From Chthoniobacteraceae bacterium (GTDB taxonomy: Bacteria; Verrucomicrobiota; Verrucomicrobiia; Chthoniobacterales; Chthoniobacteraceae), in contig CANJZW010000022.1 of assembly GCA_947479475.1 (NCBI GenBank), positions 1 to 57,747 on the forward strand: a DNA stretch of 57,747 nucleotides, given 5' to 3'. The notes beneath the pieces were generated by a model, which worked only from the letters and a program-made list of their open reading frames with translations, was not told the origin of the DNA and made no database searches. Positions 1-57,747 of the stretch are shown here, in pieces (position 1 is the first letter of the stretch; every line of letters starts with the position of its first letter). The position numbers were made by a program, and so were the translations under genes.

Positions 1-253
1 CAAGAAGGACGAGCCCAAGAAGGACGAGCCCAAGAAGGACGAGCCCAAGAAGGACGAGCCCAAGAAGGACGAACCCAAGAAGGACGAACCCAAGAAGGAC
101 GAGCCCAAGAAGGACGCGCCCAAGAAGGAAGAACCCAAGAAGGACGAGCCTAAGAAGGACGAGCCTAAGAAGGACGAGCCTAAGAAGGACGAACCCAAGA
201 AGGACGAGTCCAAGAAGGACGAGCCCAAGAAGGACGAGCCCAAGAAGGTTTAG
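1..253 (+). CDS. C-terminal tail of a protein cut by the window edge, made of KKDEP repeats
   Basis: The reading frame is open from the first base and ends at a TAG at 251-253. It consists of sixteen uninterrupted 15-bp units coding Lys-Lys-Asp-Glu-Pro, followed by Lys-Lys-Val and stop. Single-residue variants occur (KKDAP, KKEEP, KKDES), and synonymous GAG/GAA and CCC/CCT changes show the array is not completely fresh. The tail is highly charged, low in complexity and probably disordered. The folded part of the protein lies outside the window, so function cannot be told. Comparable Lys/Pro-rich tails occur on nucleic-acid-binding and envelope-anchored proteins, but nothing here decides between them. 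A good terminator follows about 55 bases downstream. Confidence 0.7.
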   Translation, partial: KKDEPKKDEPKKDEPKKDEPKKDEPKKDEPKKDEPKKDAPKKEEPKKDEPKKDEPKKDEPKKDEPKKDESKKDEPKKDEPKKV

Positions 254-307
254 TGAGCGTTTTTTAAAGCTGCCTAGTTGATTTTTTAGCGCAACTTTAG
301 GGCATTA

Positions 308-355
308 AGGCAGGCATGAAGGGGCTCAAAATCCTTTCGTGCCTGCCTCTTTTTT
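308..355 (+). terminator. Rho-independent terminator
   Basis: A stem formed by AGGCAGGCATGAAGG (308-322) pairs with CCTTTCGTGCCTGCCT (333-348) around a loop of about ten bases and is followed by a T-run at 350-355. It lies between the KKDEP-tailed gene and uvrC. It argues against the GTG at 356 as the uvrC start, since that codon sits directly on the end of the terminator. Confidence 0.85.
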
Positions 356-373
356 GTGCGAGGATATCGGCCG

Positions 374-1969
374 ATGTCAGACTCTGAGCCCACCCCGGGG
401 AGCCTCCCCAAGGGCGCGAAACCCGATCTCCGCCCAAAATTGCGTGATCTGCCCCACAAGCCGGGCGTGTATTTGATGCGCGACCGCTTCAACCGGATCA
501 TTTATGTGGGCAAGGCGCGTGATCTAAAACGGCGTGTTTCTCAATACTTTACACCGTCGCGGAAAATGACGGCCGACCTTAAAACGAGGGCGTTGCTGGA
601 GGCGATATGGGATCTGGAGTGGCACACCGTGGCGAGTGAACCGGAGGCTCTTTTGTTGGAAGGCCGTCTGATTAAAGACTACCGCCCCCGGTACAATGTT
701 TCCTTCCGCGACGACAAACGCTTCCTTTTGGTAAAAGTTGATCCGCGAGAAGATTGGCCGCGTTTCCGGTTGACGCGTCTGCGCAACGAAGATGGGTCGC
801 GTTATTTTGGACCCTTTGCGCACTCCGGTGCCCTGCGGCAAACGCTCGCTTTTTTACGCAAGAAGTTTGGTGTTTTGACTTTTGGCCGTGGGAATCCAAC
901 CGAACGGGAGCTTCGGAGCTCGACCTATCAGGTGCCGCAAAAACTCTCGGATCTTTCGGCGGAACAATACAAGGAGAGGGTGGAATTGGCGGCGGGGTTT
1001 ATGGAGGGCCGCTCGAAGGAGTTGCTTGCGGAGCTCGAGGGGGAGATGCACAAGGCGGCGGCTGCGCTGGAATTTGAGAAGGCTGCGGAGCTGCGCAACA
1101 TGCTGCAGGACCTGCGCAAGACGACGGCTCCCGTGAAGAAGTTCACCCGGCTCTCGTTGCCGGGCACGGTGCAACCGGTGGACGACATGACCGGGCTGCA
1201 GGAGGCTCTCGGGCTGCACCGACCGCCACGGCACATGGAGTGTTTTGACATCTCCAACATCTCCTCCACTCATATTGTCGCGTCCATGGTGTGTTTTCGA
1301 GACGGCGTGCCTGACCGGCAGAGTTATCGAAAGTTCAGGATCACGACCACCAAAGGGCAGAATGATTTTGCGAGTATGGCGGAGGTCGTGCGCCGCCGTT
1401 ACGCGCGCGTGCTGCGTGAGGGCGCATCCTCGGCGCGTGTGAAGGAGGAGGCGGAGGCTGGGGACGGGTATGTTGTGGATTATTCGGAAACGCAGGAACC
1501 CCAGGAGGACGCCGCCCGGCGCTCGGGAACCCGTCTCCCGGACCTAATCATCGTGGATGGCGGCAAGGGCCAGTTGTCGTCTGCACGTGGGGAATTGCAG
1601 CGGTTGGGTCTGAGCGGTGTGCCCATTATTGGTTTGGCCAAGGAGTTTGAGGAGATCCACCGTCCGGATCAATCTCAACCGCTGGCTCTTCCTAAGACGA
1701 GCGGCGCGCTGAGGCTTTTGCAGAGGATCCGGGACGAGGCGCACCGGTTCGCCAATGGATACCACCAACTGCTCCTTAAGCGCCGTGTTTCCGAGAGCGT
1801 GCTGGACGACTGCCCCGGGGTGTCGCGCCTTCGAAAACAGCAGTTGCTCAAACAGTTCGGTTCTGTGGCGCGGCTCCGCAAGGCGACTTTGGAGGAGATT
1901 GCCGCGGTGCCCGGGGTGGGCGTGCGTCTTGCGCAGCAGGTGGTTGATTTTTTAAGTAAAAGCCGCTGA
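374..1969 (+). CDS. uvrC: UvrABC excinuclease subunit C
   Basis: UvrC makes the two incisions around a bulky DNA lesion after loading by UvrA/UvrB in cytoplasmic nucleotide excision repair. Visible in order: the GIY-YIG nuclease (GVYLM about residue 31, YVGKARDLKRR about 44-54) for the 3' cut; a UVR motif about residues 215-250 that binds UvrB; the RNase H-like nuclease that makes the 5' cut (ECFDISN at 289, VDGGKGQ near 394); and a C-terminal helix-hairpin-helix pair from about 480 (CPGVSRLR, VPGVGVRLA). The ATG at 374 is preferred because AGGA at 361-364 is well spaced and the in-frame GTG at 356 lies in the terminator. At 531 residues it is shorter than the roughly 610 of E. coli, but all catalytic parts are present. 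The linker before VDGG is acidic and longer than usual. Confidence 0.96.
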   Translation: MSDSEPTPGSLPKGAKPDLRPKLRDLPHKPGVYLMRDRFNRIIYVGKARDLKRRVSQYFTPSRKMTADLKTRALLEAIWDLEWHTVASEPEALLLEGRLIKDYRPRYNVSFRDDKRFLLVKVDPREDWPRFRLTRLRNEDGSRYFGPFAHSGALRQTLAFLRKKFGVLTFGRGNPTERELRSSTYQVPQKLSDLSAEQYKERVELAAGFMEGRSKELLAELEGEMHKAAAALEFEKAAELRNMLQDLRKTTAPVKKFTRLSLPGTVQPVDDMTGLQEALGLHRPPRHMECFDISNISSTHIVASMVCFRDGVPDRQSYRKFRITTTKGQNDFASMAEVVRRRYARVLREGASSARVKEEAEAGDGYVVDYSETQEPQEDAARRSGTRLPDLIIVDGGKGQLSSARGELQRLGLSGVPIIGLAKEFEEIHRPDQSQPLALPKTSGALRLLQRIRDEAHRFANGYHQLLLKRRVSESVLDDCPGVSRLRKQQLLKQFGSVARLRKATLEEIAAVPGVGVRLAQQVVDFLSKSR

Positions 1970-1996
1970 GGGCGTTGCGCTGCGGTGGTGCCCCGG

Positions 1997-2968
1997 TCAG
2001 TCTTGGTATCCGTGGGGATGGGCTAAGTGCCAGTTCCAGGCGCTTTCAATAATGGGTTGGATCGCTTGGAAGCGGGGGCTCCAGCCCAGTTCTGCGTGGA
2101 TTTTCTCCGAGGAGGCGATGAGGCGGGCTGGATCCCCGGGGCGGCGGGGTTGTTCCAAGACGCGAATCGGGCGCCCGGTGACTTTTTCGCATGCGGCGAT
2201 GACTTCCCGCACGCTGGTTCCACCGCCTGTGCCGAGGTTGTATTTGGCGGATTCTGAACGGCCAAGAGCCAGCATATGGGCCTGTGCGAGGTCCAGGATG
2301 TGGATGTAATCCCGGATGCAGGTGCCGTCTGGAGTGGGATAATCGGTGCCGAAAATGGAGACATCCTCTTTTTGGCCGAGGGCGACCTTGAGGATATTCG
2401 GAATGAGATGGGTTTCGATGCGGTGATCCTCGCCGAACTGTGCGCTGGCACCGGCGGCGTTGAAATACCTGAGGGCCACGTATTTGACCCCGTGTATTTC
2501 GTCAAACCAACGGAGCATCTGCTCAAACATCAACTTTGATTCGCCGTAGGGATTGATGGGGCGCTGTGGGAGGGTTTCATCGATGGGGACGCGGTCGGGG
2601 GTCCCGAAGGTGGCGCAGGTGGAGGAGAAGACGATTTTTTTCACGTCGCAGGCCACCATGGCTTCGAGGAGATGAAGGCCGCCTGTCACGTTATTGCGGA
2701 AGTACTTGACGGGGTTTGTCATAGACTCGCCAACGAGCGCGTTCGCGGCGAAGTGCATGACGGCCTCCGCTTTGGACTGGGCGAGGGCGGCGGTGACGGT
2801 GGCAGGGTGGTCCAAATCTCCGTGGACAAAATGCGCTCTGGGGTCAAGCGCCGCCTTGTGGCCCTCAGTGAGGTTGTCGAAAACCGTGACCTTGTGTCCT
2901 GCGTTGAGGAGCTCCTCCACGCAAATACTTCCAATGTAGCCGGCGCCGCCTGTGACAAAAATGTTCAT
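1997..2968 (-). CDS. galE: UDP-glucose 4-epimerase
   Basis: This enzyme interconverts UDP-glucose and UDP-galactose with tightly bound NAD+, serving the Leloir pathway and supplying sugar nucleotides for surface polysaccharide. The Rossmann motif GGAGYIGS begins at residue 6, the catalytic Ser/Thr is in the FSSTCATFG segment, and Tyr-x-x-x-Lys is in PYGESK. ALRYFNAAGA and the C-terminal GWSPRF segment are typical of GalE, and the length of 323 residues fits the family. I take the second of two close in-frame ATGs (2968 rather than 2974) because the first beta strand begins right after it. The gene is convergent with uvrC, with only 27 bases between them. Confidence 0.95.
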   Translation of the reverse strand: MNIFVTGGAGYIGSICVEELLNAGHKVTVFDNLTEGHKAALDPRAHFVHGDLDHPATVTAALAQSKAEAVMHFAANALVGESMTNPVKYFRNNVTGGLHLLEAMVACDVKKIVFSSTCATFGTPDRVPIDETLPQRPINPYGESKLMFEQMLRWFDEIHGVKYVALRYFNAAGASAQFGEDHRIETHLIPNILKVALGQKEDVSIFGTDYPTPDGTCIRDYIHILDLAQAHMLALGRSESAKYNLGTGGGTSVREVIAACEKVTGRPIRVLEQPRRPGDPARLIASSEKIHAELGWSPRFQAIQPIIESAWNWHLAHPHGYQD

Positions 2969-3118
2969 AACCATGGATAAACCAAGGCCTATAATTCGTC
3001 AGAGGCGAGGGGAAGCGCAATGTGGAAAAAGGGTTCGGGAGGGGAGGAAATGCGAATTGTTTGAAATCAGGGCTCGCGGGAAGGGGCCTCTCTTTGTAAA
3101 GAGGGTATCTTTAACGCC

Positions 3119-3685
3119 ATGAATTTTCGAACCATCTCACGCACTGTTCTACTCGTAGCCCTCGCTGTCTCCACAACTTCCTGCGCCTCGTGGAAGAAGA
3201 AAAAGAAGGGCGGCATGGGCGGAAGTGATTCTGATTTCGTTCAGGGGACGCCTATTGGTGGTGCTGGAAGTGAATCAGCGGCCGGCGGCGGGCTGGGTTC
3301 TCCGCTTCCGGAACGTTCTGAGGGAGGTGCTTTTATGTCGGGTTCTGTGGACCGCCGGCGCTTCGCCCCCATTCAGTTTGGGTTTGACAGCTACGCCGTC
3401 AGCGCAGCCGAGCAGAGCAAGGTGCGCGCCGTAGCCGCCTCCATGAAGGGGTCTTCGGAGTCTTTGATTATCGCAGGGTTCACCGATGAGCGGGGGACGC
3501 CCGAATACAATCGCGGCTTGGGCGAGCGTCGTGCGCAGGCGGTGCGTCAGTCCTTGATCAGCACTGGGTTGTCCGCTGGCAAGATTCAGACGGTGAGTTT
3601 CGGCTCTGAAATGCCTGCCGCGCAGGGCTCCAATGAAGGCGCCTGGGCTAAGAACCGCCGCGCAGAATTTGGCGTGACGAAGTAA
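3119..3685 (+). CDS. OmpA-family peptidoglycan-associated lipoprotein (Pal-like)
   Basis: An outer-membrane lipoprotein predicted to tether the membrane to peptidoglycan. Residues 1-22 form a signal peptide with lipobox STTSC (Cys22). A very basic WKKKKKGG stretch and a Gly/Ser-rich linker follow. The OmpA-like domain occupies about residues 82-188: IQFGFDSY, then GFTDERGTPEYNRGLGERRA, and at the end NRRAEF. The Asp of GFTDERG and the Arg of NRRAEF are the residues that bind diaminopimelate in this family. At 188 residues the length matches Pal. No tolA, tolB or tolQ gene is adjacent, but a separate ExbB/ExbD-type operon lies at 33-36 kb. Confidence 0.9.
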   Translation: MNFRTISRTVLLVALAVSTTSCASWKKKKKGGMGGSDSDFVQGTPIGGAGSESAAGGGLGSPLPERSEGGAFMSGSVDRRRFAPIQFGFDSYAVSAAEQSKVRAVAASMKGSSESLIIAGFTDERGTPEYNRGLGERRAQAVRQSLISTGLSAGKIQTVSFGSEMPAAQGSNEGAWAKNRRAEFGVTK

Positions 3686-3710
3686 CCTGACTTCATCTCT
3701 ATCAGTTTTT

Positions 3711-3747
3711 AAGGGGTTCGGGCTGAAAGGCTCGCGCCCCTTTTTTC
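3711..3747 (+). terminator. Rho-independent terminator after the Pal-like gene
   Basis: AAGGGGTTCGGGC pairs with GCTCGCGCCCCTT, with one mismatch and wobble pairs, around a short GAAAG loop. A run of six Ts follows. It lies 26 bases after the stop codon. Confidence 0.8.
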
Positions 3748-3838
3748 GGCCATTCTCAGTTTGTGGGGCCGTCTGGCACGTCTCACGCTACACAGTCGGA
3801 CGGCTTCCCGACCCTGTGCCGTCCCACCCCGTTACGGG

Positions 3839-3903
3839 CAGGGAGGGAGGCCGCCTTTTGAGGAAGCGTCCGAGCGAGGCGCGGTCCGAGCCGGCCCTCC
3901 CTG
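3839..3903. repeat. GC-rich inverted repeat between the Pal-like gene and leuS
   Basis: CAGGGAGGGAGGCCG at 3839-3853 pairs imperfectly with CCGGCCCTCCCTG at 3891-3903. The loop contains the word GTCCGAG twice. It lies just past the leuS stop on the minus strand but has no T-run, so it may be a weak terminator or an intergenic palindromic element. Confidence 0.4.
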
Positions 3904-3921
3904 TTTATTGCCGGCTCCGAT

Positions 3922-6462
3922 TTAAACGACGATGTTCACGAGTTTGCCCGGGACGACGACGATTTTCCGGATGGTTTTCCCGGCGGTCCACTCTTGAGCG
4001 CGCGGGCTCGCGAGGGCGGCGGCTTCGATTTCCTGGCTGGTGGCAATACGCAGGACGGTGAGCTTGTCGCGGACCTTCCCGTTGATTTGCACGACGAGTT
4101 CCAGTTCGTCCTCAATCAGGGCGGCGGGATCGTATTCCGGCCAAACTTGGTCGGCGACGGTTCCTTCTGCGCCGCTCAGAAACCACAATTCTTCGGTGAT
4201 GTGAGGTGCCAGCGGATTGAGGAGTTTGAGCAGGGTGCGTATCGCTGAGATGGGGCGTTGGGCGGCGCCTGTGAACGCGTTTACGAAGATCATCATCTGC
4301 GAGATGGCGGTATTGAAGGAGAGCGACTCAATGTCCTCCGACACTTTTTTGATCGTGGCATGGAGCACTTTGAGCTGAGGTTTCTCTAGAGGAACCTCCA
4401 CAAGCGCTGCAGAGCGAACCCATTCCCCAGCCTGATTTTCCTCCATGACGAGGCGCCACACGCGGGCGAGGAAGCGCGAAACGCCTTCGACCCCGGAAGT
4501 GCTCCACGGTTTCATCTGCTCCAAGGGCCCCATAAACATTTCGTAGCAGCGAAAGGCATCGGCGCCGAACTCGCTGATAATCTCGTCCGGATTCACGACG
4601 TTGCCCCGGCTTTTAGACATCTTTTGCCCGTCTTCTCCGAGGATAATCCCCTGGTTGACAAGTTTTTGAAAAGGTTCGGGTGTCGAGAGGTGCCCCAGGT
4701 CAAAGAGCACCTTGTGCCAGAACCGGGCATAAAGCAGGTGGAGCACTGCGTGCTCGGTCCCGCCCACGTACAAATCGACGCCGCCGGGGTTGGCGGAGTC
4801 CGCTCCCATCCAGTAGCGCTCGGCTTCCTTGCTGATGAAGCGTTCGGGGTTCTTCGGGTCGCAGTATCGCAGGTAGTACCAGCAGGATCCTGCCCATTGA
4901 GGCATGGTGTTGGTTTCGCGCCGGGCCGTCTCGGAGTAGCGAACCCAGTCGAGCGCCTTGGAGAGGGGCGGTTCCGGGGTGCCTGTGGGCTTGAAGTCCT
5001 CCATGATTGGGGGCGTCAGCGGGAGTTCACTCTCGGGGATGGCGTTGTGGCGGCCGTTTTCCCAGATGATGGGGAAAGGTTCCCCCCAGTAACGCTGGCG
5101 GGAGAACAGCCAGTCGCGCAGCTTGTATTGCACGGTGCCTTTGCCTTTGCCGTGGAGTTCGAGCCACCGGTTAATTTCCTGTTTGGCTTCTTGGGTTGGA
5201 AGACCGCTCAGAAAATCTGAATGGACTGCCGTGCCGTGCCCGGTGAACCCTTGCCATGGCTCTTCGCCGGGGGGCTGGACGACCTGGCGGATGGGGAGGT
5301 TGAATTTGAGTGCGAATTCGTGATCCCTGGCATCGTGGGCGGGAACAGCCATGATGGCGCCCGTGCCATAGCCGGTGAGGACATAGTCGGCAATCCAAAC
5401 TGGCAGTCGTTCGCCGTTGACGGGGTTGATGGCGAATGCGCCGGTGGAAACCCCCGACTTGTCCTTGGCAAGGTCGGTGCGTTCGAGGTCGCTTTTGGAG
5501 CGGCAAGACTCTTGGTAGGCACGGACTGCCTCGCGCTGTGACTCTGCGGTGATTTCTTCCACCAGGGCGTGTTCTGGCGCCAGGACGAGGTAGGTCGCAC
5601 CGAAGAGGGTGTCAGGCCGGGTCGTGAAGACGCGCACGGGTTGGGCGGTGTCTTCGATGGAGAAGATGACCTCTGCGCCTTCGGAGCGGCCGATCCAATT
5701 TCGCTGCAAGAGTTTGATGGAATCCGGCCAGTCGAGCCCGTCGAGTTCGGCGATAAGCCTGTCTGCAAAGCTTGTGATCCGGAGCATCCACTGGCGCATG
5801 GGGCGGCGTTCGACGGGGTGCCCTCCGACTTCGCTTTTGCCTTCAATGACTTCCTCGTTGGCCAGCACGGTTCCCAGTTCGGGGCACCAGTTCACGGGCA
5901 CTTCCGCAACGTAAGCAAGGCGCACCAGATCGGGGTCGGCGCCGCGATAGGTGGAAACGGGTTCGGCCTTTTTTGTGGCTGGGTTAAACCAGGAATGGTA
6001 GAGCTGCAAAAAGATCCACTGAGTCCATTTGAAATAGCCTGGGTCGGTTGTGTTAACCTCTCTGTGCCAGTCGTAGGCAAACCCAATGCGCTTGAGCTGG
6101 GCGCGGAAATTGTCGATGTTGTGGGCGGTGGTGACGGCGGGGTGCTGGCCTGTTTTGATCGCGTACTGTTCGGCGGGCAGGCCGAAGGCGTCCCATCCCA
6201 TGGGGTGCAGGACGTTGAACCCGCGCATGCGCTTATAGCGAGCGAGGATGTCTGTGGCGGTGTAGCCCTCCGGATGGCCTACGTGCAGGCCGGTTCCGCT
6301 CGGGTAGGGGAACATATCCAGGACATAATACTTGGGTTTGGCCGGATCGAAGCCGGGATCGCCCGGGTTGGGGGCGTGGAAGGTGGACTGGGAATCCCAG
6401 TGGTGCTGCCATTTGGCCTCGAGGCGATCGAAAGGGTAGGGCTTGCGGCGGTCAGTGCTCAT
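3922..6462 (-). CDS. leuS: Leucyl-tRNA synthetase
   Basis: A class I aminoacyl-tRNA synthetase that charges tRNA-Leu in the cytoplasm. The HIGH signature is HVGH at residues 60-63 and the KMSKS loop is exact at 614-618. Between them lies the CP1 editing domain, recognisable by [12 protein letters not shown] and by the [12 protein letters not shown] segment that hydrolyses mischarged tRNA. WYYLRY precedes the KMSKS region, and the C-terminal part is the anticodon-binding helical domain ending in a beta region ([11 protein letters not shown]). At 846 residues it is normal bacterial length. No Shine-Dalgarno sequence is visible before the ATG at 6462. A 314-residue open frame runs antisense to it and is a shadow. 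Confidence 0.98.
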
Positions 6463-6709
6463 CAGTTTGAAAAAAGGGGTCTAACAGTATCTGGGCCTCG
6501 GACGATCTTCTAGCCTGAGTTTTTCGAGATTCAATCGCTTGGGAGGCAAGTGTTGCGTTCTCCACGCTTTGAACGGCATGAATGAAGCGTCATTTGTGAT
6601 TTTTCTTCATTTCCCGTTTTCTTAAGGACAGCCTTCAGTTTAGAGCGTGCTTGAATAGGTTAGCTGTATCGCAGATTGTCTCTTTTCTTAGCAGCCCATA
6701 ACTTTAAGG

Positions 6710-7891
6710 ATGAAGAACGCAATTATTGTTTCAAAAGACGCTCACTGGCGGACGGTCATGGAAGGGACACTGCTGGGGCGGGGCTGGCAAGTGGCTGCTG
6801 TAGAAGCGCTTATTCCAGGAGACCTGCCCGACCCCGACCATGTGGACGCAATCATGGTGGACGCCGCTTCCATCGACGCGAACACGGTTTCCGCATGGTT
6901 GAATGCCGAGGGGCACAAGCTTTCCATCCCCTTGATCATGGCACCGGACCTTTCCCATGCGGAGGGGCTGGCTTATGAATTGGAGTCTGAAGGGGCCCCC
7001 GAAAACGCAGCGAGCCCCAACATCATCCGCTTTTGGGGTGTGCGCGGCTCGATTCCCACGCCCGGTGCCGACACCGCTTATTACGGGGGGAACACCTCGT
7101 GTGTGGAACTTTCCTTGGACGGCGAGCTCATCATTTTGGACGCCGGCAGCGGCATTCGCACCCTTGGAATGAACCTGATGGGCAGGGCGGCGGCCGCCAA
7201 AAAGCCACTGGAAATGACGCTGCTCATCAGCCACACGCATTGGGACCACATCCAGGGACTTCCTTTTTTTGTTCCGGCGTATATTCCGACCAACAAGTTG
7301 CATGTGCTTGGATACTCGGCGGTCCGGCACCATTTGGCAGAGGTTTTGGCGATGCAGATGGAGCCCACCTATTTTCCGGTTTCGATGAACGACATGCCTT
7401 CGCACCCGGATGTGCACGAGGTGGACGATCACTTTTCAATCGGGGCTGTCAAAGCGGTTGCCTTTTTTACCAATCATCCGGGCCGTTGTGCCGGTTTCCG
7501 CTTTGAAACGAGTGCGGGTTCGGTGGCATACGTTTCCGACAACGAAATTAACCACGATGGCCAGGCCACGCATTTGCCCCGTGAGACGGCGGAGCACCTC
7601 ATGCAGCGGATGGTGGATACCCTTCATGGAGTGCGAGTGCTCATTCACGACGCGCAGTACACGAGGGCCGAGTACCACAGCAAAGTGGGCTGGGGTCATT
7701 CCGCTTTCGAGGACGCGGTGGAGATGGCTGGGGCGGCTGGGGTGGAACGCTTGGTGCTTTTCCATCACGATCCGATGCGTTCCGACGCGGATATCAACCG
7801 GATTTTGCGCGAAGCACGCGCTCTTTCGGCCAAGCACGGGTGGAGTATGCGCATTGACGCCGCCCGGGAAGGGATGGAAATCCATCTGTAA
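6710..7891 (+). CDS. Metallo-beta-lactamase-fold hydrolase with degenerate receiver-like N-terminus
   Basis: Residues 1 to about 95 have the alternating pattern of a response-regulator receiver (IIVSKD, then VDAIMVDAAS at the phospho-acceptor position), but the usual acidic cluster and conserved Lys are not evident, so it is a pseudo-receiver at best. A metallo-beta-lactamase fold follows: FWGVRGSIPTPG, YGGNTSC, the zinc motif HTHWDH at 175-180, and later HDAQY and LVLFHHDP. This set matches the PhnP-like/cyclic phosphodiesterase branch (COG1235). The substrate cannot be told; a cyclic nucleotide or phosphodiester is an inference. The lptF/G-like gene begins 100 bases downstream on the same strand. 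Confidence 0.8.
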   Translation: MKNAIIVSKDAHWRTVMEGTLLGRGWQVAAVEALIPGDLPDPDHVDAIMVDAASIDANTVSAWLNAEGHKLSIPLIMAPDLSHAEGLAYELESEGAPENAASPNIIRFWGVRGSIPTPGADTAYYGGNTSCVELSLDGELIILDAGSGIRTLGMNLMGRAAAAKKPLEMTLLISHTHWDHIQGLPFFVPAYIPTNKLHVLGYSAVRHHLAEVLAMQMEPTYFPVSMNDMPSHPDVHEVDDHFSIGAVKAVAFFTNHPGRCAGFRFETSAGSVAYVSDNEINHDGQATHLPRETAEHLMQRMVDTLHGVRVLIHDAQYTRAEYHSKVGWGHSAFEDAVEMAGAAGVERLVLFHHDPMRSDADINRILREARALSAKHGWSMRIDAAREGMEIHL

Positions 7892-7991
7892 ACGCGGCTT
7901 TTGCCCCGGGCATTTCTTAGCCCTCCCGCCGGGTGCGTTTGCACCGAGGGGTGGCGCGTTTGCCAGGCATCAGCTTCACTGAGTTTCAGGG

Positions 7992-9128
7992 ATGAAGATC
8001 CTCGACCGCTACGTTTCAAAGCAGCTGGGACTGACGACACTCATTGCCGTTTCGGTCCTCAGCGTCGTACTGGTACTGGGCAATGTTTTCAAACAGATCT
8101 TCGAGCTGCTCATCAACAAAAACGCGCCTTACGAGTTTTTGCTGACGTTTGTGGAATACATTATTCCGTTTTCATTAATCTTCACTCTGCCGTGGGGTTT
8201 TTTGACCGCCGTGCTGCTTGTGTTCGGGCGGATGTCGGCCGAGCACGAATTGACTGCGCTGCGCGCAAACGGGGTGAGCATTACGCGGATTTGTGTTTCT
8301 GTTTTTGCTCTGGCGGGCGCCTGCGTGGCCATATGCCTCTGGATTAACCTAGAGGTCGCCCCGAAGGCGCAGGCCCGTTTCAAACTGGCCCTCTATGAAC
8401 TGGCGATGCACCGACCGCTCTCGATGTTCGATAGCGACCGCGTCATCGATGCCTTCCCAGGCCTGAAAATCTACATTGAGCGCAACGACGGAGAACAGTT
8501 GCACAACCTGCTTGTGTACGAGTTGGGCAGCGATTCTGAGCCGCAAAAAGTGATCTTCGCCCGCCGTGGAAAGATCCACACCGACGCAGCCAATCACCGT
8601 CTTTTGCTCGACCTTTTTGATGCCAGATACGAGCAACGGGATGCAGGCGCTCCCCAGGCGTTCGGACGGATTCGCCAGGGGATCACGATGCAGCAAACGA
8701 CGCTGCCTATCTCGTTGCAGGATTTATACGACCGCAACCAGAAGCGGCGTCCCCTCAGCAGTCTGTCCCTTGCGGAGTTGCAGAGCGCCCTTCAGGAAGG
8801 GCACGCGGCGGAACCCGGCAGCCCGCCGTATACGGCGTCCGAGTCTTCTGAGATCCGGATGGAGCTCAATAAACGCTTTTCGCTTTCTCTTGCCTCGCTC
8901 GCCCTTGGGCTGATGGCGGTGCCGCTGGCCGTGACCGCCCAGCGCCGGGAGACCGCGGCGGGCTTCCTTTTCAGCCTGCTTTTGGCCTTTGTTTACTTTT
9001 TCATGATCATCATGACCGGTTGGGTAAAGGGGCGCCCGGAGCTGCATCCCGAATTGTTGGTGTGGGTGCCCAACCTCTTGTTTTTCTGTTTTGGGGGCGG
9101 GATGTTCAGGCGTCTCGCCAGCCGCTAA
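7992..9128 (+). CDS. LptF/LptG-family lipopolysaccharide export permease
   Basis: An inner-membrane permease of the YjgP/YjgQ family. With LptB and its LptF or LptG partner it extracts lipopolysaccharide from the inner membrane toward LptC/LptA. The N-terminus LDRYVSKQ and the early segment FTLPWGFLTAVLL are characteristic. About three transmembrane helices lie in the first 130 residues, a periplasmic beta-jellyroll spans about 135-280, and three more helices close the 378-residue protein (from LALGLMAVPLAV). FGRMSAEHELTALRANGVS is the cytoplasmic coupling segment that contacts LptB. Only one of the two permease genes is here, so I do not choose between LptF and LptG. Confidence 0.88.
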   Translation: MKILDRYVSKQLGLTTLIAVSVLSVVLVLGNVFKQIFELLINKNAPYEFLLTFVEYIIPFSLIFTLPWGFLTAVLLVFGRMSAEHELTALRANGVSITRICVSVFALAGACVAICLWINLEVAPKAQARFKLALYELAMHRPLSMFDSDRVIDAFPGLKIYIERNDGEQLHNLLVYELGSDSEPQKVIFARRGKIHTDAANHRLLLDLFDARYEQRDAGAPQAFGRIRQGITMQQTTLPISLQDLYDRNQKRRPLSSLSLAELQSALQEGHAAEPGSPPYTASESSEIRMELNKRFSLSLASLALGLMAVPLAVTAQRRETAAGFLFSLLLAFVYFFMIIMTGWVKGRPELHPELLVWVPNLLFFCFGGGMFRRLASR

Positions 9129-9181
9129 AGCCCGTCCAAAGCCGGTTTAGCGCTGCACCCGAGGCCTGCGTGGGGCGGTTG

Positions 9182-10288
9182 TCAGCCCATAAAAGCCTCG
9201 CCGACAGCATCGGCGAGCATTCTGCCGCGACGCGTAAGGCGCAGGCGGGAGCCGCTTTTTTCAAGCAGGCCGATGTCCACCAGGTGCTCTTTTTCCCCAG
9301 CCCAAGGGGAAAGCAGGGACTCCTCCACTCCGGTGTCCATGCGTAATCCAAACGCGATTTTTTCCTTGAGCAGAGTGGCCGCGGCGAGGCTTTCTCGCGA
9401 AAAGACTGGGGAGTTGCCTGCCTCTACCTTGCGCACATATTCCGCTGTGTCGCAGACGTTTTGAAGGCGCTCACCGCCAAGCGTCGAGAATGCGCTCGGA
9501 CCAAGCCCCAGGTATTCGCGCCCTTCCCAGCACGCGATGTTGTGGCGCGACTCGCACCCGGGGCGTGCGTGGTTCGAAATCTCGTATTGGCGGTAGCCGG
9601 CCTCGCCGAGCCGGTCCATGGTGAGTTCAAAGAGGCGGGCGTCGTGACCTTCGTCCTGGGTGAACTGTCCGTTGGTGAGTTTCCGGAAGTATTCCGTGTC
9701 CTCCTCGTAGGTGAGGCAGTAGGCGGAAATATGGGAGGGCTCCAGTGCGATGGTGGTTTGAAGGTCCGACTCCCATTGTTCCTGGGTTTGGCCTGGGACT
9801 GAAAACATCAGGTCGATGTTTATTGCCTCAAATGCGGCTGCCTTGAGTGTTTCGACCGTCGTGCGGGCCTGCGCGCTGGAGTGCATGCGGCCGAGGGTCT
9901 TGAGGGTGGCGTCGTTCCAGGACTGGACCCCGAGGCTGATTCGGTTGACCCCCGCGTCTTTGAGCAGGCGGGCTTTTTCGGGGCGCACGGTGGCTGGGTT
10001 GGCCTCCACGGTCCATTCTTCCAGACGATGCAGTGGCAGCCGATCGCGGATTCCCGAGAGGAGGTATTCGAGTTGGTCGGCCAGAAGGGAAGTCGGGGTG
10101 CCGCCCCCAAAATAAAGGGTGCGGGGGAGGATTTCACGGGTTTGGGCCTGCACCTCCAGATCCTTGAGAAGCGCATCCAGGAAGGCCCGATTTTTGTTTT
10201 TCGAGCCTTCCTCCACGTAAAAGCAGCAGTAAGGACACAGCTTCGGGCAGAACGGGATATGGATGTAAAGGTGCTCGATGGGTGACAT
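9182..10288 (-). CDS. hemW: Radical SAM protein HemW (coproporphyrinogen III oxidase-like)
   Basis: Radical SAM enzymes bind a 4Fe-4S cluster through CxxxCxxC, here Cys14, Cys18 and Cys21 of the chosen start (HIPFCPKLCPYCCF). FGGGTPT, EANPATV and GVQSWND are the family's SAM and substrate elements, and the C-terminal HemN-type domain follows. The NIACWEGREYLGLGPSAFS segment is typical of HemW, a heme chaperone, rather than HemN. The frame is open 24 codons further upstream (to 10360), but MSPIEHLYIHIPFC at 10288 is the usual HemW start. It is convergent with the permease gene and divergent from the dehydrogenase. Confidence 0.88.
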   Translation of the reverse strand: MSPIEHLYIHIPFCPKLCPYCCFYVEEGSKNKNRAFLDALLKDLEVQAQTREILPRTLYFGGGTPTSLLADQLEYLLSGIRDRLPLHRLEEWTVEANPATVRPEKARLLKDAGVNRISLGVQSWNDATLKTLGRMHSSAQARTTVETLKAAAFEAINIDLMFSVPGQTQEQWESDLQTTIALEPSHISAYCLTYEEDTEYFRKLTNGQFTQDEGHDARLFELTMDRLGEAGYRQYEISNHARPGCESRHNIACWEGREYLGLGPSAFSTLGGERLQNVCDTAEYVRKVEAGNSPVFSRESLAAATLLKEKIAFGLRMDTGVEESLLSPWAGEKEHLVDIGLLEKSGSRLRLTRRGRMLADAVGEAFMG

Positions 10289-10466
10289 TGGGCTTTGTAA
10301 GAAAAGAAACGCAGAAGAGGCCGGGTCGGTCGGTACAACATCGCACGGCATCGCGTACAATCCAATGCCTCATGGAGTTCAGCCGTCCTCGTGCCTGTGC
10401 AAAATACTGGGTTTTGTATTTTGAAGCGGCTTGTGGGTGCTCCATGCCCGAACCAATAGTGGGTTT

Positions 10467-11564
10467 ATGACGCTTAACGTAGCCGTATTCGACTCGCACC
10501 GGTTCGACCGGGATTTTTTAACGGAGGCCGCCGCCCGTTCACGGGCTGATGGGGGGCCATTCACTAGGCTGCACTCCGGGGTGCATTCCCAAAGCAGGGC
10601 GTTGGAGTTTCGTTTTTTGGAGACGCGCCTTGGATTGGAGACTGCGGCTCTGGCGGCGGGGTGCGAGGCGGTGTGCGTTTTTGTCAACGATTGCGTGGAT
10701 GCCGCTGTTCTGGAACAGCTCGCTGCGCTTGGGGTGCGAATGGTGGCGTTGCGCTGCGCTGGTTATAACAACGTGGATCTTGCCGCCGCCCGACGACTGA
10801 AAATCGCCGTGGCGCGCGTTCCGGAATATTCTCCCCACGCTGTCGCCGAACATGCCGTGGCTCTGATTCTGGCTCTGAACCGTAAACTGGTGCGTGCGGC
10901 GGCCCGCATCCGCGAGGGCAACTTCCTGCTGGATGGCCTGGTCGGGTTTGACTTGTACCAAAAAACCGTAGGTGTCGTAGGCACCGGCAGGATCGGGGCC
11001 GTTTTTGCCAGGATCATGCACGGCTTCGGGTGCCGGATTTTGGCTTTGGACCCAAAGCCGGATGCGTCGCTCGTGGCGGAAACTGGGGCGGAGTATTGCT
11101 CGCTCCGAGAGTTGCTCTCCCGCTCGGACATCGTTTCCCTGCATCTGCCGCTGGTGGAAACGAGCCGTCATCTGCTGAATGCGGAGTCCTTATCTTGGAT
11201 GAAACGCGGCGCGATGCTGATTAATACGGGCCGTGGCGCGCTTGTGGAGACAGAGGCGTTGATTGACGGGGTCAAAAGCGGGCACATCGGGGCCGCTGGG
11301 TTGGACGTCTACGAGGAGGAGGAGGGCGTGTTTTTCGAGGACCACTCCGGGGAAGTCCTTCAAGACGCTAACCTGGCCTGGCTTTTGATGTGCCCCAATG
11401 TGTTGGTCACCGCGCATCAAGCGTTTCTGACGCGGGAGGCCCTGCACCAGCTGGCCGCGGTGACGGTGAGCAGCCTTTTGGCGCTCGATAGAGGGGAGAT
11501 GCCCCTAGACTCCGCCGTCGATGGGCGCTGCTGGTTGGTGGGGCGGTTTGCCTCGCCACATTGA
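10467..11564 (+). CDS. D-isomer-specific 2-hydroxyacid dehydrogenase, D-lactate dehydrogenase-like
   Basis: Reduces a 2-oxoacid, probably pyruvate, with NADH to the D-hydroxyacid. ALRCAGYNNVDL and VPEYSPHAVAEHAVALIL are hallmarks of the LdhA branch. The NAD-binding motif is VVGTGRIGAVFARI, the catalytic Arg is in INTGRGALV, the Glu lies in GLDVYEEEEG, and the catalytic His is in VTAHQAFLT. With the ATG at 10467 the protein has 365 residues, somewhat longer than the usual 330 because of an extended N-terminal part (about residues 15-50). An in-frame ATG exists 12 codons upstream but adds nothing recognisable. Confidence 0.87.
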   Translation: MTLNVAVFDSHRFDRDFLTEAAARSRADGGPFTRLHSGVHSQSRALEFRFLETRLGLETAALAAGCEAVCVFVNDCVDAAVLEQLAALGVRMVALRCAGYNNVDLAAARRLKIAVARVPEYSPHAVAEHAVALILALNRKLVRAAARIREGNFLLDGLVGFDLYQKTVGVVGTGRIGAVFARIMHGFGCRILALDPKPDASLVAETGAEYCSLRELLSRSDIVSLHLPLVETSRHLLNAESLSWMKRGAMLINTGRGALVETEALIDGVKSGHIGAAGLDVYEEEEGVFFEDHSGEVLQDANLAWLLMCPNVLVTAHQAFLTREALHQLAAVTVSSLLALDRGEMPLDSAVDGRCWLVGRFASPH

Positions 11565-11610
11565 CCCCTCAATCTTTCGGTGGAATCGAGGGGCTGGATG
11601 GGGGAGCACT

Positions 11611-11823
11611 TCAAGAAATTGCGTCGCAGAGTTCCTCCGCGAGGGCTTCGGCGTCTATCTCGTAAGCATCTTCAAAAAACAACTGGTTGAGGGCGGCCCT
11701 GACTTCAGGCCTGACCGGTTCCGTGCCTTCGGAGCACTTAGAGTTGGGAGACGGTTGGTGTTCGTTGAGAACGAGCTGAAGAGCCTTCTCAACAGCTTCG
11801 AATTGAAGGGGGGTAATGGACAT
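11611..11823 (-). CDS. Small acidic hypothetical protein, 70 residues
   Basis: The frame runs from an ATG at 11823 and codes two predicted helices: about residues 5-20 (PLQFEAVEKALQLVLNE) and 38-68 (RPEVRAALNQLF, then an acidic end). The frame stays open upstream to 12096, but that extension is Pro/Arg/Lys-rich and reads like non-coding sequence, so the short form is preferred. It lies tail to tail with the dehydrogenase gene (46 bases apart) and divergent from bioB. I do not recognise the family. Confidence 0.45.
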   Translation of the reverse strand: MSITPLQFEAVEKALQLVLNEHQPSPNSKCSEGTEPVRPEVRAALNQLFFEDAYEIDAEALAEELCDAIS

Positions 11824-12111
11824 ATTCTGGGGGGAGAATTGAATTAACGATTCCTTTACATCAGAGAAGGGAGGTGGTGTCCTGTCGTCAAAATTACTAC
11901 ACGGCTTTTTCAGTTGTTTTGTGCAACGCTCCACGGTGTCTCTAATGAGGCAGAAAGGCGCGGGGTGGGCGTCGTGGCGGGAGGGGGGCAGGCCTGATTT
12001 CCTTTGTTTGAGGGGGTGTTTTCGCCCTTCAGCGCGGGGAATATTGGGTGACGGTGAAAAGGCGTTGTTTTTTCTTTCGGGAAGCTCACTTGCCAAGCAT
12101 TCTTTCGAGGC

Positions 12112-13074
12112 ATGCAGCTCTCGGAACTACAGGAAATATACGCGACCCCCTTTTTTGAACTCATTAGCCGAGCACGGGGGGTGTATCTTGAACATTGGAC
12201 GGGCAATGAAGTGCAGTTGTGTACTTTGCTATCCATTAAAACGGGCGGATGTTCCGAGGACTGTGGGTACTGTGCGCAAAGTTCGAGATACAGCACCGGC
12301 GTAAAAGCCGAGCGTCTCATGAGCACGGAGGACGTCATGGAGGTGGCGCGGCGCGCGCATGAAAACGGATCCACGCGTTTTTGCATGGGGGCCGCTTGGA
12401 AGGGGGTGCGCGAAGGAGATCCCCGTTTTGAGCAGGTTTTGGGAACTATCCGTGAGGTTAGCAAGCTCGGGATGGAGGTTTGCGTGACCCTGGGGCAGTT
12501 GTCAGAGCCTGAGGCGCGCCAACTGAAGGCGGCGGGCGTGAAGGCGTATAACCACAATATCGACACTTCCCCGGAACATTACGAAAAGGTCGTGAGCACC
12601 CATACTTTCGACGACCGCCTCAATACGATCCGGGCCGTGCAGTCGGCAGGCATGGATGTATGTTGCGGCGGGATCATTGGCATGGGGGAGACGGAGTTGG
12701 ACCGCCTCAAGATGCTCGAGGTTCTGACGAACTTCGACCCATCTCCTGAGAGCGTGCCGATCAATTGTTTGATGCCGATGCCGGGCACTCCGCTGGAGCA
12801 GCAGGCGCCGGTGGATATTTTTGAACTGGTGCGTTTGATTGCAACCACGCGGATTGCGCTGCCAAAAGCGAAGGTCCGGTTGAGTGCGGGGCGCACACGC
12901 ATGAGCCGTGAGGGCCAGGCGCTTGCGTTTTTCGCGGGGGCGAATTCGATTTTTTACGGTGACAAACTTCTCACGGCACAGAACCCTGGTGTGGACGCAG
13001 ACCGGGACCTGTTCAGGGAACTGGATCTCGTGCCTCAGAAGCCCGAGTGTGCGCCTGCAGCCTGCGGTTGCTAG
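12112..13074 (+). CDS. bioB: Biotin synthase
   Basis: A radical SAM enzyme that inserts sulfur into dethiobiotin in the last step of biotin synthesis. The 4Fe-4S motif CxxxCxxC is Cys47, Cys51 and Cys54 (GGCSEDCGYCAQS). YNHNIDTSPEHY and CCGGIIGMGET are family signatures. The Arg ligand of the second cluster is in the RLSAGRTRMS segment, and FAGANSIFYGD closes the barrel. At 320 residues it is of ordinary length, with a short Cys-containing tail (CAPAACGC). The ATG is preceded at one base by GAGG. No other bio gene is adjacent. Confidence 0.97.
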   Translation: MQLSELQEIYATPFFELISRARGVYLEHWTGNEVQLCTLLSIKTGGCSEDCGYCAQSSRYSTGVKAERLMSTEDVMEVARRAHENGSTRFCMGAAWKGVREGDPRFEQVLGTIREVSKLGMEVCVTLGQLSEPEARQLKAAGVKAYNHNIDTSPEHYEKVVSTHTFDDRLNTIRAVQSAGMDVCCGGIIGMGETELDRLKMLEVLTNFDPSPESVPINCLMPMPGTPLEQQAPVDIFELVRLIATTRIALPKAKVRLSAGRTRMSREGQALAFFAGANSIFYGDKLLTAQNPGVDADRDLFRELDLVPQKPECAPAACGC

Positions 13075-13144
13075 TGGTTTTACAGGTTTCGCAGGCTAGT
13101 TGAAAAGATGGGTATTTAGGCGATCTCAATGTAGTCCTTTCGAG

Positions 13145-15067
13145 ATGAGACGGATCTTGTGGCTGTTGGTTGTGTCGTTCTCGTCTTCGGCGCTTTGGGC
13201 TGAAGAATTTGACGTGCTCATTTACGGGGCAACCCCAGCGGGTATTGCGGCTGCGTTAGCGGCTGGGCGCGATGGGGAGCGCGTGTTGTTGGTGGACCCG
13301 GCGGATCATCCGGGAGGCATGCTTACTAACGGGCTTTCGCACTCGGACTTCAGGACCTTTGAGGCCTTGAACGGATCCTTTCTCGAGTTTACACGCAGGG
13401 TCGAAGGAGAATATCGAAAAATTTACGGGGAGGATTCCCCCCAGGCCAGGCAGTCGTTCCGGGGTACAAACGGGGAACCCAAGGTTAACCTGTCCGTTTT
13501 GAAGGCGATGCTTGAGGAGTTGCCCCGGGTGCGAGTGCAGCAGAACTGGGAGCTCGAGGCGCTCAAATGCAGTCTGAACGGAAACGGCTTGTCCAGTTCG
13601 GTTGCCCTGCGTTCGGTGGATATCGCCCTGTTTTACGATGCCAAGGGGGAGCGCCATCCGGTGGCGGCCCGCTATTTTATAGACGCCTCCTACGAGGGCG
13701 ATTTGATGTTCGCGGCTGAGGTTTCCTATAAAGTGGGTCGCGAGGGCAGGGATCAAACCGGTGAATCTCTGGCGCCACTGCAGGCGGACGATGAACTGCA
13801 GGGATATAACTTCCGGTTGATCATGACCAATGAGGCGGCTAATCGCGTCCTGATGCGGCGCCCGGAGGGTTACGCTCGAGCCGATTTTGAAGGCGTCCTT
13901 GAATTGCTGGAGAGTGGAAAGGTGACAAAGATTTTTGGTGCGGGTCCGCCGGCGATCTTCAAGGCCCAGGTTCCCTCGCTGCCCAACGGTAAGTTCGACA
14001 TCAACGACGTCTCCCACGCGCCTGTTCGGCTTTCCCTGCCAGGGGAGAATAGGGCGTGGCCGGACGGGGATGCGGGTGTCGCCATCCGCAACGGGCCCGA
14101 GCGCGACACGCTGCGCCCTCCGTTCACACGTTTGGGTTTTGGCATGGCGCGGGAACGCATCGCGCAGGCACACAAGCAGTGGGCCGTGGGGTTGCTCTAT
14201 TTTCTTCAAAACGATCCCTCCGTCCCTGCGGCCTTTCGGGAGGAGGCGCGTTCCTGGGGGTTTGCTCGCGACGAGTTTTCCGACAATCATTTTTTCCCGG
14301 GCCAGTTGTACGTGCGTGAGGCCCGGCGTATGCAGGGAGAATATGTCTTCTCACAAAAAGACACGGAGACCGCGCCGGATGACACGCGCGCAGTGTTGCG
14401 CAGGGACGCTATTGCTATCGGGGACTATGGTCCGAATTGCCACGGCACCGCTCACCAGGGTTCACGATTTGGTGGAAAACATTCGGGCGAGTTCTACAAA
14501 CCGGTGGCGCCCTATCAAATTCCATATGGAGTTTTGCTGCCGAGCAATGTGGATAATTTGCTCGTTCCCGGGGCCGCCAGTTCCACGCATGTAGGTTTTT
14601 GTTGCCTGCGTTTTGAACCGATTTGGATGTCGCTTGGCGAGGCCGCGGGGCACGCCGCACATTTGGCAAGGAAGTCGCGCCTTCCGGTGCAGCAGGTGGA
14701 CGTGAAGGTGTTGCAGAAAACTTTGCAGGCGGCTTCTAGTGCGACGGTTTATGTGAGCGACGTCTTGCCGGGGCATCCTGATTTCGCCTCGGTGCAATGG
14801 TGGGGAACTCTGGGGGGCCTGCACGGGTTGGCGCATCCGTCGGCAGGGAAGGGACCGCTGGGAGAGAACCTCGCTGGACAGTATTACAAGGCGTTTCCTG
14901 GGCATTCGGCGGCGTTGGAGGCGGCCTTGGAGCCTGAGATTCTCGAGGGCTGGAGTAAGCTGGTGCGGAGTGTGTACGGCGCGGATGCGCCTCTTCCGGA
15001 AGCCGCGTTGGGTGGCACGCGCGGGCAATGGATCCGGATGGCTTGGATGCTTTTGGAGAAGAACTAA
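13145..15067 (+). CDS. Exported FAD-dependent oxidoreductase (FAD_oxidored family)
   Basis: Starting at the ATG at 13145 the protein has a clean signal peptide (RRILWLLVVSFSSSALWA) and 640 residues in all. The FAD Rossmann motif is DVLIYGATPAGIAAALAA, with GATPAG in place of the usual GxGxxG, followed by PGGMLTNGLSH. The middle carries YFIDASYEGDLM and the end of the FAD domain is VPGAASSTHVGFCCLRFEP and LGEAAGHAAH. Proteins of this family are common exported enzymes in Verrucomicrobia and Planctomycetes, often of unknown substrate and likely acting on sugars. A TTG start at 13100 would hide the signal peptide behind 15 residues and is not favoured. Confidence 0.8.
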   Translation: MRRILWLLVVSFSSSALWAEEFDVLIYGATPAGIAAALAAGRDGERVLLVDPADHPGGMLTNGLSHSDFRTFEALNGSFLEFTRRVEGEYRKIYGEDSPQARQSFRGTNGEPKVNLSVLKAMLEELPRVRVQQNWELEALKCSLNGNGLSSSVALRSVDIALFYDAKGERHPVAARYFIDASYEGDLMFAAEVSYKVGREGRDQTGESLAPLQADDELQGYNFRLIMTNEAANRVLMRRPEGYARADFEGVLELLESGKVTKIFGAGPPAIFKAQVPSLPNGKFDINDVSHAPVRLSLPGENRAWPDGDAGVAIRNGPERDTLRPPFTRLGFGMARERIAQAHKQWAVGLLYFLQNDPSVPAAFREEARSWGFARDEFSDNHFFPGQLYVREARRMQGEYVFSQKDTETAPDDTRAVLRRDAIAIGDYGPNCHGTAHQGSRFGGKHSGEFYKPVAPYQIPYGVLLPSNVDNLLVPGAASSTHVGFCCLRFEPIWMSLGEAAGHAAHLARKSRLPVQQVDVKVLQKTLQAASSATVYVSDVLPGHPDFASVQWWGTLGGLHGLAHPSAGKGPLGENLAGQYYKAFPGHSAALEAALEPEILEGWSKLVRSVYGADAPLPEAALGGTRGQWIRMAWMLLEKN

Positions 15068-15079
15068 TCTCAGTAAATG

Positions 15080-15113
15080 CAGAGGGAGGAGAACCTAAGT
15101 CCTCCCCCCTCTG
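15080..15113 (+). terminator. Hairpin after the FAD oxidoreductase gene
   Basis: CAGAGGGAGGAG at 15080-15091 pairs with CTCCCCCCTCTG at 15102-15113 (one mismatch) around a ten-base loop, 13 bases after the stop codon. No T-run follows, so it may stop transcription poorly or protect the 3' end of the mRNA. Confidence 0.4.
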
Positions 15114-15176
15114 GAAATTCCTGATAGCAGTTAGCGCAAACCACACTCGCCAGGTAATGACTGGCTGGGAGTGGGG

Positions 15177-15305
15177 CTAGCGTTTTCTTGAAACAGCTTT
15201 TGCTTTGGGCGCCGCCTTTTTAGCCGGGGCCTTGGCGACGGCCTTCTTGGCTACAACCTTTTTCGCTGGTGCCTTTTTAAGGCGCTGTTTTTTTTGCTTC
15301 CTCTA
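15177..15305 (-). pseudogene. Remnant of a lysine/alanine/proline-rich histone H1-like protein
   Basis: Minus-strand codons from 15302 down to the TAG at 15177-15179 code 41 residues rich in Lys-Lys-Ala and Ala-Pro-Ala-Lys (KKAPAKKVVAKKAVAKAP, ending AVSRKR). This resembles the C-terminal tail of bacterial histone H1-like (Hc1-type) DNA-binding proteins. The frame has no start codon: an in-frame TAG lies at 15303-15305. A run of eight As (minus strand) lies close upstream, and removing one A would join the tail to a plausible upstream frame reading VEEAKKQRLKK, but that frame also meets a TGA. I therefore read it as a decayed gene. The rest of the 488-base gap from 15068 to 15555 shows nothing further I can name. 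Confidence 0.5.
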
Positions 15306-15555
15306 CGCCGCTCTGGTGCAGAGCAAAGGCTTGGAATGGCGAGGTGTTATAGGGTTCGTTTCAGTCTTCGTGGAAGAGGTCTGTCGCCCCAACTTTAACG
15401 TCTTTTGGAGTCGATGCATGGTGTGGATAAAAAGCAGCCGTTTGGTTTCCGCGGCTCCGTGCGTGGCATTGAAATAGGGGCCTTTTTTCAGAAAAAAGTT
15501 CGCCTATCCGTGGTTGAGTCTGGCGAAGGATTGGCTCGTCGGCAGACCCCTCGGA

Positions 15556-17796
15556 TCAGGGCGCTGCGGTGACCGTGATTTTAACCTCGGAGGAACGACC
15601 GTCTTCGTCGAGTGCTTGGATTGTCCATTGGCCTGCGGCGGGGCGCCATAGCAGAGGCTTCGCGGGTGCGCTGGCCCCTAGGAAGTTGGAGCCCGCAAAC
15701 CAGTACACGAGGCTCACGCCCGGTGCCGCATCGGCGTCCAAGGGGATGGCATTTTTCCCCGGATCGTTTGGGCGTAGGACGTAGGTGAGCGCTGGCTGCG
15801 GCGACAGAATCCGTGGTGGCGGAGCGGAAACAGGAGCGGCGATCCCTTCCGTTTCGCGCAGCAATTCGGGGGCTTTGGCGCGAGGCAAACCGGCTCTCTC
15901 AAACTGAGCCAACCTTTGGGATGACCAGATCTCGCAGACCTTGCGGCGCGCGCTTCCATCGTTCTCCGCGATTCGGTTTCCTTGACTATCCAGAAAGATC
16001 TCCCGATGGACTGTGCACTTGGTGATAGGAGAAACGCCGCCGATGAAAAGTCCTTTAGTCGAGTGGGGACAATGGGGGCCGAGCAGGTCTCCTGAAATGG
16101 AGCAAAGATTCACATCGGTAATTTGGGAGGGACGGGGTGTTGTTGAAGCTTTGAGGTCGAGCCGCAAAACGGTTTGCCAGAGCAGAGGAGCGGCTGTCTG
16201 GCGTGCGAAGAGGCCTGGCATGGGCTTCCCATTAAAGTTACCGATCCAGACGCACAGGACCCAATCGCCCATGACGCCGCAAGCCCAGGCATCGTGGAAG
16301 CCGTTGGAGGTCCCCGTCTTCCAGGCGAGCCCGGGCGGCGCACCGGCCTCCCGGCCGCGCAGGGCTTCGAGCGTTAGCCAGCATGCCGCGGCAGAGAGTC
16401 CTTGAGTGGGTTGGGCAAGATCGGCGTACAGGCCGGTCAGTGCTTCCATGGAGACCTCCGCGCCGCCGATGGCGAGGGCGAGGCCGTAATCTTTGCGTGG
16501 TAGTTTGACTCCAGAGTTGCGCAGGAATGCCTCCAGTCCGCCGTCCGGAAGCCGGTTGGCCAATTGAACGGCGGGCAGGTTGCGGCTGCGCCTGAGGGCC
16601 TCGCTAGCGGCGATGGGCCCGAGAAACTCCCGGTCGCTGTTCTCCGGGTTGTACCCTGCGAACCGGCTGGGTGCGTCGTCCAGAAGGGTGCGGGGCTGGA
16701 TGAGACCGGCATCAAAGGCTAGGGCATAAATGAAGGGTTTGAGCGCTGACCCGGGAGAGCGGGGGGCGCGAATTCCGTCGACTTGGCCGGATATTTTGTC
16801 GCTCCAAAAATCGGCGGAGCCGACATAGGCGCGTATTTCGCGCGAGGGGATGTGCAGGAGCAACGCGGCTGCGTTGTTCAAACCGTGAGCCTGCCAACGG
16901 GAGAGGAAGTCTGAAATGCTTTGCTCTACGGTTTCCTGCTGGGCTAGGGCCAGAGAGGTTTTCACGACTAGCTCATCCGGATGTTCCCGCAAACGACGCA
17001 GAGCGAAGTGCGGCGCGGAGCGAGGGACTGGGCGGGGGGCGAGATGGTATTCGGCGTCCAGAGCGCTTGGCTCCTCTCCCTTGTTGGCACGCAGGCGTGT
17101 CATGAGCCGGGTCTGTGCTGCCGCAAGGGATGGATTGCCGTTTGCCCGCGGACGGCGTCTGGCGGGACTTTGCGGAATAACACTCAGGCTTGCGGCCTCG
17201 CGCATCGTCAGTTCGCTGGGTGCCTTGCCGCACCAGCGCCAACTCGCCGCCGCCGCCCCCTCGACGTTTCCCCCGTAAGGCGCGCAGGTGAAGTATCCTG
17301 CGGCGATCTCTTGTTTTGAGTAGTGGCGTTCGAGTTGGATGGCGCGGAAGATTTGGGAGAGTTTCCCCCAGGTCGCCCGCGTGTTGAGCCGCCAGCGGAG
17401 GCGGGCGAACTGCATGGTGAGCGTGGATCCTCCCCCCAATTTTTGGCGGGAGACAATGCCCCAGAGTGCCCTCATCAGGGAGCGTGGATCCGCGCCGTGA
17501 TGTGAATAAAAACGGCGGTCCTCCATTTCCAGAGTTGCAGAGAGGAGGGTGGGGGAGAGATCCGCAAAACGGACTGGCAAGCGGTATTTGCCGTCGCTGG
17601 TGAGCGTGAGGTAGACGACCTGCCCGTCCCGGTCCAAGACGAGACGAGAGAAAGCCATTTCAGGCGGCAAGAGCGCGGGCTTGGGCAGTAGAAACCAGCC
17701 GAGGCAGGCCAGCGCCGACAGAAGTGAGAAACGCCCTGCCCACGCCTTCCAGCCGGGCTTTCGCAGGCGCTGGGTGTCGCTGCGGGCTGATTTCAT
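15556..17796 (-). CDS. pbpC: Penicillin-binding protein 1C (bifunctional peptidoglycan glycosyltransferase/transpeptidase)
   Basis: A membrane-anchored murein synthase. One transmembrane helix lies near residues 22-38. The glycosyltransferase domain carries the catalytic Glu92 in EMEDRRFYSHHGADP, then GGSTLTMQFARL. The transpeptidase domain has its nucleophile Ser350 in SALK, the SxN motif in RRSRNLPAVQ, and KTGTS at 493-497. The C-terminal about 90 residues form the beta-rich BiPBP_C domain found in the PbpC branch. At 746 residues it fits the family. The gene begins 5 bases after the alpha-2-macroglobulin gene on the same strand, the same pairing known from E. coli (yfhM-pbpC), which points to joint action in repair or defence of the envelope. 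Confidence 0.94.
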   Translation of the reverse strand: MKSARSDTQRLRKPGWKAWAGRFSLLSALACLGWFLLPKPALLPPEMAFSRLVLDRDGQVVYLTLTSDGKYRLPVRFADLSPTLLSATLEMEDRRFYSHHGADPRSLMRALWGIVSRQKLGGGSTLTMQFARLRWRLNTRATWGKLSQIFRAIQLERHYSKQEIAAGYFTCAPYGGNVEGAAAASWRWCGKAPSELTMREAASLSVIPQSPARRRPRANGNPSLAAAQTRLMTRLRANKGEEPSALDAEYHLAPRPVPRSAPHFALRRLREHPDELVVKTSLALAQQETVEQSISDFLSRWQAHGLNNAAALLLHIPSREIRAYVGSADFWSDKISGQVDGIRAPRSPGSALKPFIYALAFDAGLIQPRTLLDDAPSRFAGYNPENSDREFLGPIAASEALRRSRNLPAVQLANRLPDGGLEAFLRNSGVKLPRKDYGLALAIGGAEVSMEALTGLYADLAQPTQGLSAAACWLTLEALRGREAGAPPGLAWKTGTSNGFHDAWACGVMGDWVLCVWIGNFNGKPMPGLFARQTAAPLLWQTVLRLDLKASTTPRPSQITDVNLCSISGDLLGPHCPHSTKGLFIGGVSPITKCTVHREIFLDSQGNRIAENDGSARRKVCEIWSSQRLAQFERAGLPRAKAPELLRETEGIAAPVSAPPPRILSPQPALTYVLRPNDPGKNAIPLDADAAPGVSLVYWFAGSNFLGASAPAKPLLWRPAAGQWTIQALDEDGRSSEVKITVTAAP

Positions 17797-17801
17797 CGTT
17801 T

Positions 17802-20800
17802 TTACTCGCGAGCGATCACTGTGAATTTCTTGGCGACTCCGCGTCCGTGTACGGCTCTGTCGTACATGCTCTCTGCATAGGCGGGTGGCACGCTGAAGGT
17901 GCCGGCGCAGGTTGGACGCACCGCATACGTGAAGGTGAGCGTCTGGCCAGCGGCGAGCCCGCAGAAGAGAAGGGCACGGTCTTCGCGCACGTCCACGTAG
18001 TTGGTCCCGGGCAGAGTGCCTAACCCCGGCTTCAGTGCATGGTTCTCGCTTTCGGGAGCGAAATCAAACGCCCCCGGGAGCAGTTCGCTCAAAGCCACAT
18101 GGGGCTGCGCTGTCGTGCCCAGATTACGCACGGTCACTTTAATCAGCAGGGTTTCGCCCACCTTTGCCGCGTCGGCCTCAGCGCCATTTTCTCCGAGGAT
18201 TTCCCTGTGCACTTCCAGTGTCCGCGATTCCGGCTCGCTCGGGAGCGAATGATCAAAGCCTGTTTCGACTGTCTGGTACCATGCACCCAGTTTTGAACCG
18301 GCGCCTTGCGAGATTAGAAATCGCGCGGTCCCGGATTGAAGCGTGGTGGAAGACATGCCGGCTTGGGGTTCGACCAACATTTTGAACTCTTGTCCCACTT
18401 GCGCTATCCCAACCCGCACGCCGCTCGCCTTCACCAGGGCGCTATAAGACTTCAAAGCCTGCACGCTCCATGATGCTGAAAGCGTGTGGAAGAATCCGTT
18501 TTCAATCATCTCCGTGATGGGTTTGAGTTCCTCGTAACCAAACTTGCCCGCAATCTCAGGAAAATGGCGACAAAGGATGGTGAAGGTGGTGGCTTCCTCC
18601 GTGAGCGGGGATTCCCAGTAGAAACTCCATTTTTGTTGAACCGTTGGCACAGCCCGTGCCTGGCGGTGTTTCTCGATCAAACGCCTAGCCTCGTCCTCTT
18701 TTTTTAGCAGGCGCCACGTCGCCGCCAGCCACGCTGCAGAGGCATCCCGCTGCCACAGTTCGGCGGGCACAGAGGTGTTCAAGAAGTCCGTGAGTTTCAA
18801 CGCATAGTTCGTAGTCATTTCTTCGTTGCGAGTGAGCAGGTAAATGGCCGCGGCCTGCATGTTCGCCTGATGCCGGGTCACATCGTAGCGAAGCACATTT
18901 GAGACGGGATACGGGGGCGTGACTTTTGCGTCTGCCATCAAACGAAGCCTGCGAAGTGCGGCATCGAACATGGGGGCGGGAACGTGAAAGCCAGCGGCCT
19001 TGGCCTCGGTTAAAAAGTGGGTTACATAAACGCTCAGATAGTCAAAGTCCTCGTCGTTGGCGGAAGCCCAGTAGCCAAAGCCTCCCTTTGGCCCCTGGCG
19101 GCGGGAGAGCTGTGCGATGGCGCTGTGAATGGCCTTGGCGGCGTCCGTCTTGTCCAAGCCGAAACTGGCGTCCTCGCGCAGCACCAACCAGGGAAACGCG
19201 CTGCTTGTGATCTGTTCACTGCATCCAAACGGGTAGTTGCGTAGGTAAGTGGCCAGACCGCGGGCCAAGCCCAGAGGAGTCGTGGAAACGACGGCCTCGC
19301 GTTTGGAGAACTCTCTGTAGAAGTCGTGCTCTACTTTGACATCCCTGCTCTCCGAACGGAACCATCCGCTTTGCACCACGGCCGTTCGAGGGGTACCGGG
19401 CCGAACGCTGATGGTGGCGGTTTGGTCCACCTGTTGCTGGTTGGCTGAGGCTGAAAATTTAATTTCGGCGTTCCCCAAGGCCTCGGTGGTCCGCAGTCGA
19501 TATCGGACCGTGGTCTCCTTGCCGACGGCCACGACGACTTTTTCCTCCGGTTTTTCCACAAATTCCAGCCCCCCCTGAAGCACCGCCCGGACTTCGATCT
19601 GGTCTGTCACGGCGGCTCCTTCGAGCTGGTTAGCAACAGTCACCGAAGCGGTGAACTCGTCGTTTGGAGCGCTGAAAAAGGGTGCATTCGGTGTCAGTAC
19701 AAACGGTCCTTTGACGAGGGTGTGCTGTTCGGCCACCCCAACGGCATCCGGAGCCACGGCCGCAGCCATGATGTTCAAGCGCCCGGCAAAGTAGTCTGGA
19801 ACCTGATAAAAAACTTCTTTGCGCTCCGGGCCGCACTCCACAATGCCGCTCCAGAAAACCACGGGAGCTACACGCCTGCGCTTGAATGGGTTGAGGCCGA
19901 GTTTGAGCTCCGGGGGTTCAAGGGCATCCTCGTCACCCCCTGTGGCCACTGCGTTTTTCAACAAGGTAAACTCAGGAATCAGCAAGTCGAGTAACTGGTA
20001 GGTATTCACCTCAAGCGAAGGCTTGTTGAGCAATCGTTTGAGCGGAGTGGGCGGTTGGTAGGAGGTCACGCGGTGGATGCCCTCGTCGACGGCCCACACC
20101 ACAATACGCGCCGGCTTTGGGGTGGAGAACCCGATGGCCACGCGCTCCCCCGGTCGCACGCGCTCAGGGGCGTCGAGTTGGACCGTGAGTTGGCGGCGGT
20201 CCTGCGCAACCCGGAACGGAGCGACCCCTGTGCTCAGAGGGTTGGTGAAGACTTCCGGAGAATCCAAGCCGCGCACAAAGGTGACGTGGACGTAGGCACC
20301 GCCCTCGATTCCCTCGGGAACGGTGATATGCTGGATGCTCGCGCTTTCCTCCGCCTTGAACCAACGCGCGACCAGGACTTTTTCGCGTTCGATGGTGATC
20401 AATCCTGCTCCGGTGAAGGGAGCGCGAAGGGAGATCTCCAATTCCTCGCCTGGCTTCCACACCTTCGAAGGCAATGAGAGATGCAACTCCGATTCACGCT
20501 CGAGACTGCGCGAGGATTCGCCCGCTCCAACAACGGTGAAGGCCACGGTGAGTTGAGCGATGCCCATGACGTCACGCCATTCATAGCGGAAGGACCCGGC
20601 GGTGTGTACGGGCAGGGCGAGAGTCGTCGTCCCGGCACGAAGGGAACCGTCTACGGTTTCAATGTCCTTATCCACGCGCTGCGAAACGTAGGCCATCGTT
20701 CCGTTCTGTTGTTTACTCAGAACGGATGCGTGCCGTGTTTCAATGAGGACTCGTTTCAGGCCTGAAGCGGCCACCGTCTTGGCGTCGGCTCCGATGGCCG

Positions 20801-23699
20801 TGATGTCGATGGATAGGGGAAAGCCCTGCCTGAGAAAATTGAGGTCTCCTTCCGGCTTATAGCCCAAAAGAAACGGTTGCCGCGATACAAGGGTGCTTAC
20901 CGCGGTGTGCACGCCGCGTCCTGCGTCGGCTTCGAACCCTTCTAATTCAACGGTCGCGCGCAGCAGCGGGGAGGTGTGATCCTCCAGCGGCAGTTCAAAG
21001 ATGGCGAGGCCGTTGTCATCGGTTTTGCGCTCTGCCAGTTCGATCTCCTGCGTTTCAAATTTTTGCGCTGCAGGCAAGCTAAACGTCCATCCTGGCCATT
21101 GTTCAAAGTTTGGGGAGGCGGGTGTGAGGCGCAGTTTTCCCGTCACGCGCCGGTCTGCCGCGGCAATTCCAAAAAGGGTTTGGAGGTCCAGTTGGACGCT
21201 CAGATTTTCGGGGGAGACCCAGGCTTGAATGGCGTCCGAACTAAACTTTGCGCTGAGTTTAAGGCGGTCCGGCTGGAATTCTTCCACCCGAACCAGAGTT
21301 TGGCCGAGGAAGGGCTCGCTGTCCGTCCCTTCGTCCCCTTCGCTGGTTTTCTTCTTAGATGGCCGCCGCAACTCAATGCGCCACACGCCCGTGGGGGAGG
21401 TTTCCGTGGTAGGCAGGGTGAGGGTGATGAAACCCTCGGGAGTGAGTTTCACAGGAAAACGGCCAGCCTCTTCCTCCTTGGCGTTTGTGAGCACGACCTC
21501 CAGGGGCAATCCTGTGAGAGTGCCCTCCCAGTTGCGCTGGCGCACGATAGCCGCCACCTGAATGGAATCTCCGGGCCGATAGATGCCGCGTTCTGTAAAC
21601 ACAAAGGCATTGAGCGCCGTGCCCCGGCTGGACTGGACGCCGTCGACGTCGAAACGGGAGGTTTCCACCCGCCTGTCGCCCCGGGCCCAGGCGATAAAGG
21701 CAAGATCCGAAGCTTTGCGCGCAATCAGCGCCACGGGTTGTTTTTCCCGCTGCATCCCTTCCAGGGATGGGATCAGCGCCCGTCCCTGTGCGTCGGTGAC
21801 GACTTCCAAAATAGCTTCTCCATTCCGTCCAAGAGCAGTCAGCCGCACGTCCGCCACCGGTTGGCCTGCCTGAAAAGATTGCACGAACACGTCGCGCGAC
21901 CCATCGGCGTTGCATTTGAGAATCAACCCCAGATCGGTGAGAAGCACGAAGCGGGAGTCGGCCGCTTTGGTTTGAAGCGTCTCCGGTGCCTCGTCGTCAT
22001 CCTCGTCTCGGTGGCGGCGCGAGTAACGCGGTTCTTCGGCGCGGTTCTGAGGGGGCGCCGCCATCGCGATCCATTTCGGGTCGGGATCCCCGGCTGGCGC
22101 TGGACCGTCGGCTTCGGTGCGGGGCCGCACGCCCTGCACGACCATATAGAACAAGCCGCGCTGCGCGTCCTTACCCGAGGGTTCGGCGGCTTCCAGAGCC
22201 GGGTTGAAATCAAACGTCGAGAAATTCGCCTCAAAGTCGTTCGCCTTCGCGATGTTCTGCGTCGATTGGCTAAAGTGTGCAATGTCCTCAAAGCCAAAAT
22301 TCCCCTGGAATTGCGGCGCCTCAAATTTCCCCTGCGTTTGACTGACGAAATGGTTGATCTGGTTCCCCGGAACGCGGGCCAGCGTGTAGCGCAGGTGCTC
22401 ATACCCGCGCGATTTGATGTTTAGTTTGCGTTCCCCCGTGAGCGCCAAAATCCCCCCGCGGCCTACCACCTTCGCTTCCTTTTCAAACGGCGGGACGCTC
22501 ACAAATGCCGTGAAGTCCTCGGGCGTCACAAAACCTCCTGGTGCGGCAGTGTCCTTCGGGACACGCACGAAAAGAGGCCCCGGTTCCCGCGGTTGAAGAC
22601 GAAATGCGAAGACATCCGTCTGGGGTGCGGAGCCCTCATTGGCGATATATTCCAGGGGCACGCGCTGCGACTTTGCGAGGATCGCAGCCGTCACGTTTTC
22701 GGCCGTCCAAGGAATTTCTTCCCCGCTCTTGTCCTTGGCCGGGGCGGGCAGTTGCCATGCCTCGACGTGCTTTGCAATCTGACTGCCCTCGGCTTTGAGG
22801 CTGCTCTCCAAAAAGAGAAACTGGCGTGGTTCGTCTTTGGCTGTCGGAACGATCTGCGGCCGTGCGTTGGTGAAATGAAAGCCCGAATAACGCGAGGGCA
22901 CGGTCACCTTGGCCTCGAAGGCTTGCCTCAAAGGATTGCCGCCTGCAATGGCGCTCAGGCCCGGTGTGATTTCAAACCGGACGAGATCTTCTTTTTCACC
23001 CAGTTTGACGAGTGGAGAATACAGGAAAAAACGCAGAGGGTTTCTTTCATCCCGAATCACCTGCGGACTGCCTCGATCTGAAAACAGAGGGGTGGTGCTC
23101 ACGTTCACCACTTTCAAGTGTCTGCGCACTTCCTCCAACGCAACCGGATGGTTGAAGAGGATCGTCGCAACGGCTTTTTGCATCAACGGAGTTTTTGGAT
23201 CGATGTAGAAGGACTGGCCCTGGGAGGAGCAGGTGAGGCTCGGCGCCGCAGTGCTTTGATCATCATCCTGGTTCAATTGGACCCGGCAGTCGGGCGCATA
23301 GACGCTGGAATCCACACTGATCGAGTACCGGCGTGGCGCTATCCAGCCGCCTTGGGGTTCAAACGCTAACTGTTGAGAATTCACCCAACGCCAGGTCCCA
23401 GGGACTGCGGGCGTAATGAGGATGGACTCCGCCGGCGCCGTCTTCCCGAGCAAGCTAACTGGGGCGGCAGGTCCGTTGAAATGGATCGACAATGGCATCC
23501 CCACCACTTTTTGCTGCGACTCAGACCAGGTCGAGTCCGACCAAAAGACTTTACCGATGAGGCTGCGGATCCGAGGTTGGGAGGTGTCCCGGAAATCCCC
23601 GTTTTGAGCCACAAAAATCTGCGCCCAGGCAGGCGGACTGGCGGCTGGTATCGAGACTAAAACCAAGGGGAGAAGGACGCGGAGGGCTCGAGAAAACAT
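17802..23699 (-). CDS. Bacterial alpha-2-macroglobulin family protein with thioester site
   Basis: A giant periplasmic protease trap of 1965 residues. Residues 1-26 form a signal peptide ending SPPAWA. There is no lipobox Cys, unlike E. coli YfhM, so this one is probably soluble. Macroglobulin-like domains span roughly 100-1250, including the ERGIYRPGDSIQVAAIVR segment. The thioester motif is GCSEQ, with Cys1493 and Gln1496, inside the YPFGCSEQ context typical of the family. The alpha-helical TED domain follows, and the C-terminal beta-rich receptor-like domain ends with a basic Ala-rich tail. In known relatives cleavage of the bait region exposes the thioester, which then binds the protease. 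The 5-base spacing to pbpC implies co-transcription. Confidence 0.93.
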   Translation of the reverse strand: MFSRALRVLLPLVLVSIPAASPPAWAQIFVAQNGDFRDTSQPRIRSLIGKVFWSDSTWSESQQKVVGMPLSIHFNGPAAPVSLLGKTAPAESILITPAVPGTWRWVNSQQLAFEPQGGWIAPRRYSISVDSSVYAPDCRVQLNQDDDQSTAAPSLTCSSQGQSFYIDPKTPLMQKAVATILFNHPVALEEVRRHLKVVNVSTTPLFSDRGSPQVIRDERNPLRFFLYSPLVKLGEKEDLVRFEITPGLSAIAGGNPLRQAFEAKVTVPSRYSGFHFTNARPQIVPTAKDEPRQFLFLESSLKAEGSQIAKHVEAWQLPAPAKDKSGEEIPWTAENVTAAILAKSQRVPLEYIANEGSAPQTDVFAFRLQPREPGPLFVRVPKDTAAPGGFVTPEDFTAFVSVPPFEKEAKVVGRGGILALTGERKLNIKSRGYEHLRYTLARVPGNQINHFVSQTQGKFEAPQFQGNFGFEDIAHFSQSTQNIAKANDFEANFSTFDFNPALEAAEPSGKDAQRGLFYMVVQGVRPRTEADGPAPAGDPDPKWIAMAAPPQNRAEEPRYSRRHRDEDDDEAPETLQTKAADSRFVLLTDLGLILKCNADGSRDVFVQSFQAGQPVADVRLTALGRNGEAILEVVTDAQGRALIPSLEGMQREKQPVALIARKASDLAFIAWARGDRRVETSRFDVDGVQSSRGTALNAFVFTERGIYRPGDSIQVAAIVRQRNWEGTLTGLPLEVVLTNAKEEEAGRFPVKLTPEGFITLTLPTTETSPTGVWRIELRRPSKKKTSEGDEGTDSEPFLGQTLVRVEEFQPDRLKLSAKFSSDAIQAWVSPENLSVQLDLQTLFGIAAADRRVTGKLRLTPASPNFEQWPGWTFSLPAAQKFETQEIELAERKTDDNGLAIFELPLEDHTSPLLRATVELEGFEADAGRGVHTAVSTLVSRQPFLLGYKPEGDLNFLRQGFPLSIDITAIGADAKTVAASGLKRVLIETRHASVLSKQQNGTMAYVSQRVDKDIETVDGSLRAGTTTLALPVHTAGSFRYEWRDVMGIAQLTVAFTVVGAGESSRSLERESELHLSLPSKVWKPGEELEISLRAPFTGAGLITIEREKVLVARWFKAEESASIQHITVPEGIEGGAYVHVTFVRGLDSPEVFTNPLSTGVAPFRVAQDRRQLTVQLDAPERVRPGERVAIGFSTPKPARIVVWAVDEGIHRVTSYQPPTPLKRLLNKPSLEVNTYQLLDLLIPEFTLLKNAVATGGDEDALEPPELKLGLNPFKRRRVAPVVFWSGIVECGPERKEVFYQVPDYFAGRLNIMAAAVAPDAVGVAEQHTLVKGPFVLTPNAPFFSAPNDEFTASVTVANQLEGAAVTDQIEVRAVLQGGLEFVEKPEEKVVVAVGKETTVRYRLRTTEALGNAEIKFSASANQQQVDQTATISVRPGTPRTAVVQSGWFRSESRDVKVEHDFYREFSKREAVVSTTPLGLARGLATYLRNYPFGCSEQITSSAFPWLVLREDASFGLDKTDAAKAIHSAIAQLSRRQGPKGGFGYWASANDEDFDYLSVYVTHFLTEAKAAGFHVPAPMFDAALRRLRLMADAKVTPPYPVSNVLRYDVTRHQANMQAAAIYLLTRNEEMTTNYALKLTDFLNTSVPAELWQRDASAAWLAATWRLLKKEDEARRLIEKHRQARAVPTVQQKWSFYWESPLTEEATTFTILCRHFPEIAGKFGYEELKPITEMIENGFFHTLSASWSVQALKSYSALVKASGVRVGIAQVGQEFKMLVEPQAGMSSTTLQSGTARFLISQGAGSKLGAWYQTVETGFDHSLPSEPESRTLEVHREILGENGAEADAAKVGETLLIKVTVRNLGTTAQPHVALSELLPGAFDFAPESENHALKPGLGTLPGTNYVDVREDRALLFCGLAAGQTLTFTYAVRPTCAGTFSVPPAYAESMYDRAVHGRGVAKKFTVIARE

Positions 23700-23778
23700 A
23701 ATGGAGTTAACTTAAGATGGGGGGGCTTTTCGTGATCTGGAGGTGCGCTTCACGCTGCGCTTTGTTTGGATGAAAATT

Positions 23779-23812
23779 TTGTCTGCGAACCGATTTCGGT
23801 GGGAGCAGACAA
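23779..23812. promoter_or_regulatory. Dyad-symmetric sequence upstream of the alpha-2-macroglobulin gene
   Basis: TTGTCTGC at 23779-23786 is repeated inverted as GCAGACAA at 23805-23812, eight perfect pairs with flanking A/T-rich similarity. It lies about 80-115 bases upstream of the 23699 start codon, in the 285-base gap after the AraC-type regulator gene. It could be an operator for that regulator or a structured leader. No protein-binding evidence is available from sequence alone. Confidence 0.3.
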
Positions 23813-23984
23813 TTTTGATTTCAGACGTAAAATCTTTAGCCTTAAACAACAATGAGACAAGAAAAAGGAGGGGCCGGCCTCAGTTCCGACGGCGTTTACT
23901 TCTACTAAAAAATCGTAATTGTCCGCCTATCGAGGCTGAACTGGTTTTGAAGGGGTGGCCTGAGTTTACTGAACTCAGCGCCCT

Positions 23985-24872
23985 CTATCTGGCAAGACTC
24001 CGCCGATAGGACCCCGGGACTTGACCCGTCACTCTTTTGAAGGTCCGGTTATATTGAGAGAGCGATTGGAAGCCCACGGCGAAGGCGATCTCGCTCACTC
24101 GCAAGTTTGGGTTTTCGAGTAAATTCCGGGCCTTCTCCACCCGTGTGAGTGAAACATATTCCGAAAAGTTTATTCCGGTGGCTTGTTTGAATTTATAACT
24201 GAAGTGGCTCGCGCTTGTATTGACCACCTTGGCGACAGTCCCAAGGGACAGGTCGTCGCCAACATGCGTTTGGATGTGGGATTTTGCCTGCCCCACAGCG
24301 GCCGAGTCGCTTTGTGTCTCCGCCAATTTTAGTGCATTGGCGGAAGCCGCCAAGTGGCGGGCAAAGATAGAGAGCAGCCGTATCAAAGCCTCATATTTAG
24401 CTTCAGTGAAGACCCGGGTGCCGAAAAACGCTTCCTCCACCCGCTTGAGATCCACCAACGAGCCCCAGTCGATCAGCTGCTGTGCAATTTTGTTGAACTT
24501 AGTCCGATCCGGGGTGTGGAGCAGCACTTGGCCTGTTCGCAAAAAGGCGATGACCTTCCCCCCCTCGCGCAAGGGCACCGCGGTCTCGCACATGCCCGCA
24601 AAACACTTCATGGTTTTCGCCTCCAGTTGCGCTTCCTCTTCCAGGGCGCACTGCACTTTATAGCAAGCCGCGCAGGAGTTGTTTTTTTGGGCGAGGAGGA
24701 CGCAAAAAGGATTCTGCTGTGCGTCTTCATACCTTGCCATGCGCAGCATTTCCGGGGAGACGATATTCAGAGGAAGCCCAGTACCACTGGTGAAGGCTTC
24801 GGCGTAGTCTTGAAAGATTTGCGAAGAGGAGAGGTACTCGACGCAGGGGTCCTCGGAAGTGTGGTTTTTCAT
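23985..24872 (-). CDS. AraC-family transcriptional regulator with PocR sensory domain
   Basis: Residues about 10-170 form a PocR-type ligand-sensing domain with its Cys-rich pattern (CAACYKVQC, then KCFAGMCETAVPL). The AraC/XylS double helix-turn-helix is at about 192-293: LSLGTVAKVVNTSASHFS in the first helix pair, VSEIAFAVGFQSLSQYNRTFK in the second, and VPGSYRR at the end. PocR domains are known from the propanediol regulator and bind small hydrocarbon derivatives. The ligand here is unknown. The gene lies upstream of, and on the same strand as, the alpha-2-macroglobulin/pbpC pair, 285 bases away, so it may control that pair or act elsewhere. Confidence 0.88.
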   Translation of the reverse strand: MKNHTSEDPCVEYLSSSQIFQDYAEAFTSGTGLPLNIVSPEMLRMARYEDAQQNPFCVLLAQKNNSCAACYKVQCALEEEAQLEAKTMKCFAGMCETAVPLREGGKVIAFLRTGQVLLHTPDRTKFNKIAQQLIDWGSLVDLKRVEEAFFGTRVFTEAKYEALIRLLSIFARHLAASANALKLAETQSDSAAVGQAKSHIQTHVGDDLSLGTVAKVVNTSASHFSYKFKQATGINFSEYVSLTRVEKARNLLENPNLRVSEIAFAVGFQSLSQYNRTFKRVTGQVPGSYRRSLAR

Positions 24873-25085
24873 ACCGAGGGGAGTAAAGGGGGGGGGCTAT
24901 TGCGGAAAATGCATTCACAGCTTTTCAGCAACAGACCCTTACCCTGCGCGCCCATTCTACCCATAGCAAGCCTATCCGCTCCCCCATCCGGAATTTGCTT
25001 ACAAGCCAAAGCGGCGTCTGGATTGGCCGAGCCGCGGGGGGCTGCGCCCGCCAGGGTTTAGTCGGCTAGACCCGCCTGGACAGCG

Positions 25086-25463
25086 TTATAAAAAGTAGTC
25101 TCTGACGAATGCGTGGCGCTGGTTATCGGTCATTTTTTCAGAATTAAATAATTCAACTTTTATATGTTCGTTTGTGGGTTTTGATTTAATGATATTAAAC
25201 AACTCAGACTTGGCTTCTGTTGGGCCGAATAGGACTACGGAATCATAACCCGCAATTATATCAGCGAGGTGGTCGTAGTAGTGTGCTTGCAACTGTTTTT
25301 CTTTGTTGTGCATATGGAGTTCACCATTGTGGAGGCTTTCCATTTTTGCCTGATGGGTGAATTCCGAGGTGACGGTGATAACTTCCGTGATTTCGAGCGG
25401 AAACTCAATCAGGTTGGCGTGTGAGTGATCCATCCAGATGCCGAGGCATTTTTTGTGTTTCAT
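25086..25463 (-). CDS. Conserved hypothetical protein, AT-rich, Bacteroidota-like
   Basis: A 125-residue protein beginning MKHKKCLGIWMDHSHANLIEF, with VVLFGPTEAKSELFN in the middle and HAFVRDYF at the end. From memory this pattern matches a small family common in Bacteroidota (uncharacterised, loosely likened to the C-terminal domain of eRF1/BaeRF-type proteins); that likeness is weak. Its codons end in A or T far more often than those of its neighbours, and the gene is visibly AT-rich against the GC-rich surroundings, so recent transfer is likely. No signal peptide is present. A good -10 box lies only 8 bases before the ATG and no ribosome binding site is visible, so the mRNA may be nearly leaderless. 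Confidence 0.75.
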   Translation of the reverse strand: MKHKKCLGIWMDHSHANLIEFPLEITEVITVTSEFTHQAKMESLHNGELHMHNKEKQLQAHYYDHLADIIAGYDSVVLFGPTEAKSELFNIIKSKPTNEHIKVELFNSEKMTDNQRHAFVRDYFL

Positions 25464-25471
25464 TGGTTTTG

Positions 25472-25501
25472 ATTATATTTTATTGACCGAAAGTTTGCGA
25501 A
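25472..25501 (-). promoter_or_regulatory. Predicted sigma-70-type promoter of the AT-rich gene
   Basis: On the minus strand a perfect TATAAT (25472-25477) lies 18 bases after TTCGCA (25496-25501, four of six matches to TTGACA). Transcription would begin within about two bases of the ATG at 25463, giving an almost leaderless message. Confidence 0.4.
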
Positions 25502-25514
25502 GGACGCCCTCAAA

Positions 25515-25979
25515 TTAAATCTGATTCCAGCCGGCATGGAGGCAGTCTTTGGGGGTGGAATGGGGGGCCTTAAAGGAGCATTCTCCTGAGAAGCAAATGG
25601 CGAAAGAGCAACCCTTGTTCAGAAATGCATTGTGAGAGGCCCTGCAAAAGTCGCAGCCAAGTCCGGAGGGGTGGTCTTTTTTGGTGCAATGATCGCATGA
25701 AAGCGGAGTTTCGGGGTGGGTGTTGCGGGCGTCGTGAAAGACGATGGGAATTTCCATAATGTCCGCCTGCCGAAGCGCGCAGTACTTTTTAAACTCACCG
25801 GTAGTGGCAAAGGGAGACCCGTTGAACTTCTCGAGTTCACGCGTTTCTGCAGGGGAGAACTCGTGAGCCTGTCCTTTGAGTTCGGACAGGTCTGCGTCGC
25901 AGTCAAGGAAGCGATTGTGCAGAAGGTGCAGGGAGGCGTATGCCGCCAGTTTATGGGTTTGTGGAGGGGTGTTTTTCAT
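25515..25979 (-). CDS. Cys-rich hypothetical protein, 154 residues
   Basis: I do not recognise this protein. From the ATG at 25979 it begins MKNTPPQTHKLAAYASLHLL. The N-terminal half is helical and acidic. The C-terminal half contains paired cysteines (CDHC, then CDFC, then further single Cys up to SGECSF), which looks like a zinc- or metal-binding knuckle domain. The frame stays open upstream, but that part overlaps the preceding gene and is Pro/Ser-rich. It sits 64 bases after the VWA-like gene and on the same strand, so the two may be co-transcribed. No signal peptide is evident. Confidence 0.55.
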   Translation of the reverse strand: MKNTPPQTHKLAAYASLHLLHNRFLDCDADLSELKGQAHEFSPAETRELEKFNGSPFATTGEFKKYCALRQADIMEIPIVFHDARNTHPETPLSCDHCTKKDHPSGLGCDFCRASHNAFLNKGCSFAICFSGECSFKAPHSTPKDCLHAGWNQI

Positions 25980-26043
25980 CGGGGAGGGGGAAGGATTCGA
26001 GGAGTACCGGTCAGGATGGCCGCCAGTTTGCGGGCTGCTTTTC

Positions 26044-26580
26044 TCAGAGCCTGATGCCAATCAAAATGGGAGTAGGGCGCCCCTGCCCCTCGTTGAGGAG
26101 CTTCTTGGCCTGTTCCCAGCAGTGGCTCTGGGGATCCGAGGCTTCGCCCTTGGTGATGATAAAAACCCAAGGGCGCCCCCATTCCATCTCGCCCTTGATA
26201 TCCGGCTGCGTGGCTTTTCCGCGCTCTTCCACGCTTTGGAGGATTGCCGCGTCGAAGGAGTGAGCTCCTTCGGTGCGTTTTTTGTTCAACGACCAGGTTG
26301 GCGCAACGACATAATCTTGAACAACCTGTCCCCACCCGCCAAAGACGACGAGAGCCACCTCGGGCGCCGCCAAGGGTGATCTGTCGGCCGTGATGTCCTG
26401 ATAATAAGAAGCGAGTCCGGCGAGGACTTTTTCAACGCGTTCCCCAGCCCTTTCGCCGCTGACGTTTAGGATCAGGAGGGAGGGATCTGTGGCTGGACTT
26501 CTGGAGGGGTAGGAATCCCAGGGATGAGCGGATGGGCTTTGGTGGTCAGCAGGAGCAGTGTACGTGGGCGTATTTTGCAT
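26044..26580 (-). CDS. VWA-like protein with degenerate MIDAS, TerY-like
   Basis: From the ATG at 26580 the protein has 178 residues: about 35 Pro/Ser-rich residues, then a single alpha/beta domain. SLLILNVSGERAGERVEKVL occupies the place of the DxSxS metal site, but the first Asp is Asn and the third position is Glu. ALVVFGG follows in the next strand, and RPWVFIITKGEASDP corresponds to the VFLxTDGxPTD strand of TerY-type VWA proteins, again with Asp replaced by Lys. The fold assignment is by pattern only. Loss of metal ligands suggests a binding rather than Mg-dependent role. It lies upstream of the Cys-rich gene on the same strand. Confidence 0.6.
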   Translation of the reverse strand: MQNTPTYTAPADHQSPSAHPWDSYPSRSPATDPSLLILNVSGERAGERVEKVLAGLASYYQDITADRSPLAAPEVALVVFGGWGQVVQDYVVAPTWSLNKKRTEGAHSFDAAILQSVEERGKATQPDIKGEMEWGRPWVFIITKGEASDPQSHCWEQAKKLLNEGQGRPTPILIGIRL

Positions 26581-26652
26581 AGTCGTGTGGGTGCGCTGGA
26601 GCGATGCGTTGTAGTGCTTGGGGGGGGAAGAAAGGGGGAGCGGTGCTCCCAC

Positions 26653-27054
26653 CTATCTGAAGCGTAATGGGAGGTGGGGCGCCTCAGGATGGGTAGTGCA
26701 GGTTTGCTGCGAATCGGCGGCTGGTACGCTGCTTTTGACGCCCGGCTTTTTTGCTTTTGGCGTCGTTGGTGCGCCGCAGGCAGGGCAACAGCAGGGTATG
26801 GCACTGGGTCCTGCCGCGAACCACGCCAGGCATGCCCTCAAGCCGGTTTTTGGTGGCTTTGTGTGGGCGCAGCCGCTTTTGTCTTCGGCCGCTGCAGGGG
26901 CGGGTTTTCCCTCAGGAATACAGCAGCGCGGTTTTTGTGCCGCGGGTGCCAAACTCTGGGGATGGGGGTGCTGTGCTGTCGCTCTTGTTGGAGTGGCGTA
27001 ACACGTTAAACTGAAGAAAAATGCCGCGAGGTAGCAGTCGTTTTTTTGTTTCAT
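26653..27054 (-). CDS. Possible small secreted Cys/Pro-rich protein
   Basis: A 133-residue frame beginning with a plausible signal sequence (CYLAAFFFSLTCYATPTRATA) and then a Cys-, Pro- and Ala-rich body with a CCCPACG cluster, ending LPLRFR. I do not recognise it. The opposite strand also has long open frames here, so coding status rests on the signal-like start and the spacing of 72 bases to the next gene on the same strand. It could be non-coding GC-rich DNA. Confidence 0.35.
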   Translation of the reverse strand: MKQKNDCYLAAFFFSLTCYATPTRATAQHPHPQSLAPAAQKPRCCIPEGKPAPAAAEDKSGCAHTKPPKTGLRACLAWFAAGPSAIPCCCPACGAPTTPKAKKPGVKSSVPAADSQQTCTTHPEAPHLPLRFR

Positions 27055-27261
27055 TTTTTGGGTTCCGTTTTGGCCGGAGCTGCGTCTTGCCGATTGCTTG
27101 TGCCCGCCGGGGCCTTACTGCGGCAGAGCTTGTGTCGGGGCCAAAATGGTGTCTACGCACCTGCCCCTAAACATCGCGCATCTTCCCTGAGTGGAGGGGG
27201 GAGCAATGGGGGATGGCGCGCGGGCTGTCTGTGACGGCGCGGGGCCTTGGGGCGGAAAATA

Positions 27262-27303
27262 GAAGACCCGCAACGCCCTGGTTGCAGGGGAATTGCGGGT
27301 CTT
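27262..27303 (-). terminator. Strong hairpin terminator after tRNA-Gln, possibly bidirectional
   Basis: AGACCCGCAA pairs with TTGCGGGTCT, and inside that CCCTG pairs with CAGGG around a GTTG loop. It lies about 45 bases past the tRNA 3' end. The T-rich side is better on the plus strand (TCTTTCTGATTTTT) than on the minus strand (TCTTCTATTTT). Confidence 0.7.
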
Positions 27304-27348
27304 TCTGATTTTTCGAATTTTGCTGAACCTTCCGGAGTCTTCCAGAAA

Positions 27349-27422
27349 TGGTTGCCTCACTAGGATTTGAACCTAGACAAGCAGATTCAGAATCTGCTGT
27401 GCTACCGTTACACCATAAGGCA
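27349..27422 (-). tRNA. tRNA-Gln (anticodon CTG)
   Basis: Read on the minus strand the 74 bases fold as a complete cloverleaf. The acceptor strands are TGCCTTA and TGAGGCA with one G-U pair, then discriminator A and an encoded CCA. The anticodon stem GCAGA/TCTGC closes the loop TTCTGAA, giving anticodon CTG, which reads codon CAG. The T arm is CTAGG-TTCAAAT-CCTAG. The D arm has GGTGTAACGGTAGC. Confidence 0.97.
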
Positions 27423-27435
27423 GGAAGGGGGGTGG

Positions 27436-27464
27436 AACCTAGGCGGATCCTCCGCTGCTGGCAA
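27436..27464 (-). promoter_or_regulatory. Predicted promoter of tRNA-Gln
   Basis: On the minus strand TTGCCA (27459-27464, five of six matches to the -35 consensus) is 17 bases from TAGGTT (27436-27441, retaining the key T, A and final T of the -10). It would start the transcript a few bases before the tRNA. Confidence 0.5.
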
Positions 27465-27605
27465 TAGAAAAAAGTCCGCCGGGTTTGTCCTTTGTGGTCC
27501 GAAGGGTGAATTAACCTTCTGGAGCGCCCGTATTTGTTTCAACCGTCTGTTTCGTGGAGAGAAAGGGGGGGAATAAGGCGCCCAAGTCGACGAGTCGGGC
27601 TGTTT

Positions 27606-28538
27606 TTACTTTGTGGCTGGGGCCGGCTTTGGCGCTTCAGGCGCCGTGGGTTTTGCATCCAAATTGGTTCCGATCGCCCTGGCTTCCATCGGCACAGGCG
27701 CTCCGTCGGCGGGGACTGGAGCCCCGGCACTCCAAAGAATGCCGTTTAGAACGAAGCGGCGCTGTCCTTCGACGCTCCAGTTCCGATGCAGGTCGCACCC
27801 GGTAAACGCGAAACTGCGGCCGCCGTCTTTACGCGTGAATGCCCACGCGACGGTTTCGGCTCGGCCCGCGTGTTCGCGAGCGTCCGGGGTGGACCGGGAT
27901 TTTTCGGGGACGATGCCCGCGAGAAGGGGGACGATTTCCGGGGAGAAGTGCAGGTTGTAAAGCCAGTCGTCCAAGGGGGCGGCAAAGGAGGCAAGCCCGT
28001 TGAGGGAGGGGTGTTTTGGGAACTGGGAGAATTCCATGTCCCAGTGGCCGCGGCAGCCGATGTCCTTCTGCCAGACACCTCCCAGCCACTGTTGGACTTC
28101 TGCCGCGCGTTCCTCGGGGACGTCAACGGCCTGGTGGAGCATCACTAACCCGGTTCCTTTCGCAACCAGCTCTTTGATTAGGTTCCAACGCTCCGGGGCA
28201 AGGAAGGGGAGCTTTGGTCCGCCGTCAGCGTAGACGACGACGGCCTTGGCATCCTTAAAGACCGCCTCGTTTTTGGGCCAGCCGTCCGCCACCAGAACCG
28301 GCCAGACGCCTTGAGTTTTGCGCAACCAATCGTAGAGAAGTGCGCAGCCGGCGAAGTACTCGTGCTGGCCGGCTTTGTTGCTGGTGCTTCCGGCAAGGAG
28401 GACGATTTTTTTGAGGGCGGGGTTGGGTGCGTCGGCCTCCAGGGGAAGGCGGCGCTGCTCTTCGGTGAGGTCGGCGCGTGCCGGCGTAGTGGTCAGCAGC
28501 AGGGGGAGCAGAGCGAGGAGCGAGAAGGCGGGGCGCAT
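27606..28538 (-). CDS. Exported ThuA-like domain protein
   Basis: From the ATG at 28538 the 310-residue protein begins with a signal peptide (RPAFSLLALLPLLLTTTPARA). The ThuA-like fold, related to class I glutamine amidotransferases, is seen in KIVLLAGSTSN, VVVYADGGP, GTGLVMLHQAVDVP and the C-terminal RSFAFTGCDLHRNW. The Ala/Pro-rich tail after about residue 285 is probably disordered. ThuA-like proteins of this exported kind are frequent in Planctomycetes and Verrucomicrobia; the activity is unproven. It is the third gene of a minus-strand operon with DUF1501 and DUF1549/1553 proteins, starting 46 bases after the DUF1501 stop. The frame stays open far upstream, but that part is a shadow of the DUF1501 gene. 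Confidence 0.85.
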   Translation of the reverse strand: MRPAFSLLALLPLLLTTTPARADLTEEQRRLPLEADAPNPALKKIVLLAGSTSNKAGQHEYFAGCALLYDWLRKTQGVWPVLVADGWPKNEAVFKDAKAVVVYADGGPKLPFLAPERWNLIKELVAKGTGLVMLHQAVDVPEERAAEVQQWLGGVWQKDIGCRGHWDMEFSQFPKHPSLNGLASFAAPLDDWLYNLHFSPEIVPLLAGIVPEKSRSTPDAREHAGRAETVAWAFTRKDGGRSFAFTGCDLHRNWSVEGQRRFVLNGILWSAGAPVPADGAPVPMEARAIGTNLDAKPTAPEAPKPAPATK

Positions 28539-28584
28539 ATTGTTTTGGGGTGAGGAGTTGGCGGGAAATTGGCGGGGGCGCGGG

Positions 28585-30003
28585 TTAGGCGAAAAGGTCG
28601 TGCACGACCCTGCCGTAGACGTCGGTGAGCCGGAAGGGGCGACCGGCGTAGCGAAAGGTGAGGGCTTCGTGGTCAAGGCCCAGGGCGTGGAGGAGGGTGG
28701 CGTGGAGGTCGTGCATGTGGACCTTGTTGACCACGGCGTGGTGGCCCCATTCGTCGGTCTCGCCATAAGCGGTGCCTGCCTTGAAGCCGCCGCCCGCCAG
28801 CCAGAGCGAAAATCCAGCCGGGTTGTGGTCGCGGCCCGTGCCGTTTTTTTCGGCGTAGGGTGTGCGTCCAAATTCGCCGCCCCACCAGACGATGGTGTCC
28901 TCCAGGAGGCCGCGTTGTTCAAGGTCGGCGAGGAGCCCGGCCACGGGGCGGTCGACGGCGAGGGCGTGATCGCCGTGTTTTTTGATGTTGGAGTGCTGGT
29001 CCCAGGCGGGGTTGTTGGTGTTGTCGCCGTAGTTGACCTGGACAAAACGGACGCCTGATTCACAAAGACGCCGGGCAAGCAGACACTGGCGGCCGAAGTT
29101 GTCGGTCGCTTTTTCTCCGATACCGTAGAGGGCGAGGGTTTCGGGGGATTCCCCCTCCATGCCGAGCACGCCGGGGGCGGAACCCTGCATACGCCAGGCG
29201 AGTTCGTAACTGCTGATGACGGCCTCCAATTCAGAGTCGCCCGGTTTTTGGAGGAGTTGTTCGGCGTTGAGTTCGCGCAGCAGGTCGAACTGGCGCCTGG
29301 CCTCCGCGGGGGTGCGCGGGGAGTGAAGGTTGCCGATGGTTGCGCTCGCGGCTGGCACGCCGGCGCGACCGATGGCGGTGCCCTGAAAGACGGGCGGCAG
29401 AAAGGCGTTCCCGTAGTTGCGGGGGCCGCCGTTGCCAAGACTGGGGCTGATGGTGACGAAGGCGGGAAGGTTTTCGTTTTCCGAACCCAGCCCGTAGGAA
29501 ATCCAGGCGCCCATGGAGGGGCGTACGAAGGTGGTTGTGCCGGTGTGAAGAAAGAGGGTGGCCGGTCCGTGGGCGATTCCTTCGGTGTGCATGGAACGGA
29601 TCAAACAGAGTTTGTCCATGTGCATGCACGTTTCAGGAAAAAGGTCGGAGGCCCAGAGGCCGCTTTGGCCATGTTGGGCGAAATTCCAGAGGGGTTTCAT
29701 CACCCTTTGCTGAGGGCTTTTCCCTGACTTGGCCAGGCTGCGCAGGTCCGCGAAGTCGAGCATCCGGCCGTCCTCGGCGAGGAGCTTGGGTTTGTGGTCG
29801 AAGGAGTCCACGTGGCTGACACCCCCCTGCATAAACAAAAAGATGATGCGTTTGGCCCGCGCTTTGTGGCCGGCGGGTTTTGGGGCCAACGGGGCGGGGG
29901 CGGCCTCCGCGCTTCGGGAGGCCATGCCCGCAAGGGCGATCTGGCCAAAACCGCAGGCGAGGGATTGCAGGGCGCGGCGGCGAGAGAAGGGGAGCGCGTT
30001 CAT
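28585..30003 (-). CDS. Tat-exported DUF1501 (sulfatase-like fold) protein
   Basis: The N-terminus has a twin-arginine signal (SRRRALQSL) followed by an Ala-rich stretch. DUF1501 features include RIIFLFMQGGVSHVDSFDHKP near residue 52, SMHTEGIAHGPATLFLHTG, and a C-terminal metal-binding-like GGEFGRTPYAEKNGTGRDHNP. At 472 residues it is of usual length. The fold belongs to the alkaline phosphatase/sulfatase superfamily, but the formylglycine motif CxPxR is absent, so it is not a classical sulfatase. It is almost always encoded next to a DUF1549/1553 protein, as here (39 bases). Confidence 0.92.
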   Translation of the reverse strand: MNALPFSRRRALQSLACGFGQIALAGMASRSAEAAPAPLAPKPAGHKARAKRIIFLFMQGGVSHVDSFDHKPKLLAEDGRMLDFADLRSLAKSGKSPQQRVMKPLWNFAQHGQSGLWASDLFPETCMHMDKLCLIRSMHTEGIAHGPATLFLHTGTTTFVRPSMGAWISYGLGSENENLPAFVTISPSLGNGGPRNYGNAFLPPVFQGTAIGRAGVPAASATIGNLHSPRTPAEARRQFDLLRELNAEQLLQKPGDSELEAVISSYELAWRMQGSAPGVLGMEGESPETLALYGIGEKATDNFGRQCLLARRLCESGVRFVQVNYGDNTNNPAWDQHSNIKKHGDHALAVDRPVAGLLADLEQRGLLEDTIVWWGGEFGRTPYAEKNGTGRDHNPAGFSLWLAGGGFKAGTAYGETDEWGHHAVVNKVHMHDLHATLLHALGLDHEALTFRYAGRPFRLTDVYGRVVHDLFA

Positions 30004-30042
30004 GGGAGGAGGGGGTGAGAGGGGCAGAAGCCGGGCGGCGTT

Positions 30043-32904
30043 TTAGTCGATGTAGCGAAAGTCCAGCGAGGCGAACAACATTTGGTAAAGCTGCGCCCAG
30101 ACTTCCGCCTCGGGGGCGGAGGCGCCGGCCACGAAGCGCTGACAGATGGCGGTTTCCTTCGGAGAAGGCGGCCGGCCGAGGACCTGATGGTAGGCGGCCC
30201 GGATTCTTTCCTGAATGGAGGCGGGGGTTTTGAGGGCGGCTTCCGCCGCGAGCTTGGATTGCTCGAGCAAAAACGGATGGTTGAGAAGGAAGAGGGCCTG
30301 GGGGGCGACGGTGCTGGAATTGCGCTGCCCCATGGTCTGGTTGATGTTCCCGAAGTCAAAGACCTCGAACAATTCCAGCCGTTTGTTGCGGAACGCAGGC
30401 GTGTACACGCTGCGCCGGAAGTCAGCGTATACGTAGTTGTACTCGATGTTCTGGGCCGAGGAATTATTGGCGTCGATATCCCCCGCCCCCGCGATGTTTG
30501 AGCCGCCCAACTGCCGGTCCAACCCGCCACTGACGCTCAGGATGGAGTCGCGGATCTGTTCGGCATCGAGCCGACGGCGGTTGGCGTGGGCGAATAGGCG
30601 GTTTTCCGGGTCGGTTGCCGAGGGGGAGGCGGCAGTCTGCTGCCAGGCGCGGGAGAGGACGATTTCGCGGATCAGCGTTTTCCAACTGCCACCCTCCTCC
30701 ATAAACCGGCCGGCCAGGTAGTCCAGCAACTCGGGGTGTGTGGGTTTTTCCCCGGTAGTTCCGAAGTTGTCGATAGTGCTCACAAGGCCCGTGCCAAAGA
30801 GCCAGTTCCAGACGCGGTTGACCTGCACCCTGGCGGTGAGGGGGTTCTCGCCGCTGGCGATCCAGTCCGCCATCTCTACGCGGCCGCTGGAATCGGGGGG
30901 CAAGGCGGCGGGCGCCTGCGGAAAGGTGACTTGCAAAAAGCCGCGCGGCACCGTTTCCCCGCGCTGCCGTTCGACGCCGCGGATGCGCAGTTGGGCGTCG
31001 AGAATTTTGTCGTCGTCCGCCACGGCCATGGTCAGGTCGCGCACCGGGCCTTCTTTGGAGAGTTTTTTGAAGGCGGCCTCGAGTTCCTTAACCTTGTTTT
31101 TGGCTAGGGTGTCGGGTTTGGAGTTGGCGGGTTCGCTTCTCTGATTGGAGGGGGCGCCTTCCTCGAGGAGCTGCAGGGCGTCCACTGTCACAAAGCCGCG
31201 AGTGTTTTCGTTGCTGATTAGCACGTAGCCGGCGCCGTCCTGCTCAAAACGGAATTTGCCCAGGGAGATAAAACGGCCCTCGAGGGGAGGGGGCTGGGTC
31301 TGGTCGACAAAAACGGTGTCTTCCCCGTCGGCGTGGAGGATGTTTACCCGGACGTTGGTGGCGCGCCCATCCGCGTGTGTGTAGGCGAGGCGTACCTCGT
31401 AGCGGCCTGCTTTCGGGATGGTGGGGGTGAAGGTGATGGTTTTTTCGCCCTTGCCCGAGTTGTCATCGCTCAAATACCCCGCGCCAATGAAACTGCGGAC
31501 GAAGGTGGATTTTTTCCAGACGCCGACCACCTTTGCCTCTAAATCATCGAGCACGATTCCCTGCAATTCGGCGGCGGCGACGGGCATGCCGGGTTTGGTG
31601 GTGGGCGAGCTTACGAGTTTGGCGGCGTTTGTGGCTTCGGTCTGGGCGGCGTCGATCTGCTTGCGCAGGGCGGCGAGGCGTTCCTCGTGGAGTTTGAGTT
31701 CCGCCTCGCGCGGGCCTTCCTCGGGTAGCGGGGTGGTGATCCAGCGGGCTACGTTGTCTGTGTAGTTGAAGAGCGTGCGGGTGGAGGCGAAGACGCCCGC
31801 GAGTGCGTAGTAGTCTTTTTGGGAGACGGGGTCGAATTTGTGATCGTGGCAGCGGGCGCACCCGAGAGTCTGGCCCAGGAAGGCGCGACCCACCGTTTCG
31901 ATTTGTTCGTCGATCACGTCGAAGCGCAGTTGCTGCTTGTCTTGTTCCTCGTAGTTGGTGGGGCCGAGCGCCAGGAACGCGGTGGCGGCAAGGTGGCGTC
32001 TGCGGTCGGCGGGAGTGGCGGCAGGGAGGAGGTCGCCGGCGACCTGTTCGCGCACGAATTGGGGGAAGGGTGTGTCGGAGTTAAAGGCGGCGATGACGTA
32101 GTCCCGGTAGCGCCAGGCGTCTTTAAAGAGAAGGGTGCGTCCGCCGCCGCTGGATTCGGCGAAACGGGCGACATCCAGCCAGTGCCGGCCCCAAGTCTCC
32201 CCAAACTGCGGACTTGCCAGAAGGACGTCGGTAAGTCGGGCGAGTGCGGCCTGGCGGTTCTGGGCGGCTTCCTTGAGGAAGGCCTCTGTTTGTTCCTGAG
32301 TGGGTGGAAGGCCGACAAGGTTCAGGTATAGGCGGCGTACCAAGGGAAGCAGGGGAGCGTCCGGAGCCGGTTGGACGCCGGCGGCTTCCATGCGCGCCAG
32401 CAGGAAGTGGTCGAGGTTTGAGCGGGGCCAGTCCTTGGCGCGCACTTCCGGAAGCGCGGGCTTTTGGACGGGGGCATAGCTCCAGAATTTTCGGCCTTCG
32501 GTGAGGCTGAGGCCGGTCTGTTTTTTGACTTCCTTCGCTTCGGTGCGTGGGTCGGGAGCGCCCATCTCAACCCAGGTTTTGAGGATGTCCGTTTCCTGGG
32601 GGGAAAGCCGCTGTTTGGGCGGCATCTGAAGGTCTTTGTTTCCGTAATGAACGGCCTCGATGAGCAGGCTTTTCTCAGGATTTCCGGGCACAATGGCGGG
32701 CCCGGAATCGCCGCCTTTGGCCCAGCCCTCGCGCCAGTCGAGGCGAAGACCGCCTTTCACCTTCGCCTCTGCGCTGTGACATTCCATGCAACGTTCGACA
32801 AGAAGGGGACGAACCTTTTTCTCAAAAAAATCAGTCGCCGGTTCCGCCCCGGAGACAACGAGAGGGGCGAGAAAAAAAGCAAAGGTGAAGGATCGCAGCG
32901 TCAT
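30043..32904 (-). CDS. DUF1549/DUF1553 protein with N-terminal cytochrome-like domain
   Basis: A 953-residue exported protein. After a signal peptide ending near VVSGA comes a planctomycete-type cytochrome C domain with heme motif CMECH at 39-43. DUF1549 follows (HWLDVARFAESSGGGRT), with a second CxxCH (CARCHDHKFDP). Around residues 480-580 there is a beta-rich insert (YEVRLAYTHADGRATNVRV and SLGKFRFEQDGAGYVLI) resembling golvesin/xylanase-type carbohydrate-binding domains. DUF1553 closes the protein (RVQVNRVWNWLFGTGLV, HPELLDYLAGRFM). The partner DUF1501 gene is directly downstream. The pair is generally thought to act on complex carbohydrates, possibly by redox chemistry. Confidence 0.93.
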   Translation of the reverse strand: MTLRSFTFAFFLAPLVVSGAEPATDFFEKKVRPLLVERCMECHSAEAKVKGGLRLDWREGWAKGGDSGPAIVPGNPEKSLLIEAVHYGNKDLQMPPKQRLSPQETDILKTWVEMGAPDPRTEAKEVKKQTGLSLTEGRKFWSYAPVQKPALPEVRAKDWPRSNLDHFLLARMEAAGVQPAPDAPLLPLVRRLYLNLVGLPPTQEQTEAFLKEAAQNRQAALARLTDVLLASPQFGETWGRHWLDVARFAESSGGGRTLLFKDAWRYRDYVIAAFNSDTPFPQFVREQVAGDLLPAATPADRRRHLAATAFLALGPTNYEEQDKQQLRFDVIDEQIETVGRAFLGQTLGCARCHDHKFDPVSQKDYYALAGVFASTRTLFNYTDNVARWITTPLPEEGPREAELKLHEERLAALRKQIDAAQTEATNAAKLVSSPTTKPGMPVAAAELQGIVLDDLEAKVVGVWKKSTFVRSFIGAGYLSDDNSGKGEKTITFTPTIPKAGRYEVRLAYTHADGRATNVRVNILHADGEDTVFVDQTQPPPLEGRFISLGKFRFEQDGAGYVLISNENTRGFVTVDALQLLEEGAPSNQRSEPANSKPDTLAKNKVKELEAAFKKLSKEGPVRDLTMAVADDDKILDAQLRIRGVERQRGETVPRGFLQVTFPQAPAALPPDSSGRVEMADWIASGENPLTARVQVNRVWNWLFGTGLVSTIDNFGTTGEKPTHPELLDYLAGRFMEEGGSWKTLIREIVLSRAWQQTAASPSATDPENRLFAHANRRRLDAEQIRDSILSVSGGLDRQLGGSNIAGAGDIDANNSSAQNIEYNYVYADFRRSVYTPAFRNKRLELFEVFDFGNINQTMGQRNSSTVAPQALFLLNHPFLLEQSKLAAEAALKTPASIQERIRAAYHQVLGRPPSPKETAICQRFVAGASAPEAEVWAQLYQMLFASLDFRYID

Positions 32905-33305
32905 GGGGGTGGATTGCCAGCATTTCTCTGACAGGTTTTAAGGGAAAAGACGAGGGCAACTTTGGCGGGGCCCAGAAGTCCGGCAGCCTGGGGGCAGGAC
33001 TTTAGCGAGGGGCGGATTCGAAGCTCCCCAAGCAAGGAGAAGAGCGTGTCAGAAGGATGCCATCAGAGCATCTCTCTTTAGGAACCTTCATAGCCTGCGC
33101 CCACATTTTCGTCCGGAAAAGAGGGACGAATGCATTCGGTCTAGGGGACCGCCCTTTTGGTAAGCTTTTGGTGTGATTCTTGGAGGCGGCCTCCAATGAA
33201 GAGAGGCCTCGATCATGGTGGAAGTGAGGAAGCCAGGGTTGTAATAAATTCGATGGCAACGAATTTCGACGCGATCGGGGGTGGGTGAGGGCCTCGCAGA
33301 ACGGC
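32905..33305. other. Intergenic region without a supported gene
   Basis: The 401 bases hold the upstream region of the DUF1549/1553 operon and the end of the ExbBD/VWA operon. A minus-strand frame of 119 codons crosses it (33002-33361), but it runs into the VWA gene in another frame and has an unlikely composition. Two short hairpins (CGGTCTAGGGGACCG near 33140 and GAGGC/GCCTC near 33180-33210) are visible without T-runs. Confidence 0.4.
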
Positions 33306-34367
33306 TCAGCGGAGGGGTGCCTCGCGTTTGATTTCGGAAAACGAACCGCCGCCACCCGCACTCGCGAGGACGCGTTTGAGAGCCTTTTCGGTTTCGGGAA
33401 GCACCCCGACGCCTACGAAAAAAACCTTCGCCCGGAATGGTTGGGAGGTTTGCAGGCGGACAAGGGTTTGCTCGAGTTCGGGGATTGGAATGGTCGAGGC
33501 GATGCCAGTGCCTCGCTGCATACTACCGTCGGAGAGGATAAAGATGGCATCCGGCTGCAGTTTGAAGACGGCTTCCAGTGCGACCAGAAATCCTGGGCTT
33601 CCGCTGACGACGTTGGGAAGACCGCGAGGCAGGGCGCCTTCGGTTGCAAAAAAGGAATGTAACCAAGTGATCGCAGCTTTCCGGTTTGTACTCGTGCTAG
33701 GTACGAGTTCGGTCCGGAAAAAGGCGTAATTCCGGGCGAATTCCACCAAACCAAAACGCGTATTGACCCCTAGCTCCTCGACCAAACGCGCGGTTTCATC
33801 CCGAATTCGTTCCATGGGCATTCCTGCTTTCGCGGCCGCCCCTGCCACGGTTTTGGAGATGTCAAACATCAGAACGATGCGCTTGGCTTGAGTCTGAACG
33901 CCCAGGAAACTGACTCCTGTTCCGGCTCCTCCCGCGCCGCCGCCGCCCGAGCCGATTCCCGATCCCGCGCCGGCCGCGAGTGCGCTTGCCTCAGAGTAGA
34001 AAGAGGCGCTTAGCGCGCCGGGTTCCATGGAGGGCGGGGAAAAAGAGGGAAGCCGTGGAAGGTCTGGCAGCGCGAGGGCGCTTGCGCGCGTGCTTTGGAT
34101 GCGGTCGGTGAAGGCCGTTTTTTGCGCGGCCCCCTCCGAGGCAGCCGCCTGCATGGTCTGCTCACGCACTTTGGCCGGCGACTTTGGATGCGGTTTTGCT
34201 GTCAGGATGGGCGGTGGCTGCGGTGGGGTGGAAAAATGTTTGGCTACAATCCAGACTCCCGCCAGAACGGCAAGGCCGGCGTGGAGGGCGAGGCTCACCC
34301 CGAGGACCGTCATCGCCAGGCGGCGGCGTTCACTGCGGCCGGTCTTCGCACCTTCGTCAATTTTCAT
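33306..34367 (-). CDS. TonB-like membrane-anchored VWA-domain protein
   Basis: A 353-residue protein with one N-terminal transmembrane helix (about 18-42). Within it Ser25 and His29 repeat the S-x-x-x-H spacing that TonB uses to couple with ExbB/ExbD. A Pro/Lys-rich stretch (PPQPPPILTAKPHPKSPAK) and a Ser/Ala/Gly-rich periplasmic linker follow to about 150. A VWA domain then starts: RIVLMFDISKT supplies the metal site DxSxT (Asp169, Ser171, Thr173), and AIFILSDGSM gives the later Asp. The TonB C-terminal domain is absent. It overlaps the second exbD gene by ATGA, so it belongs to that operon. Role inferred: an energised envelope effector or adaptor that binds protein through VWA. Confidence 0.82.
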   Translation of the reverse strand: MKIDEGAKTGRSERRRLAMTVLGVSLALHAGLAVLAGVWIVAKHFSTPPQPPPILTAKPHPKSPAKVREQTMQAAASEGAAQKTAFTDRIQSTRASALALPDLPRLPSFSPPSMEPGALSASFYSEASALAAGAGSGIGSGGGGAGGAGTGVSFLGVQTQAKRIVLMFDISKTVAGAAAKAGMPMERIRDETARLVEELGVNTRFGLVEFARNYAFFRTELVPSTSTNRKAAITWLHSFFATEGALPRGLPNVVSGSPGFLVALEAVFKLQPDAIFILSDGSMQRGTGIASTIPIPELEQTLVRLQTSQPFRAKVFFVGVGVLPETEKALKRVLASAGGGGSFSEIKREAPLR

Positions 34368-34804
34368 GGGAGCTCCCCCTGCGCCCCTGCGAAGGTGACC
34401 TGAGTAATTCCCACCTGCGCGCAGATATTCAGGACATCGACGATGCGCTGGTGTTTGGCGCGGTCTGCGGCTTCGAGGATGACCAAGGCCTGTCCTTTGT
34501 TGGCCCGGGTGCTTTGCTCGTAGCGGGCAAGTACCGCGCGCAAGCGGGGAAGTTCGGTGCTTTCCGGGGGCTCGAGGGGTTCCTCGTTGAGGACAATCTG
34601 CCCGGACTCAAGAATCTCCACCCTCTGCTCATCGGGAAGTTCGAGAGGCTCCTCCTGGGAGACGGTGCCGGGAAGGTTCACGCCGATGTCTGCCTCCGGT
34701 TGGACGGGTTTGGAGGTGAGGATATAAAAAAACAGAAGCAAAAAACAGACGTCAATGAGCGGTGCGATCTGCATTTCCACCTGGGGATGTTCCGTCCTTT
34801 TCAT
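34364..34804 (-). CDS. ExbD/TolR family protein (second copy)
   Basis: A 146-residue biopolymer transport protein. A short cytoplasmic start leads into IAPLIDVCFLLLFFYIL, where Asp18 is the protonatable residue conserved in ExbD/TolR. The periplasmic domain is acidic (EEPLELPDEQR, EEPLEPPEST) and ends with the ExbD fold (ALVILEAADRAKHQRIVDVLNICAQVG). The ATG at 34804 overlaps the stop of the preceding exbD by ATGA, and its own stop overlaps the VWA gene in the same way, so translational coupling is likely. The open frame reaches upstream to 34996, but that part is a shadow of the first exbD. Confidence 0.9.
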   Translation of the reverse strand: MKRTEHPQVEMQIAPLIDVCFLLLFFYILTSKPVQPEADIGVNLPGTVSQEEPLELPDEQRVEILESGQIVLNEEPLEPPESTELPRLRAVLARYEQSTRANKGQALVILEAADRAKHQRIVDVLNICAQVGITQVTFAGAQGELP

Positions 34805-35223
34805 CGTTTGCGCACTCCGTAGACGACCTCGGCGGCGCCTGCATCCGCGGCAAGGTTCATCAGTTCCTTGATGCGCGCAGCCGGTGTGGAGGCATCGGCG
34901 CGGACTTGTAATTTCAGAGGAGGGTGGTTTTTGAAACGCGCCTTCAAATGGGAGGCGAGTTCGGCGGTATTGACGCGCTGCTCGCCAGTGAACCAATCGC
35001 CGTTGGCGTCGACGTTGATGACATCGCGGTCACCTGTGTTTTGAGGCGTGCTCGCTGAACTGGCGATGGGCACCTGGATGGTTTTAAGCCGGGCACTTTT
35101 GGTCAATTTGCCAGACAGCATGAAGAAAAAGAGGAGCAGCAGGGTGACGTCAATCATCGGGGCAATTTGCAGGCCCACTTCCTCATGCGTCACGCGGCGG
35201 ATACGGCGGCGGCCGGCGGTCAT
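34801..35223 (-). CDS. ExbD/TolR family protein (first copy)
   Basis: A 140-residue protein with a basic N-terminus (RRRIRR) and the helix IAPMIDVTLLLLFFFML. Asp25 matches the essential Asp25 of E. coli ExbD. The periplasmic part contains LKLQVRADASTPAARIKELM, the typical ExbD fold in which strand and helix alternate. Two different ExbDs in one operon suggest a heteromeric stator, as in TolR/ExbD-like machines of other phyla. It starts 57 bases after the exbB stop. Confidence 0.92.
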   Translation of the reverse strand: MTAGRRRIRRVTHEEVGLQIAPMIDVTLLLLFFFMLSGKLTKSARLKTIQVPIASSASTPQNTGDRDVINVDANGDWFTGEQRVNTAELASHLKARFKNHPPLKLQVRADASTPAARIKELMNLAADAGAAEVVYGVRKR

Positions 35224-35280
35224 GTTTGAAGAGTCATTTCAAAACGCGGTTTCATGGTGCGGACCATCCTTTAGAGTCGC

Positions 35281-36030
35281 TCAAACGGATTGGAGGGCTG
35301 GGGGCGGGGTGCCGTGGGCCTCCCCGGTAAAGCGATCGAGCATGTGGGACAGGGTGGCGTGAACGTCCGCCATGTTTGCGGCAATCAAACCGCGGAAGGC
35401 GAAGTAGAGGAACATTGAAGGAATGGCCAGAAGCAGACCGCCACCCGTCGCCACAAGCGCTTCGCCAATGCCTTTGGCAAGATCGGCGGCCTCGGCTTTT
35501 CCTGCGGTGAGGGCGCTAAAACTGTTGATCATGCCTGAAACGGTTCCCAGCAGGCCGATCATCGGGGCAAGCACGGCCAGAGTATTGAGGTAGTTGACGG
35601 TCGCCATCATCTTGGTTTCGGTGCGGAAACATTCGTCGGCGACGGCGTTTTCCATGGCGGGTTTGTTGTACATGTCCCTCTCGTAGTTAGCCTTCATGAT
35701 GGCGGAGGCAAGGGCGTGGGTGAGGGGGCCGGGATTGGTCTGGCAGCACCGGTAGGCCTGCTCGAGGTCTTTGCGGGAGAGCATTTCATTGAGGCGTTCG
35801 ACCAATGCACTCGGAAGCAGGCGATTCTTGCGATACGTGAGCCAGCAGAAAACAGCCAGCGCCAGAGCTGCGACAGAACACAGCGCAATGAGATGCATGA
35901 CAGGTCCGCCTTCTCCGTAAAGGTCGAGGAGGCTTTTGCCGGTTTCAGTCCCGGCTGCGTTTGCGGCGTTTGGGAGCAGCGGCAGGAAGATCAGAATCTT
36001 TGTGAGAATCGGAGTGTACTTTTTTTTCAT
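35281..36030 (-). CDS. ExbB/TolQ/MotA family proton-channel protein
   Basis: From the ATG at 36030 this is a 249-residue protein with an N-terminal hydrophobic signal (ILIFLPLLPNAANA), as in long-form ExbBs. A transmembrane helix about 45-65 (LIALCSVAALALAVFCWL) comes next, then a long cytoplasmic helical part. Two more helices hold the family core NTLAVLAPMIGLLGTVSGMI and GEALVATGGGLLLAIPSMFLYF. With ExbD it would form the ion-driven motor. Its 5' end overlaps the preceding gene by 86 bases. The frame is open to 36150, but that would extend the overlap and bury the signal. Confidence 0.92.
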   Translation of the reverse strand: MKKKYTPILTKILIFLPLLPNAANAAGTETGKSLLDLYGEGGPVMHLIALCSVAALALAVFCWLTYRKNRLLPSALVERLNEMLSRKDLEQAYRCCQTNPGPLTHALASAIMKANYERDMYNKPAMENAVADECFRTETKMMATVNYLNTLAVLAPMIGLLGTVSGMINSFSALTAGKAEAADLAKGIGEALVATGGGLLLAIPSMFLYFAFRGLIAANMADVHATLSHMLDRFTGEAHGTPPPALQSV

Positions 36031-36997
36031 TGGGATTCGGGCTTTTCCGCGTCTGGGTAAGGTCGAGCGAGGCTGGAGCTGGCCATCTGGGGTCGGGCTC
36101 CCGGATTTCAGAAGGCAGACCTTCCAGAAACAGGGTGGCTTTTGTGGCAAAAGCTGAGCCTGGAAAAAACGCGATCAGATCGCGGGCCGTTTCTGCCGCG
36201 AGTGAAAGTTGTCCGCACCGGCGGTGAATCCCCAGAGCGCCCCAGAGGCCTCGCATGGCGAGTTCGGGAGAACCTCCCGGCAGGAGCGCGGCTTGCAGGA
36301 ACAGGTCGAGCGTTTTGTGGTAAAGGGCGTTGCGTTCGGGCCGCACGTTGTCGTCTTCCTCCCAGCGCGGGTTTTCCTCGAGCAAATGGATAAGCGCCGC
36401 CTCGTTTGCCGCGGCAAGAACGAGCCGTGCTTCCGCCGCCAAGCAGGCTCCTATGTCTGCCTTTAAAAGTGCCTCGGCTTCCGCAACGGCCTCGGCGCTC
36501 AGGCCCAACATTGTCCACGCTCTGAGTCGGCCCTGGATGCCTGCTTCGTGTTCGCGCGCATCGGTAGCTTCGTGGGCGACCCGCGAAAATACGGACAGTG
36601 CTTCAGCGGAGGACGGCAGCCTCCCTTCCTCCAAAAGCGCCAAGCCAAAACGCAGGCCGATTCTTCCTCCAGGGGAGGACGCTACAGGAAGCAGCGGAGC
36701 AAATTTTTCCCAGAGGGAGCGGAGTTCCGTGATCTGGAGTTTGCTTGCCTCGCGGAGCCACTTTTCGCGTTGAGGGTCCGGTCCGAATTCAAGGGAGGCC
36801 GTTTGTTTCCTTGGGAAAGAAAGGACAAAGGGAGGCAAATCTGCAACCGGTTGGGAGACAAGTAGCAGGTTTTCACCTTCAACACCGGCAATGCGGCAGA
36901 CTCGGCGTTCTCCGTTTTTGAGAACCACGACATCCGCGGCCTGGCACAGAAGGGTTGAGCCCAAGAGCACGGCGAACCACGCGCTGAAAAAGTTCAT
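35945..36997 (-). CDS. Exported hypothetical protein of the ExbBD operon
   Basis: A 350-residue protein with a signal peptide (FFSAWFAVLLGSTLLCQAA). A short beta-rich part follows (VVVLKNGERRVCRIAGVEG), resembling the SH3-like segment found before TPR regions. The rest is helical and TPR-like (about 80-310), with repeated Ala/Leu/Glu-rich helix pairs. The C-terminus is very basic (APKRRKRSRD). It overlaps the upstream TPR gene by ATGA and the downstream exbB by 86 bases. The last 28 codons are therefore shared with exbB in another frame, and a shorter true end through sequence error cannot be excluded. I do not recognise a named family. Confidence 0.75.
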   Translation of the reverse strand: MNFFSAWFAVLLGSTLLCQAADVVVLKNGERRVCRIAGVEGENLLLVSQPVADLPPFVLSFPRKQTASLEFGPDPQREKWLREASKLQITELRSLWEKFAPLLPVASSPGGRIGLRFGLALLEEGRLPSSAEALSVFSRVAHEATDAREHEAGIQGRLRAWTMLGLSAEAVAEAEALLKADIGACLAAEARLVLAAANEAALIHLLEENPRWEEDDNVRPERNALYHKTLDLFLQAALLPGGSPELAMRGLWGALGIHRRCGQLSLAAETARDLIAFFPGSAFATKATLFLEGLPSEIREPDPRWPAPASLDLTQTRKSPNPNEKKVHSDSHKDSDLPAAAPKRRKRSRD

Positions 36998-39816
36998 TCT
37001 ATCTCCCCCAGTAAAGCGAGACGATGATCGGCCTGTGCCATTTCAGGAAGTTCAGCGGGCAAGCCAGCCTCCCTCATTTCCCGATAGGTGCGGCGTGCAG
37101 CGGTTTTGTCCCCGAGTTTTTCAAAGGCCTCGCCGCTGCGCAGGTAAGCCTTGGCCACCGTTTTTTTCCAGCGGCCGTACATCACATAGACCCGCTGGTA
37201 GTAGGGAATGGCTGTTTTGGGTTTGCCCAATTGCATTTGGTTTTCCGCAAGGAGGAGCAGGGCTTCTGATTTAAATTCGCCTGAAGCGCCGCGTGCGAGC
37301 AGCACGGATTGGAGGCTTTGTTCGGCCTCTTTCCTGTCGCCGTTGGCTTCCTGGATCAGGGCTTTGCTCAGACCAACACGCCCTGAGAGCGGGGAGTCCG
37401 CGCACTCGCGCTCGAATCGGCAGGCAATCTGAAGCGCTTTGTCCGGTTCCCCGGATTGTTCGGCTTCGAGCATCAGGGCCGCGAGCGCGCGGTCTTTGAG
37501 GACGGAGCGTGGGTGCCATTTGAGCATTTCCCGCCAGAGCAGCGCCGCTTGGGTTGCCTGACCGCTTGAGGTGCAGGCTTCGGCGATGTCCGATAGGATG
37601 CGGTCGCTGGTCAAATGCGGCTGCATTTTGAGGCGGGCCGTCAGTAGTAGTTGCTGAGCCTCGAGAGGGGAGGTTCGACTCAGGGCCCTGGCGAGGCCCC
37701 ACTGGGCGCGGAGGGCGGCGGTTCCTTGCGGGGCTTGGGCTGTGGTTTCAGTCGCCCACAGGCGTAAATCCGAGGTTCGTTGCTCAGCGGGAATGGCTTT
37801 GGCAAAGAGGGTTGCGAGAGAGTCTAGCAGGCTTTCCACGGCTGGGACGTTAGGATCGTTTGCATGTTCGGTGATGACCTCCCAAGCCAACCGGGTGGAC
37901 GCCTCGCTTTGGCCAAGTTCAATCCACCACTTGCAGGCCCACAGAACGGCGTCTGAATAACGCGGGCTTTGAAGGCGCTGCTGCGCGAAGCGTTCCAAAT
38001 GCGAGGCGATTTGTTCGGAGCGGCCCAGGGTTTTGAGAAGTTTTGCGGCTTTAAACCAACCTTCCTCGAATGCGGCGGGATTAGAGGTCGGGATATTTTG
38101 CAGTGTAGTCAGAGCGGGCTCGGTGTCCTCTGTGGCGAGTTGTGCCTCCGCGAGCAAAAGGTGTGCTTCGCCAGCTTTTGGGTCTTCGGGAAAGGTCTCG
38201 AGAAGGGAACCCAGTTCGGTGATTGCCAAAGCGTAATCGTGCTGGGCGTGGGCGGCCCTTGCGTTTTGGAAAAGCACGGCAGAACGATTGGGGCCGTCCG
38301 GGTAGCGCGCCAAATACTCGGCGGCGGCGGTTCGACACTTCTCGGGTTGTTTGCCGACGGCGTAGGCCACACAGAGCCAATGGGCGGCCTCCTCCGCCAG
38401 TTCGTGTTTGGCACTCTGCTTTAGAAACCCTGCAAATTGAAGTGCGGCGAGGTTTGCATCCCCCGACATCAACAGAGTGAAGGCGCGCATCAATTCAGCG
38501 CGGCGGGCAATGTCGGATTTTGGATAGACGCGGACGATGGTTTCGAAGGTTTTCAGGGCTTCGGCAAAATGCCTTTCCTTTTGGTGGGCGACGCCCTTGA
38601 GAAAAAGCACCGTTGGGAGGTTTTGTGGTTTGGAAAACGTTGCGCAAAACAGAGTCGAAACCGCGTCCACATGGCTCCAGCATTCGAGTTCGCTCCAGAG
38701 TTGCATGATGGAAATTCCGGCCTGTTCCATGGAAGGCTCCGAGGGATGCTTTTGGATGGCCTGGGTAAGGATCAGAGCCGCTTCCCTAAAACGCTGCAGC
38801 CCCTGATAAGCGGCTGCTACTCGCAGTAGCACGGCGGCATCGAAGGCCCCGCATTCCTTCAGCGTTTGAAGCTCAAGACGGATGCGTTCCCCCGATTGTT
38901 TGAGCATGGCTTTCGAGCTGGCGGCAGACGGACCCGAAAAACCCGCGCCCTCTTTTTCAATCCACAACAGCTGGGACTCGGCGAACTCCAGAATGGTTTG
39001 AAACGGGCGGATTTGGTAGAGGCCTATCAGCGCATTCCTGAACTGGCCCTGCTCTAGAAGATGGCTTGCCAGCCGTAGAAGCGTGTTTTGAAAGCCAACC
39101 GCTTCGAAAGAATCTTGAAGCAGCAGCTTTTCCTTTTGAACCAGTGCCAGAGCCGGCTCCAACTGACCGGCTTCGATGCGTGTGCGAATTTCCTGAAGCA
39201 GTGCCTGAGGTGCGTGGAACGAGTCGAGGAGCGGCCGGCTAGCCTTAAGGCGCTCCGCGGCCTCAGCGGGGTTTCCCGAGAGCAGTTCGGTTTGTGCCAG
39301 CAGCAGGTGGGCTTGTTGAAACTGCGGGCCAGCTGTGCAAAACGTCAAAAACTGCTCCAGGCTCGCCCGTGCTCTTTGATAGTCGCCGAGACTCAACATG
39401 CAGAGTCCCTCTTGAAACTGCAGCTCCTGTCGCAGGGCGGGGGAGAGGGGAGGGTTTGCGTTCAGCGCGCGTTGCAGGGGAGCTAGGGCGTCTTGAAAAC
39501 GGTTTTGATGTAGCAGGGCGAGTGCGAATGCCGGTTGGAAGCGTTTTGCCACCGCTTCCGTTTCGGGCCGGCCTCCGAAGTCGCGGCTGTAAGCGGAGTA
39601 AGCGTCCGAGGCCTCTTTCCAGCGGCTCTGAGAGAGAGCTCTGGCTGCCTGAGACAGATATTCCTCTGCGGTCCCGTTCAAATCAGGCTGGCTAGCCGCT
39701 GGTGGAGTCGCTTCGGCTGCCACCGTTTTTGTGCGCGGATTCCCCTTTGCATCCACGCATGGAACGCAGAAAAACAAGCCTGTGAAAAAGGAGATAAGAA
39801 ACAGGGGAAGGCGCAT
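36994..39816 (-). CDS. Large exported TPR protein, first gene of the ExbBD/VWA operon
   Basis: A 940-residue protein with signal peptide (LPLFLISFFTGLFFCVPCVDA). Nearly the whole length is made of tetratricopeptide-type helix pairs, for example KEASDAYSAYSRDFGGRPETEAVAKRF near residue 66 and ALTTLQNIP in the middle, with a C-terminal set like that of YbgF/CpoB-type proteins (KPKTAIPYYQRVYVMYG and YLRSGEAFEKLGDK). TPR proteins in ExbBD or Tol operons usually organise partners in the periplasm. The gene is divergent from the RapA-like gene and begins a run of six genes, four of them joined by ATGA overlaps or longer ones. Confidence 0.88.
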   Translation of the reverse strand: MRLPLFLISFFTGLFFCVPCVDAKGNPRTKTVAAEATPPAASQPDLNGTAEEYLSQAARALSQSRWKEASDAYSAYSRDFGGRPETEAVAKRFQPAFALALLHQNRFQDALAPLQRALNANPPLSPALRQELQFQEGLCMLSLGDYQRARASLEQFLTFCTAGPQFQQAHLLLAQTELLSGNPAEAAERLKASRPLLDSFHAPQALLQEIRTRIEAGQLEPALALVQKEKLLLQDSFEAVGFQNTLLRLASHLLEQGQFRNALIGLYQIRPFQTILEFAESQLLWIEKEGAGFSGPSAASSKAMLKQSGERIRLELQTLKECGAFDAAVLLRVAAAYQGLQRFREAALILTQAIQKHPSEPSMEQAGISIMQLWSELECWSHVDAVSTLFCATFSKPQNLPTVLFLKGVAHQKERHFAEALKTFETIVRVYPKSDIARRAELMRAFTLLMSGDANLAALQFAGFLKQSAKHELAEEAAHWLCVAYAVGKQPEKCRTAAAEYLARYPDGPNRSAVLFQNARAAHAQHDYALAITELGSLLETFPEDPKAGEAHLLLAEAQLATEDTEPALTTLQNIPTSNPAAFEEGWFKAAKLLKTLGRSEQIASHLERFAQQRLQSPRYSDAVLWACKWWIELGQSEASTRLAWEVITEHANDPNVPAVESLLDSLATLFAKAIPAEQRTSDLRLWATETTAQAPQGTAALRAQWGLARALSRTSPLEAQQLLLTARLKMQPHLTSDRILSDIAEACTSSGQATQAALLWREMLKWHPRSVLKDRALAALMLEAEQSGEPDKALQIACRFERECADSPLSGRVGLSKALIQEANGDRKEAEQSLQSVLLARGASGEFKSEALLLLAENQMQLGKPKTAIPYYQRVYVMYGRWKKTVAKAYLRSGEAFEKLGDKTAARRTYREMREAGLPAELPEMAQADHRLALLGEIE

Positions 39817-40017
39817 AGATGCCTATGGGTTGATGGACGGGCTCAAACCGTCGGAAGGCAGCTGGTATCCTGCGGAACTTTTCCGCCCCGATGCCGCGTC
39901 CCTCGCCGCAACGGTCGCTGATATCCTCTGGATCGGGGCCGGTTGCTGATTCGGACGTATCTCTGCGCATCGGGCTTCCTGTCCAATCGCTGTGGGGTTA
40001 GTGTTCCGGCCGCTTTT

Positions 40018-42765
40018 ATGGAGATTGAACAGATGCAGCCTGGACAGAGGATAGTCAGTGATTCAGAACCTGAACTGGGGCTTGGGATTGTGCTGAAACG
40101 GGACCTCTCCAGGGTGGAGGTTTTTTTCCCGGCGGCGAGTGAGCAGCGGCAGTACGCTTTGCGGGGGGCTCCTCTGCGGCGGGTTCAGTTTAAGGAGGGA
40201 GACCGGCTCAAGTTGCATAGTGGAGAACCGTTTGTGGTCGAGGGGGTGGAGGAACGGAGCGGGCTTTTGGTGTATTTAAGCGGGGGAAAAGAAATTCCAG
40301 AGGCGCATCTGTCTGACTCGATCAGCTTCAGCAGCCCCGAGGAGCGTCTTCTGGGAGGGCAGGTGGACGAACTTTACGCATTCGATCTGCGCGCTCAAAC
40401 TCTGGGCAAGCGCTCCGAAGTGTTGCGCAGCCCTGTTCGGGGATTTCTTGGTGGACGGGTGGATTTGCTTCCTCACCAGATGTTTATCGCAAATGAGGTG
40501 GCTTCCAGGCAGATGCCGCGGGTGCTGCTGGCCGACGAAGTGGGGCTGGGCAAAACGATCGAAGCGGGGCTCATTTTACACCGTCTTCACCTTACGGGCC
40601 GCGCGGCTCGAGTGCTTATCGTGCTTCCTGAACCGCTGATTCATCAGTGGTTCCTTGAAATGTGGCGGCGCTTCAATCTGCTTTTCAGTATTTTTGATGC
40701 AGACCGCTGCACCGCGATTGAAATTAACCAGCCTGAGTTGAACCCGTTTCAGGACAGCCAGTTGGTGATTTGCAGCCTGGTCTTTCTGGCGGGGGACGCT
40801 GCCCGGAAGGCGCAGGCGCTGGAGGCGGGTTGGGACCTTTTGGTCGTGGATGAGGCGCATCATTTGCATTGGACACCCCAGGGACCGGGGCCCGAGTACA
40901 GCCTGGTTGAGGCGCTCGCCGCTCGCATCCCGTCGCTGCTTTTGCTAACGGCTACGCCGCAGCAATTGGGGCCTGAGGGGCATTTTGCACGGCTCCGTCT
41001 TCTGGACCCTGCGCGGTACGCGAGCTTGGAGGCCTTTACGGCGGAGGCGCTGCATTATGAACAGGTAGCGACTGCCGTGGACCGCCTGCGAGCGGGCAAG
41101 GCTTTGACAAAAAAGGAGGAGACTCTTTTTGGGAAACGCTCCGAGCGTATTCGCAAACTTTGCAAGGATCTGCACGCGGACGCCCCCGAGGCGCGCGCCT
41201 CTTTGGTGGCGGCACTGCTGGATGCCTTCGGTACGGGGCGCGTGATGTTTAGGAACACACGCGCCGCACTCTCCGGGTTCCCGGAGCGGAAGGCGGTTTT
41301 GGTTAAGATCAAGCCCGCCAAAGAGAAGGAGGCTTTTGAGCTGAAATTGAAATGGCTTGTTGAGTTGCTCAAGGAACTGCCCGAGGAGAAGATTCTTTTG
41401 ATCTGCAAAACGCGGGTTTTGGCTGAGCGCATCCAGCAGGAACTCCTGCGTGAAATTAATGTGGCCTGCGGTCTTTTTCATGAAGGGCTCACTCTGGTGC
41501 AAAGGGATCGGAACGCTGCATTTTTTGCCGAACCGGAAGGCGCGCGACTTTTGGTCTGCTCCGAAATAGGGAGCGAAGGCCGAAATTTCCAGTTCGCGCA
41601 CCATTTGGTGTTGTTTGATTTGCCTTCGAACCCTGAACTTTTGGAGCAGCGGATCGGACGGTTGGACCGGATCGGGCAGACTTCGCTCATTCACATTCAT
41701 GTGCCGCATGTGGCTGGCACGGAGGAGGAAGTTTTGGCGCGCTGGTATGCTGAGGGTTTGGGCGCTTTTGAGGCGAACCCTCATGGCTCGGCCGAGATTG
41801 CGGCAGCGTTGCGTGAGGAGTTGGAGGGATTAATGGCCCGGTTCGACGCCGCAAAACTCAAGGGCTTTATCAAACGCACGGTGACGCTGCGCTCTGAAGT
41901 GAGTGCGAAATTGGAACGCGGCTATGACCGTCTGCTTGAGCTGAATTCCTGCCGTACTGAAGAGGCCGAGGCGGTTCTGTCGCAGGTGTGCGCGTGTGAT
42001 TCGGATGTGGAGTTTCGTAACTTTTTTGTGCGCCTGCTGGATTTCTTTGGGATCGGCGCGGAGGACCTGGGTGGAGGGCATGAAAGTTACCTTTTTCAGG
42101 CGGGGCCACTTTTGAAGGAGGCCTTTCCGGCGCTTCCGCCTGAGGGGCTTGCCGCGACGTTTCTCCGGACCTGGGCGCTGCACCGGGAGGACGTGAGTTT
42201 CATGAGTGCGGATCACCCCTTGGTGGGTGGGGCTTTTGACCTGATGCTTGGAAGCGAAACGGGGAATGCTGCCTTTGGGGCATGGAAGGGTGCGGAGAAG
42301 GAGTCCTTGCTTTTGGAGGTGATTTTGGTGGTGGAATGCGTCGTTCCCGCGGCCCTGCACGCGGATCGCTTCCTGCCAGCGACGCCGCTTCGGGTTTTGG
42401 TCGACCACGAATCTAGCGACCTCTCGCAGGCGCACCCTCCAGAAACCCTTTTGCTGGAGAAGGCTGATTTGCAGAAGCTCTTGGACAAGGCGGTGGTTCG
42501 CAAGAAGTTGATCCCTGCGATGCTTGAAAAAGCGCAGGAATTGGGACGCAACCGGATGCAAATGTTGGTGGATGAGGCTACCCTGGCCATGGCGCAACAC
42601 CTTGGCGGCGAGATCGAACGGCTCGAGCAGTTGCGCGAGCTCAACGACCACGTGCGGCCCGAGGAAATCACCTTGCTCCAGAGCCAGAAGGACGCGCTTG
42701 CGGCAGCCTTCGCGGGATCGCGCCTGCGCGTGGATGCGTTGCGCCTGATTCTGCGCACTCCTTAG
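40018..42765 (+). CDS. rapA: RapA-type SNF2 ATPase associated with RNA polymerase
   Basis: RapA recycles RNA polymerase by ATP-driven action on stalled post-termination complexes. The N-terminal Tudor-like part reads GQRIVSDSEPELGLGIV, as in RapA. Helicase motifs are LLADEVGLGKTIEAG (GLGKT about 176-180), the Walker B DEAHH, LLLLTATPQQ, and in the second lobe EQRIGRLDRIGQ. C-terminal RapA-specific domains follow to residue 915, close to the 968 of E. coli. I choose the ATG at 40018 because the Tudor-like start follows; 40033 is an equally possible start. The frame is open upstream to 39943. Confidence 0.9.
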   Translation: MEIEQMQPGQRIVSDSEPELGLGIVLKRDLSRVEVFFPAASEQRQYALRGAPLRRVQFKEGDRLKLHSGEPFVVEGVEERSGLLVYLSGGKEIPEAHLSDSISFSSPEERLLGGQVDELYAFDLRAQTLGKRSEVLRSPVRGFLGGRVDLLPHQMFIANEVASRQMPRVLLADEVGLGKTIEAGLILHRLHLTGRAARVLIVLPEPLIHQWFLEMWRRFNLLFSIFDADRCTAIEINQPELNPFQDSQLVICSLVFLAGDAARKAQALEAGWDLLVVDEAHHLHWTPQGPGPEYSLVEALAARIPSLLLLTATPQQLGPEGHFARLRLLDPARYASLEAFTAEALHYEQVATAVDRLRAGKALTKKEETLFGKRSERIRKLCKDLHADAPEARASLVAALLDAFGTGRVMFRNTRAALSGFPERKAVLVKIKPAKEKEAFELKLKWLVELLKELPEEKILLICKTRVLAERIQQELLREINVACGLFHEGLTLVQRDRNAAFFAEPEGARLLVCSEIGSEGRNFQFAHHLVLFDLPSNPELLEQRIGRLDRIGQTSLIHIHVPHVAGTEEEVLARWYAEGLGAFEANPHGSAEIAAALREELEGLMARFDAAKLKGFIKRTVTLRSEVSAKLERGYDRLLELNSCRTEEAEAVLSQVCACDSDVEFRNFFVRLLDFFGIGAEDLGGGHESYLFQAGPLLKEAFPALPPEGLAATFLRTWALHREDVSFMSADHPLVGGAFDLMLGSETGNAAFGAWKGAEKESLLLEVILVVECVVPAALHADRFLPATPLRVLVDHESSDLSQAHPPETLLLEKADLQKLLDKAVVRKKLIPAMLEKAQELGRNRMQMLVDEATLAMAQHLGGEIERLEQLRELNDHVRPEEITLLQSQKDALAAAFAGSRLRVDALRLILRTP

Positions 42766-42777
42766 GCTGGGCTGGGA

Positions 42778-43032
42778 TTAGCGGGTGATTTTAGGCAGGT
42801 ACTTTTCAGGGTGTGCGTGGAACTTTTTCACGCATGGCTCACAGCAGAATTTGACCTCCTGCCCGTTGTAGACTTCAGAGATGGTATCTCCCATCGAATC
42901 GAGTTTGTTGCCGCTTACAAGGCAGACCGTGAGGGGATAAGGCTTTTGGTGAGACGATCCTGTGATAGGAGTGCTGCATCCCGTGGCGAGAAGAAGCATG
43001 AGGGCTGGGTAGAGTCGGTGTTTGGTTTTCAT
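42778..43032 (-). CDS. Small lipoprotein with YHS/TRASH-like metal-binding domain
   Basis: The 84-residue product from the ATG at 43032 has a lipoprotein signal with lipobox ATGC (Cys19). The mature part has single cysteines plus a CCEPC cluster, and ends FHAHPEKYLPKI, the pattern of YHS/TRASH-like heavy-metal domains (a short beta hairpin, then FCCEPCVKKF). It lies 53 bases after the multicopper oxidase gene on the same strand, so a role in binding copper in the periplasm or at a membrane is a reasonable inference. The upstream extension of the frame to 43335 is antisense-like and rejected. Confidence 0.82.
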   Translation of the reverse strand: MKTKHRLYPALMLLLATGCSTPITGSSHQKPYPLTVCLVSGNKLDSMGDTISEVYNGQEVKFCCEPCVKKFHAHPEKYLPKITR

Positions 43033-43085
43033 GAAAATGGGAATCAACGGGGGAAGTGCGGTGGAATGGGATTTTAAATCGACGT

Positions 43086-45335
43086 TTAAAAGTGAACGGT
43101 CACGCCGGCGCCAAAGCCGTATTGGCTGTGGTAGATCCCGGTCAATGACAGGCTCTTTGTAAGGGTGTATGAGGCCGTGAGAGCCTCCTCCCAACGCTGG
43201 CGGGTGTCGTAGCGCGCACGAGCGGCGAGCGCAAAGCGCGGGGTGATTTGCAGCTCTTTGGCGAGAGCCAGCCTGAAAGCGCCTTTGCCATCGACCGTTC
43301 CAGTGGCCGTGACCAGGTAAGGCAGCCGATACCACCCGCCCGCCACGGGACGATTTCCGCCGGGCTCCTGGTTGCTGAAACGCATGCCACCGATAAAGCC
43401 GAAGTTTTCTGTGACGTAGCGCTCATAGAGGACGTCTGTTTCGTACTCCACTCTGTCCGCGGAATGGCGCCAACCGAGTTCCCAAGGTACCAGCAAACTA
43501 TTGCGGCCTGACTGGATTCTAGCATTTCCCTCGGAAGTGTTGGAGAGGAGGCTGAAATCCGTAAAAGCGTAGTGCATGGCCATCGCGTGTTCCCCCAGAT
43601 GCGGGGGGCTTGCAGGTGCCTTGGGAGCTTCCTCGCCAACCGAGCCGTTGGAGGAGGCCGCCGTTTCGTAGTGAACGACCCGGGCCATACCTTCCATCAT
43701 GTGATACAAAATGTGGCAGTGGAACATCCAGTCGCCCTGCTCATTGGCCTCGAATTCCACAGTGCGGTGGCTCATGGGCGGGACGTCGACGGTGTGTTTA
43801 AGCGGGGCGAATTCCCCCTGGCCGTTGAGCAGTCTGAAGAAGTGGCCGTGCAGGTGAATCGGGTGGTGCATCATGGAGTCGTTGACCAACTCCAGTCGCA
43901 GGACTTCTCCTTGTTTGACGGGAATCAGACTTTCTTCGTCGATTGTTTTTCCGTTGAAGGACCAGATATAACGTTGCATGTCTCCGGTGAGGTGGAGTTC
44001 AACGGTCCGTCTAGGGAGATTTTTCGGGAGGGAGGTCCCCTGAAGTGCCTTCAACTCGCGGTACGGGGAGAGCGGGCGTGCCTCCTCGCCCGCCGCACGG
44101 GGAAGGGCGGGTGCGCTCTGCGTGGCGGGTTTGGCGACGGGGACGGGCTTCTCCATGGGTGTGTCGCTCTCTTCCATGGCGGCGTTGAGAACGTCCTCCA
44201 TGCTATAAAGATTCGGCTTTGGGACTTCGGGAGCGTTGTGAAGGGCGCCGTTTCCGACGATGGCACTCGCGTTGCCGGAGCCGTCCTGTGCCGTGGCGCG
44301 GATTTCCCAGGATCCGCTCGGGGGGACTTTGAGGAGAAGATCGTACGTCTCCGCAATGCCGAGGAGCAGTCGTTTGACGGGGGTGGGGCGCACGGCGGGG
44401 CCGTCTGCTGCAACGATAGTTAGCGGTCCGGTGGCGGATTCCACGTAAAAATAGGTGGCGGCGGCTCCGTTGATGACCCGCAAACGGATGGTGTCTCCCG
44501 GATTTCCAGTGATTGGAAACCGGCGGACTCCGTTGATGAGAAAGGCGTCGTAGCCGATGTCGGAGACGTCCATGGGGGGCATGCGGTTTTTCTCCCGTTT
44601 GATGTAATCCGCGAGGTGTCCGGCTTGAATAGCTCCGGCAATGGACTGCGCGGTGCCCTTTTTAATGCCGTACCAACGGGTGCCGCGCTTCAGAGAGCGG
44701 AGGATTTCGTTGGGGTTCTCGTTGCTCCAGTCCGTGAGAAGCAGCACTTGCTCGCGGGTAGCCTTGGGGAGGACGCCTTCCCTTGGTTCGACGACAATCG
44801 AGCCCAGCACGCCTCGTTGCTCTTGAAGACCGGTGTGCGAGTGGAACCAATAGGTGCCCGATTGTCTGAGGGGGAATTCGTAGGTGAAAGTCGTCCCTGG
44901 GGCGATTGGCGGCGTGGTGAGGTGCGGCACGCCGTCCTGATTGTTGGGGACGAGAAGGCCGTGCCAATGCAACGAGGTTTCTTCGCCCTTGAGCCGGTTG
45001 TGGACGTGGATGCGGGCGGTATCACCCTCTGTAAACCGGAGCGTCGGGCCGGGAACCGTGCCGTTGATGGTCAAGGCTCGCACGGGGGTGCCCGCTGGGG
45101 AGAGGATTTGTTCGGCGATCTCGAGGTTCACCTCGACGACCCTGCCGCTTGGTTCAAATCGCGGAAGTTTACGGCCTGGGGCCCTAACAACGGGGTCTCC
45201 ACCCAGTGAAGGAGTAGAGGAAGGAGTAGAGATCAGAGGCGGTATCCGTGGGGTCATGGAATGCGCTTCGTGGGCGTGGATTGGGTGAGAGAGAAGCGAC
45301 AGAGACAAAAGAGAAATAAAAAACGAAGTTTTCAT
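43086..45335 (-). CDS. CopA-type multicopper oxidase fused to CopB-like outer-membrane barrel
   Basis: The protein begins with a Sec signal (TSFFISLLSLSLLSHPIHA). Three cupredoxin domains follow with type 2/3 copper ligands SLHWHGLL, YWFHSHTG and HHPIHLHGHFF, and the type 1 site HCHILYHMMEGM, so residues to about 560 form a complete laccase-like copper oxidase. An acidic/Ala/Pro linker leads to about 160 C-terminal residues of alternating amphipathic strands (VEYETDVLYERY, FALAARARYDTR, and the end GFGAGVTVHF, finishing in Phe), a beta barrel like CopB. In Pseudomonas these are separate proteins. The gene sits between the YHS lipoprotein and a Cys-rich secreted protein, a copper-tolerance set. 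Confidence 0.87.
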   Translation of the reverse strand: MKTSFFISLLSLSLLSHPIHAHEAHSMTPRIPPLISTPSSTPSLGGDPVVRAPGRKLPRFEPSGRVVEVNLEIAEQILSPAGTPVRALTINGTVPGPTLRFTEGDTARIHVHNRLKGEETSLHWHGLLVPNNQDGVPHLTTPPIAPGTTFTYEFPLRQSGTYWFHSHTGLQEQRGVLGSIVVEPREGVLPKATREQVLLLTDWSNENPNEILRSLKRGTRWYGIKKGTAQSIAGAIQAGHLADYIKREKNRMPPMDVSDIGYDAFLINGVRRFPITGNPGDTIRLRVINGAAATYFYVESATGPLTIVAADGPAVRPTPVKRLLLGIAETYDLLLKVPPSGSWEIRATAQDGSGNASAIVGNGALHNAPEVPKPNLYSMEDVLNAAMEESDTPMEKPVPVAKPATQSAPALPRAAGEEARPLSPYRELKALQGTSLPKNLPRRTVELHLTGDMQRYIWSFNGKTIDEESLIPVKQGEVLRLELVNDSMMHHPIHLHGHFFRLLNGQGEFAPLKHTVDVPPMSHRTVEFEANEQGDWMFHCHILYHMMEGMARVVHYETAASSNGSVGEEAPKAPASPPHLGEHAMAMHYAFTDFSLLSNTSEGNARIQSGRNSLLVPWELGWRHSADRVEYETDVLYERYVTENFGFIGGMRFSNQEPGGNRPVAGGWYRLPYLVTATGTVDGKGAFRLALAKELQITPRFALAARARYDTRQRWEEALTASYTLTKSLSLTGIYHSQYGFGAGVTVHF

Positions 45336-45616
45336 AGCGAAACCAGAAGCTGCCGCCGTAGTGGGGTTTTCCATGGGCCATTGGCGGCGGTTGGGAAGGG
45401 AGATCTCCTTTTTGAGAGGAGTTTAAATAGGCTCTGCTCTGAAGTTCGAAACACCGAGGGAACCCCTAGAGGAGTGCCCAGTCTGAGCGTTCTGAGCCGT
45501 GAGCAACCTAACCCGGGTTGGAGGGGGGAAAAGGCCAGAGAAGCGTCACAAATAGCAAAGGCCGTGGTGGAAAAGGCCTGGAGCACGGGCACAATGCGGC
45601 TGTCTGCGGCCCTTCC

Positions 45617-46249
45617 TCAGGTCTGGAAAATGCAGTGGAAGACGTTCCTCTCCACACGTTGAACCGGCGGGAAGCAGAGAGACCGCAGAAAGGAGGCCGA
45701 CGCGTCGCCTAGGGAAGGTAGATCGCGAACGAAGGTTTCCAGTCCGGCTAAAACCCAAGTGATTTCAGGAGCGAGGCTTTTGGAGGACGCAGCCGGGGTT
45801 GCCGGAAATTCGAGTGTGTAAGGCGGTGGCTCTTCCGCTGTGCAGGTGCAGTGCGTGCACCCGCCGAGCGAGCCATCCCCAGGCTTGTCTTCCGGAGCCT
45901 CAGGCGCTGTGTCGCAGGCGGTGTTCCCACCGCAGCACCCGCCCGAGGGGGGCGATAGGGCCGATAGGGCCGATAGGGCCGATGCGCTCGATGCGCTCGA
46001 TGCGCTCGATGCCCTCGAGGTCTGTCTTGAGAGCGCAGTTCTAAACGCGGGGGCGGTTTGAATCCAGGGCTTTCTAAGTCCCTGGAGCACAGCAGTGAAC
46101 GCCGCTGTCGCAGTCGCAGTCGCTGTGGTGCCACGGGCGGAAAGCACAGAGTGGTGGCAGGAAGCCGCCGCCCCGCCCAAGAGGCCTTTCGTAGGAGCCG
46201 CCTGAAGCAGAAGAAGGACAAACAGGAGCAGGAGCGAGCGCGCTTTCAT
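45617..46249 (-). CDS. Secreted Cys-rich protein of the copper group with Ser/Ala repeat
   Basis: From the ATG at 46249 it has 210 residues: a strong signal peptide (RSLLLLFVLLLLQAAP), a Thr/Ala-rich part, a stretch of three-residue repeats SSA and SAL coded by 9-bp repeats, then a Cys-rich block (GGCCGG, CTHCTC) and a conserved-looking C-terminus (LRSLCFPPVQRVERNVFHC). I do not recognise the family. Cys clusters and position upstream of the multicopper oxidase (281 bases, same strand) suggest metal binding. The longer frame to 46300 lacks a signal at its start and is not favoured. Confidence 0.65.
   Translation of the reverse strand: MKARSLLLLFVLLLLQAAPTKGLLGGAAASCHHSVLSARGTTATATATAAFTAVLQGLRKPWIQTAPAFRTALSRQTSRASSASSASSASALSALSALSPPSGGCCGGNTACDTAPEAPEDKPGDGSLGGCTHCTCTAEEPPPYTLEFPATPAASSKSLAPEITWVLAGLETFVRDLPSLGDASASFLRSLCFPPVQRVERNVFHCIFQT
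45954..46016 (+). repeat. Seven tandem 9-bp units inside the Cys-rich gene
   Basis: Three copies of GATAGGGCC, three of GATGCGCTC and one GATGCCCTC follow each other without a break. On the coding strand they give the three-residue repeats Ser-Ser-Ala and Ser-Ala-Leu. The unit is a multiple of three, so slippage would change the length without a frameshift. Confidence 0.95.
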
Positions 46250-46271
46250 AGCCCAGAGAAGGGTTTCGAAG

Positions 46272-46300
46272 ATTGTGCCACAAGATTCGATGCTTTGCAA
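46272..46300 (-). promoter_or_regulatory. Predicted promoter of the copper group
   Basis: On the minus strand TTGCAA (46295-46300) and CACAAT (46272-46277) are 17 bases apart, each with four of six consensus matches, ending about 22 bases before the ATG at 46249. The spacer is normal rather than the 19-20 bases expected for CueR-type control. Confidence 0.35.
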
Positions 46301-46361
46301 ATACGCCTATCCGCAGGGGGTGTGAATAATATAAAGCTTTCGAGTTGAGCGAGCTACAGTG

Positions 46362-46538
46362 ATGTCAACGGCTGTGAAAGCCTCAACTCGATCCAACGCA
46401 GCCGTATCCTACGACTCCAACAAACAGGAGCGCGAATTCCACGCCCACCTTAGGTTGGCTGTCTCATTCAATCCGCCATTTCGTTTGACGCAACACGGCG
46501 AGTCTCTGTTCGGCCGTTGCCTCATACCAAATGGTTAG
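46362..46538 (+). pseudogene. Possible 5' fragment of a plus-strand gene at the edge of the glycan operon
   Basis: A 58-codon frame starts at the ATG at 46362. Its first about 35 codons (STAVKASTRSNAAVSYDSNK and EREFHAHL) have a protein-like composition, but from 46464 on it merely runs antisense through the 3' end of the sialidase-like gene and stops at 46538. This looks like the start of a gene cut off at a junction. I do not recognise the parent. Confidence 0.25.
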
Positions 46539-47657
46539 TAAGTTGCCGTCGGCGAGTTCAACAGTGCTCGGGTAACCGAGATCGCCACTTGTGCCATCCT
46601 CGGAGAGGGTGAGTTCGTCGCTCCAAGACTTGCCGTGATCGGTGCTGAAACGCGCACGATTTCCAAATGGGCCGCGCCGATAACCATAAGTCATCAACAG
46701 TCGATCATCGCGTAGCCGGAGCAAGTGGGACGGGAGCCCATAGCAGACCGCATGGGGTTCGCTCCATGTCTTGCCACCGTCGGACGATTCTGTTTGCAGC
46801 GTCCAATGTTTGTTCACTTCATTGTGATTGCGAATTTGAGCGATGATTGCCCCGTTGGCTGCCTCGACGGCATGCAATTCGTGATAGGCGTTCCTATCCC
46901 CCGTGCGGATCGGAATATCAGCAAGCCACTGCCACGATAGACCGTCGTCTTTAGACTCACAGACTCCGATCTTGCGGCTGTCTGTTGAGAGTTGTTTGCC
47001 CGCATAGAGCAGGCGCCCGTCCGCAAGTTGGATCGGGCCGTGAGGGCTGTTAACAATCGTGGGAATGCGAGCAGACCATGATCTGCCTCCATCGGTGGAC
47101 CGAATGATCCACTCGCCCTGGTCGGCCTTCCGTTCGGTATCGCTGAGACGCGCATGAACGGCGTTCCATTTGGACCACTGCTCTTGCGGCATCTCTTTGG
47201 TCCTCCAGGAGTCTGATGTCCAATCGGTATAGGTGATCTTCTTTTCCAAGTGCGAGGCATAGGCCAGCGAGGTAAACGTCGTGACCAACAAGGTCCCGCG
47301 AGCCGTTTCCAGAACGCCTGAATCGCGATCGTCTGTAGCGCTGTCGAGCAATACGCGCGGCCACGTCCAGGTCGTGCCGTTGTCTCGTGAAGTCATCGCC
47401 TGCACCTGTCCGAACGGGCAAACATGCGACTCACGACCACCGGACCACGAAAGCCACAGCTCCCCATTTCGGCGCCGGACAACCGTTGGCCAGCCGTGGT
47501 AAAACTCCGGTTGCTGCGAAATAACCTTCGTCTCAAGTATCCTGGCTTTCGGCGTTGCTGCGTGGCTGCGGCTTGTGAAGAATGCCGCGCTGGAGAGCCC
47601 CGCTGTCGTCTGCATAAAACGACGACGAGATATGAATAGATCTGAGTTTGGTTGCAT
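46464..47657 (-). CDS. Tat-exported Asp-box (sialidase-like) protein
   Basis: A 397-residue protein with a twin-arginine signal (SRRRFMQT at 10-17) ending near SRSHA. The body is a six-bladed propeller with five Asp-box motifs: SRDNGTTW, STDGGRSW, SKDDGLSW, SSDGGKTW and STDHGKSW. GWPTVVRRRNGELWLSWSGGR near the start and LPSHLLRLRDDRLLMTYGYRR later supply arginines of the kind that bind a carboxylate in GH33 sialidases, but the FRIP motif is absent. It may be an exo-sialidase or a related BNR_2-type glycan hydrolase. It is the last gene of a six-gene operon (48 bases after the DUF4838 gene). Confidence 0.82.
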   Translation of the reverse strand: MQPNSDLFISRRRFMQTTAGLSSAAFFTSRSHAATPKARILETKVISQQPEFYHGWPTVVRRRNGELWLSWSGGRESHVCPFGQVQAMTSRDNGTTWTWPRVLLDSATDDRDSGVLETARGTLLVTTFTSLAYASHLEKKITYTDWTSDSWRTKEMPQEQWSKWNAVHARLSDTERKADQGEWIIRSTDGGRSWSARIPTIVNSPHGPIQLADGRLLYAGKQLSTDSRKIGVCESKDDGLSWQWLADIPIRTGDRNAYHELHAVEAANGAIIAQIRNHNEVNKHWTLQTESSDGGKTWSEPHAVCYGLPSHLLRLRDDRLLMTYGYRRGPFGNRARFSTDHGKSWSDELTLSEDGTSGDLGYPSTVELADGNLLTIWYEATAEQRLAVLRQTKWRIE

Positions 47658-47705
47658 GGTGCGTCTACAAAGAAGTGGTTGAACGGATTACGAATTTAGA
47701 GGCAG

Positions 47706-50138
47706 TCACCGCCGCATGATGAGATTTCCCATCGCTTTCGGGTCTTTAAATTTCGTGCCGCTGGGGAAGAGCATGTAGAACTCAGGCACGTTGCCGGCCA
47801 TGCGTTGGCGGCAGATGTTCACGCCCCAGGGGTAGGCTTTGCTGGGGACTTCGCCTTCGATGGGCTTCGCCTCAATAAGGGCCTCGACGAACCACCGATC
47901 GGCTGCCTTTTTGACGACGATGTTTTTCACGGTGTAGAAGCTGGCCAGGTCTTCGGAGCGTGTGGTGATGCATTCATCGAGCACGGTTCCGTTGGGATTG
48001 ATCACGATGAAGGGGCGGATGCCCTTGGCGGTTTCGAGTCGGATCTCGACGGTGTCGTCGTTGAAGATGGCATAGCTGTCGCGGTCTTTGCAGTCGGCGC
48101 GGAGTTTGTCCATCTTGGGCTCCATGCACTCAACGGCGACGACTAGGGCGCTATTGTCCTGCAGCCACCGGAAGGCGACTTTGGTGGAAACGTGATGCGG
48201 TGTCTCGCCGCTAAATAGGTCGCGCAAGGGCGTGAAGACGCGGCCTTCGTCGGTCCAGAAGGGTTTGGTGAAGTCACCATCGATCTTGGGCGGAAGATAC
48301 GACCAATAGCCGGCGATCCCACCGTTGTCGCGTTGGAGGTTGGCAAAGAGTCCCTTCAGGGGCTCCATTTCGGCTTCAAGCAATGCGATGCGCTTTGTGT
48401 AGATGCTGTCGCCGGTCTTGGCCTTCGCAGTGGTGATCAGTGCGAAGAATTGATCGATGTCGGCTTGCTTGAGGAAGCCGCCATTGGCAGTGACTTCCCG
48501 CGCTTCGGGTCGCGACCACACGGCTTCGCCGAACTCATGGAACTGCTTCATTTCGGCATGCGCGGGGCCGAAGAACACGCGGTAGTATTCGTCCAGCGTG
48601 GCCTGCATGTCGAGGTGGCGGTCCCACATCATGCGGGCGTGGAGGTAGATCATGAGGTGCGACAAGCCTGGACGACGCAGGTTGTGGGTCGCGTCGGGTT
48701 TGATCTCATTGCTGGGAATCCACGGCACTTCGATGTCGTAGCCGACGGCGTGGTCATAGGCAGCATTGAGATTGGCCTGCATGATCTTGGTGAAGAACAC
48801 GGGCACGGGCGGGGCGTGGCGGATGACCGCCTGCTGTAGGTAGTGGTCCATGATGAGGAGTTGCTCACGTCCGTCCTTCATGCGCTTGAGCCATTCTTTG
48901 CGCAGCTCGAGATTGCCATTCCATGGCGGCAGCATCCAGGCGGTGCTGTGCTGCATGAGGCCGACGAGCACGCTGTCGGGAATTTTGTCGATGGTGGTCG
49001 GCGGCATCGTGGTGCCGCTGTAGGCCATGACGGTGAACTTGCGCTCCGGGAGCTTGGCGCTGATGCGCTTTACAATGTCGAGATTGAAGTCCCAGGCGTA
49101 GTTGCTGAAGTTGCCGTAGATGCCGCGCTCGGTCTGCTCCCAGCCAGCGGCGACGTCCGCGCTGTCGATGGAAGACCAGCCATCGGGCTGCCCGAGGCTG
49201 TCGTACTCGATACCGGGATAAACTTGCCGCGTGAAGTCGAGCGAGGTGATGAAATCGGAGCGCAGCTTTTCGCTGTTGAGCCTGGGTGAGTTATAATTGG
49301 GCTTGCCATTGATGATGCCGAAGTAGGCGGGGTCAGCCTCTTTGCCAAAGTAGGTGAGGCGGCCCACGGCATGGTAGATGGGGATGACCTTGCTGGTGCC
49401 GACGCCCATGGATTTATACCACATCATTTCCTGTCTGTAGGTGCCAGGCTGGTTGTTGTCGAAACGGCGCTGCCCGAACTCCGGCTCCTTCTTCAACGAC
49501 TGCTCGGCGATGCGGATGCTATCGTGGTGTGGTCGGATCAGCCCGAGTTCTTCATCCGGCAGATACCAGCGCATTCCGAACTGCTCCAGCAAGCCGAACA
49601 CGGCATACAACGTGCCCGTGGCATCGTACAACGTGAAGCCGCAAGCCTTGTTCAATGCGCCACCGCCATAGAAACTCGGTGTGCGCCACTTATGACCAGT
49701 CATTGTTTCCCAGGTTTTCTGCGAAAGGTCATGCGCTCGGTCAGTGTATGGCGCGAAATGGTTCTGCGAGTGAAACACGTCTCGCCCGATGAGCACGACG
49801 TGATGGTCCTTCACGATAATCTTGTAACCATCGAACTTCACATCATCGACGCTGATGCCAAGCTTCTGCGTGTGTTCGCTTGCGCCGACATAGATGTGAT
49901 TTGGTGCATCGCTTGGTTTGTCCACGATGGAAAGTGTCGCACCAGACATCGCCAGCAAATGGCGCTGGAGTTCTTCGGCAGCGGTGCGCGTGGCCTTGAT
50001 TGCATCGGCAGAGATGACGATGTCCGCGACAGGCTTGCCGTTGTTGACGAGATCAACAGCTTGAGCTGGCAGCGCGACAAAGAGGCTGAGGGCAGTCAGC
50101 AGGAAAGTGCGAAGGGTATTTGGAGAGGGGGTTTGCAT
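47706..50138 (-). CDS. Exported DUF4838 protein with C-terminal CBM9-like domain (copy A)
   Basis: An 810-residue protein with a signal peptide ending ALPAQA. Residues 35-110 resemble the N-terminal domain of alpha-glucuronidases and hexosaminidases (TAAEELQRHLLAMSGATLSIV). DUF4838 covers about 240-500 and is probably a barrel; QPDGW at 317-321, WDFN near 349 and E470 (YDIEVPW) are shared with copy B and are candidates for active-site residues. From about 619 (DGDFTKPFWTDEG) to the end lies a beta-sandwich like carbohydrate-binding family 9 (DDTVEIRLE, FIVINPNGTVLDE). The activity is not established. It follows a TPR-like gene by 26 bases. Confidence 0.88.
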   Translation of the reverse strand: MQTPSPNTLRTFLLTALSLFVALPAQAVDLVNNGKPVADIVISADAIKATRTAAEELQRHLLAMSGATLSIVDKPSDAPNHIYVGASEHTQKLGISVDDVKFDGYKIIVKDHHVVLIGRDVFHSQNHFAPYTDRAHDLSQKTWETMTGHKWRTPSFYGGGALNKACGFTLYDATGTLYAVFGLLEQFGMRWYLPDEELGLIRPHHDSIRIAEQSLKKEPEFGQRRFDNNQPGTYRQEMMWYKSMGVGTSKVIPIYHAVGRLTYFGKEADPAYFGIINGKPNYNSPRLNSEKLRSDFITSLDFTRQVYPGIEYDSLGQPDGWSSIDSADVAAGWEQTERGIYGNFSNYAWDFNLDIVKRISAKLPERKFTVMAYSGTTMPPTTIDKIPDSVLVGLMQHSTAWMLPPWNGNLELRKEWLKRMKDGREQLLIMDHYLQQAVIRHAPPVPVFFTKIMQANLNAAYDHAVGYDIEVPWIPSNEIKPDATHNLRRPGLSHLMIYLHARMMWDRHLDMQATLDEYYRVFFGPAHAEMKQFHEFGEAVWSRPEAREVTANGGFLKQADIDQFFALITTAKAKTGDSIYTKRIALLEAEMEPLKGLFANLQRDNGGIAGYWSYLPPKIDGDFTKPFWTDEGRVFTPLRDLFSGETPHHVSTKVAFRWLQDNSALVVAVECMEPKMDKLRADCKDRDSYAIFNDDTVEIRLETAKGIRPFIVINPNGTVLDECITTRSEDLASFYTVKNIVVKKAADRWFVEALIEAKPIEGEVPSKAYPWGVNICRQRMAGNVPEFYMLFPSGTKFKDPKAMGNLIMRR

Positions 50139-50164
50139 GAAGATGTTCCTCGGTTAGCAATGGT

Positions 50165-51004
50165 TCAGCGTTTGGGAGCCAGCTTGGCTTTGGCAGTCGC
50201 CAGCGAGTCTGCAGGCGGATTACTCGATGCGACGACGGCCTCGTAGCAAGCCCGCGCCTTGTCCGGTTCACCCAGCGCTTCGTGAGTCGCCGCGCGAGCC
50301 ATTTGCACCATGGTCCAGTGCGGCTGTTTGGTGAGCTCGTTGATCCGGTCAAACTCCCCGAGGGCGAGCGCCCCCTTGCCTTCACCTGCGAGGATACCCG
50401 CCCGAGAGGCGATGGCCTGATAACGCATGGTTGGGCCAGGCTCCTTGAGTTGCATCACGTCTTCGAGACAATCCAACGCCTTCTGGCCTTTTTCGAACAG
50501 CCAAGCCAAACGCAGATGTGCAGTGGCTTTCTTGTAATCATTGAGGGTGTAACCCAGCGCTGCGCGAAAGTCCGTCTCTGCGGCCACCACATTACGTGCG
50601 CGGCCCGAGGCATCGCCCCGGACCATAAGCGCATCGAAGACCAGCGCCTCCGGCCAAAGCGAAAAATCCTCGTTGTTCGCCAGCGTCAGGATCTCCGCAT
50701 ACTTCGACTGCAGCGCCAGTAGTTTCATGCGGCAGAGCGTACCCAGGTGCTTGTCTTTGATGCCTGCTGCCAGCATTGTCGCCTGCTCGGGATGCTTCAA
50801 CTGAACCTCGCAGTAACTCGCCTGCATTAAGGCTAAATCCTTGGTCTCTGCGTTGGGCGCCGATGCGATCAGCGCCGTAAATGCCACATTGGCCTCAGGG
50901 ATTTTTTTGGAGACATAGAGCTGCATCGCGGCTTGGTACTCCGTTGGGAAAGTCGCAGCGCAGCTGGTCGTCACGGCTGTGAGTAGGAAAAGGAGGTGTT
51001 TCAT
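50165..51004 (-). CDS. Exported TPR-like hypothetical protein of the glycan operon
   Basis: A 279-residue protein with a signal sequence (KHLLFLLTAVTTSCAA); the Cys at 15 does not have a good lipobox residue three places before it, so lipidation is doubtful. The mature part is Ala/Leu-rich helix pairs of TPR or Sel1 kind (FPTEYQAAMQLYVSKKIPEA, ARACYEAVVASSNPPADSL). The ATG overlaps the stop of the upstream sialidase-like gene by ATGA, which shows translational coupling. No catalytic motif is visible. It may scaffold the other exported proteins. Confidence 0.75.
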   Translation of the reverse strand: MKHLLFLLTAVTTSCAATFPTEYQAAMQLYVSKKIPEANVAFTALIASAPNAETKDLALMQASYCEVQLKHPEQATMLAAGIKDKHLGTLCRMKLLALQSKYAEILTLANNEDFSLWPEALVFDALMVRGDASGRARNVVAAETDFRAALGYTLNDYKKATAHLRLAWLFEKGQKALDCLEDVMQLKEPGPTMRYQAIASRAGILAGEGKGALALGEFDRINELTKQPHWTMVQMARAATHEALGEPDKARACYEAVVASSNPPADSLATAKAKLAPKR

Positions 51005-52137
51005 TTGGTGAGTCGGATGCGGGCCAGATAAATGGCGGTGGGGAGGTCTACTTGACGGTTGGGCGGTGGATTGCCGTTTTTGTCTTCGTGGTTGGAATAG
51101 TAGCTGACCCACAGTTCATCGTTGTGCCAGACCATGCCGGGATAGCCCGTGTCGCTGCCGCCACTGGGGAGAATCAGCGAGATGTCGTAGTGCTCTCGGT
51201 CCATGCTGGCGATGACGGTGGAGTAAGGCTGCCGGTAGCTTCGGCCACTCGCGACGAGCGAGTTGTCGGGCAGCACGATGAAGTTCGGTCCGCCAAAACG
51301 ATGCTCCGTCTCGTGCCATGTCCACTCGCGATAAGGTGGCTTGCTGCTGCCGATCCAGCCAAAGTAGTTGCCGCGTTCCCGCCGCACCATGGCGATCATT
51401 TCACCATCCGGGCGAATGCGCACGGTGGCTTCGTTGGGACGGCCCGGGACGTCGAGGTGCGTCACCGTCTCCCATTTCAAACCGTCTGTGCTGGTGACCA
51501 GATTGACCTTCCAGGGATAGGGTCCGGGCGGCACAGGGCCATTCGTTTCCGCCGCTTCCGCGACCTTGGGATCGGGGTGTTCGGCTCGCTTGTAGGGATA
51601 GGTGATGCCATAAGCCTTGCCTTCATGCCAATCGACCCGCCAGAGCCACTGGCCATCTTCGAGAACTTTGACCGGCTTGGTCCAGGTGAGGCCGTCGGTG
51701 GAGAACATCACGCGCGGTTGCTTCGTCTTCACCGGCGCGGGTTTCTTCGACATGTCGTAGGTCAACCCTCCCGCGATGATCATCAACTGCCCATCCGGCT
51801 TGATCGAAAACTTCGGGTCGCGCAGGTCGATGTTGTCCTCCTCGATGAGCGCTGCCGAGGTCCACGCGACGCCATCGGGCGAACGCAGGACGCGTACCTT
51901 CCCGATGTCCGCCGTGTGAGCGATCCCTTCGCGGAAGCAGCAGAACCACTGGTCTCGAAAGCGAGTGAGATCGGTGAAGGAGTTGTATTGGGCCTTGTCC
52001 CAAATGCGCTTCGACTCGACGAGAACAGGTTTGCGATCCTGCGCGGAAACGGAGGGCGTAAGGCAGAGGAGCGCGGCTAACGGAGCCAGCATCCAAACGT
52101 TGAGAACGCGGGTGGGTTTGGTCTCTACGGACAGCAT
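51001..52137 (-). CDS. Exported sialidase-like (BNR) protein
   Basis: A 378-residue protein with signal peptide (MLAPLAALLCLTPSVSA). SPDGVAW, STDGLTW and STDGLKW are Asp-box motifs of a beta propeller. FTDLTRFRDQWFCCFREG, NEATVRIRPDGEMIAMVRRE and LPDNSLVASGRSYR place arginines and a Glu as in sialidase active sites, and LDLRD-type order (NIDLRDPKF) follows the first blade. It differs clearly from the other Asp-box protein in the operon, so the two are not recent duplicates. The gene lies 12 bases after a DUF4838 gene. Confidence 0.82.
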   Translation of the reverse strand: MLSVETKPTRVLNVWMLAPLAALLCLTPSVSAQDRKPVLVESKRIWDKAQYNSFTDLTRFRDQWFCCFREGIAHTADIGKVRVLRSPDGVAWTSAALIEEDNIDLRDPKFSIKPDGQLMIIAGGLTYDMSKKPAPVKTKQPRVMFSTDGLTWTKPVKVLEDGQWLWRVDWHEGKAYGITYPYKRAEHPDPKVAEAAETNGPVPPGPYPWKVNLVTSTDGLKWETVTHLDVPGRPNEATVRIRPDGEMIAMVRRERGNYFGWIGSSKPPYREWTWHETEHRFGGPNFIVLPDNSLVASGRSYRQPYSTVIASMDREHYDISLILPSGGSDTGYPGMVWHNDELWVSYYSNHEDKNGNPPPNRQVDLPTAIYLARIRLTK

Positions 52138-52149
52138 CGTGTTGTTCTT

Positions 52150-54597
52150 CTATCGTTTGTTCGTCGTGATGTTTGCCATCATCTCGAAATTCTTGTTGAA
52201 CGCCTTGCCTGTCGGCGAAAGCTGGTAGAACTCGGGTTTGTCTCCGGCGAGTCGCTGATGCGAGATCTGAACGCCCCAAGGCGCCGAGACATTGGGGATG
52301 ACCGCACCAAGGGAAGCGTAGTCAATCCGGATCTCGATGGACCACTTGTCGGGGTATCTCTGGACTGCATAGTCACTCACGCTGAAGAACGCCGGCAGGT
52401 TCGCTACGTTCGGGTCGGTAGTGTCCTGGTCGAAAATGGTGCCAGCCGGGTTAATGTTGATGACAGGCATGCGACCGTTCGGCGTTTCCAGCCGGATTTC
52501 CACAAAATCATCGGCCCATATGCCCGAGTCGTCGCGTGTCTTGGTGCGGTCGCGGAGGCTGCTCATCTTTGGCTCGCGGCACTCGATGGCGATGTAGAGG
52601 GCGGTCGGCGTGGCGCGGAACGCAACGGAGGTGGAGACATGGCCGGGCTTAACACTGGTAAACATGTCCTTCAGCGGAGTGGTTGGCACGCCCTTCCAAA
52701 AAGGTTTGGATAGATCACCGTCGCACTTGATGGTTTCGGCGATGCGGCCGGCCTGGATGGTCGGACCCTTGCGATTGAGGTTGGCGAACAGCTTTTTGAG
52801 GGGCTCCATCTCGTCGGCGAGGCGGTCTAGCCTTTTGGCATAGATGCTGTCGGTCGCGGCTTTTGCGCGGGCCTTGCCGAAGATGTCGAAGAGCTTCGTC
52901 ACGTCTTCCTCCTTAAAGTTTCCGGAGGACGCCGTCACGCGACGGGGCGCTTTCCGCATCCATATTTCCTCGCCGAACTTATCCAGCGCCTTCATCTCGT
53001 CCGCGGCGGGGCCGTAGTAGAGCGTGTAGTATTCCGCGAGCAGCTTGTCCACATCCACTGCCGGATTCCACATCAGTTTTGAGTAGAGATACATCATGAG
53101 ATGCGTCTGTGCCGGGCCGCCTATGTTGGTGTTGTGGTTTTCGGCTTTTGTAACGCCACCAAAGGGGGCGTCGTATTCGAGAAGGAATCCCTGGCACTTG
53201 TCGGGCGTGACGTTTTTGAAGAGCTGCTTGAGGTTATCCGTGAAAATATATGGGGTCGGTGGATAGTTGCGGTGTGGGCCGCGGTCATAGAGGTAGTCGT
53301 AATAGATGAACTGTTCCGGCTCTTTGACGCACTTGAACCATTCTTTCATGACGGCGGTAAACGCAGAGTTCATGTGGTCATAGGCCGTTGTGTTCGCGAA
53401 GACGCAGGTCATATCCGCCGGGATGGACTTGCCGATGAGCTGGCTGGGAACGCCGACCGTGCCGGAGTAAGCGTAAAAGGCTTTGCGCTGTTTGTTGCCG
53501 GGATACTTGTGGTTGTATCGCTCGAGCATGTTGGCATTGAAATCCCATGCGTAGTCGCTGTAGCGCCCGTCATCGCCGCGCTCTTTCAGTTTGTCCCATC
53601 CGTTTGCGACATCTTCGTCGTCGATGGTGCTCCAGCCGTCCGGCTGGTTGAAGCTGATATACGGGAGCATCTTCGGGTAGAAGGTATTGGCGGACTCGAG
53701 ATACTGTAGAAACGTTGAGCGAAACTTTTCGCCTGAGAGCTTCGGTGCGCGGAAATCGGTCTTGCCGTTGACTTTTCCGGCGCACTCGGGGTCTTCTTTG
53801 CCGTCGAGGATACGCCCTGCGGCATGGTAAAAAAAGATGAGTTCGCTCATCCCTCCGCCAAGCGACTTGAACCACATGGATTCATCGCGGCTGCCGCGCC
53901 AGTGGCTCCAATTGCGGTAACGAAAGGCCGGTTCGCTCTTGATGTCCTGATCGGCAACAGAAATATCCTTCTTTTCGGGGATGACCTGCCCGATGTCGGC
54001 GAACGGCATATACCAGCGGAACCCGAGTTGTTCGAGCAACGCGTAGGCGGCAAAGAGGGTGCCGGTGGAATCAATGCCATCGTGAAAGCCAAGGCTCCGC
54101 GACGCATCTTTTTCGCGACACTGGTTGTGGAGGCCCTCCATGAACATTGGCGAGCGCCATTTGTGGCCGCCGGTGTGCTTCAGCCATCTGTCTTCAACCC
54201 GGTAGAGGGTGTCTTCACTGAGGCCGTAGTATTTATACCATTCGACATCGACCCCTGCCGCGATGATGTTGTCGCCTTTGACGATGATCTTGTAGCCGTC
54301 GAATTTGACGTCTTTGAGATCCAACCCGAGTTTTTTCGTCATCGCGTTTTCGCCGAACCAGACCTTGGTCTTCACCTTGCCGGTCGGTTCGTTCACAATA
54401 TCGAGTTTGGTGCCCGACATCTTGGTGATGATGGCCTGAAACTCCGTTGCAGCCGTCTTCACGATCGGATTGGCGTCATTCGGGAGGATGATTTCAGCAG
54501 TCGCCTTGCCGTCCTTCACGATTGGCGCTGCGGAAAGGGGCGCCGAGGAACAGAATGTCAGTAGCAGGAGGGTGAGGAGTTTTGGGGTGTCTTTCAT
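52150..54597 (-). CDS. Exported DUF4838 protein with C-terminal CBM9-like domain (copy B)
   Basis: An 815-residue paralog of the 47706-50138 product with the same order of domains: signal peptide ending PLSAA, hexosaminidase-like N-terminal domain (VKTAATEFQAIITKMSGTKLD), DUF4838 core with QPDGW at 318-322, WDFN near 351 and E474 (FLLEYDA), and a CBM9-like C-terminal part (CDGDLSKPFWKGV, DDFVEIRLETPNG). Sequence identity to copy A is moderate and spread over the whole length, so duplication is old or the two came together from elsewhere. It begins 16 bases after the esterase gene. Confidence 0.88.
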   Translation of the reverse strand: MKDTPKLLTLLLLTFCSSAPLSAAPIVKDGKATAEIILPNDANPIVKTAATEFQAIITKMSGTKLDIVNEPTGKVKTKVWFGENAMTKKLGLDLKDVKFDGYKIIVKGDNIIAAGVDVEWYKYYGLSEDTLYRVEDRWLKHTGGHKWRSPMFMEGLHNQCREKDASRSLGFHDGIDSTGTLFAAYALLEQLGFRWYMPFADIGQVIPEKKDISVADQDIKSEPAFRYRNWSHWRGSRDESMWFKSLGGGMSELIFFYHAAGRILDGKEDPECAGKVNGKTDFRAPKLSGEKFRSTFLQYLESANTFYPKMLPYISFNQPDGWSTIDDEDVANGWDKLKERGDDGRYSDYAWDFNANMLERYNHKYPGNKQRKAFYAYSGTVGVPSQLIGKSIPADMTCVFANTTAYDHMNSAFTAVMKEWFKCVKEPEQFIYYDYLYDRGPHRNYPPTPYIFTDNLKQLFKNVTPDKCQGFLLEYDAPFGGVTKAENHNTNIGGPAQTHLMMYLYSKLMWNPAVDVDKLLAEYYTLYYGPAADEMKALDKFGEEIWMRKAPRRVTASSGNFKEEDVTKLFDIFGKARAKAATDSIYAKRLDRLADEMEPLKKLFANLNRKGPTIQAGRIAETIKCDGDLSKPFWKGVPTTPLKDMFTSVKPGHVSTSVAFRATPTALYIAIECREPKMSSLRDRTKTRDDSGIWADDFVEIRLETPNGRMPVININPAGTIFDQDTTDPNVANLPAFFSVSDYAVQRYPDKWSIEIRIDYASLGAVIPNVSAPWGVQISHQRLAGDKPEFYQLSPTGKAFNKNFEMMANITTNKR

Positions 54598-54613
54598 GGC
54601 GGTGTCTTTCCAA

Positions 54614-55918
54614 TCAGGGGTGTTGATTCAGGAGTTGATCAAGTGTGGGCCCCATGGCTTCCATCCAGCGGATGTAGCCGGGGCCGGCGACGTGAAGTTT
54701 GTCGGGCATCACGGCTGGGCTGATGCTTCCATCGGGCTCGGTGAGTTTGTCTCCGACGTCGAGGTAGAAGACCTTTTTTTGGTCCGCCAATGTGGCGAGT
54801 TTGGTGTTGGTCTGGCGGATGGATTCGTTGATTTCAGTTTTGATCGAGGGACCGCGCGGCAGAATGCCTAGAAGAAGAATTTTGCTCTGGGCGGTTTTTG
54901 TCTGGATCGCTTGGATCAGCCCACCGATGTCCACTGCGATCTCGTCGGGAGTGAACTTGCCAGTGAGGTTGTTTGTACCGATGAGCATGACGACGACCTT
55001 CGGTGCGGCCTTGTCCAGCGTGCCGTTTTGCACTCTCCAGAGGACGTTTTGAATCCAGTCCCCGCCGATGCCAAGATTGATGGGACGGTGTTTGCCAAAC
55101 CGTGCCTCCAGAACTTCTTGCGGCCAGCGTGCGGTGATGGAGTCCCCGATGAATACGATCTCCGGGCGGGTCGCCACAACGGCTTCGCACTGCGCTTGGT
55201 GCTTAATGGCAAAGGCGGTGCCGATTTGACCATTCACTCCGAACTGCGGCGTGGAGGCGTTGAGTGCAGGAGAGATGCTGACAGGGGCCTCTGGCTGTTG
55301 GCCTCTGGGACAGTCTTCAATGATAAAATGGAGCCTGCCGCCAGCTTTTTTTGATTTCTCCTGAGGTACGATGGCCAGGCGAATGACGTCATTCTTTTTT
55401 AAGGGACCTAGCTTAAACTGGAATACGTGGGCGAAGCGGTTTTGTAGGAGGAGCTTTTGCTCCTTTAATTCATCATTTACATAGACCTGCACATTGGTTC
55501 CATCGGTGAATGGTGTACGGAGGTTGCCATGATTGATCCAGACATCTCCTGAGGAATCGGCACTCAATTTGTACGACGCAATGTAACAGCGCCCCACTTC
55601 ATCCTTGTCGCACAGGGCGAAAACATCCTGAGCAAGTGTGTGTCTCGGCGCGTCCGCACGCAGTTCTCCAGCGGAATCCCGCACACCATAAGCACGAGCA
55701 TTCTCATTGTAACTCAAGGGTTCATAGTTTGCCGCCTTGCCAATCGGACCTTGAGCATTCCATTGAAAGCTCCAACCCAAAGGGGGAATCGGCTCCTTTG
55801 AGGCGTCTGCGTAAACGGCGACGATTGTGGGTGCTCTGTTTGCGCTGGCATTCAGCGGCTTTTCCTCGGCCTGAATGAGCAACGGCATTAAGAGCAGGGT
55901 TAATATAACTCGAATCAT
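54614..55918 (-). CDS. Exported SGNH/GDSL esterase with N-terminal beta domain
   Basis: A 434-residue protein with signal peptide (RVILTLLLMPLLIQA). About residues 30-200 form a beta-rich domain of jelly-roll type (GDVWINHGNL, FAHVFQFKLGPLKKNDVIRL). The SGNH hydrolase follows: block I FIGDSITARW with nucleophile Ser260, block II NLGIGGDW, block III GTNN (Asn316), and block V PDKLH with Asp406 and His409. The arrangement is of the platelet-activating-factor acetylhydrolase/O-acetylesterase kind. As the first gene before two sialidase-like proteins, removal of O-acetyl groups from a glycan is a sensible guess. Confidence 0.87.
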   Translation of the reverse strand: MIRVILTLLLMPLLIQAEEKPLNASANRAPTIVAVYADASKEPIPPLGWSFQWNAQGPIGKAANYEPLSYNENARAYGVRDSAGELRADAPRHTLAQDVFALCDKDEVGRCYIASYKLSADSSGDVWINHGNLRTPFTDGTNVQVYVNDELKEQKLLLQNRFAHVFQFKLGPLKKNDVIRLAIVPQEKSKKAGGRLHFIIEDCPRGQQPEAPVSISPALNASTPQFGVNGQIGTAFAIKHQAQCEAVVATRPEIVFIGDSITARWPQEVLEARFGKHRPINLGIGGDWIQNVLWRVQNGTLDKAAPKVVVMLIGTNNLTGKFTPDEIAVDIGGLIQAIQTKTAQSKILLLGILPRGPSIKTEINESIRQTNTKLATLADQKKVFYLDVGDKLTEPDGSISPAVMPDKLHVAGPGYIRWMEAMGPTLDQLLNQHP

Positions 55919-55949
55919 AAAATTGGATCTTTAACTAAGCTCTCAAGAC

Positions 55950-55965
55950 AAGCGTGGTCACGTTT
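55950..55965. promoter_or_regulatory. Imperfect palindrome upstream of the glycan operon, possible operator
   Basis: AAGCGTGGTCACGTTT has half-sites AAGCGTG and CACGTTT (six of seven symmetric positions, two-base centre), 32 bases upstream of the esterase ATG. Its size and position suit a LacI- or GntR-type repressor site; no regulator gene is adjacent. Confidence 0.3.
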
Positions 55966-56130
55966 CCTTTCTCCCCATTTAAGTAATGACTTTTAGCCTG
56001 ACGCTAAACAGACCCCAGGTGGACGACGGTGGAAGGACGCAAACGGGCCTTTTCAATAGCGGCGAGTCGCGGGAGATGAATTGAAAATCCGAAGCGAAAA
56101 AAAGAAAGGCAGCCGCAGTTGGTTTGCGCC

Positions 56131-56219
56131 GCGATATTATGGGTGGAAGCCGCTCCCTAATAAGGTTCGTGCTTCCGCGGTAGCGTCGACAGGGGTGGCG
56201 ACGCTACCGCCTTTTTTTT
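56131..56219 (+). repeat. Stem-loop repeat, copy 1
   Basis: The core GCGGTAGCGTCG pairs perfectly with CGACGCTACCGC around ACAGGGGTGG and is followed by eight Ts (212-219). About 40 upstream bases starting GCGATATTATGGGTGGAAGC are also shared, with changes, by copy 2 at 56378. It would terminate plus-strand transcription, but no gene is known to read into it. Confidence 0.9.
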
Positions 56220-56377
56220 GCTCTTTTTCAAAGAAAAAAGCGCGGCAGAACGCCAGGTTTGATTTCGGGGCAAGGTCCGGCAGGTTATGGGAGTGCAAGC
56301 TGGGGAGGAGACGGCGCCCTCTTTTTGCAGGATTCTTGAAATATCGAAAAGCGAGGCAACCGCGCGCGGCATGTCCG

Positions 56378-56465
56378 GCGATAGTATTTATGGAAGCTGC
56401 TACATCATATGGGTGTGTTTCCGCGGTAGCGTCGACAGGGGTGGCGACGCTACCGCCTTTTTTTT
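56378..56465 (+). repeat. Stem-loop repeat, copy 2
   Basis: The 47 bases from 56419 to 56465 are identical to 56173-56219 of copy 1 (stem, loop and eight Ts). The 40 bases before are similar (GCGATAGTATTTATGGAAGC). Centre-to-centre spacing is 246 bases. The pattern suits a dispersed palindromic element of REP type. Confidence 0.9.
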
Positions 56466-56620
56466 GCTTTTTTCAGCGAGCGGTGGGCTGAGTTCAGCAG
56501 AAGGAGGGCGGAGAGTGTGAACTGGGGGGCAGCGGGCGCGGGGCTTCCGTGTTTTTTTAGGGTTGCATCCGAGTTAGCTGTCGAGAACTTGGATGGGCAC
56601 GCAAACCGCCTTTATCGATT

Positions 56621-57493
56621 ATGACATTGCCCACCCACAAGAGCATGGAAGCCCTTATTGAGGCGCTTCCTTATATCCAGAAGTATCGGGGACAAACCTT
56701 CGTGATTAAATACGGCGGCAGCGCGATGGAGGACGATGCTGTGGTGGCCGGGATGCTGCAGGATGTTGTTTTTCTGGAGGCCGTGGGAATCAACCCGGTG
56801 CTTATTCACGGGGGCGGCAAGGCGATCACCCAGCGGATGAATGCGGCGGGGCTGCCAGCGAGGTTTGTGCAGGGGCTTCGAGTGACTAGCGCCGAAGCGG
56901 TGCAGATTGTTGAGGAAGTGCTTGATACGGTGATTAACCCCTCGATTGTGAAACACATCAACGCCTCCTCGGGGCGCGCCGTGGGGATTCCCGGAAAACG
57001 CGTTTTGGTCGGGAGGAAACTCGCCCCGGTACTCGAGGGGGAAGAGTTGGTGGATTTTGGATTTGTGGGGGAGGTGATCGACGTGCGGCTTGATGAAATA
57101 GAGCGCGCCATTGCGGCGGAGGCCGTCCCCGTGATCTCGCCCCTCGCCCAAGACTTTGCGGGCGCCTCGTTGAACATTAACGCGGATATTGCCGCCGGCA
57201 CGATCGCAGGGGGCTTGCGGGCGGCCAAAATGATCTACCTCTCCGACGTGCCGGGGATTATGCGGGACCACCGAGATCCCAGCACGCTGATTGCCTCCGT
57301 GAACCGCGCTCAGATCCAGCAACTCGTCTCGGAGGGGATTATCGCCGGGGGCATGTTACCAAAGGTGAACTCCGCTTTGAATGCTTTGGAGAAGGGGGTT
57401 CGCAAGGTACACTTCATCGATGGGCGTCTCCCGCACGCACTGCTGCAGGAGGTTTTCACCGACGAAGGGATCGGGACCGAAATCGTGCGCTGA
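56621..57493 (+). CDS. argB: Acetylglutamate kinase
   Basis: Phosphorylates N-acetylglutamate in the second step of arginine synthesis. The amino acid kinase fold is shown by VIKYGGSAM (Lys-Tyr-Gly-Gly), LIHGGGKAI, LPARFVQGLRVT (substrate Arg), VISPLAQ, LNINADIAAG and YLSDVPGI, with EGIIAGGMLPKV near the end. The 290 residues fit the family. The extended N-terminal helix (HKSMEALIEALPYIQKY) is of the type seen in arginine-inhibited enzymes, so feedback control is possible. An ATG at 56645 is an alternative start. No other arg gene is adjacent. Confidence 0.96.
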   Translation: MTLPTHKSMEALIEALPYIQKYRGQTFVIKYGGSAMEDDAVVAGMLQDVVFLEAVGINPVLIHGGGKAITQRMNAAGLPARFVQGLRVTSAEAVQIVEEVLDTVINPSIVKHINASSGRAVGIPGKRVLVGRKLAPVLEGEELVDFGFVGEVIDVRLDEIERAIAAEAVPVISPLAQDFAGASLNINADIAAGTIAGGLRAAKMIYLSDVPGIMRDHRDPSTLIASVNRAQIQQLVSEGIIAGGMLPKVNSALNALEKGVRKVHFIDGRLPHALLQEVFTDEGIGTEIVR

Positions 57494-57663
57494 GGTTGCA
57501 CCGGGGGAGGCGGAGGCGGCGCACGCACGGGGCGCGTGCGGATGAACCGCCGAGTTCGAGCCAATGGTGTTGGGAGCAACCTGTTGGGTGCGCTGGATCC
57601 CTGGCGCGATAAGGGATGGGGTGCCTTCGCGGGGGCGCCGGCGTTGTCTCGCGTTTGTTGCGA

Positions 57664-57747
57664 CTAGCTGATCAGGCGCAAAATTTCGGCGCGATCGGCC
57701 TTTGCGTTGATCACCGAACCGCACTGTTCCTTGATGACATCAGGGTC
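57664..57747 (-). CDS. C-terminus of a minus-strand gene cut by the window edge
   Basis: The minus strand is open from the window end to a TAG at 57664-57666 and codes 27 residues ending CGSVINAKADRAEILRLIS, with protein-like composition and codon use. I do not recognise it. The 170 bases between argB and this stop contain nothing I can name. Confidence 0.5.
   Translation of the reverse strand, partial: DPDVIKEQCGSVINAKADRAEILRLIS

Follow-up and report, generated by a model that had tools for sequence, protein, structure and literature searches.

The window (the whole stretch of DNA analysed, 57,747 nucleotides) carries on its minus strand an operon of six genes encoding two TPR-type proteins, an ExbB/TolQ-type channel subunit, two different ExbD/TolR-type proteins and a VWA protein (Table 1). 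ORF analysis placed all of its parts where an earlier note on this DNA had located them (33306–39816), including the two TPR-type proteins at the start of the operon with the lengths given in that note. ATGA overlaps were found at three gene junctions, among them the ExbD2/VWA junction for which the note had described one. The open frame of ExbB extends upstream of the ATG used here, to position 36150, and this ATG overlaps the small TPR-like gene.

Table 1. Features of the operon in the window
Feature	Position	Strand	Length	Evidence
Large TPR protein	36994..39816	-	940 aa	ORF; TPR families in Pfam
Small TPR-like protein	35945..36997	-	350 aa	ORF
ExbB/TolQ-type channel subunit	35281..36030	-	249 aa from ATG 36030	PF01618, E 6.6e-24
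ExbD1, ExbD/TolR-type	34801..35223	-		PF02472, E 7.7e-19
ExbD2, ExbD/TolR-type, distinct from ExbD1	34364..34804	-		PF02472, E 4.9e-19
VWA force-transducer protein	33306..34367	-	353 aa	ORF; AF2 model; PDB VWA matches
Anchor module (helix and conserved linker) of the VWA protein	34047..34337	-		Profile A3

The operon starts with the gene for the large TPR protein, which has a signal-like segment at its N-terminus and whose gene keeps its operon place in relatives. The small TPR-like protein has no Pfam family. Five strands (residues 22–70) followed by helical repeats (75–299) were predicted for it, its AF2 model had a mean pLDDT of 85.7, and a fold search gave no match at E 0.001, the weak matches being mostly TPR proteins.

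Helix, linker and head of the VWA protein

The VWA protein consists of an N-terminal helix (residues ~9–46), a linker (~47–150) and a VWA domain (~152–350). Neither Pfam (up to E 1) nor NCBIfam assigned a family to it, the VWA domain being missed, and the TonB C-terminal domain (PF03544) was absent from it in the same Pfam search. In the AF2 model residues ~150–350 mostly had pLDDT >90, a fold search with this model matched VWA domains in the PDB, and a profile built from 16 orthologues found the VWA-bearing protein ITIH4 (E 2.1e-4). The model and the PDB matches bear out the proposal that a VWA domain stands in place of the TonB C-terminal domain.

In the metal site of VWA domains (MIDAS), the Thr of loop 2 is usually of the GGT type. 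In the window protein the metal loop reads D169-I-S171-K-T173, and a later loop contains D280. Both Asp residues were invariant in 16/16 aligned orthologues, and S171 was replaced by Ala in two of the 16. The DxSxT site had been called intact, and D169, S171, T173 and D280 are indeed present, but the loop-2 Thr could be recognised by eye in only one of the 16 orthologues (L048) and, together with the Ala replacements, this makes ‘intact’ too strong a term.

Ser25 and His29 lie with S-x3-H spacing in the single N-terminal helix, and a Pro/Lys-rich stretch comes after it, both as previously described; no Asp occurs in residues 9–46. The protein matched the anchor profile with E 3.1e-29. The SHLS motif is defined as four residues in the available text of PMC12215075. 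The window protein lacks the complete motif (S-x3-H-x6-L-x3-S), keeping the Ser and His and having Ala36 and Ile40 at the other two positions; across the anchors, position +7 was Ala in 76 of 85 and position +11 was Val, Ile or Thr in 85 of 85. Among the N-terminal hydrophobic segments encoded by other genes at the fetched loci, 11 of 246 also had S-x3-H; this set is unfiltered for TonB/TolA proteins. As a sequence feature by itself S-x3-H would be weak evidence, and it is significant because the helix residues and the operon are conserved.

The motor genes have the channel features of ExbB and ExbD, namely PF01618 and PF02472 together with the channel Thr and Asp. Among ExbBs above 150 bits (duplicate named loci L107–L124 excluded), the equivalents of Ser34, of the channel residues Thr148 and Thr181 and of Pro190 were kept in 60/60, and the equivalent of Trp38, a contact of TonB Ser16/His20, was missing in 60/60. 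In the ExbB of the window, Ser52 corresponds to Ser34. The channel Asp of ExbD2 (D17 of alignment A6) was invariant in 20/20. According to the available text of PMC12215075, the contact network of TonB Ser16/His20 includes ExbB Ser34 and Pro190.

Conservation and co-occurrence in relatives

The sample of relatives comprised 57 genomes with 67 anchor places (56 of them at E 1.4e-12 or lower, 11 weaker), 61 of which were classified; six weak places, not recovered by the ORF search, were left out of the counts (G033:C22, G028:C240, G015:C80, G054:C19, G023:C73 and G027:C2). By eye, the S-x3-H helix is still visible in several of these six. A comparison of gene order with relatives had been recommended, and the order large TPR–small TPR–ExbB–ExbD1–ExbD2–VWA proved to be conserved in the window and 14 fetched relatives. 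The helix His was present in 61/61 classified anchors, in a search that favours His-bearing anchors since the profile contains this residue, and the helix Ser in 51/61 (otherwise Val in six and Ala in three, with one cut). The wider phylum sample had the His in 23 of 24 anchors, the sole exception (L144) having Gln and no motor gene nearby. The helix motif expected of orthologues is thus conserved in its His but only partly in its Ser.

Of 25 VWA-headed anchors, 19 were beside the motor, four beside TPR genes only and two beside neither, so that a VWA gene apart from the ExbBD genes, which the earlier note would have taken as evidence against its proposal, is not the rule among relatives. One of the two beside neither (L039) starts at a contig end. 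TPR genes still adjoined the VWA gene without neighbouring ExbBDD at L038, L053, L054, L057, L116 and L117.

Both a strong anchor (E 1.4e-12 or lower) and the ExbD2 type (120 bits or more, a cut set after the scores were known) were present in 37 of the 57 relatives, the anchor only in none, ExbD2 only in one and neither in 19; the corresponding numbers were 37, 0, 4 and 16 at 110 bits and 36, 1, 1 and 19 at 150 bits. For 288 genomes of the phylum (anchor E up to 1e-5) they were 79, 2, 4 and 203, and all of these counts ignore the shared ancestry of the genomes. In ten genomes anchor and ExbD2 were never within 3 kb of each other, and ExbD2 was still present in 10/10, compared with 1/20 genomes without a strong anchor. 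No anchor neighboured 20 of 51 ExbD2 genes, some of which are near contig ends, and the weak-anchor genomes G023, G027, G028 and G031 had no ExbD2 at 120 bits.

These data bear on the view that the neighbourhood arose by chance, the membrane-anchored VWA protein having no contact with the motor and its S-x3-H being incidental. The occurrence of S-x3-H in other N-terminal segments and the location of part of the VWA genes away from the motor would agree with this, but His and linker are conserved, gene order is conserved, and anchor and ExbD2 co-occur even when unlinked; we consider chance very improbable.

Different heads on one anchor

According to head profiles, the same anchor (helix and linker) carries VWA, PA14-like and squalene-cyclase-like heads and perhaps DUF4159 heads, which goes beyond the main text of PMC12204202, with its lack of any mention of PA14, squalene or DUF4159. 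The head classes are profiles cut after the linker, and the seeds of these profiles are also among the classified proteins. Clustering of the heads by pairwise search was dropped because Gly-rich linkers joined nearly everything. The VWA fold of the window protein agrees with a head that replaces that of TonB, but this anchor bears several kinds of head, of which VWA is one.

PA14 domains mostly bind carbohydrates. When the PDB was searched by sequence with the alignment of PA14-like heads (A2), nothing matched, and the PA14 label therefore comes from Pfam for some members and from our own profile for others. The best Pfam score for PA14 was 1.4e-05 (L125, the only scanned protein above the cut-off); L085 had 6.3e-05, the remaining scores were 1e-4 to 0.2, and L065, L077, L137 and L138, with no PA14 score, are labelled PA14-like by our own profile only. 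DUF4159 heads are assigned to this anchor tentatively, their anchor matches being E 9e-5 or weaker; one such head is borne by L104 (G023:C73).

In one operon a VWA-headed and a PA14-headed anchor, identical at 133 of 137 residues, stand behind one motor, and seven genomes of one family have 5 to 16 anchors each. The survey points to a modular arm, so that one motor could power many different periplasmic tasks; one motor probably serves several arms. On balance we favour the view that helix and linker are a general means of docking to one type of ExbB-ExbD1-ExbD2 motor. The periplasmic heads would be interchangeable, and one motor would drive several different ones in the same cell, among them heads whose genes lie far from it. 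A modular arm would open the class to tests through head swaps and comparison of many-headed genomes.

Heads that vary while anchor and motor stay constant, the anchor numbers in that family and the usual role of PA14 would also suit a surface- or glycan-handling system, in which the heads bind ligands and the motor powers the import, release or displacement of different ligands or surface structures. This explanation is doubtful, as many PA14-like heads have no strong PA14 score or none, and the orphan anchors have no consistent neighbour, no shared function being found among their neighbours when the loci were inspected by eye.

Proposed motor coupling and related systems

The best-known arms of ExbBD/TolQR motors are TonB and TolA. 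VWA-headed arms are a further class, predicted in 2025 by Williams-Jones et al. (PMC12204202), the available text of which describes TPR, tolQ-like, two tolR-like and VWA ‘force transducer’ genes in the PVC group, presents their motor complex as a prediction and states that no deletion phenotype is on record. Compared by architecture as published there, the window operon is a clear member of this class: like the Tichowtungia-type proteins, whose linker is described as disordered, its VWA protein has a TonB-like helix, a linker and a VWA head replacing the TonB C-terminal domain, and its gene follows those for TPR, tolQ-like and two tolR-like proteins. It differs in having two TPR-type genes and only the Ser and His of SHLS; the same text reports the motif in ‘many’ VWA force transducers, so the full motif is not strictly required for membership. 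The TPH-VWA family of that article shares the VWA fold adjoining a TolQ homologue, but has a TolR-like pore helix bearing an Asp and lacks ExbD genes, whereas the window has a helix without Asp and two ExbD genes.

With the Ton system (TonB-ExbB-ExbD) the operon shares the ExbB/ExbD motor, the N-terminal S-x3-H helix and a Pro-rich linker; unlike it, the operon has a VWA head, two different ExbDs and TPR genes. TonB-like docking is favoured by the Ser and His, but the other two SHLS residues (Leu and a further Ser) and the ExbB Trp38 are lacking.

Likeness to Tol-Pal (TolQ-TolR-TolA) lies in the motor and the Ser/His helix, and Tol-Pal too includes a TPR protein (CpoB). The operon might accordingly form a Tol-Pal-like envelope system, in which motor and VWA arm together move a partner located in the outer membrane or bound to peptidoglycan in growth or division and the large TPR protein has a CpoB/YbgF-like role. 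With 119.6 bits against a curated cut-off of 90.1 this protein qualifies for NCBIfam tol_pal_ybgF, and with 83.1 bits against 81.4 narrowly for BamD/YfiO. For the ExbB of the window the TolQ model gave a marginally higher score (68.1) than the ExbB model (62.2), each lying far under its NCBIfam cut-off. However, the tol_pal_ybgF and BamD/YfiO models respond to TPR repeats generally, no Pal- or TolB-like gene was found among the six and none of the six proteins matched TolA, TolB or Pal models (Pfam, NCBIfam), and we regard such a system as possible but unlikely.

As read from its sequence, the operon is best explained by a motor-coupled VWA arm, and it is likely to comprise a proton motor of the TolQR/ExbBD type, built from ExbB and the two distinct ExbDs, plus its own force arm with a VWA head. 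The helix of the VWA protein would dock on the exterior of ExbB via Ser and His, as TonB and TolA do, the linker would span the periplasm, and proton flow via ExbB/ExbD would move or stretch the arm. The head may grip a protein, most likely either secreted TPR-type protein or something held by them, the TPR proteins being candidates from gene neighbourhood only. The motor coupling put forward in the earlier note fits the His in 61/61 anchors, the kept channel and docking residues of ExbB, the conserved order and the 2025 publication.

The same helix residues would suit signalling in either direction, and the available text of PMC12215075 discusses tension of the TonB linker possibly signalled to ExbB through His20/Ser16. 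A VWA protein that acts as a sensor, reporting the state of the envelope to the ExbBD channel and gating proton flow, is nevertheless improbable, since no signalling domain was recognised in the six operon proteins (Pfam, NCBIfam) and different heads behind one motor suit effectors at least as well. The VWA arm does not replace TonB in the genome as a whole: a genome-wide replacement is ruled out by TonB_C, found at three places in the same genome, which also has ExbD at nine.

The six-gene operon and its VWA protein

The six genes described in the earlier note were recovered among the ORFs of the window as a large TPR protein (TPRl), a small TPR-like protein (TPRs), the motor ExbB-ExbD1-ExbD2 (ExbBDD) and the VWA protein. 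ATGA overlaps were found at three junctions: TPRl/TPRs, ExbD1/ExbD2 and, as previously claimed, ExbD2/VWA. Neither TPRs nor the VWA protein matched a family in Pfam or NCBIfam; TPRs is predicted to consist of five strands followed by helical repeats.

Features of the window and of loci in related genomes (L-numbers)
Feature	Position	Strand	Observation
Six-gene operon	33306-39816	minus	TPRl-TPRs-ExbB-ExbD1-ExbD2-VWA
TPRl, 940 residues	within 33306-39816	minus	many TPR families in Pfam
TPRs, 350 residues	within 33306-39816	minus	
ExbB	within 33306-39816	minus	Pfam PF01618, E 6.6e-24
ExbD1 and ExbD2	within 33306-39816	minus	Pfam PF02472, E 7.7e-19 and 4.9e-19
Bacterial alpha-2-macroglobulin (1965 aa) and adjoining penicillin-binding protein with BiPBP_C	15556-23699		known pairing
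PSCyt1/PSCyt2/PSD1 cytochrome-like protein and DUF1501 protein	28585-32904		usual pair in the phylum
Two near-neighbour DUF4838 proteins	47706-50138 and 52150-54597		about 810 residues each
Second anchor of the window's genome (L077)	8849-10096, another contig		PA14-like head, no adjoining motor gene; FtsH-like and protein-kinase-like genes adjoin (by eye)
Second motor of the window's genome (L145)	7171-8961, another contig		ExbB-ExbD1-ExbD2, same type
Motor operon with two arms (L125)	6022-9238		one VWA-headed, one PA14-headed arm
Two nearby ExbB/ExbD sets (L118)	169-2122 and 5098-7719, same contig		one with VWA anchor
Full-order loci	L031-L037, L041, L042, L044, L046, L047, L048, L068		same gene order as the window

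An AlphaFold2 model of the VWA protein, built on 16 sequences (the window and 15 related loci), reached a mean pLDDT of 76; over residues about 150-350 most values exceeded 90. Foldseek matched it to 39 PDB chains at E ≤0.001, including inter-alpha-inhibitor heavy chain, CLCA1 VWA, factor B A domain, LapA vWFA and vWF A3, and a sequence profile of the orthologues matched ITIH4 (E 2.1e-4) alongside weaker or unrelated chains. As model, PDB matches and profile all point to VWA, the earlier domain call is correct, although Pfam misses the domain; the metal site, said to be intact, is canonical only in part in the orthologue alignment.

Ser25 and His29, proposed as the TonB-like S-x-x-x-H motif, do lie in the N-terminal helix (residues about 9-46 of the model). 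Conservation of the motif held for the His (61/61 anchors of relatives) and less so for the Ser (51/61), which is not invariant. Among phylum-sample anchors the counts were 23/24 and 18/24, respectively; the search profile (A3) includes the His and is biased toward it, though its matches span about 98 columns. Of the SHLS residues, the anchors retain the Ser and His and lack the other two. Equivalents of ExbB Ser34, Thr181, Pro190 and Thr148, the last also a residue of the contact and channel network, were present in 60/60 ExbBs and that of Trp38 in 0/60, counts that leave out ExbBs below 150 bits and duplicate loci (L107-L124). PMC12215075 assigns Ser34, Trp38, Thr181 and Pro190 to the network of TonB contacts and channel residues. 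Since four of the five positions are kept and Trp38 and the rest of SHLS are absent, the predicted docking site resembles that of TonB without being identical to it. The helix would dock on ExbB, proton flow would move the arm, the linker would provide reach and the head would grip a partner.

Gene order and relation to published systems

The 18 named relatives, all MAGs and at nearest 81 % identical, mostly carried the labels Chthoniobacteraceae, Chthoniobacterales, Spartobacteria or plain Verrucomicrobia, besides a few other Verrucomicrobia names. Matches to the VWA protein were found in 30 of 57 genomes (the window's own counted), some via the anchor alone. The gene order, whose conservation had been put forward as a check, is shared by the window and 14 other loci, in some of which a contig end cuts TPRl or VWA; contig ends also cut L039, L040, L043, L045, L055 and L066. 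In L038, L116 and L117 (the last two among the named-relative loci) the order is TPRl-TPRs-VWA, VWA directly following TPRs with no ExbBDD between them, and L053, L054 and L057 carry TPRl, a small protein resembling TPRs by eye and VWA without ExbBDD. Where no ExbBDD lies nearby, the TPR genes still accompany the VWA gene, which makes their products the leading candidates for partners of the VWA protein.

Judged by the published description, the operon is a good member of the VWA 'force transducers' of 2025 (Williams-Jones et al., PMC12204202). According to those authors, no deletion phenotype has been reported. No further paper on these transducers was found by title or abstract in the open-licence PMC literature, and VWA is not mentioned in the passages of PMC12505986 examined.

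The anchor and its heads

Alignment of N-terminal regions revealed that the helix and a linker of about 70 residues, together the anchor, are common to proteins with unrelated C-terminal parts (heads). The linker elements are E-H-K-x-x-M, M-S-A-P and L-P-x-x-P-x-x-P, and some members lack one or more of them. Profiles restricted to the region behind the linker separated four head classes, to which the 61 anchors from relatives were assigned as VWA (25), PA14-like (22), squalene-cyclase-like (8) and DUF4159 (1), with five cut off. The VWA heads are not mostly apart from the motor, as 19 lay beside it, four beside TPR genes only and two beside neither; the corresponding numbers were 9, 2 and 11 for PA14-like and 1, 0 and 7 for squalene-cyclase-like heads. 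The 24 phylum-sample anchors comprised 15 VWA (13 beside the motor), eight PA14-like (one) and one squalene-cyclase-like (one). Pfam supported SQHop_cyclase_C (L067, 1.5e-08), DUF4159 (L099, 2.1e-20) and PA14 (best 1.4e-05, in L125). Several of the PA14 labels are weak by Pfam score, and those of L065, L077, L137 and L138, without PA14 support in Pfam, come from our own profile.

The anchor-linker stretches of the two arms that follow the single motor in L125 are identical at 133/137 residues and 385/411 bases. Family f32 has 5 to 16 anchors per genome in seven genomes. All seven examined anchors outside a motor locus in two of its genomes (G090 and G104) were PA14-like by our own profile, and one within a motor locus (L160) was VWA-like. 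Some of the PA14-like heads of G090 and G104 (L137-L142; 15-16 anchors per genome) also carry an SHD1 domain. The main text of PMC12204202 has no mention of PA14, squalene, DUF4159 or prenyltransferase; interchangeable heads go beyond it, and searches of the open-licence PMC literature turned up none, the single paper retrieved being on glycoside hydrolases by title, though such heads may still be published.

Co-occurrence of anchor and ExbD2

Anchors were detected in 41/57 genomes at E ≤0.001; the 56 places with E ≤1.4e-12 were spread over 37 genomes, and 11 further matches were weaker. In the phylum set 81/288 genomes had anchors at 1e-5, with up to 17 candidates per genome scored. The system's ExbD2 sequences make up a group of their own (alignment A6). 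At a cut-off of 120 bits, set after the scores were seen, 37 of the 57 genomes had a strong anchor and ExbD2, none the anchor alone, one ExbD2 alone (G014) and 19 neither, figures that, like those below, are uncorrected and inflated by shared ancestry; in addition, both profiles were partly built from these genomes. ExbD2 was present in 1/20 genomes lacking a strong anchor; four of the 19 (G023, G027, G028 and G031) had a weak anchor match. In the same order, counts were 37/0/4/16 at 110 bits and 36/1/1/19 at 150 bits. The 288 phylum genomes, overlapping the 57 by a few, gave 79 with both, two with the anchor alone (G087 and G325), four with ExbD2 alone (G057, G084, G229 and G274) and 203 with neither.

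Beside the motor in L145, neither TPR nor head genes belonging to the system were detected; its ExbD2 is one of the 20/51 ExbD2 genes without an adjoining anchor. All ten relatives without an anchor within 3 kb of ExbD2 hold ExbD2 elsewhere.
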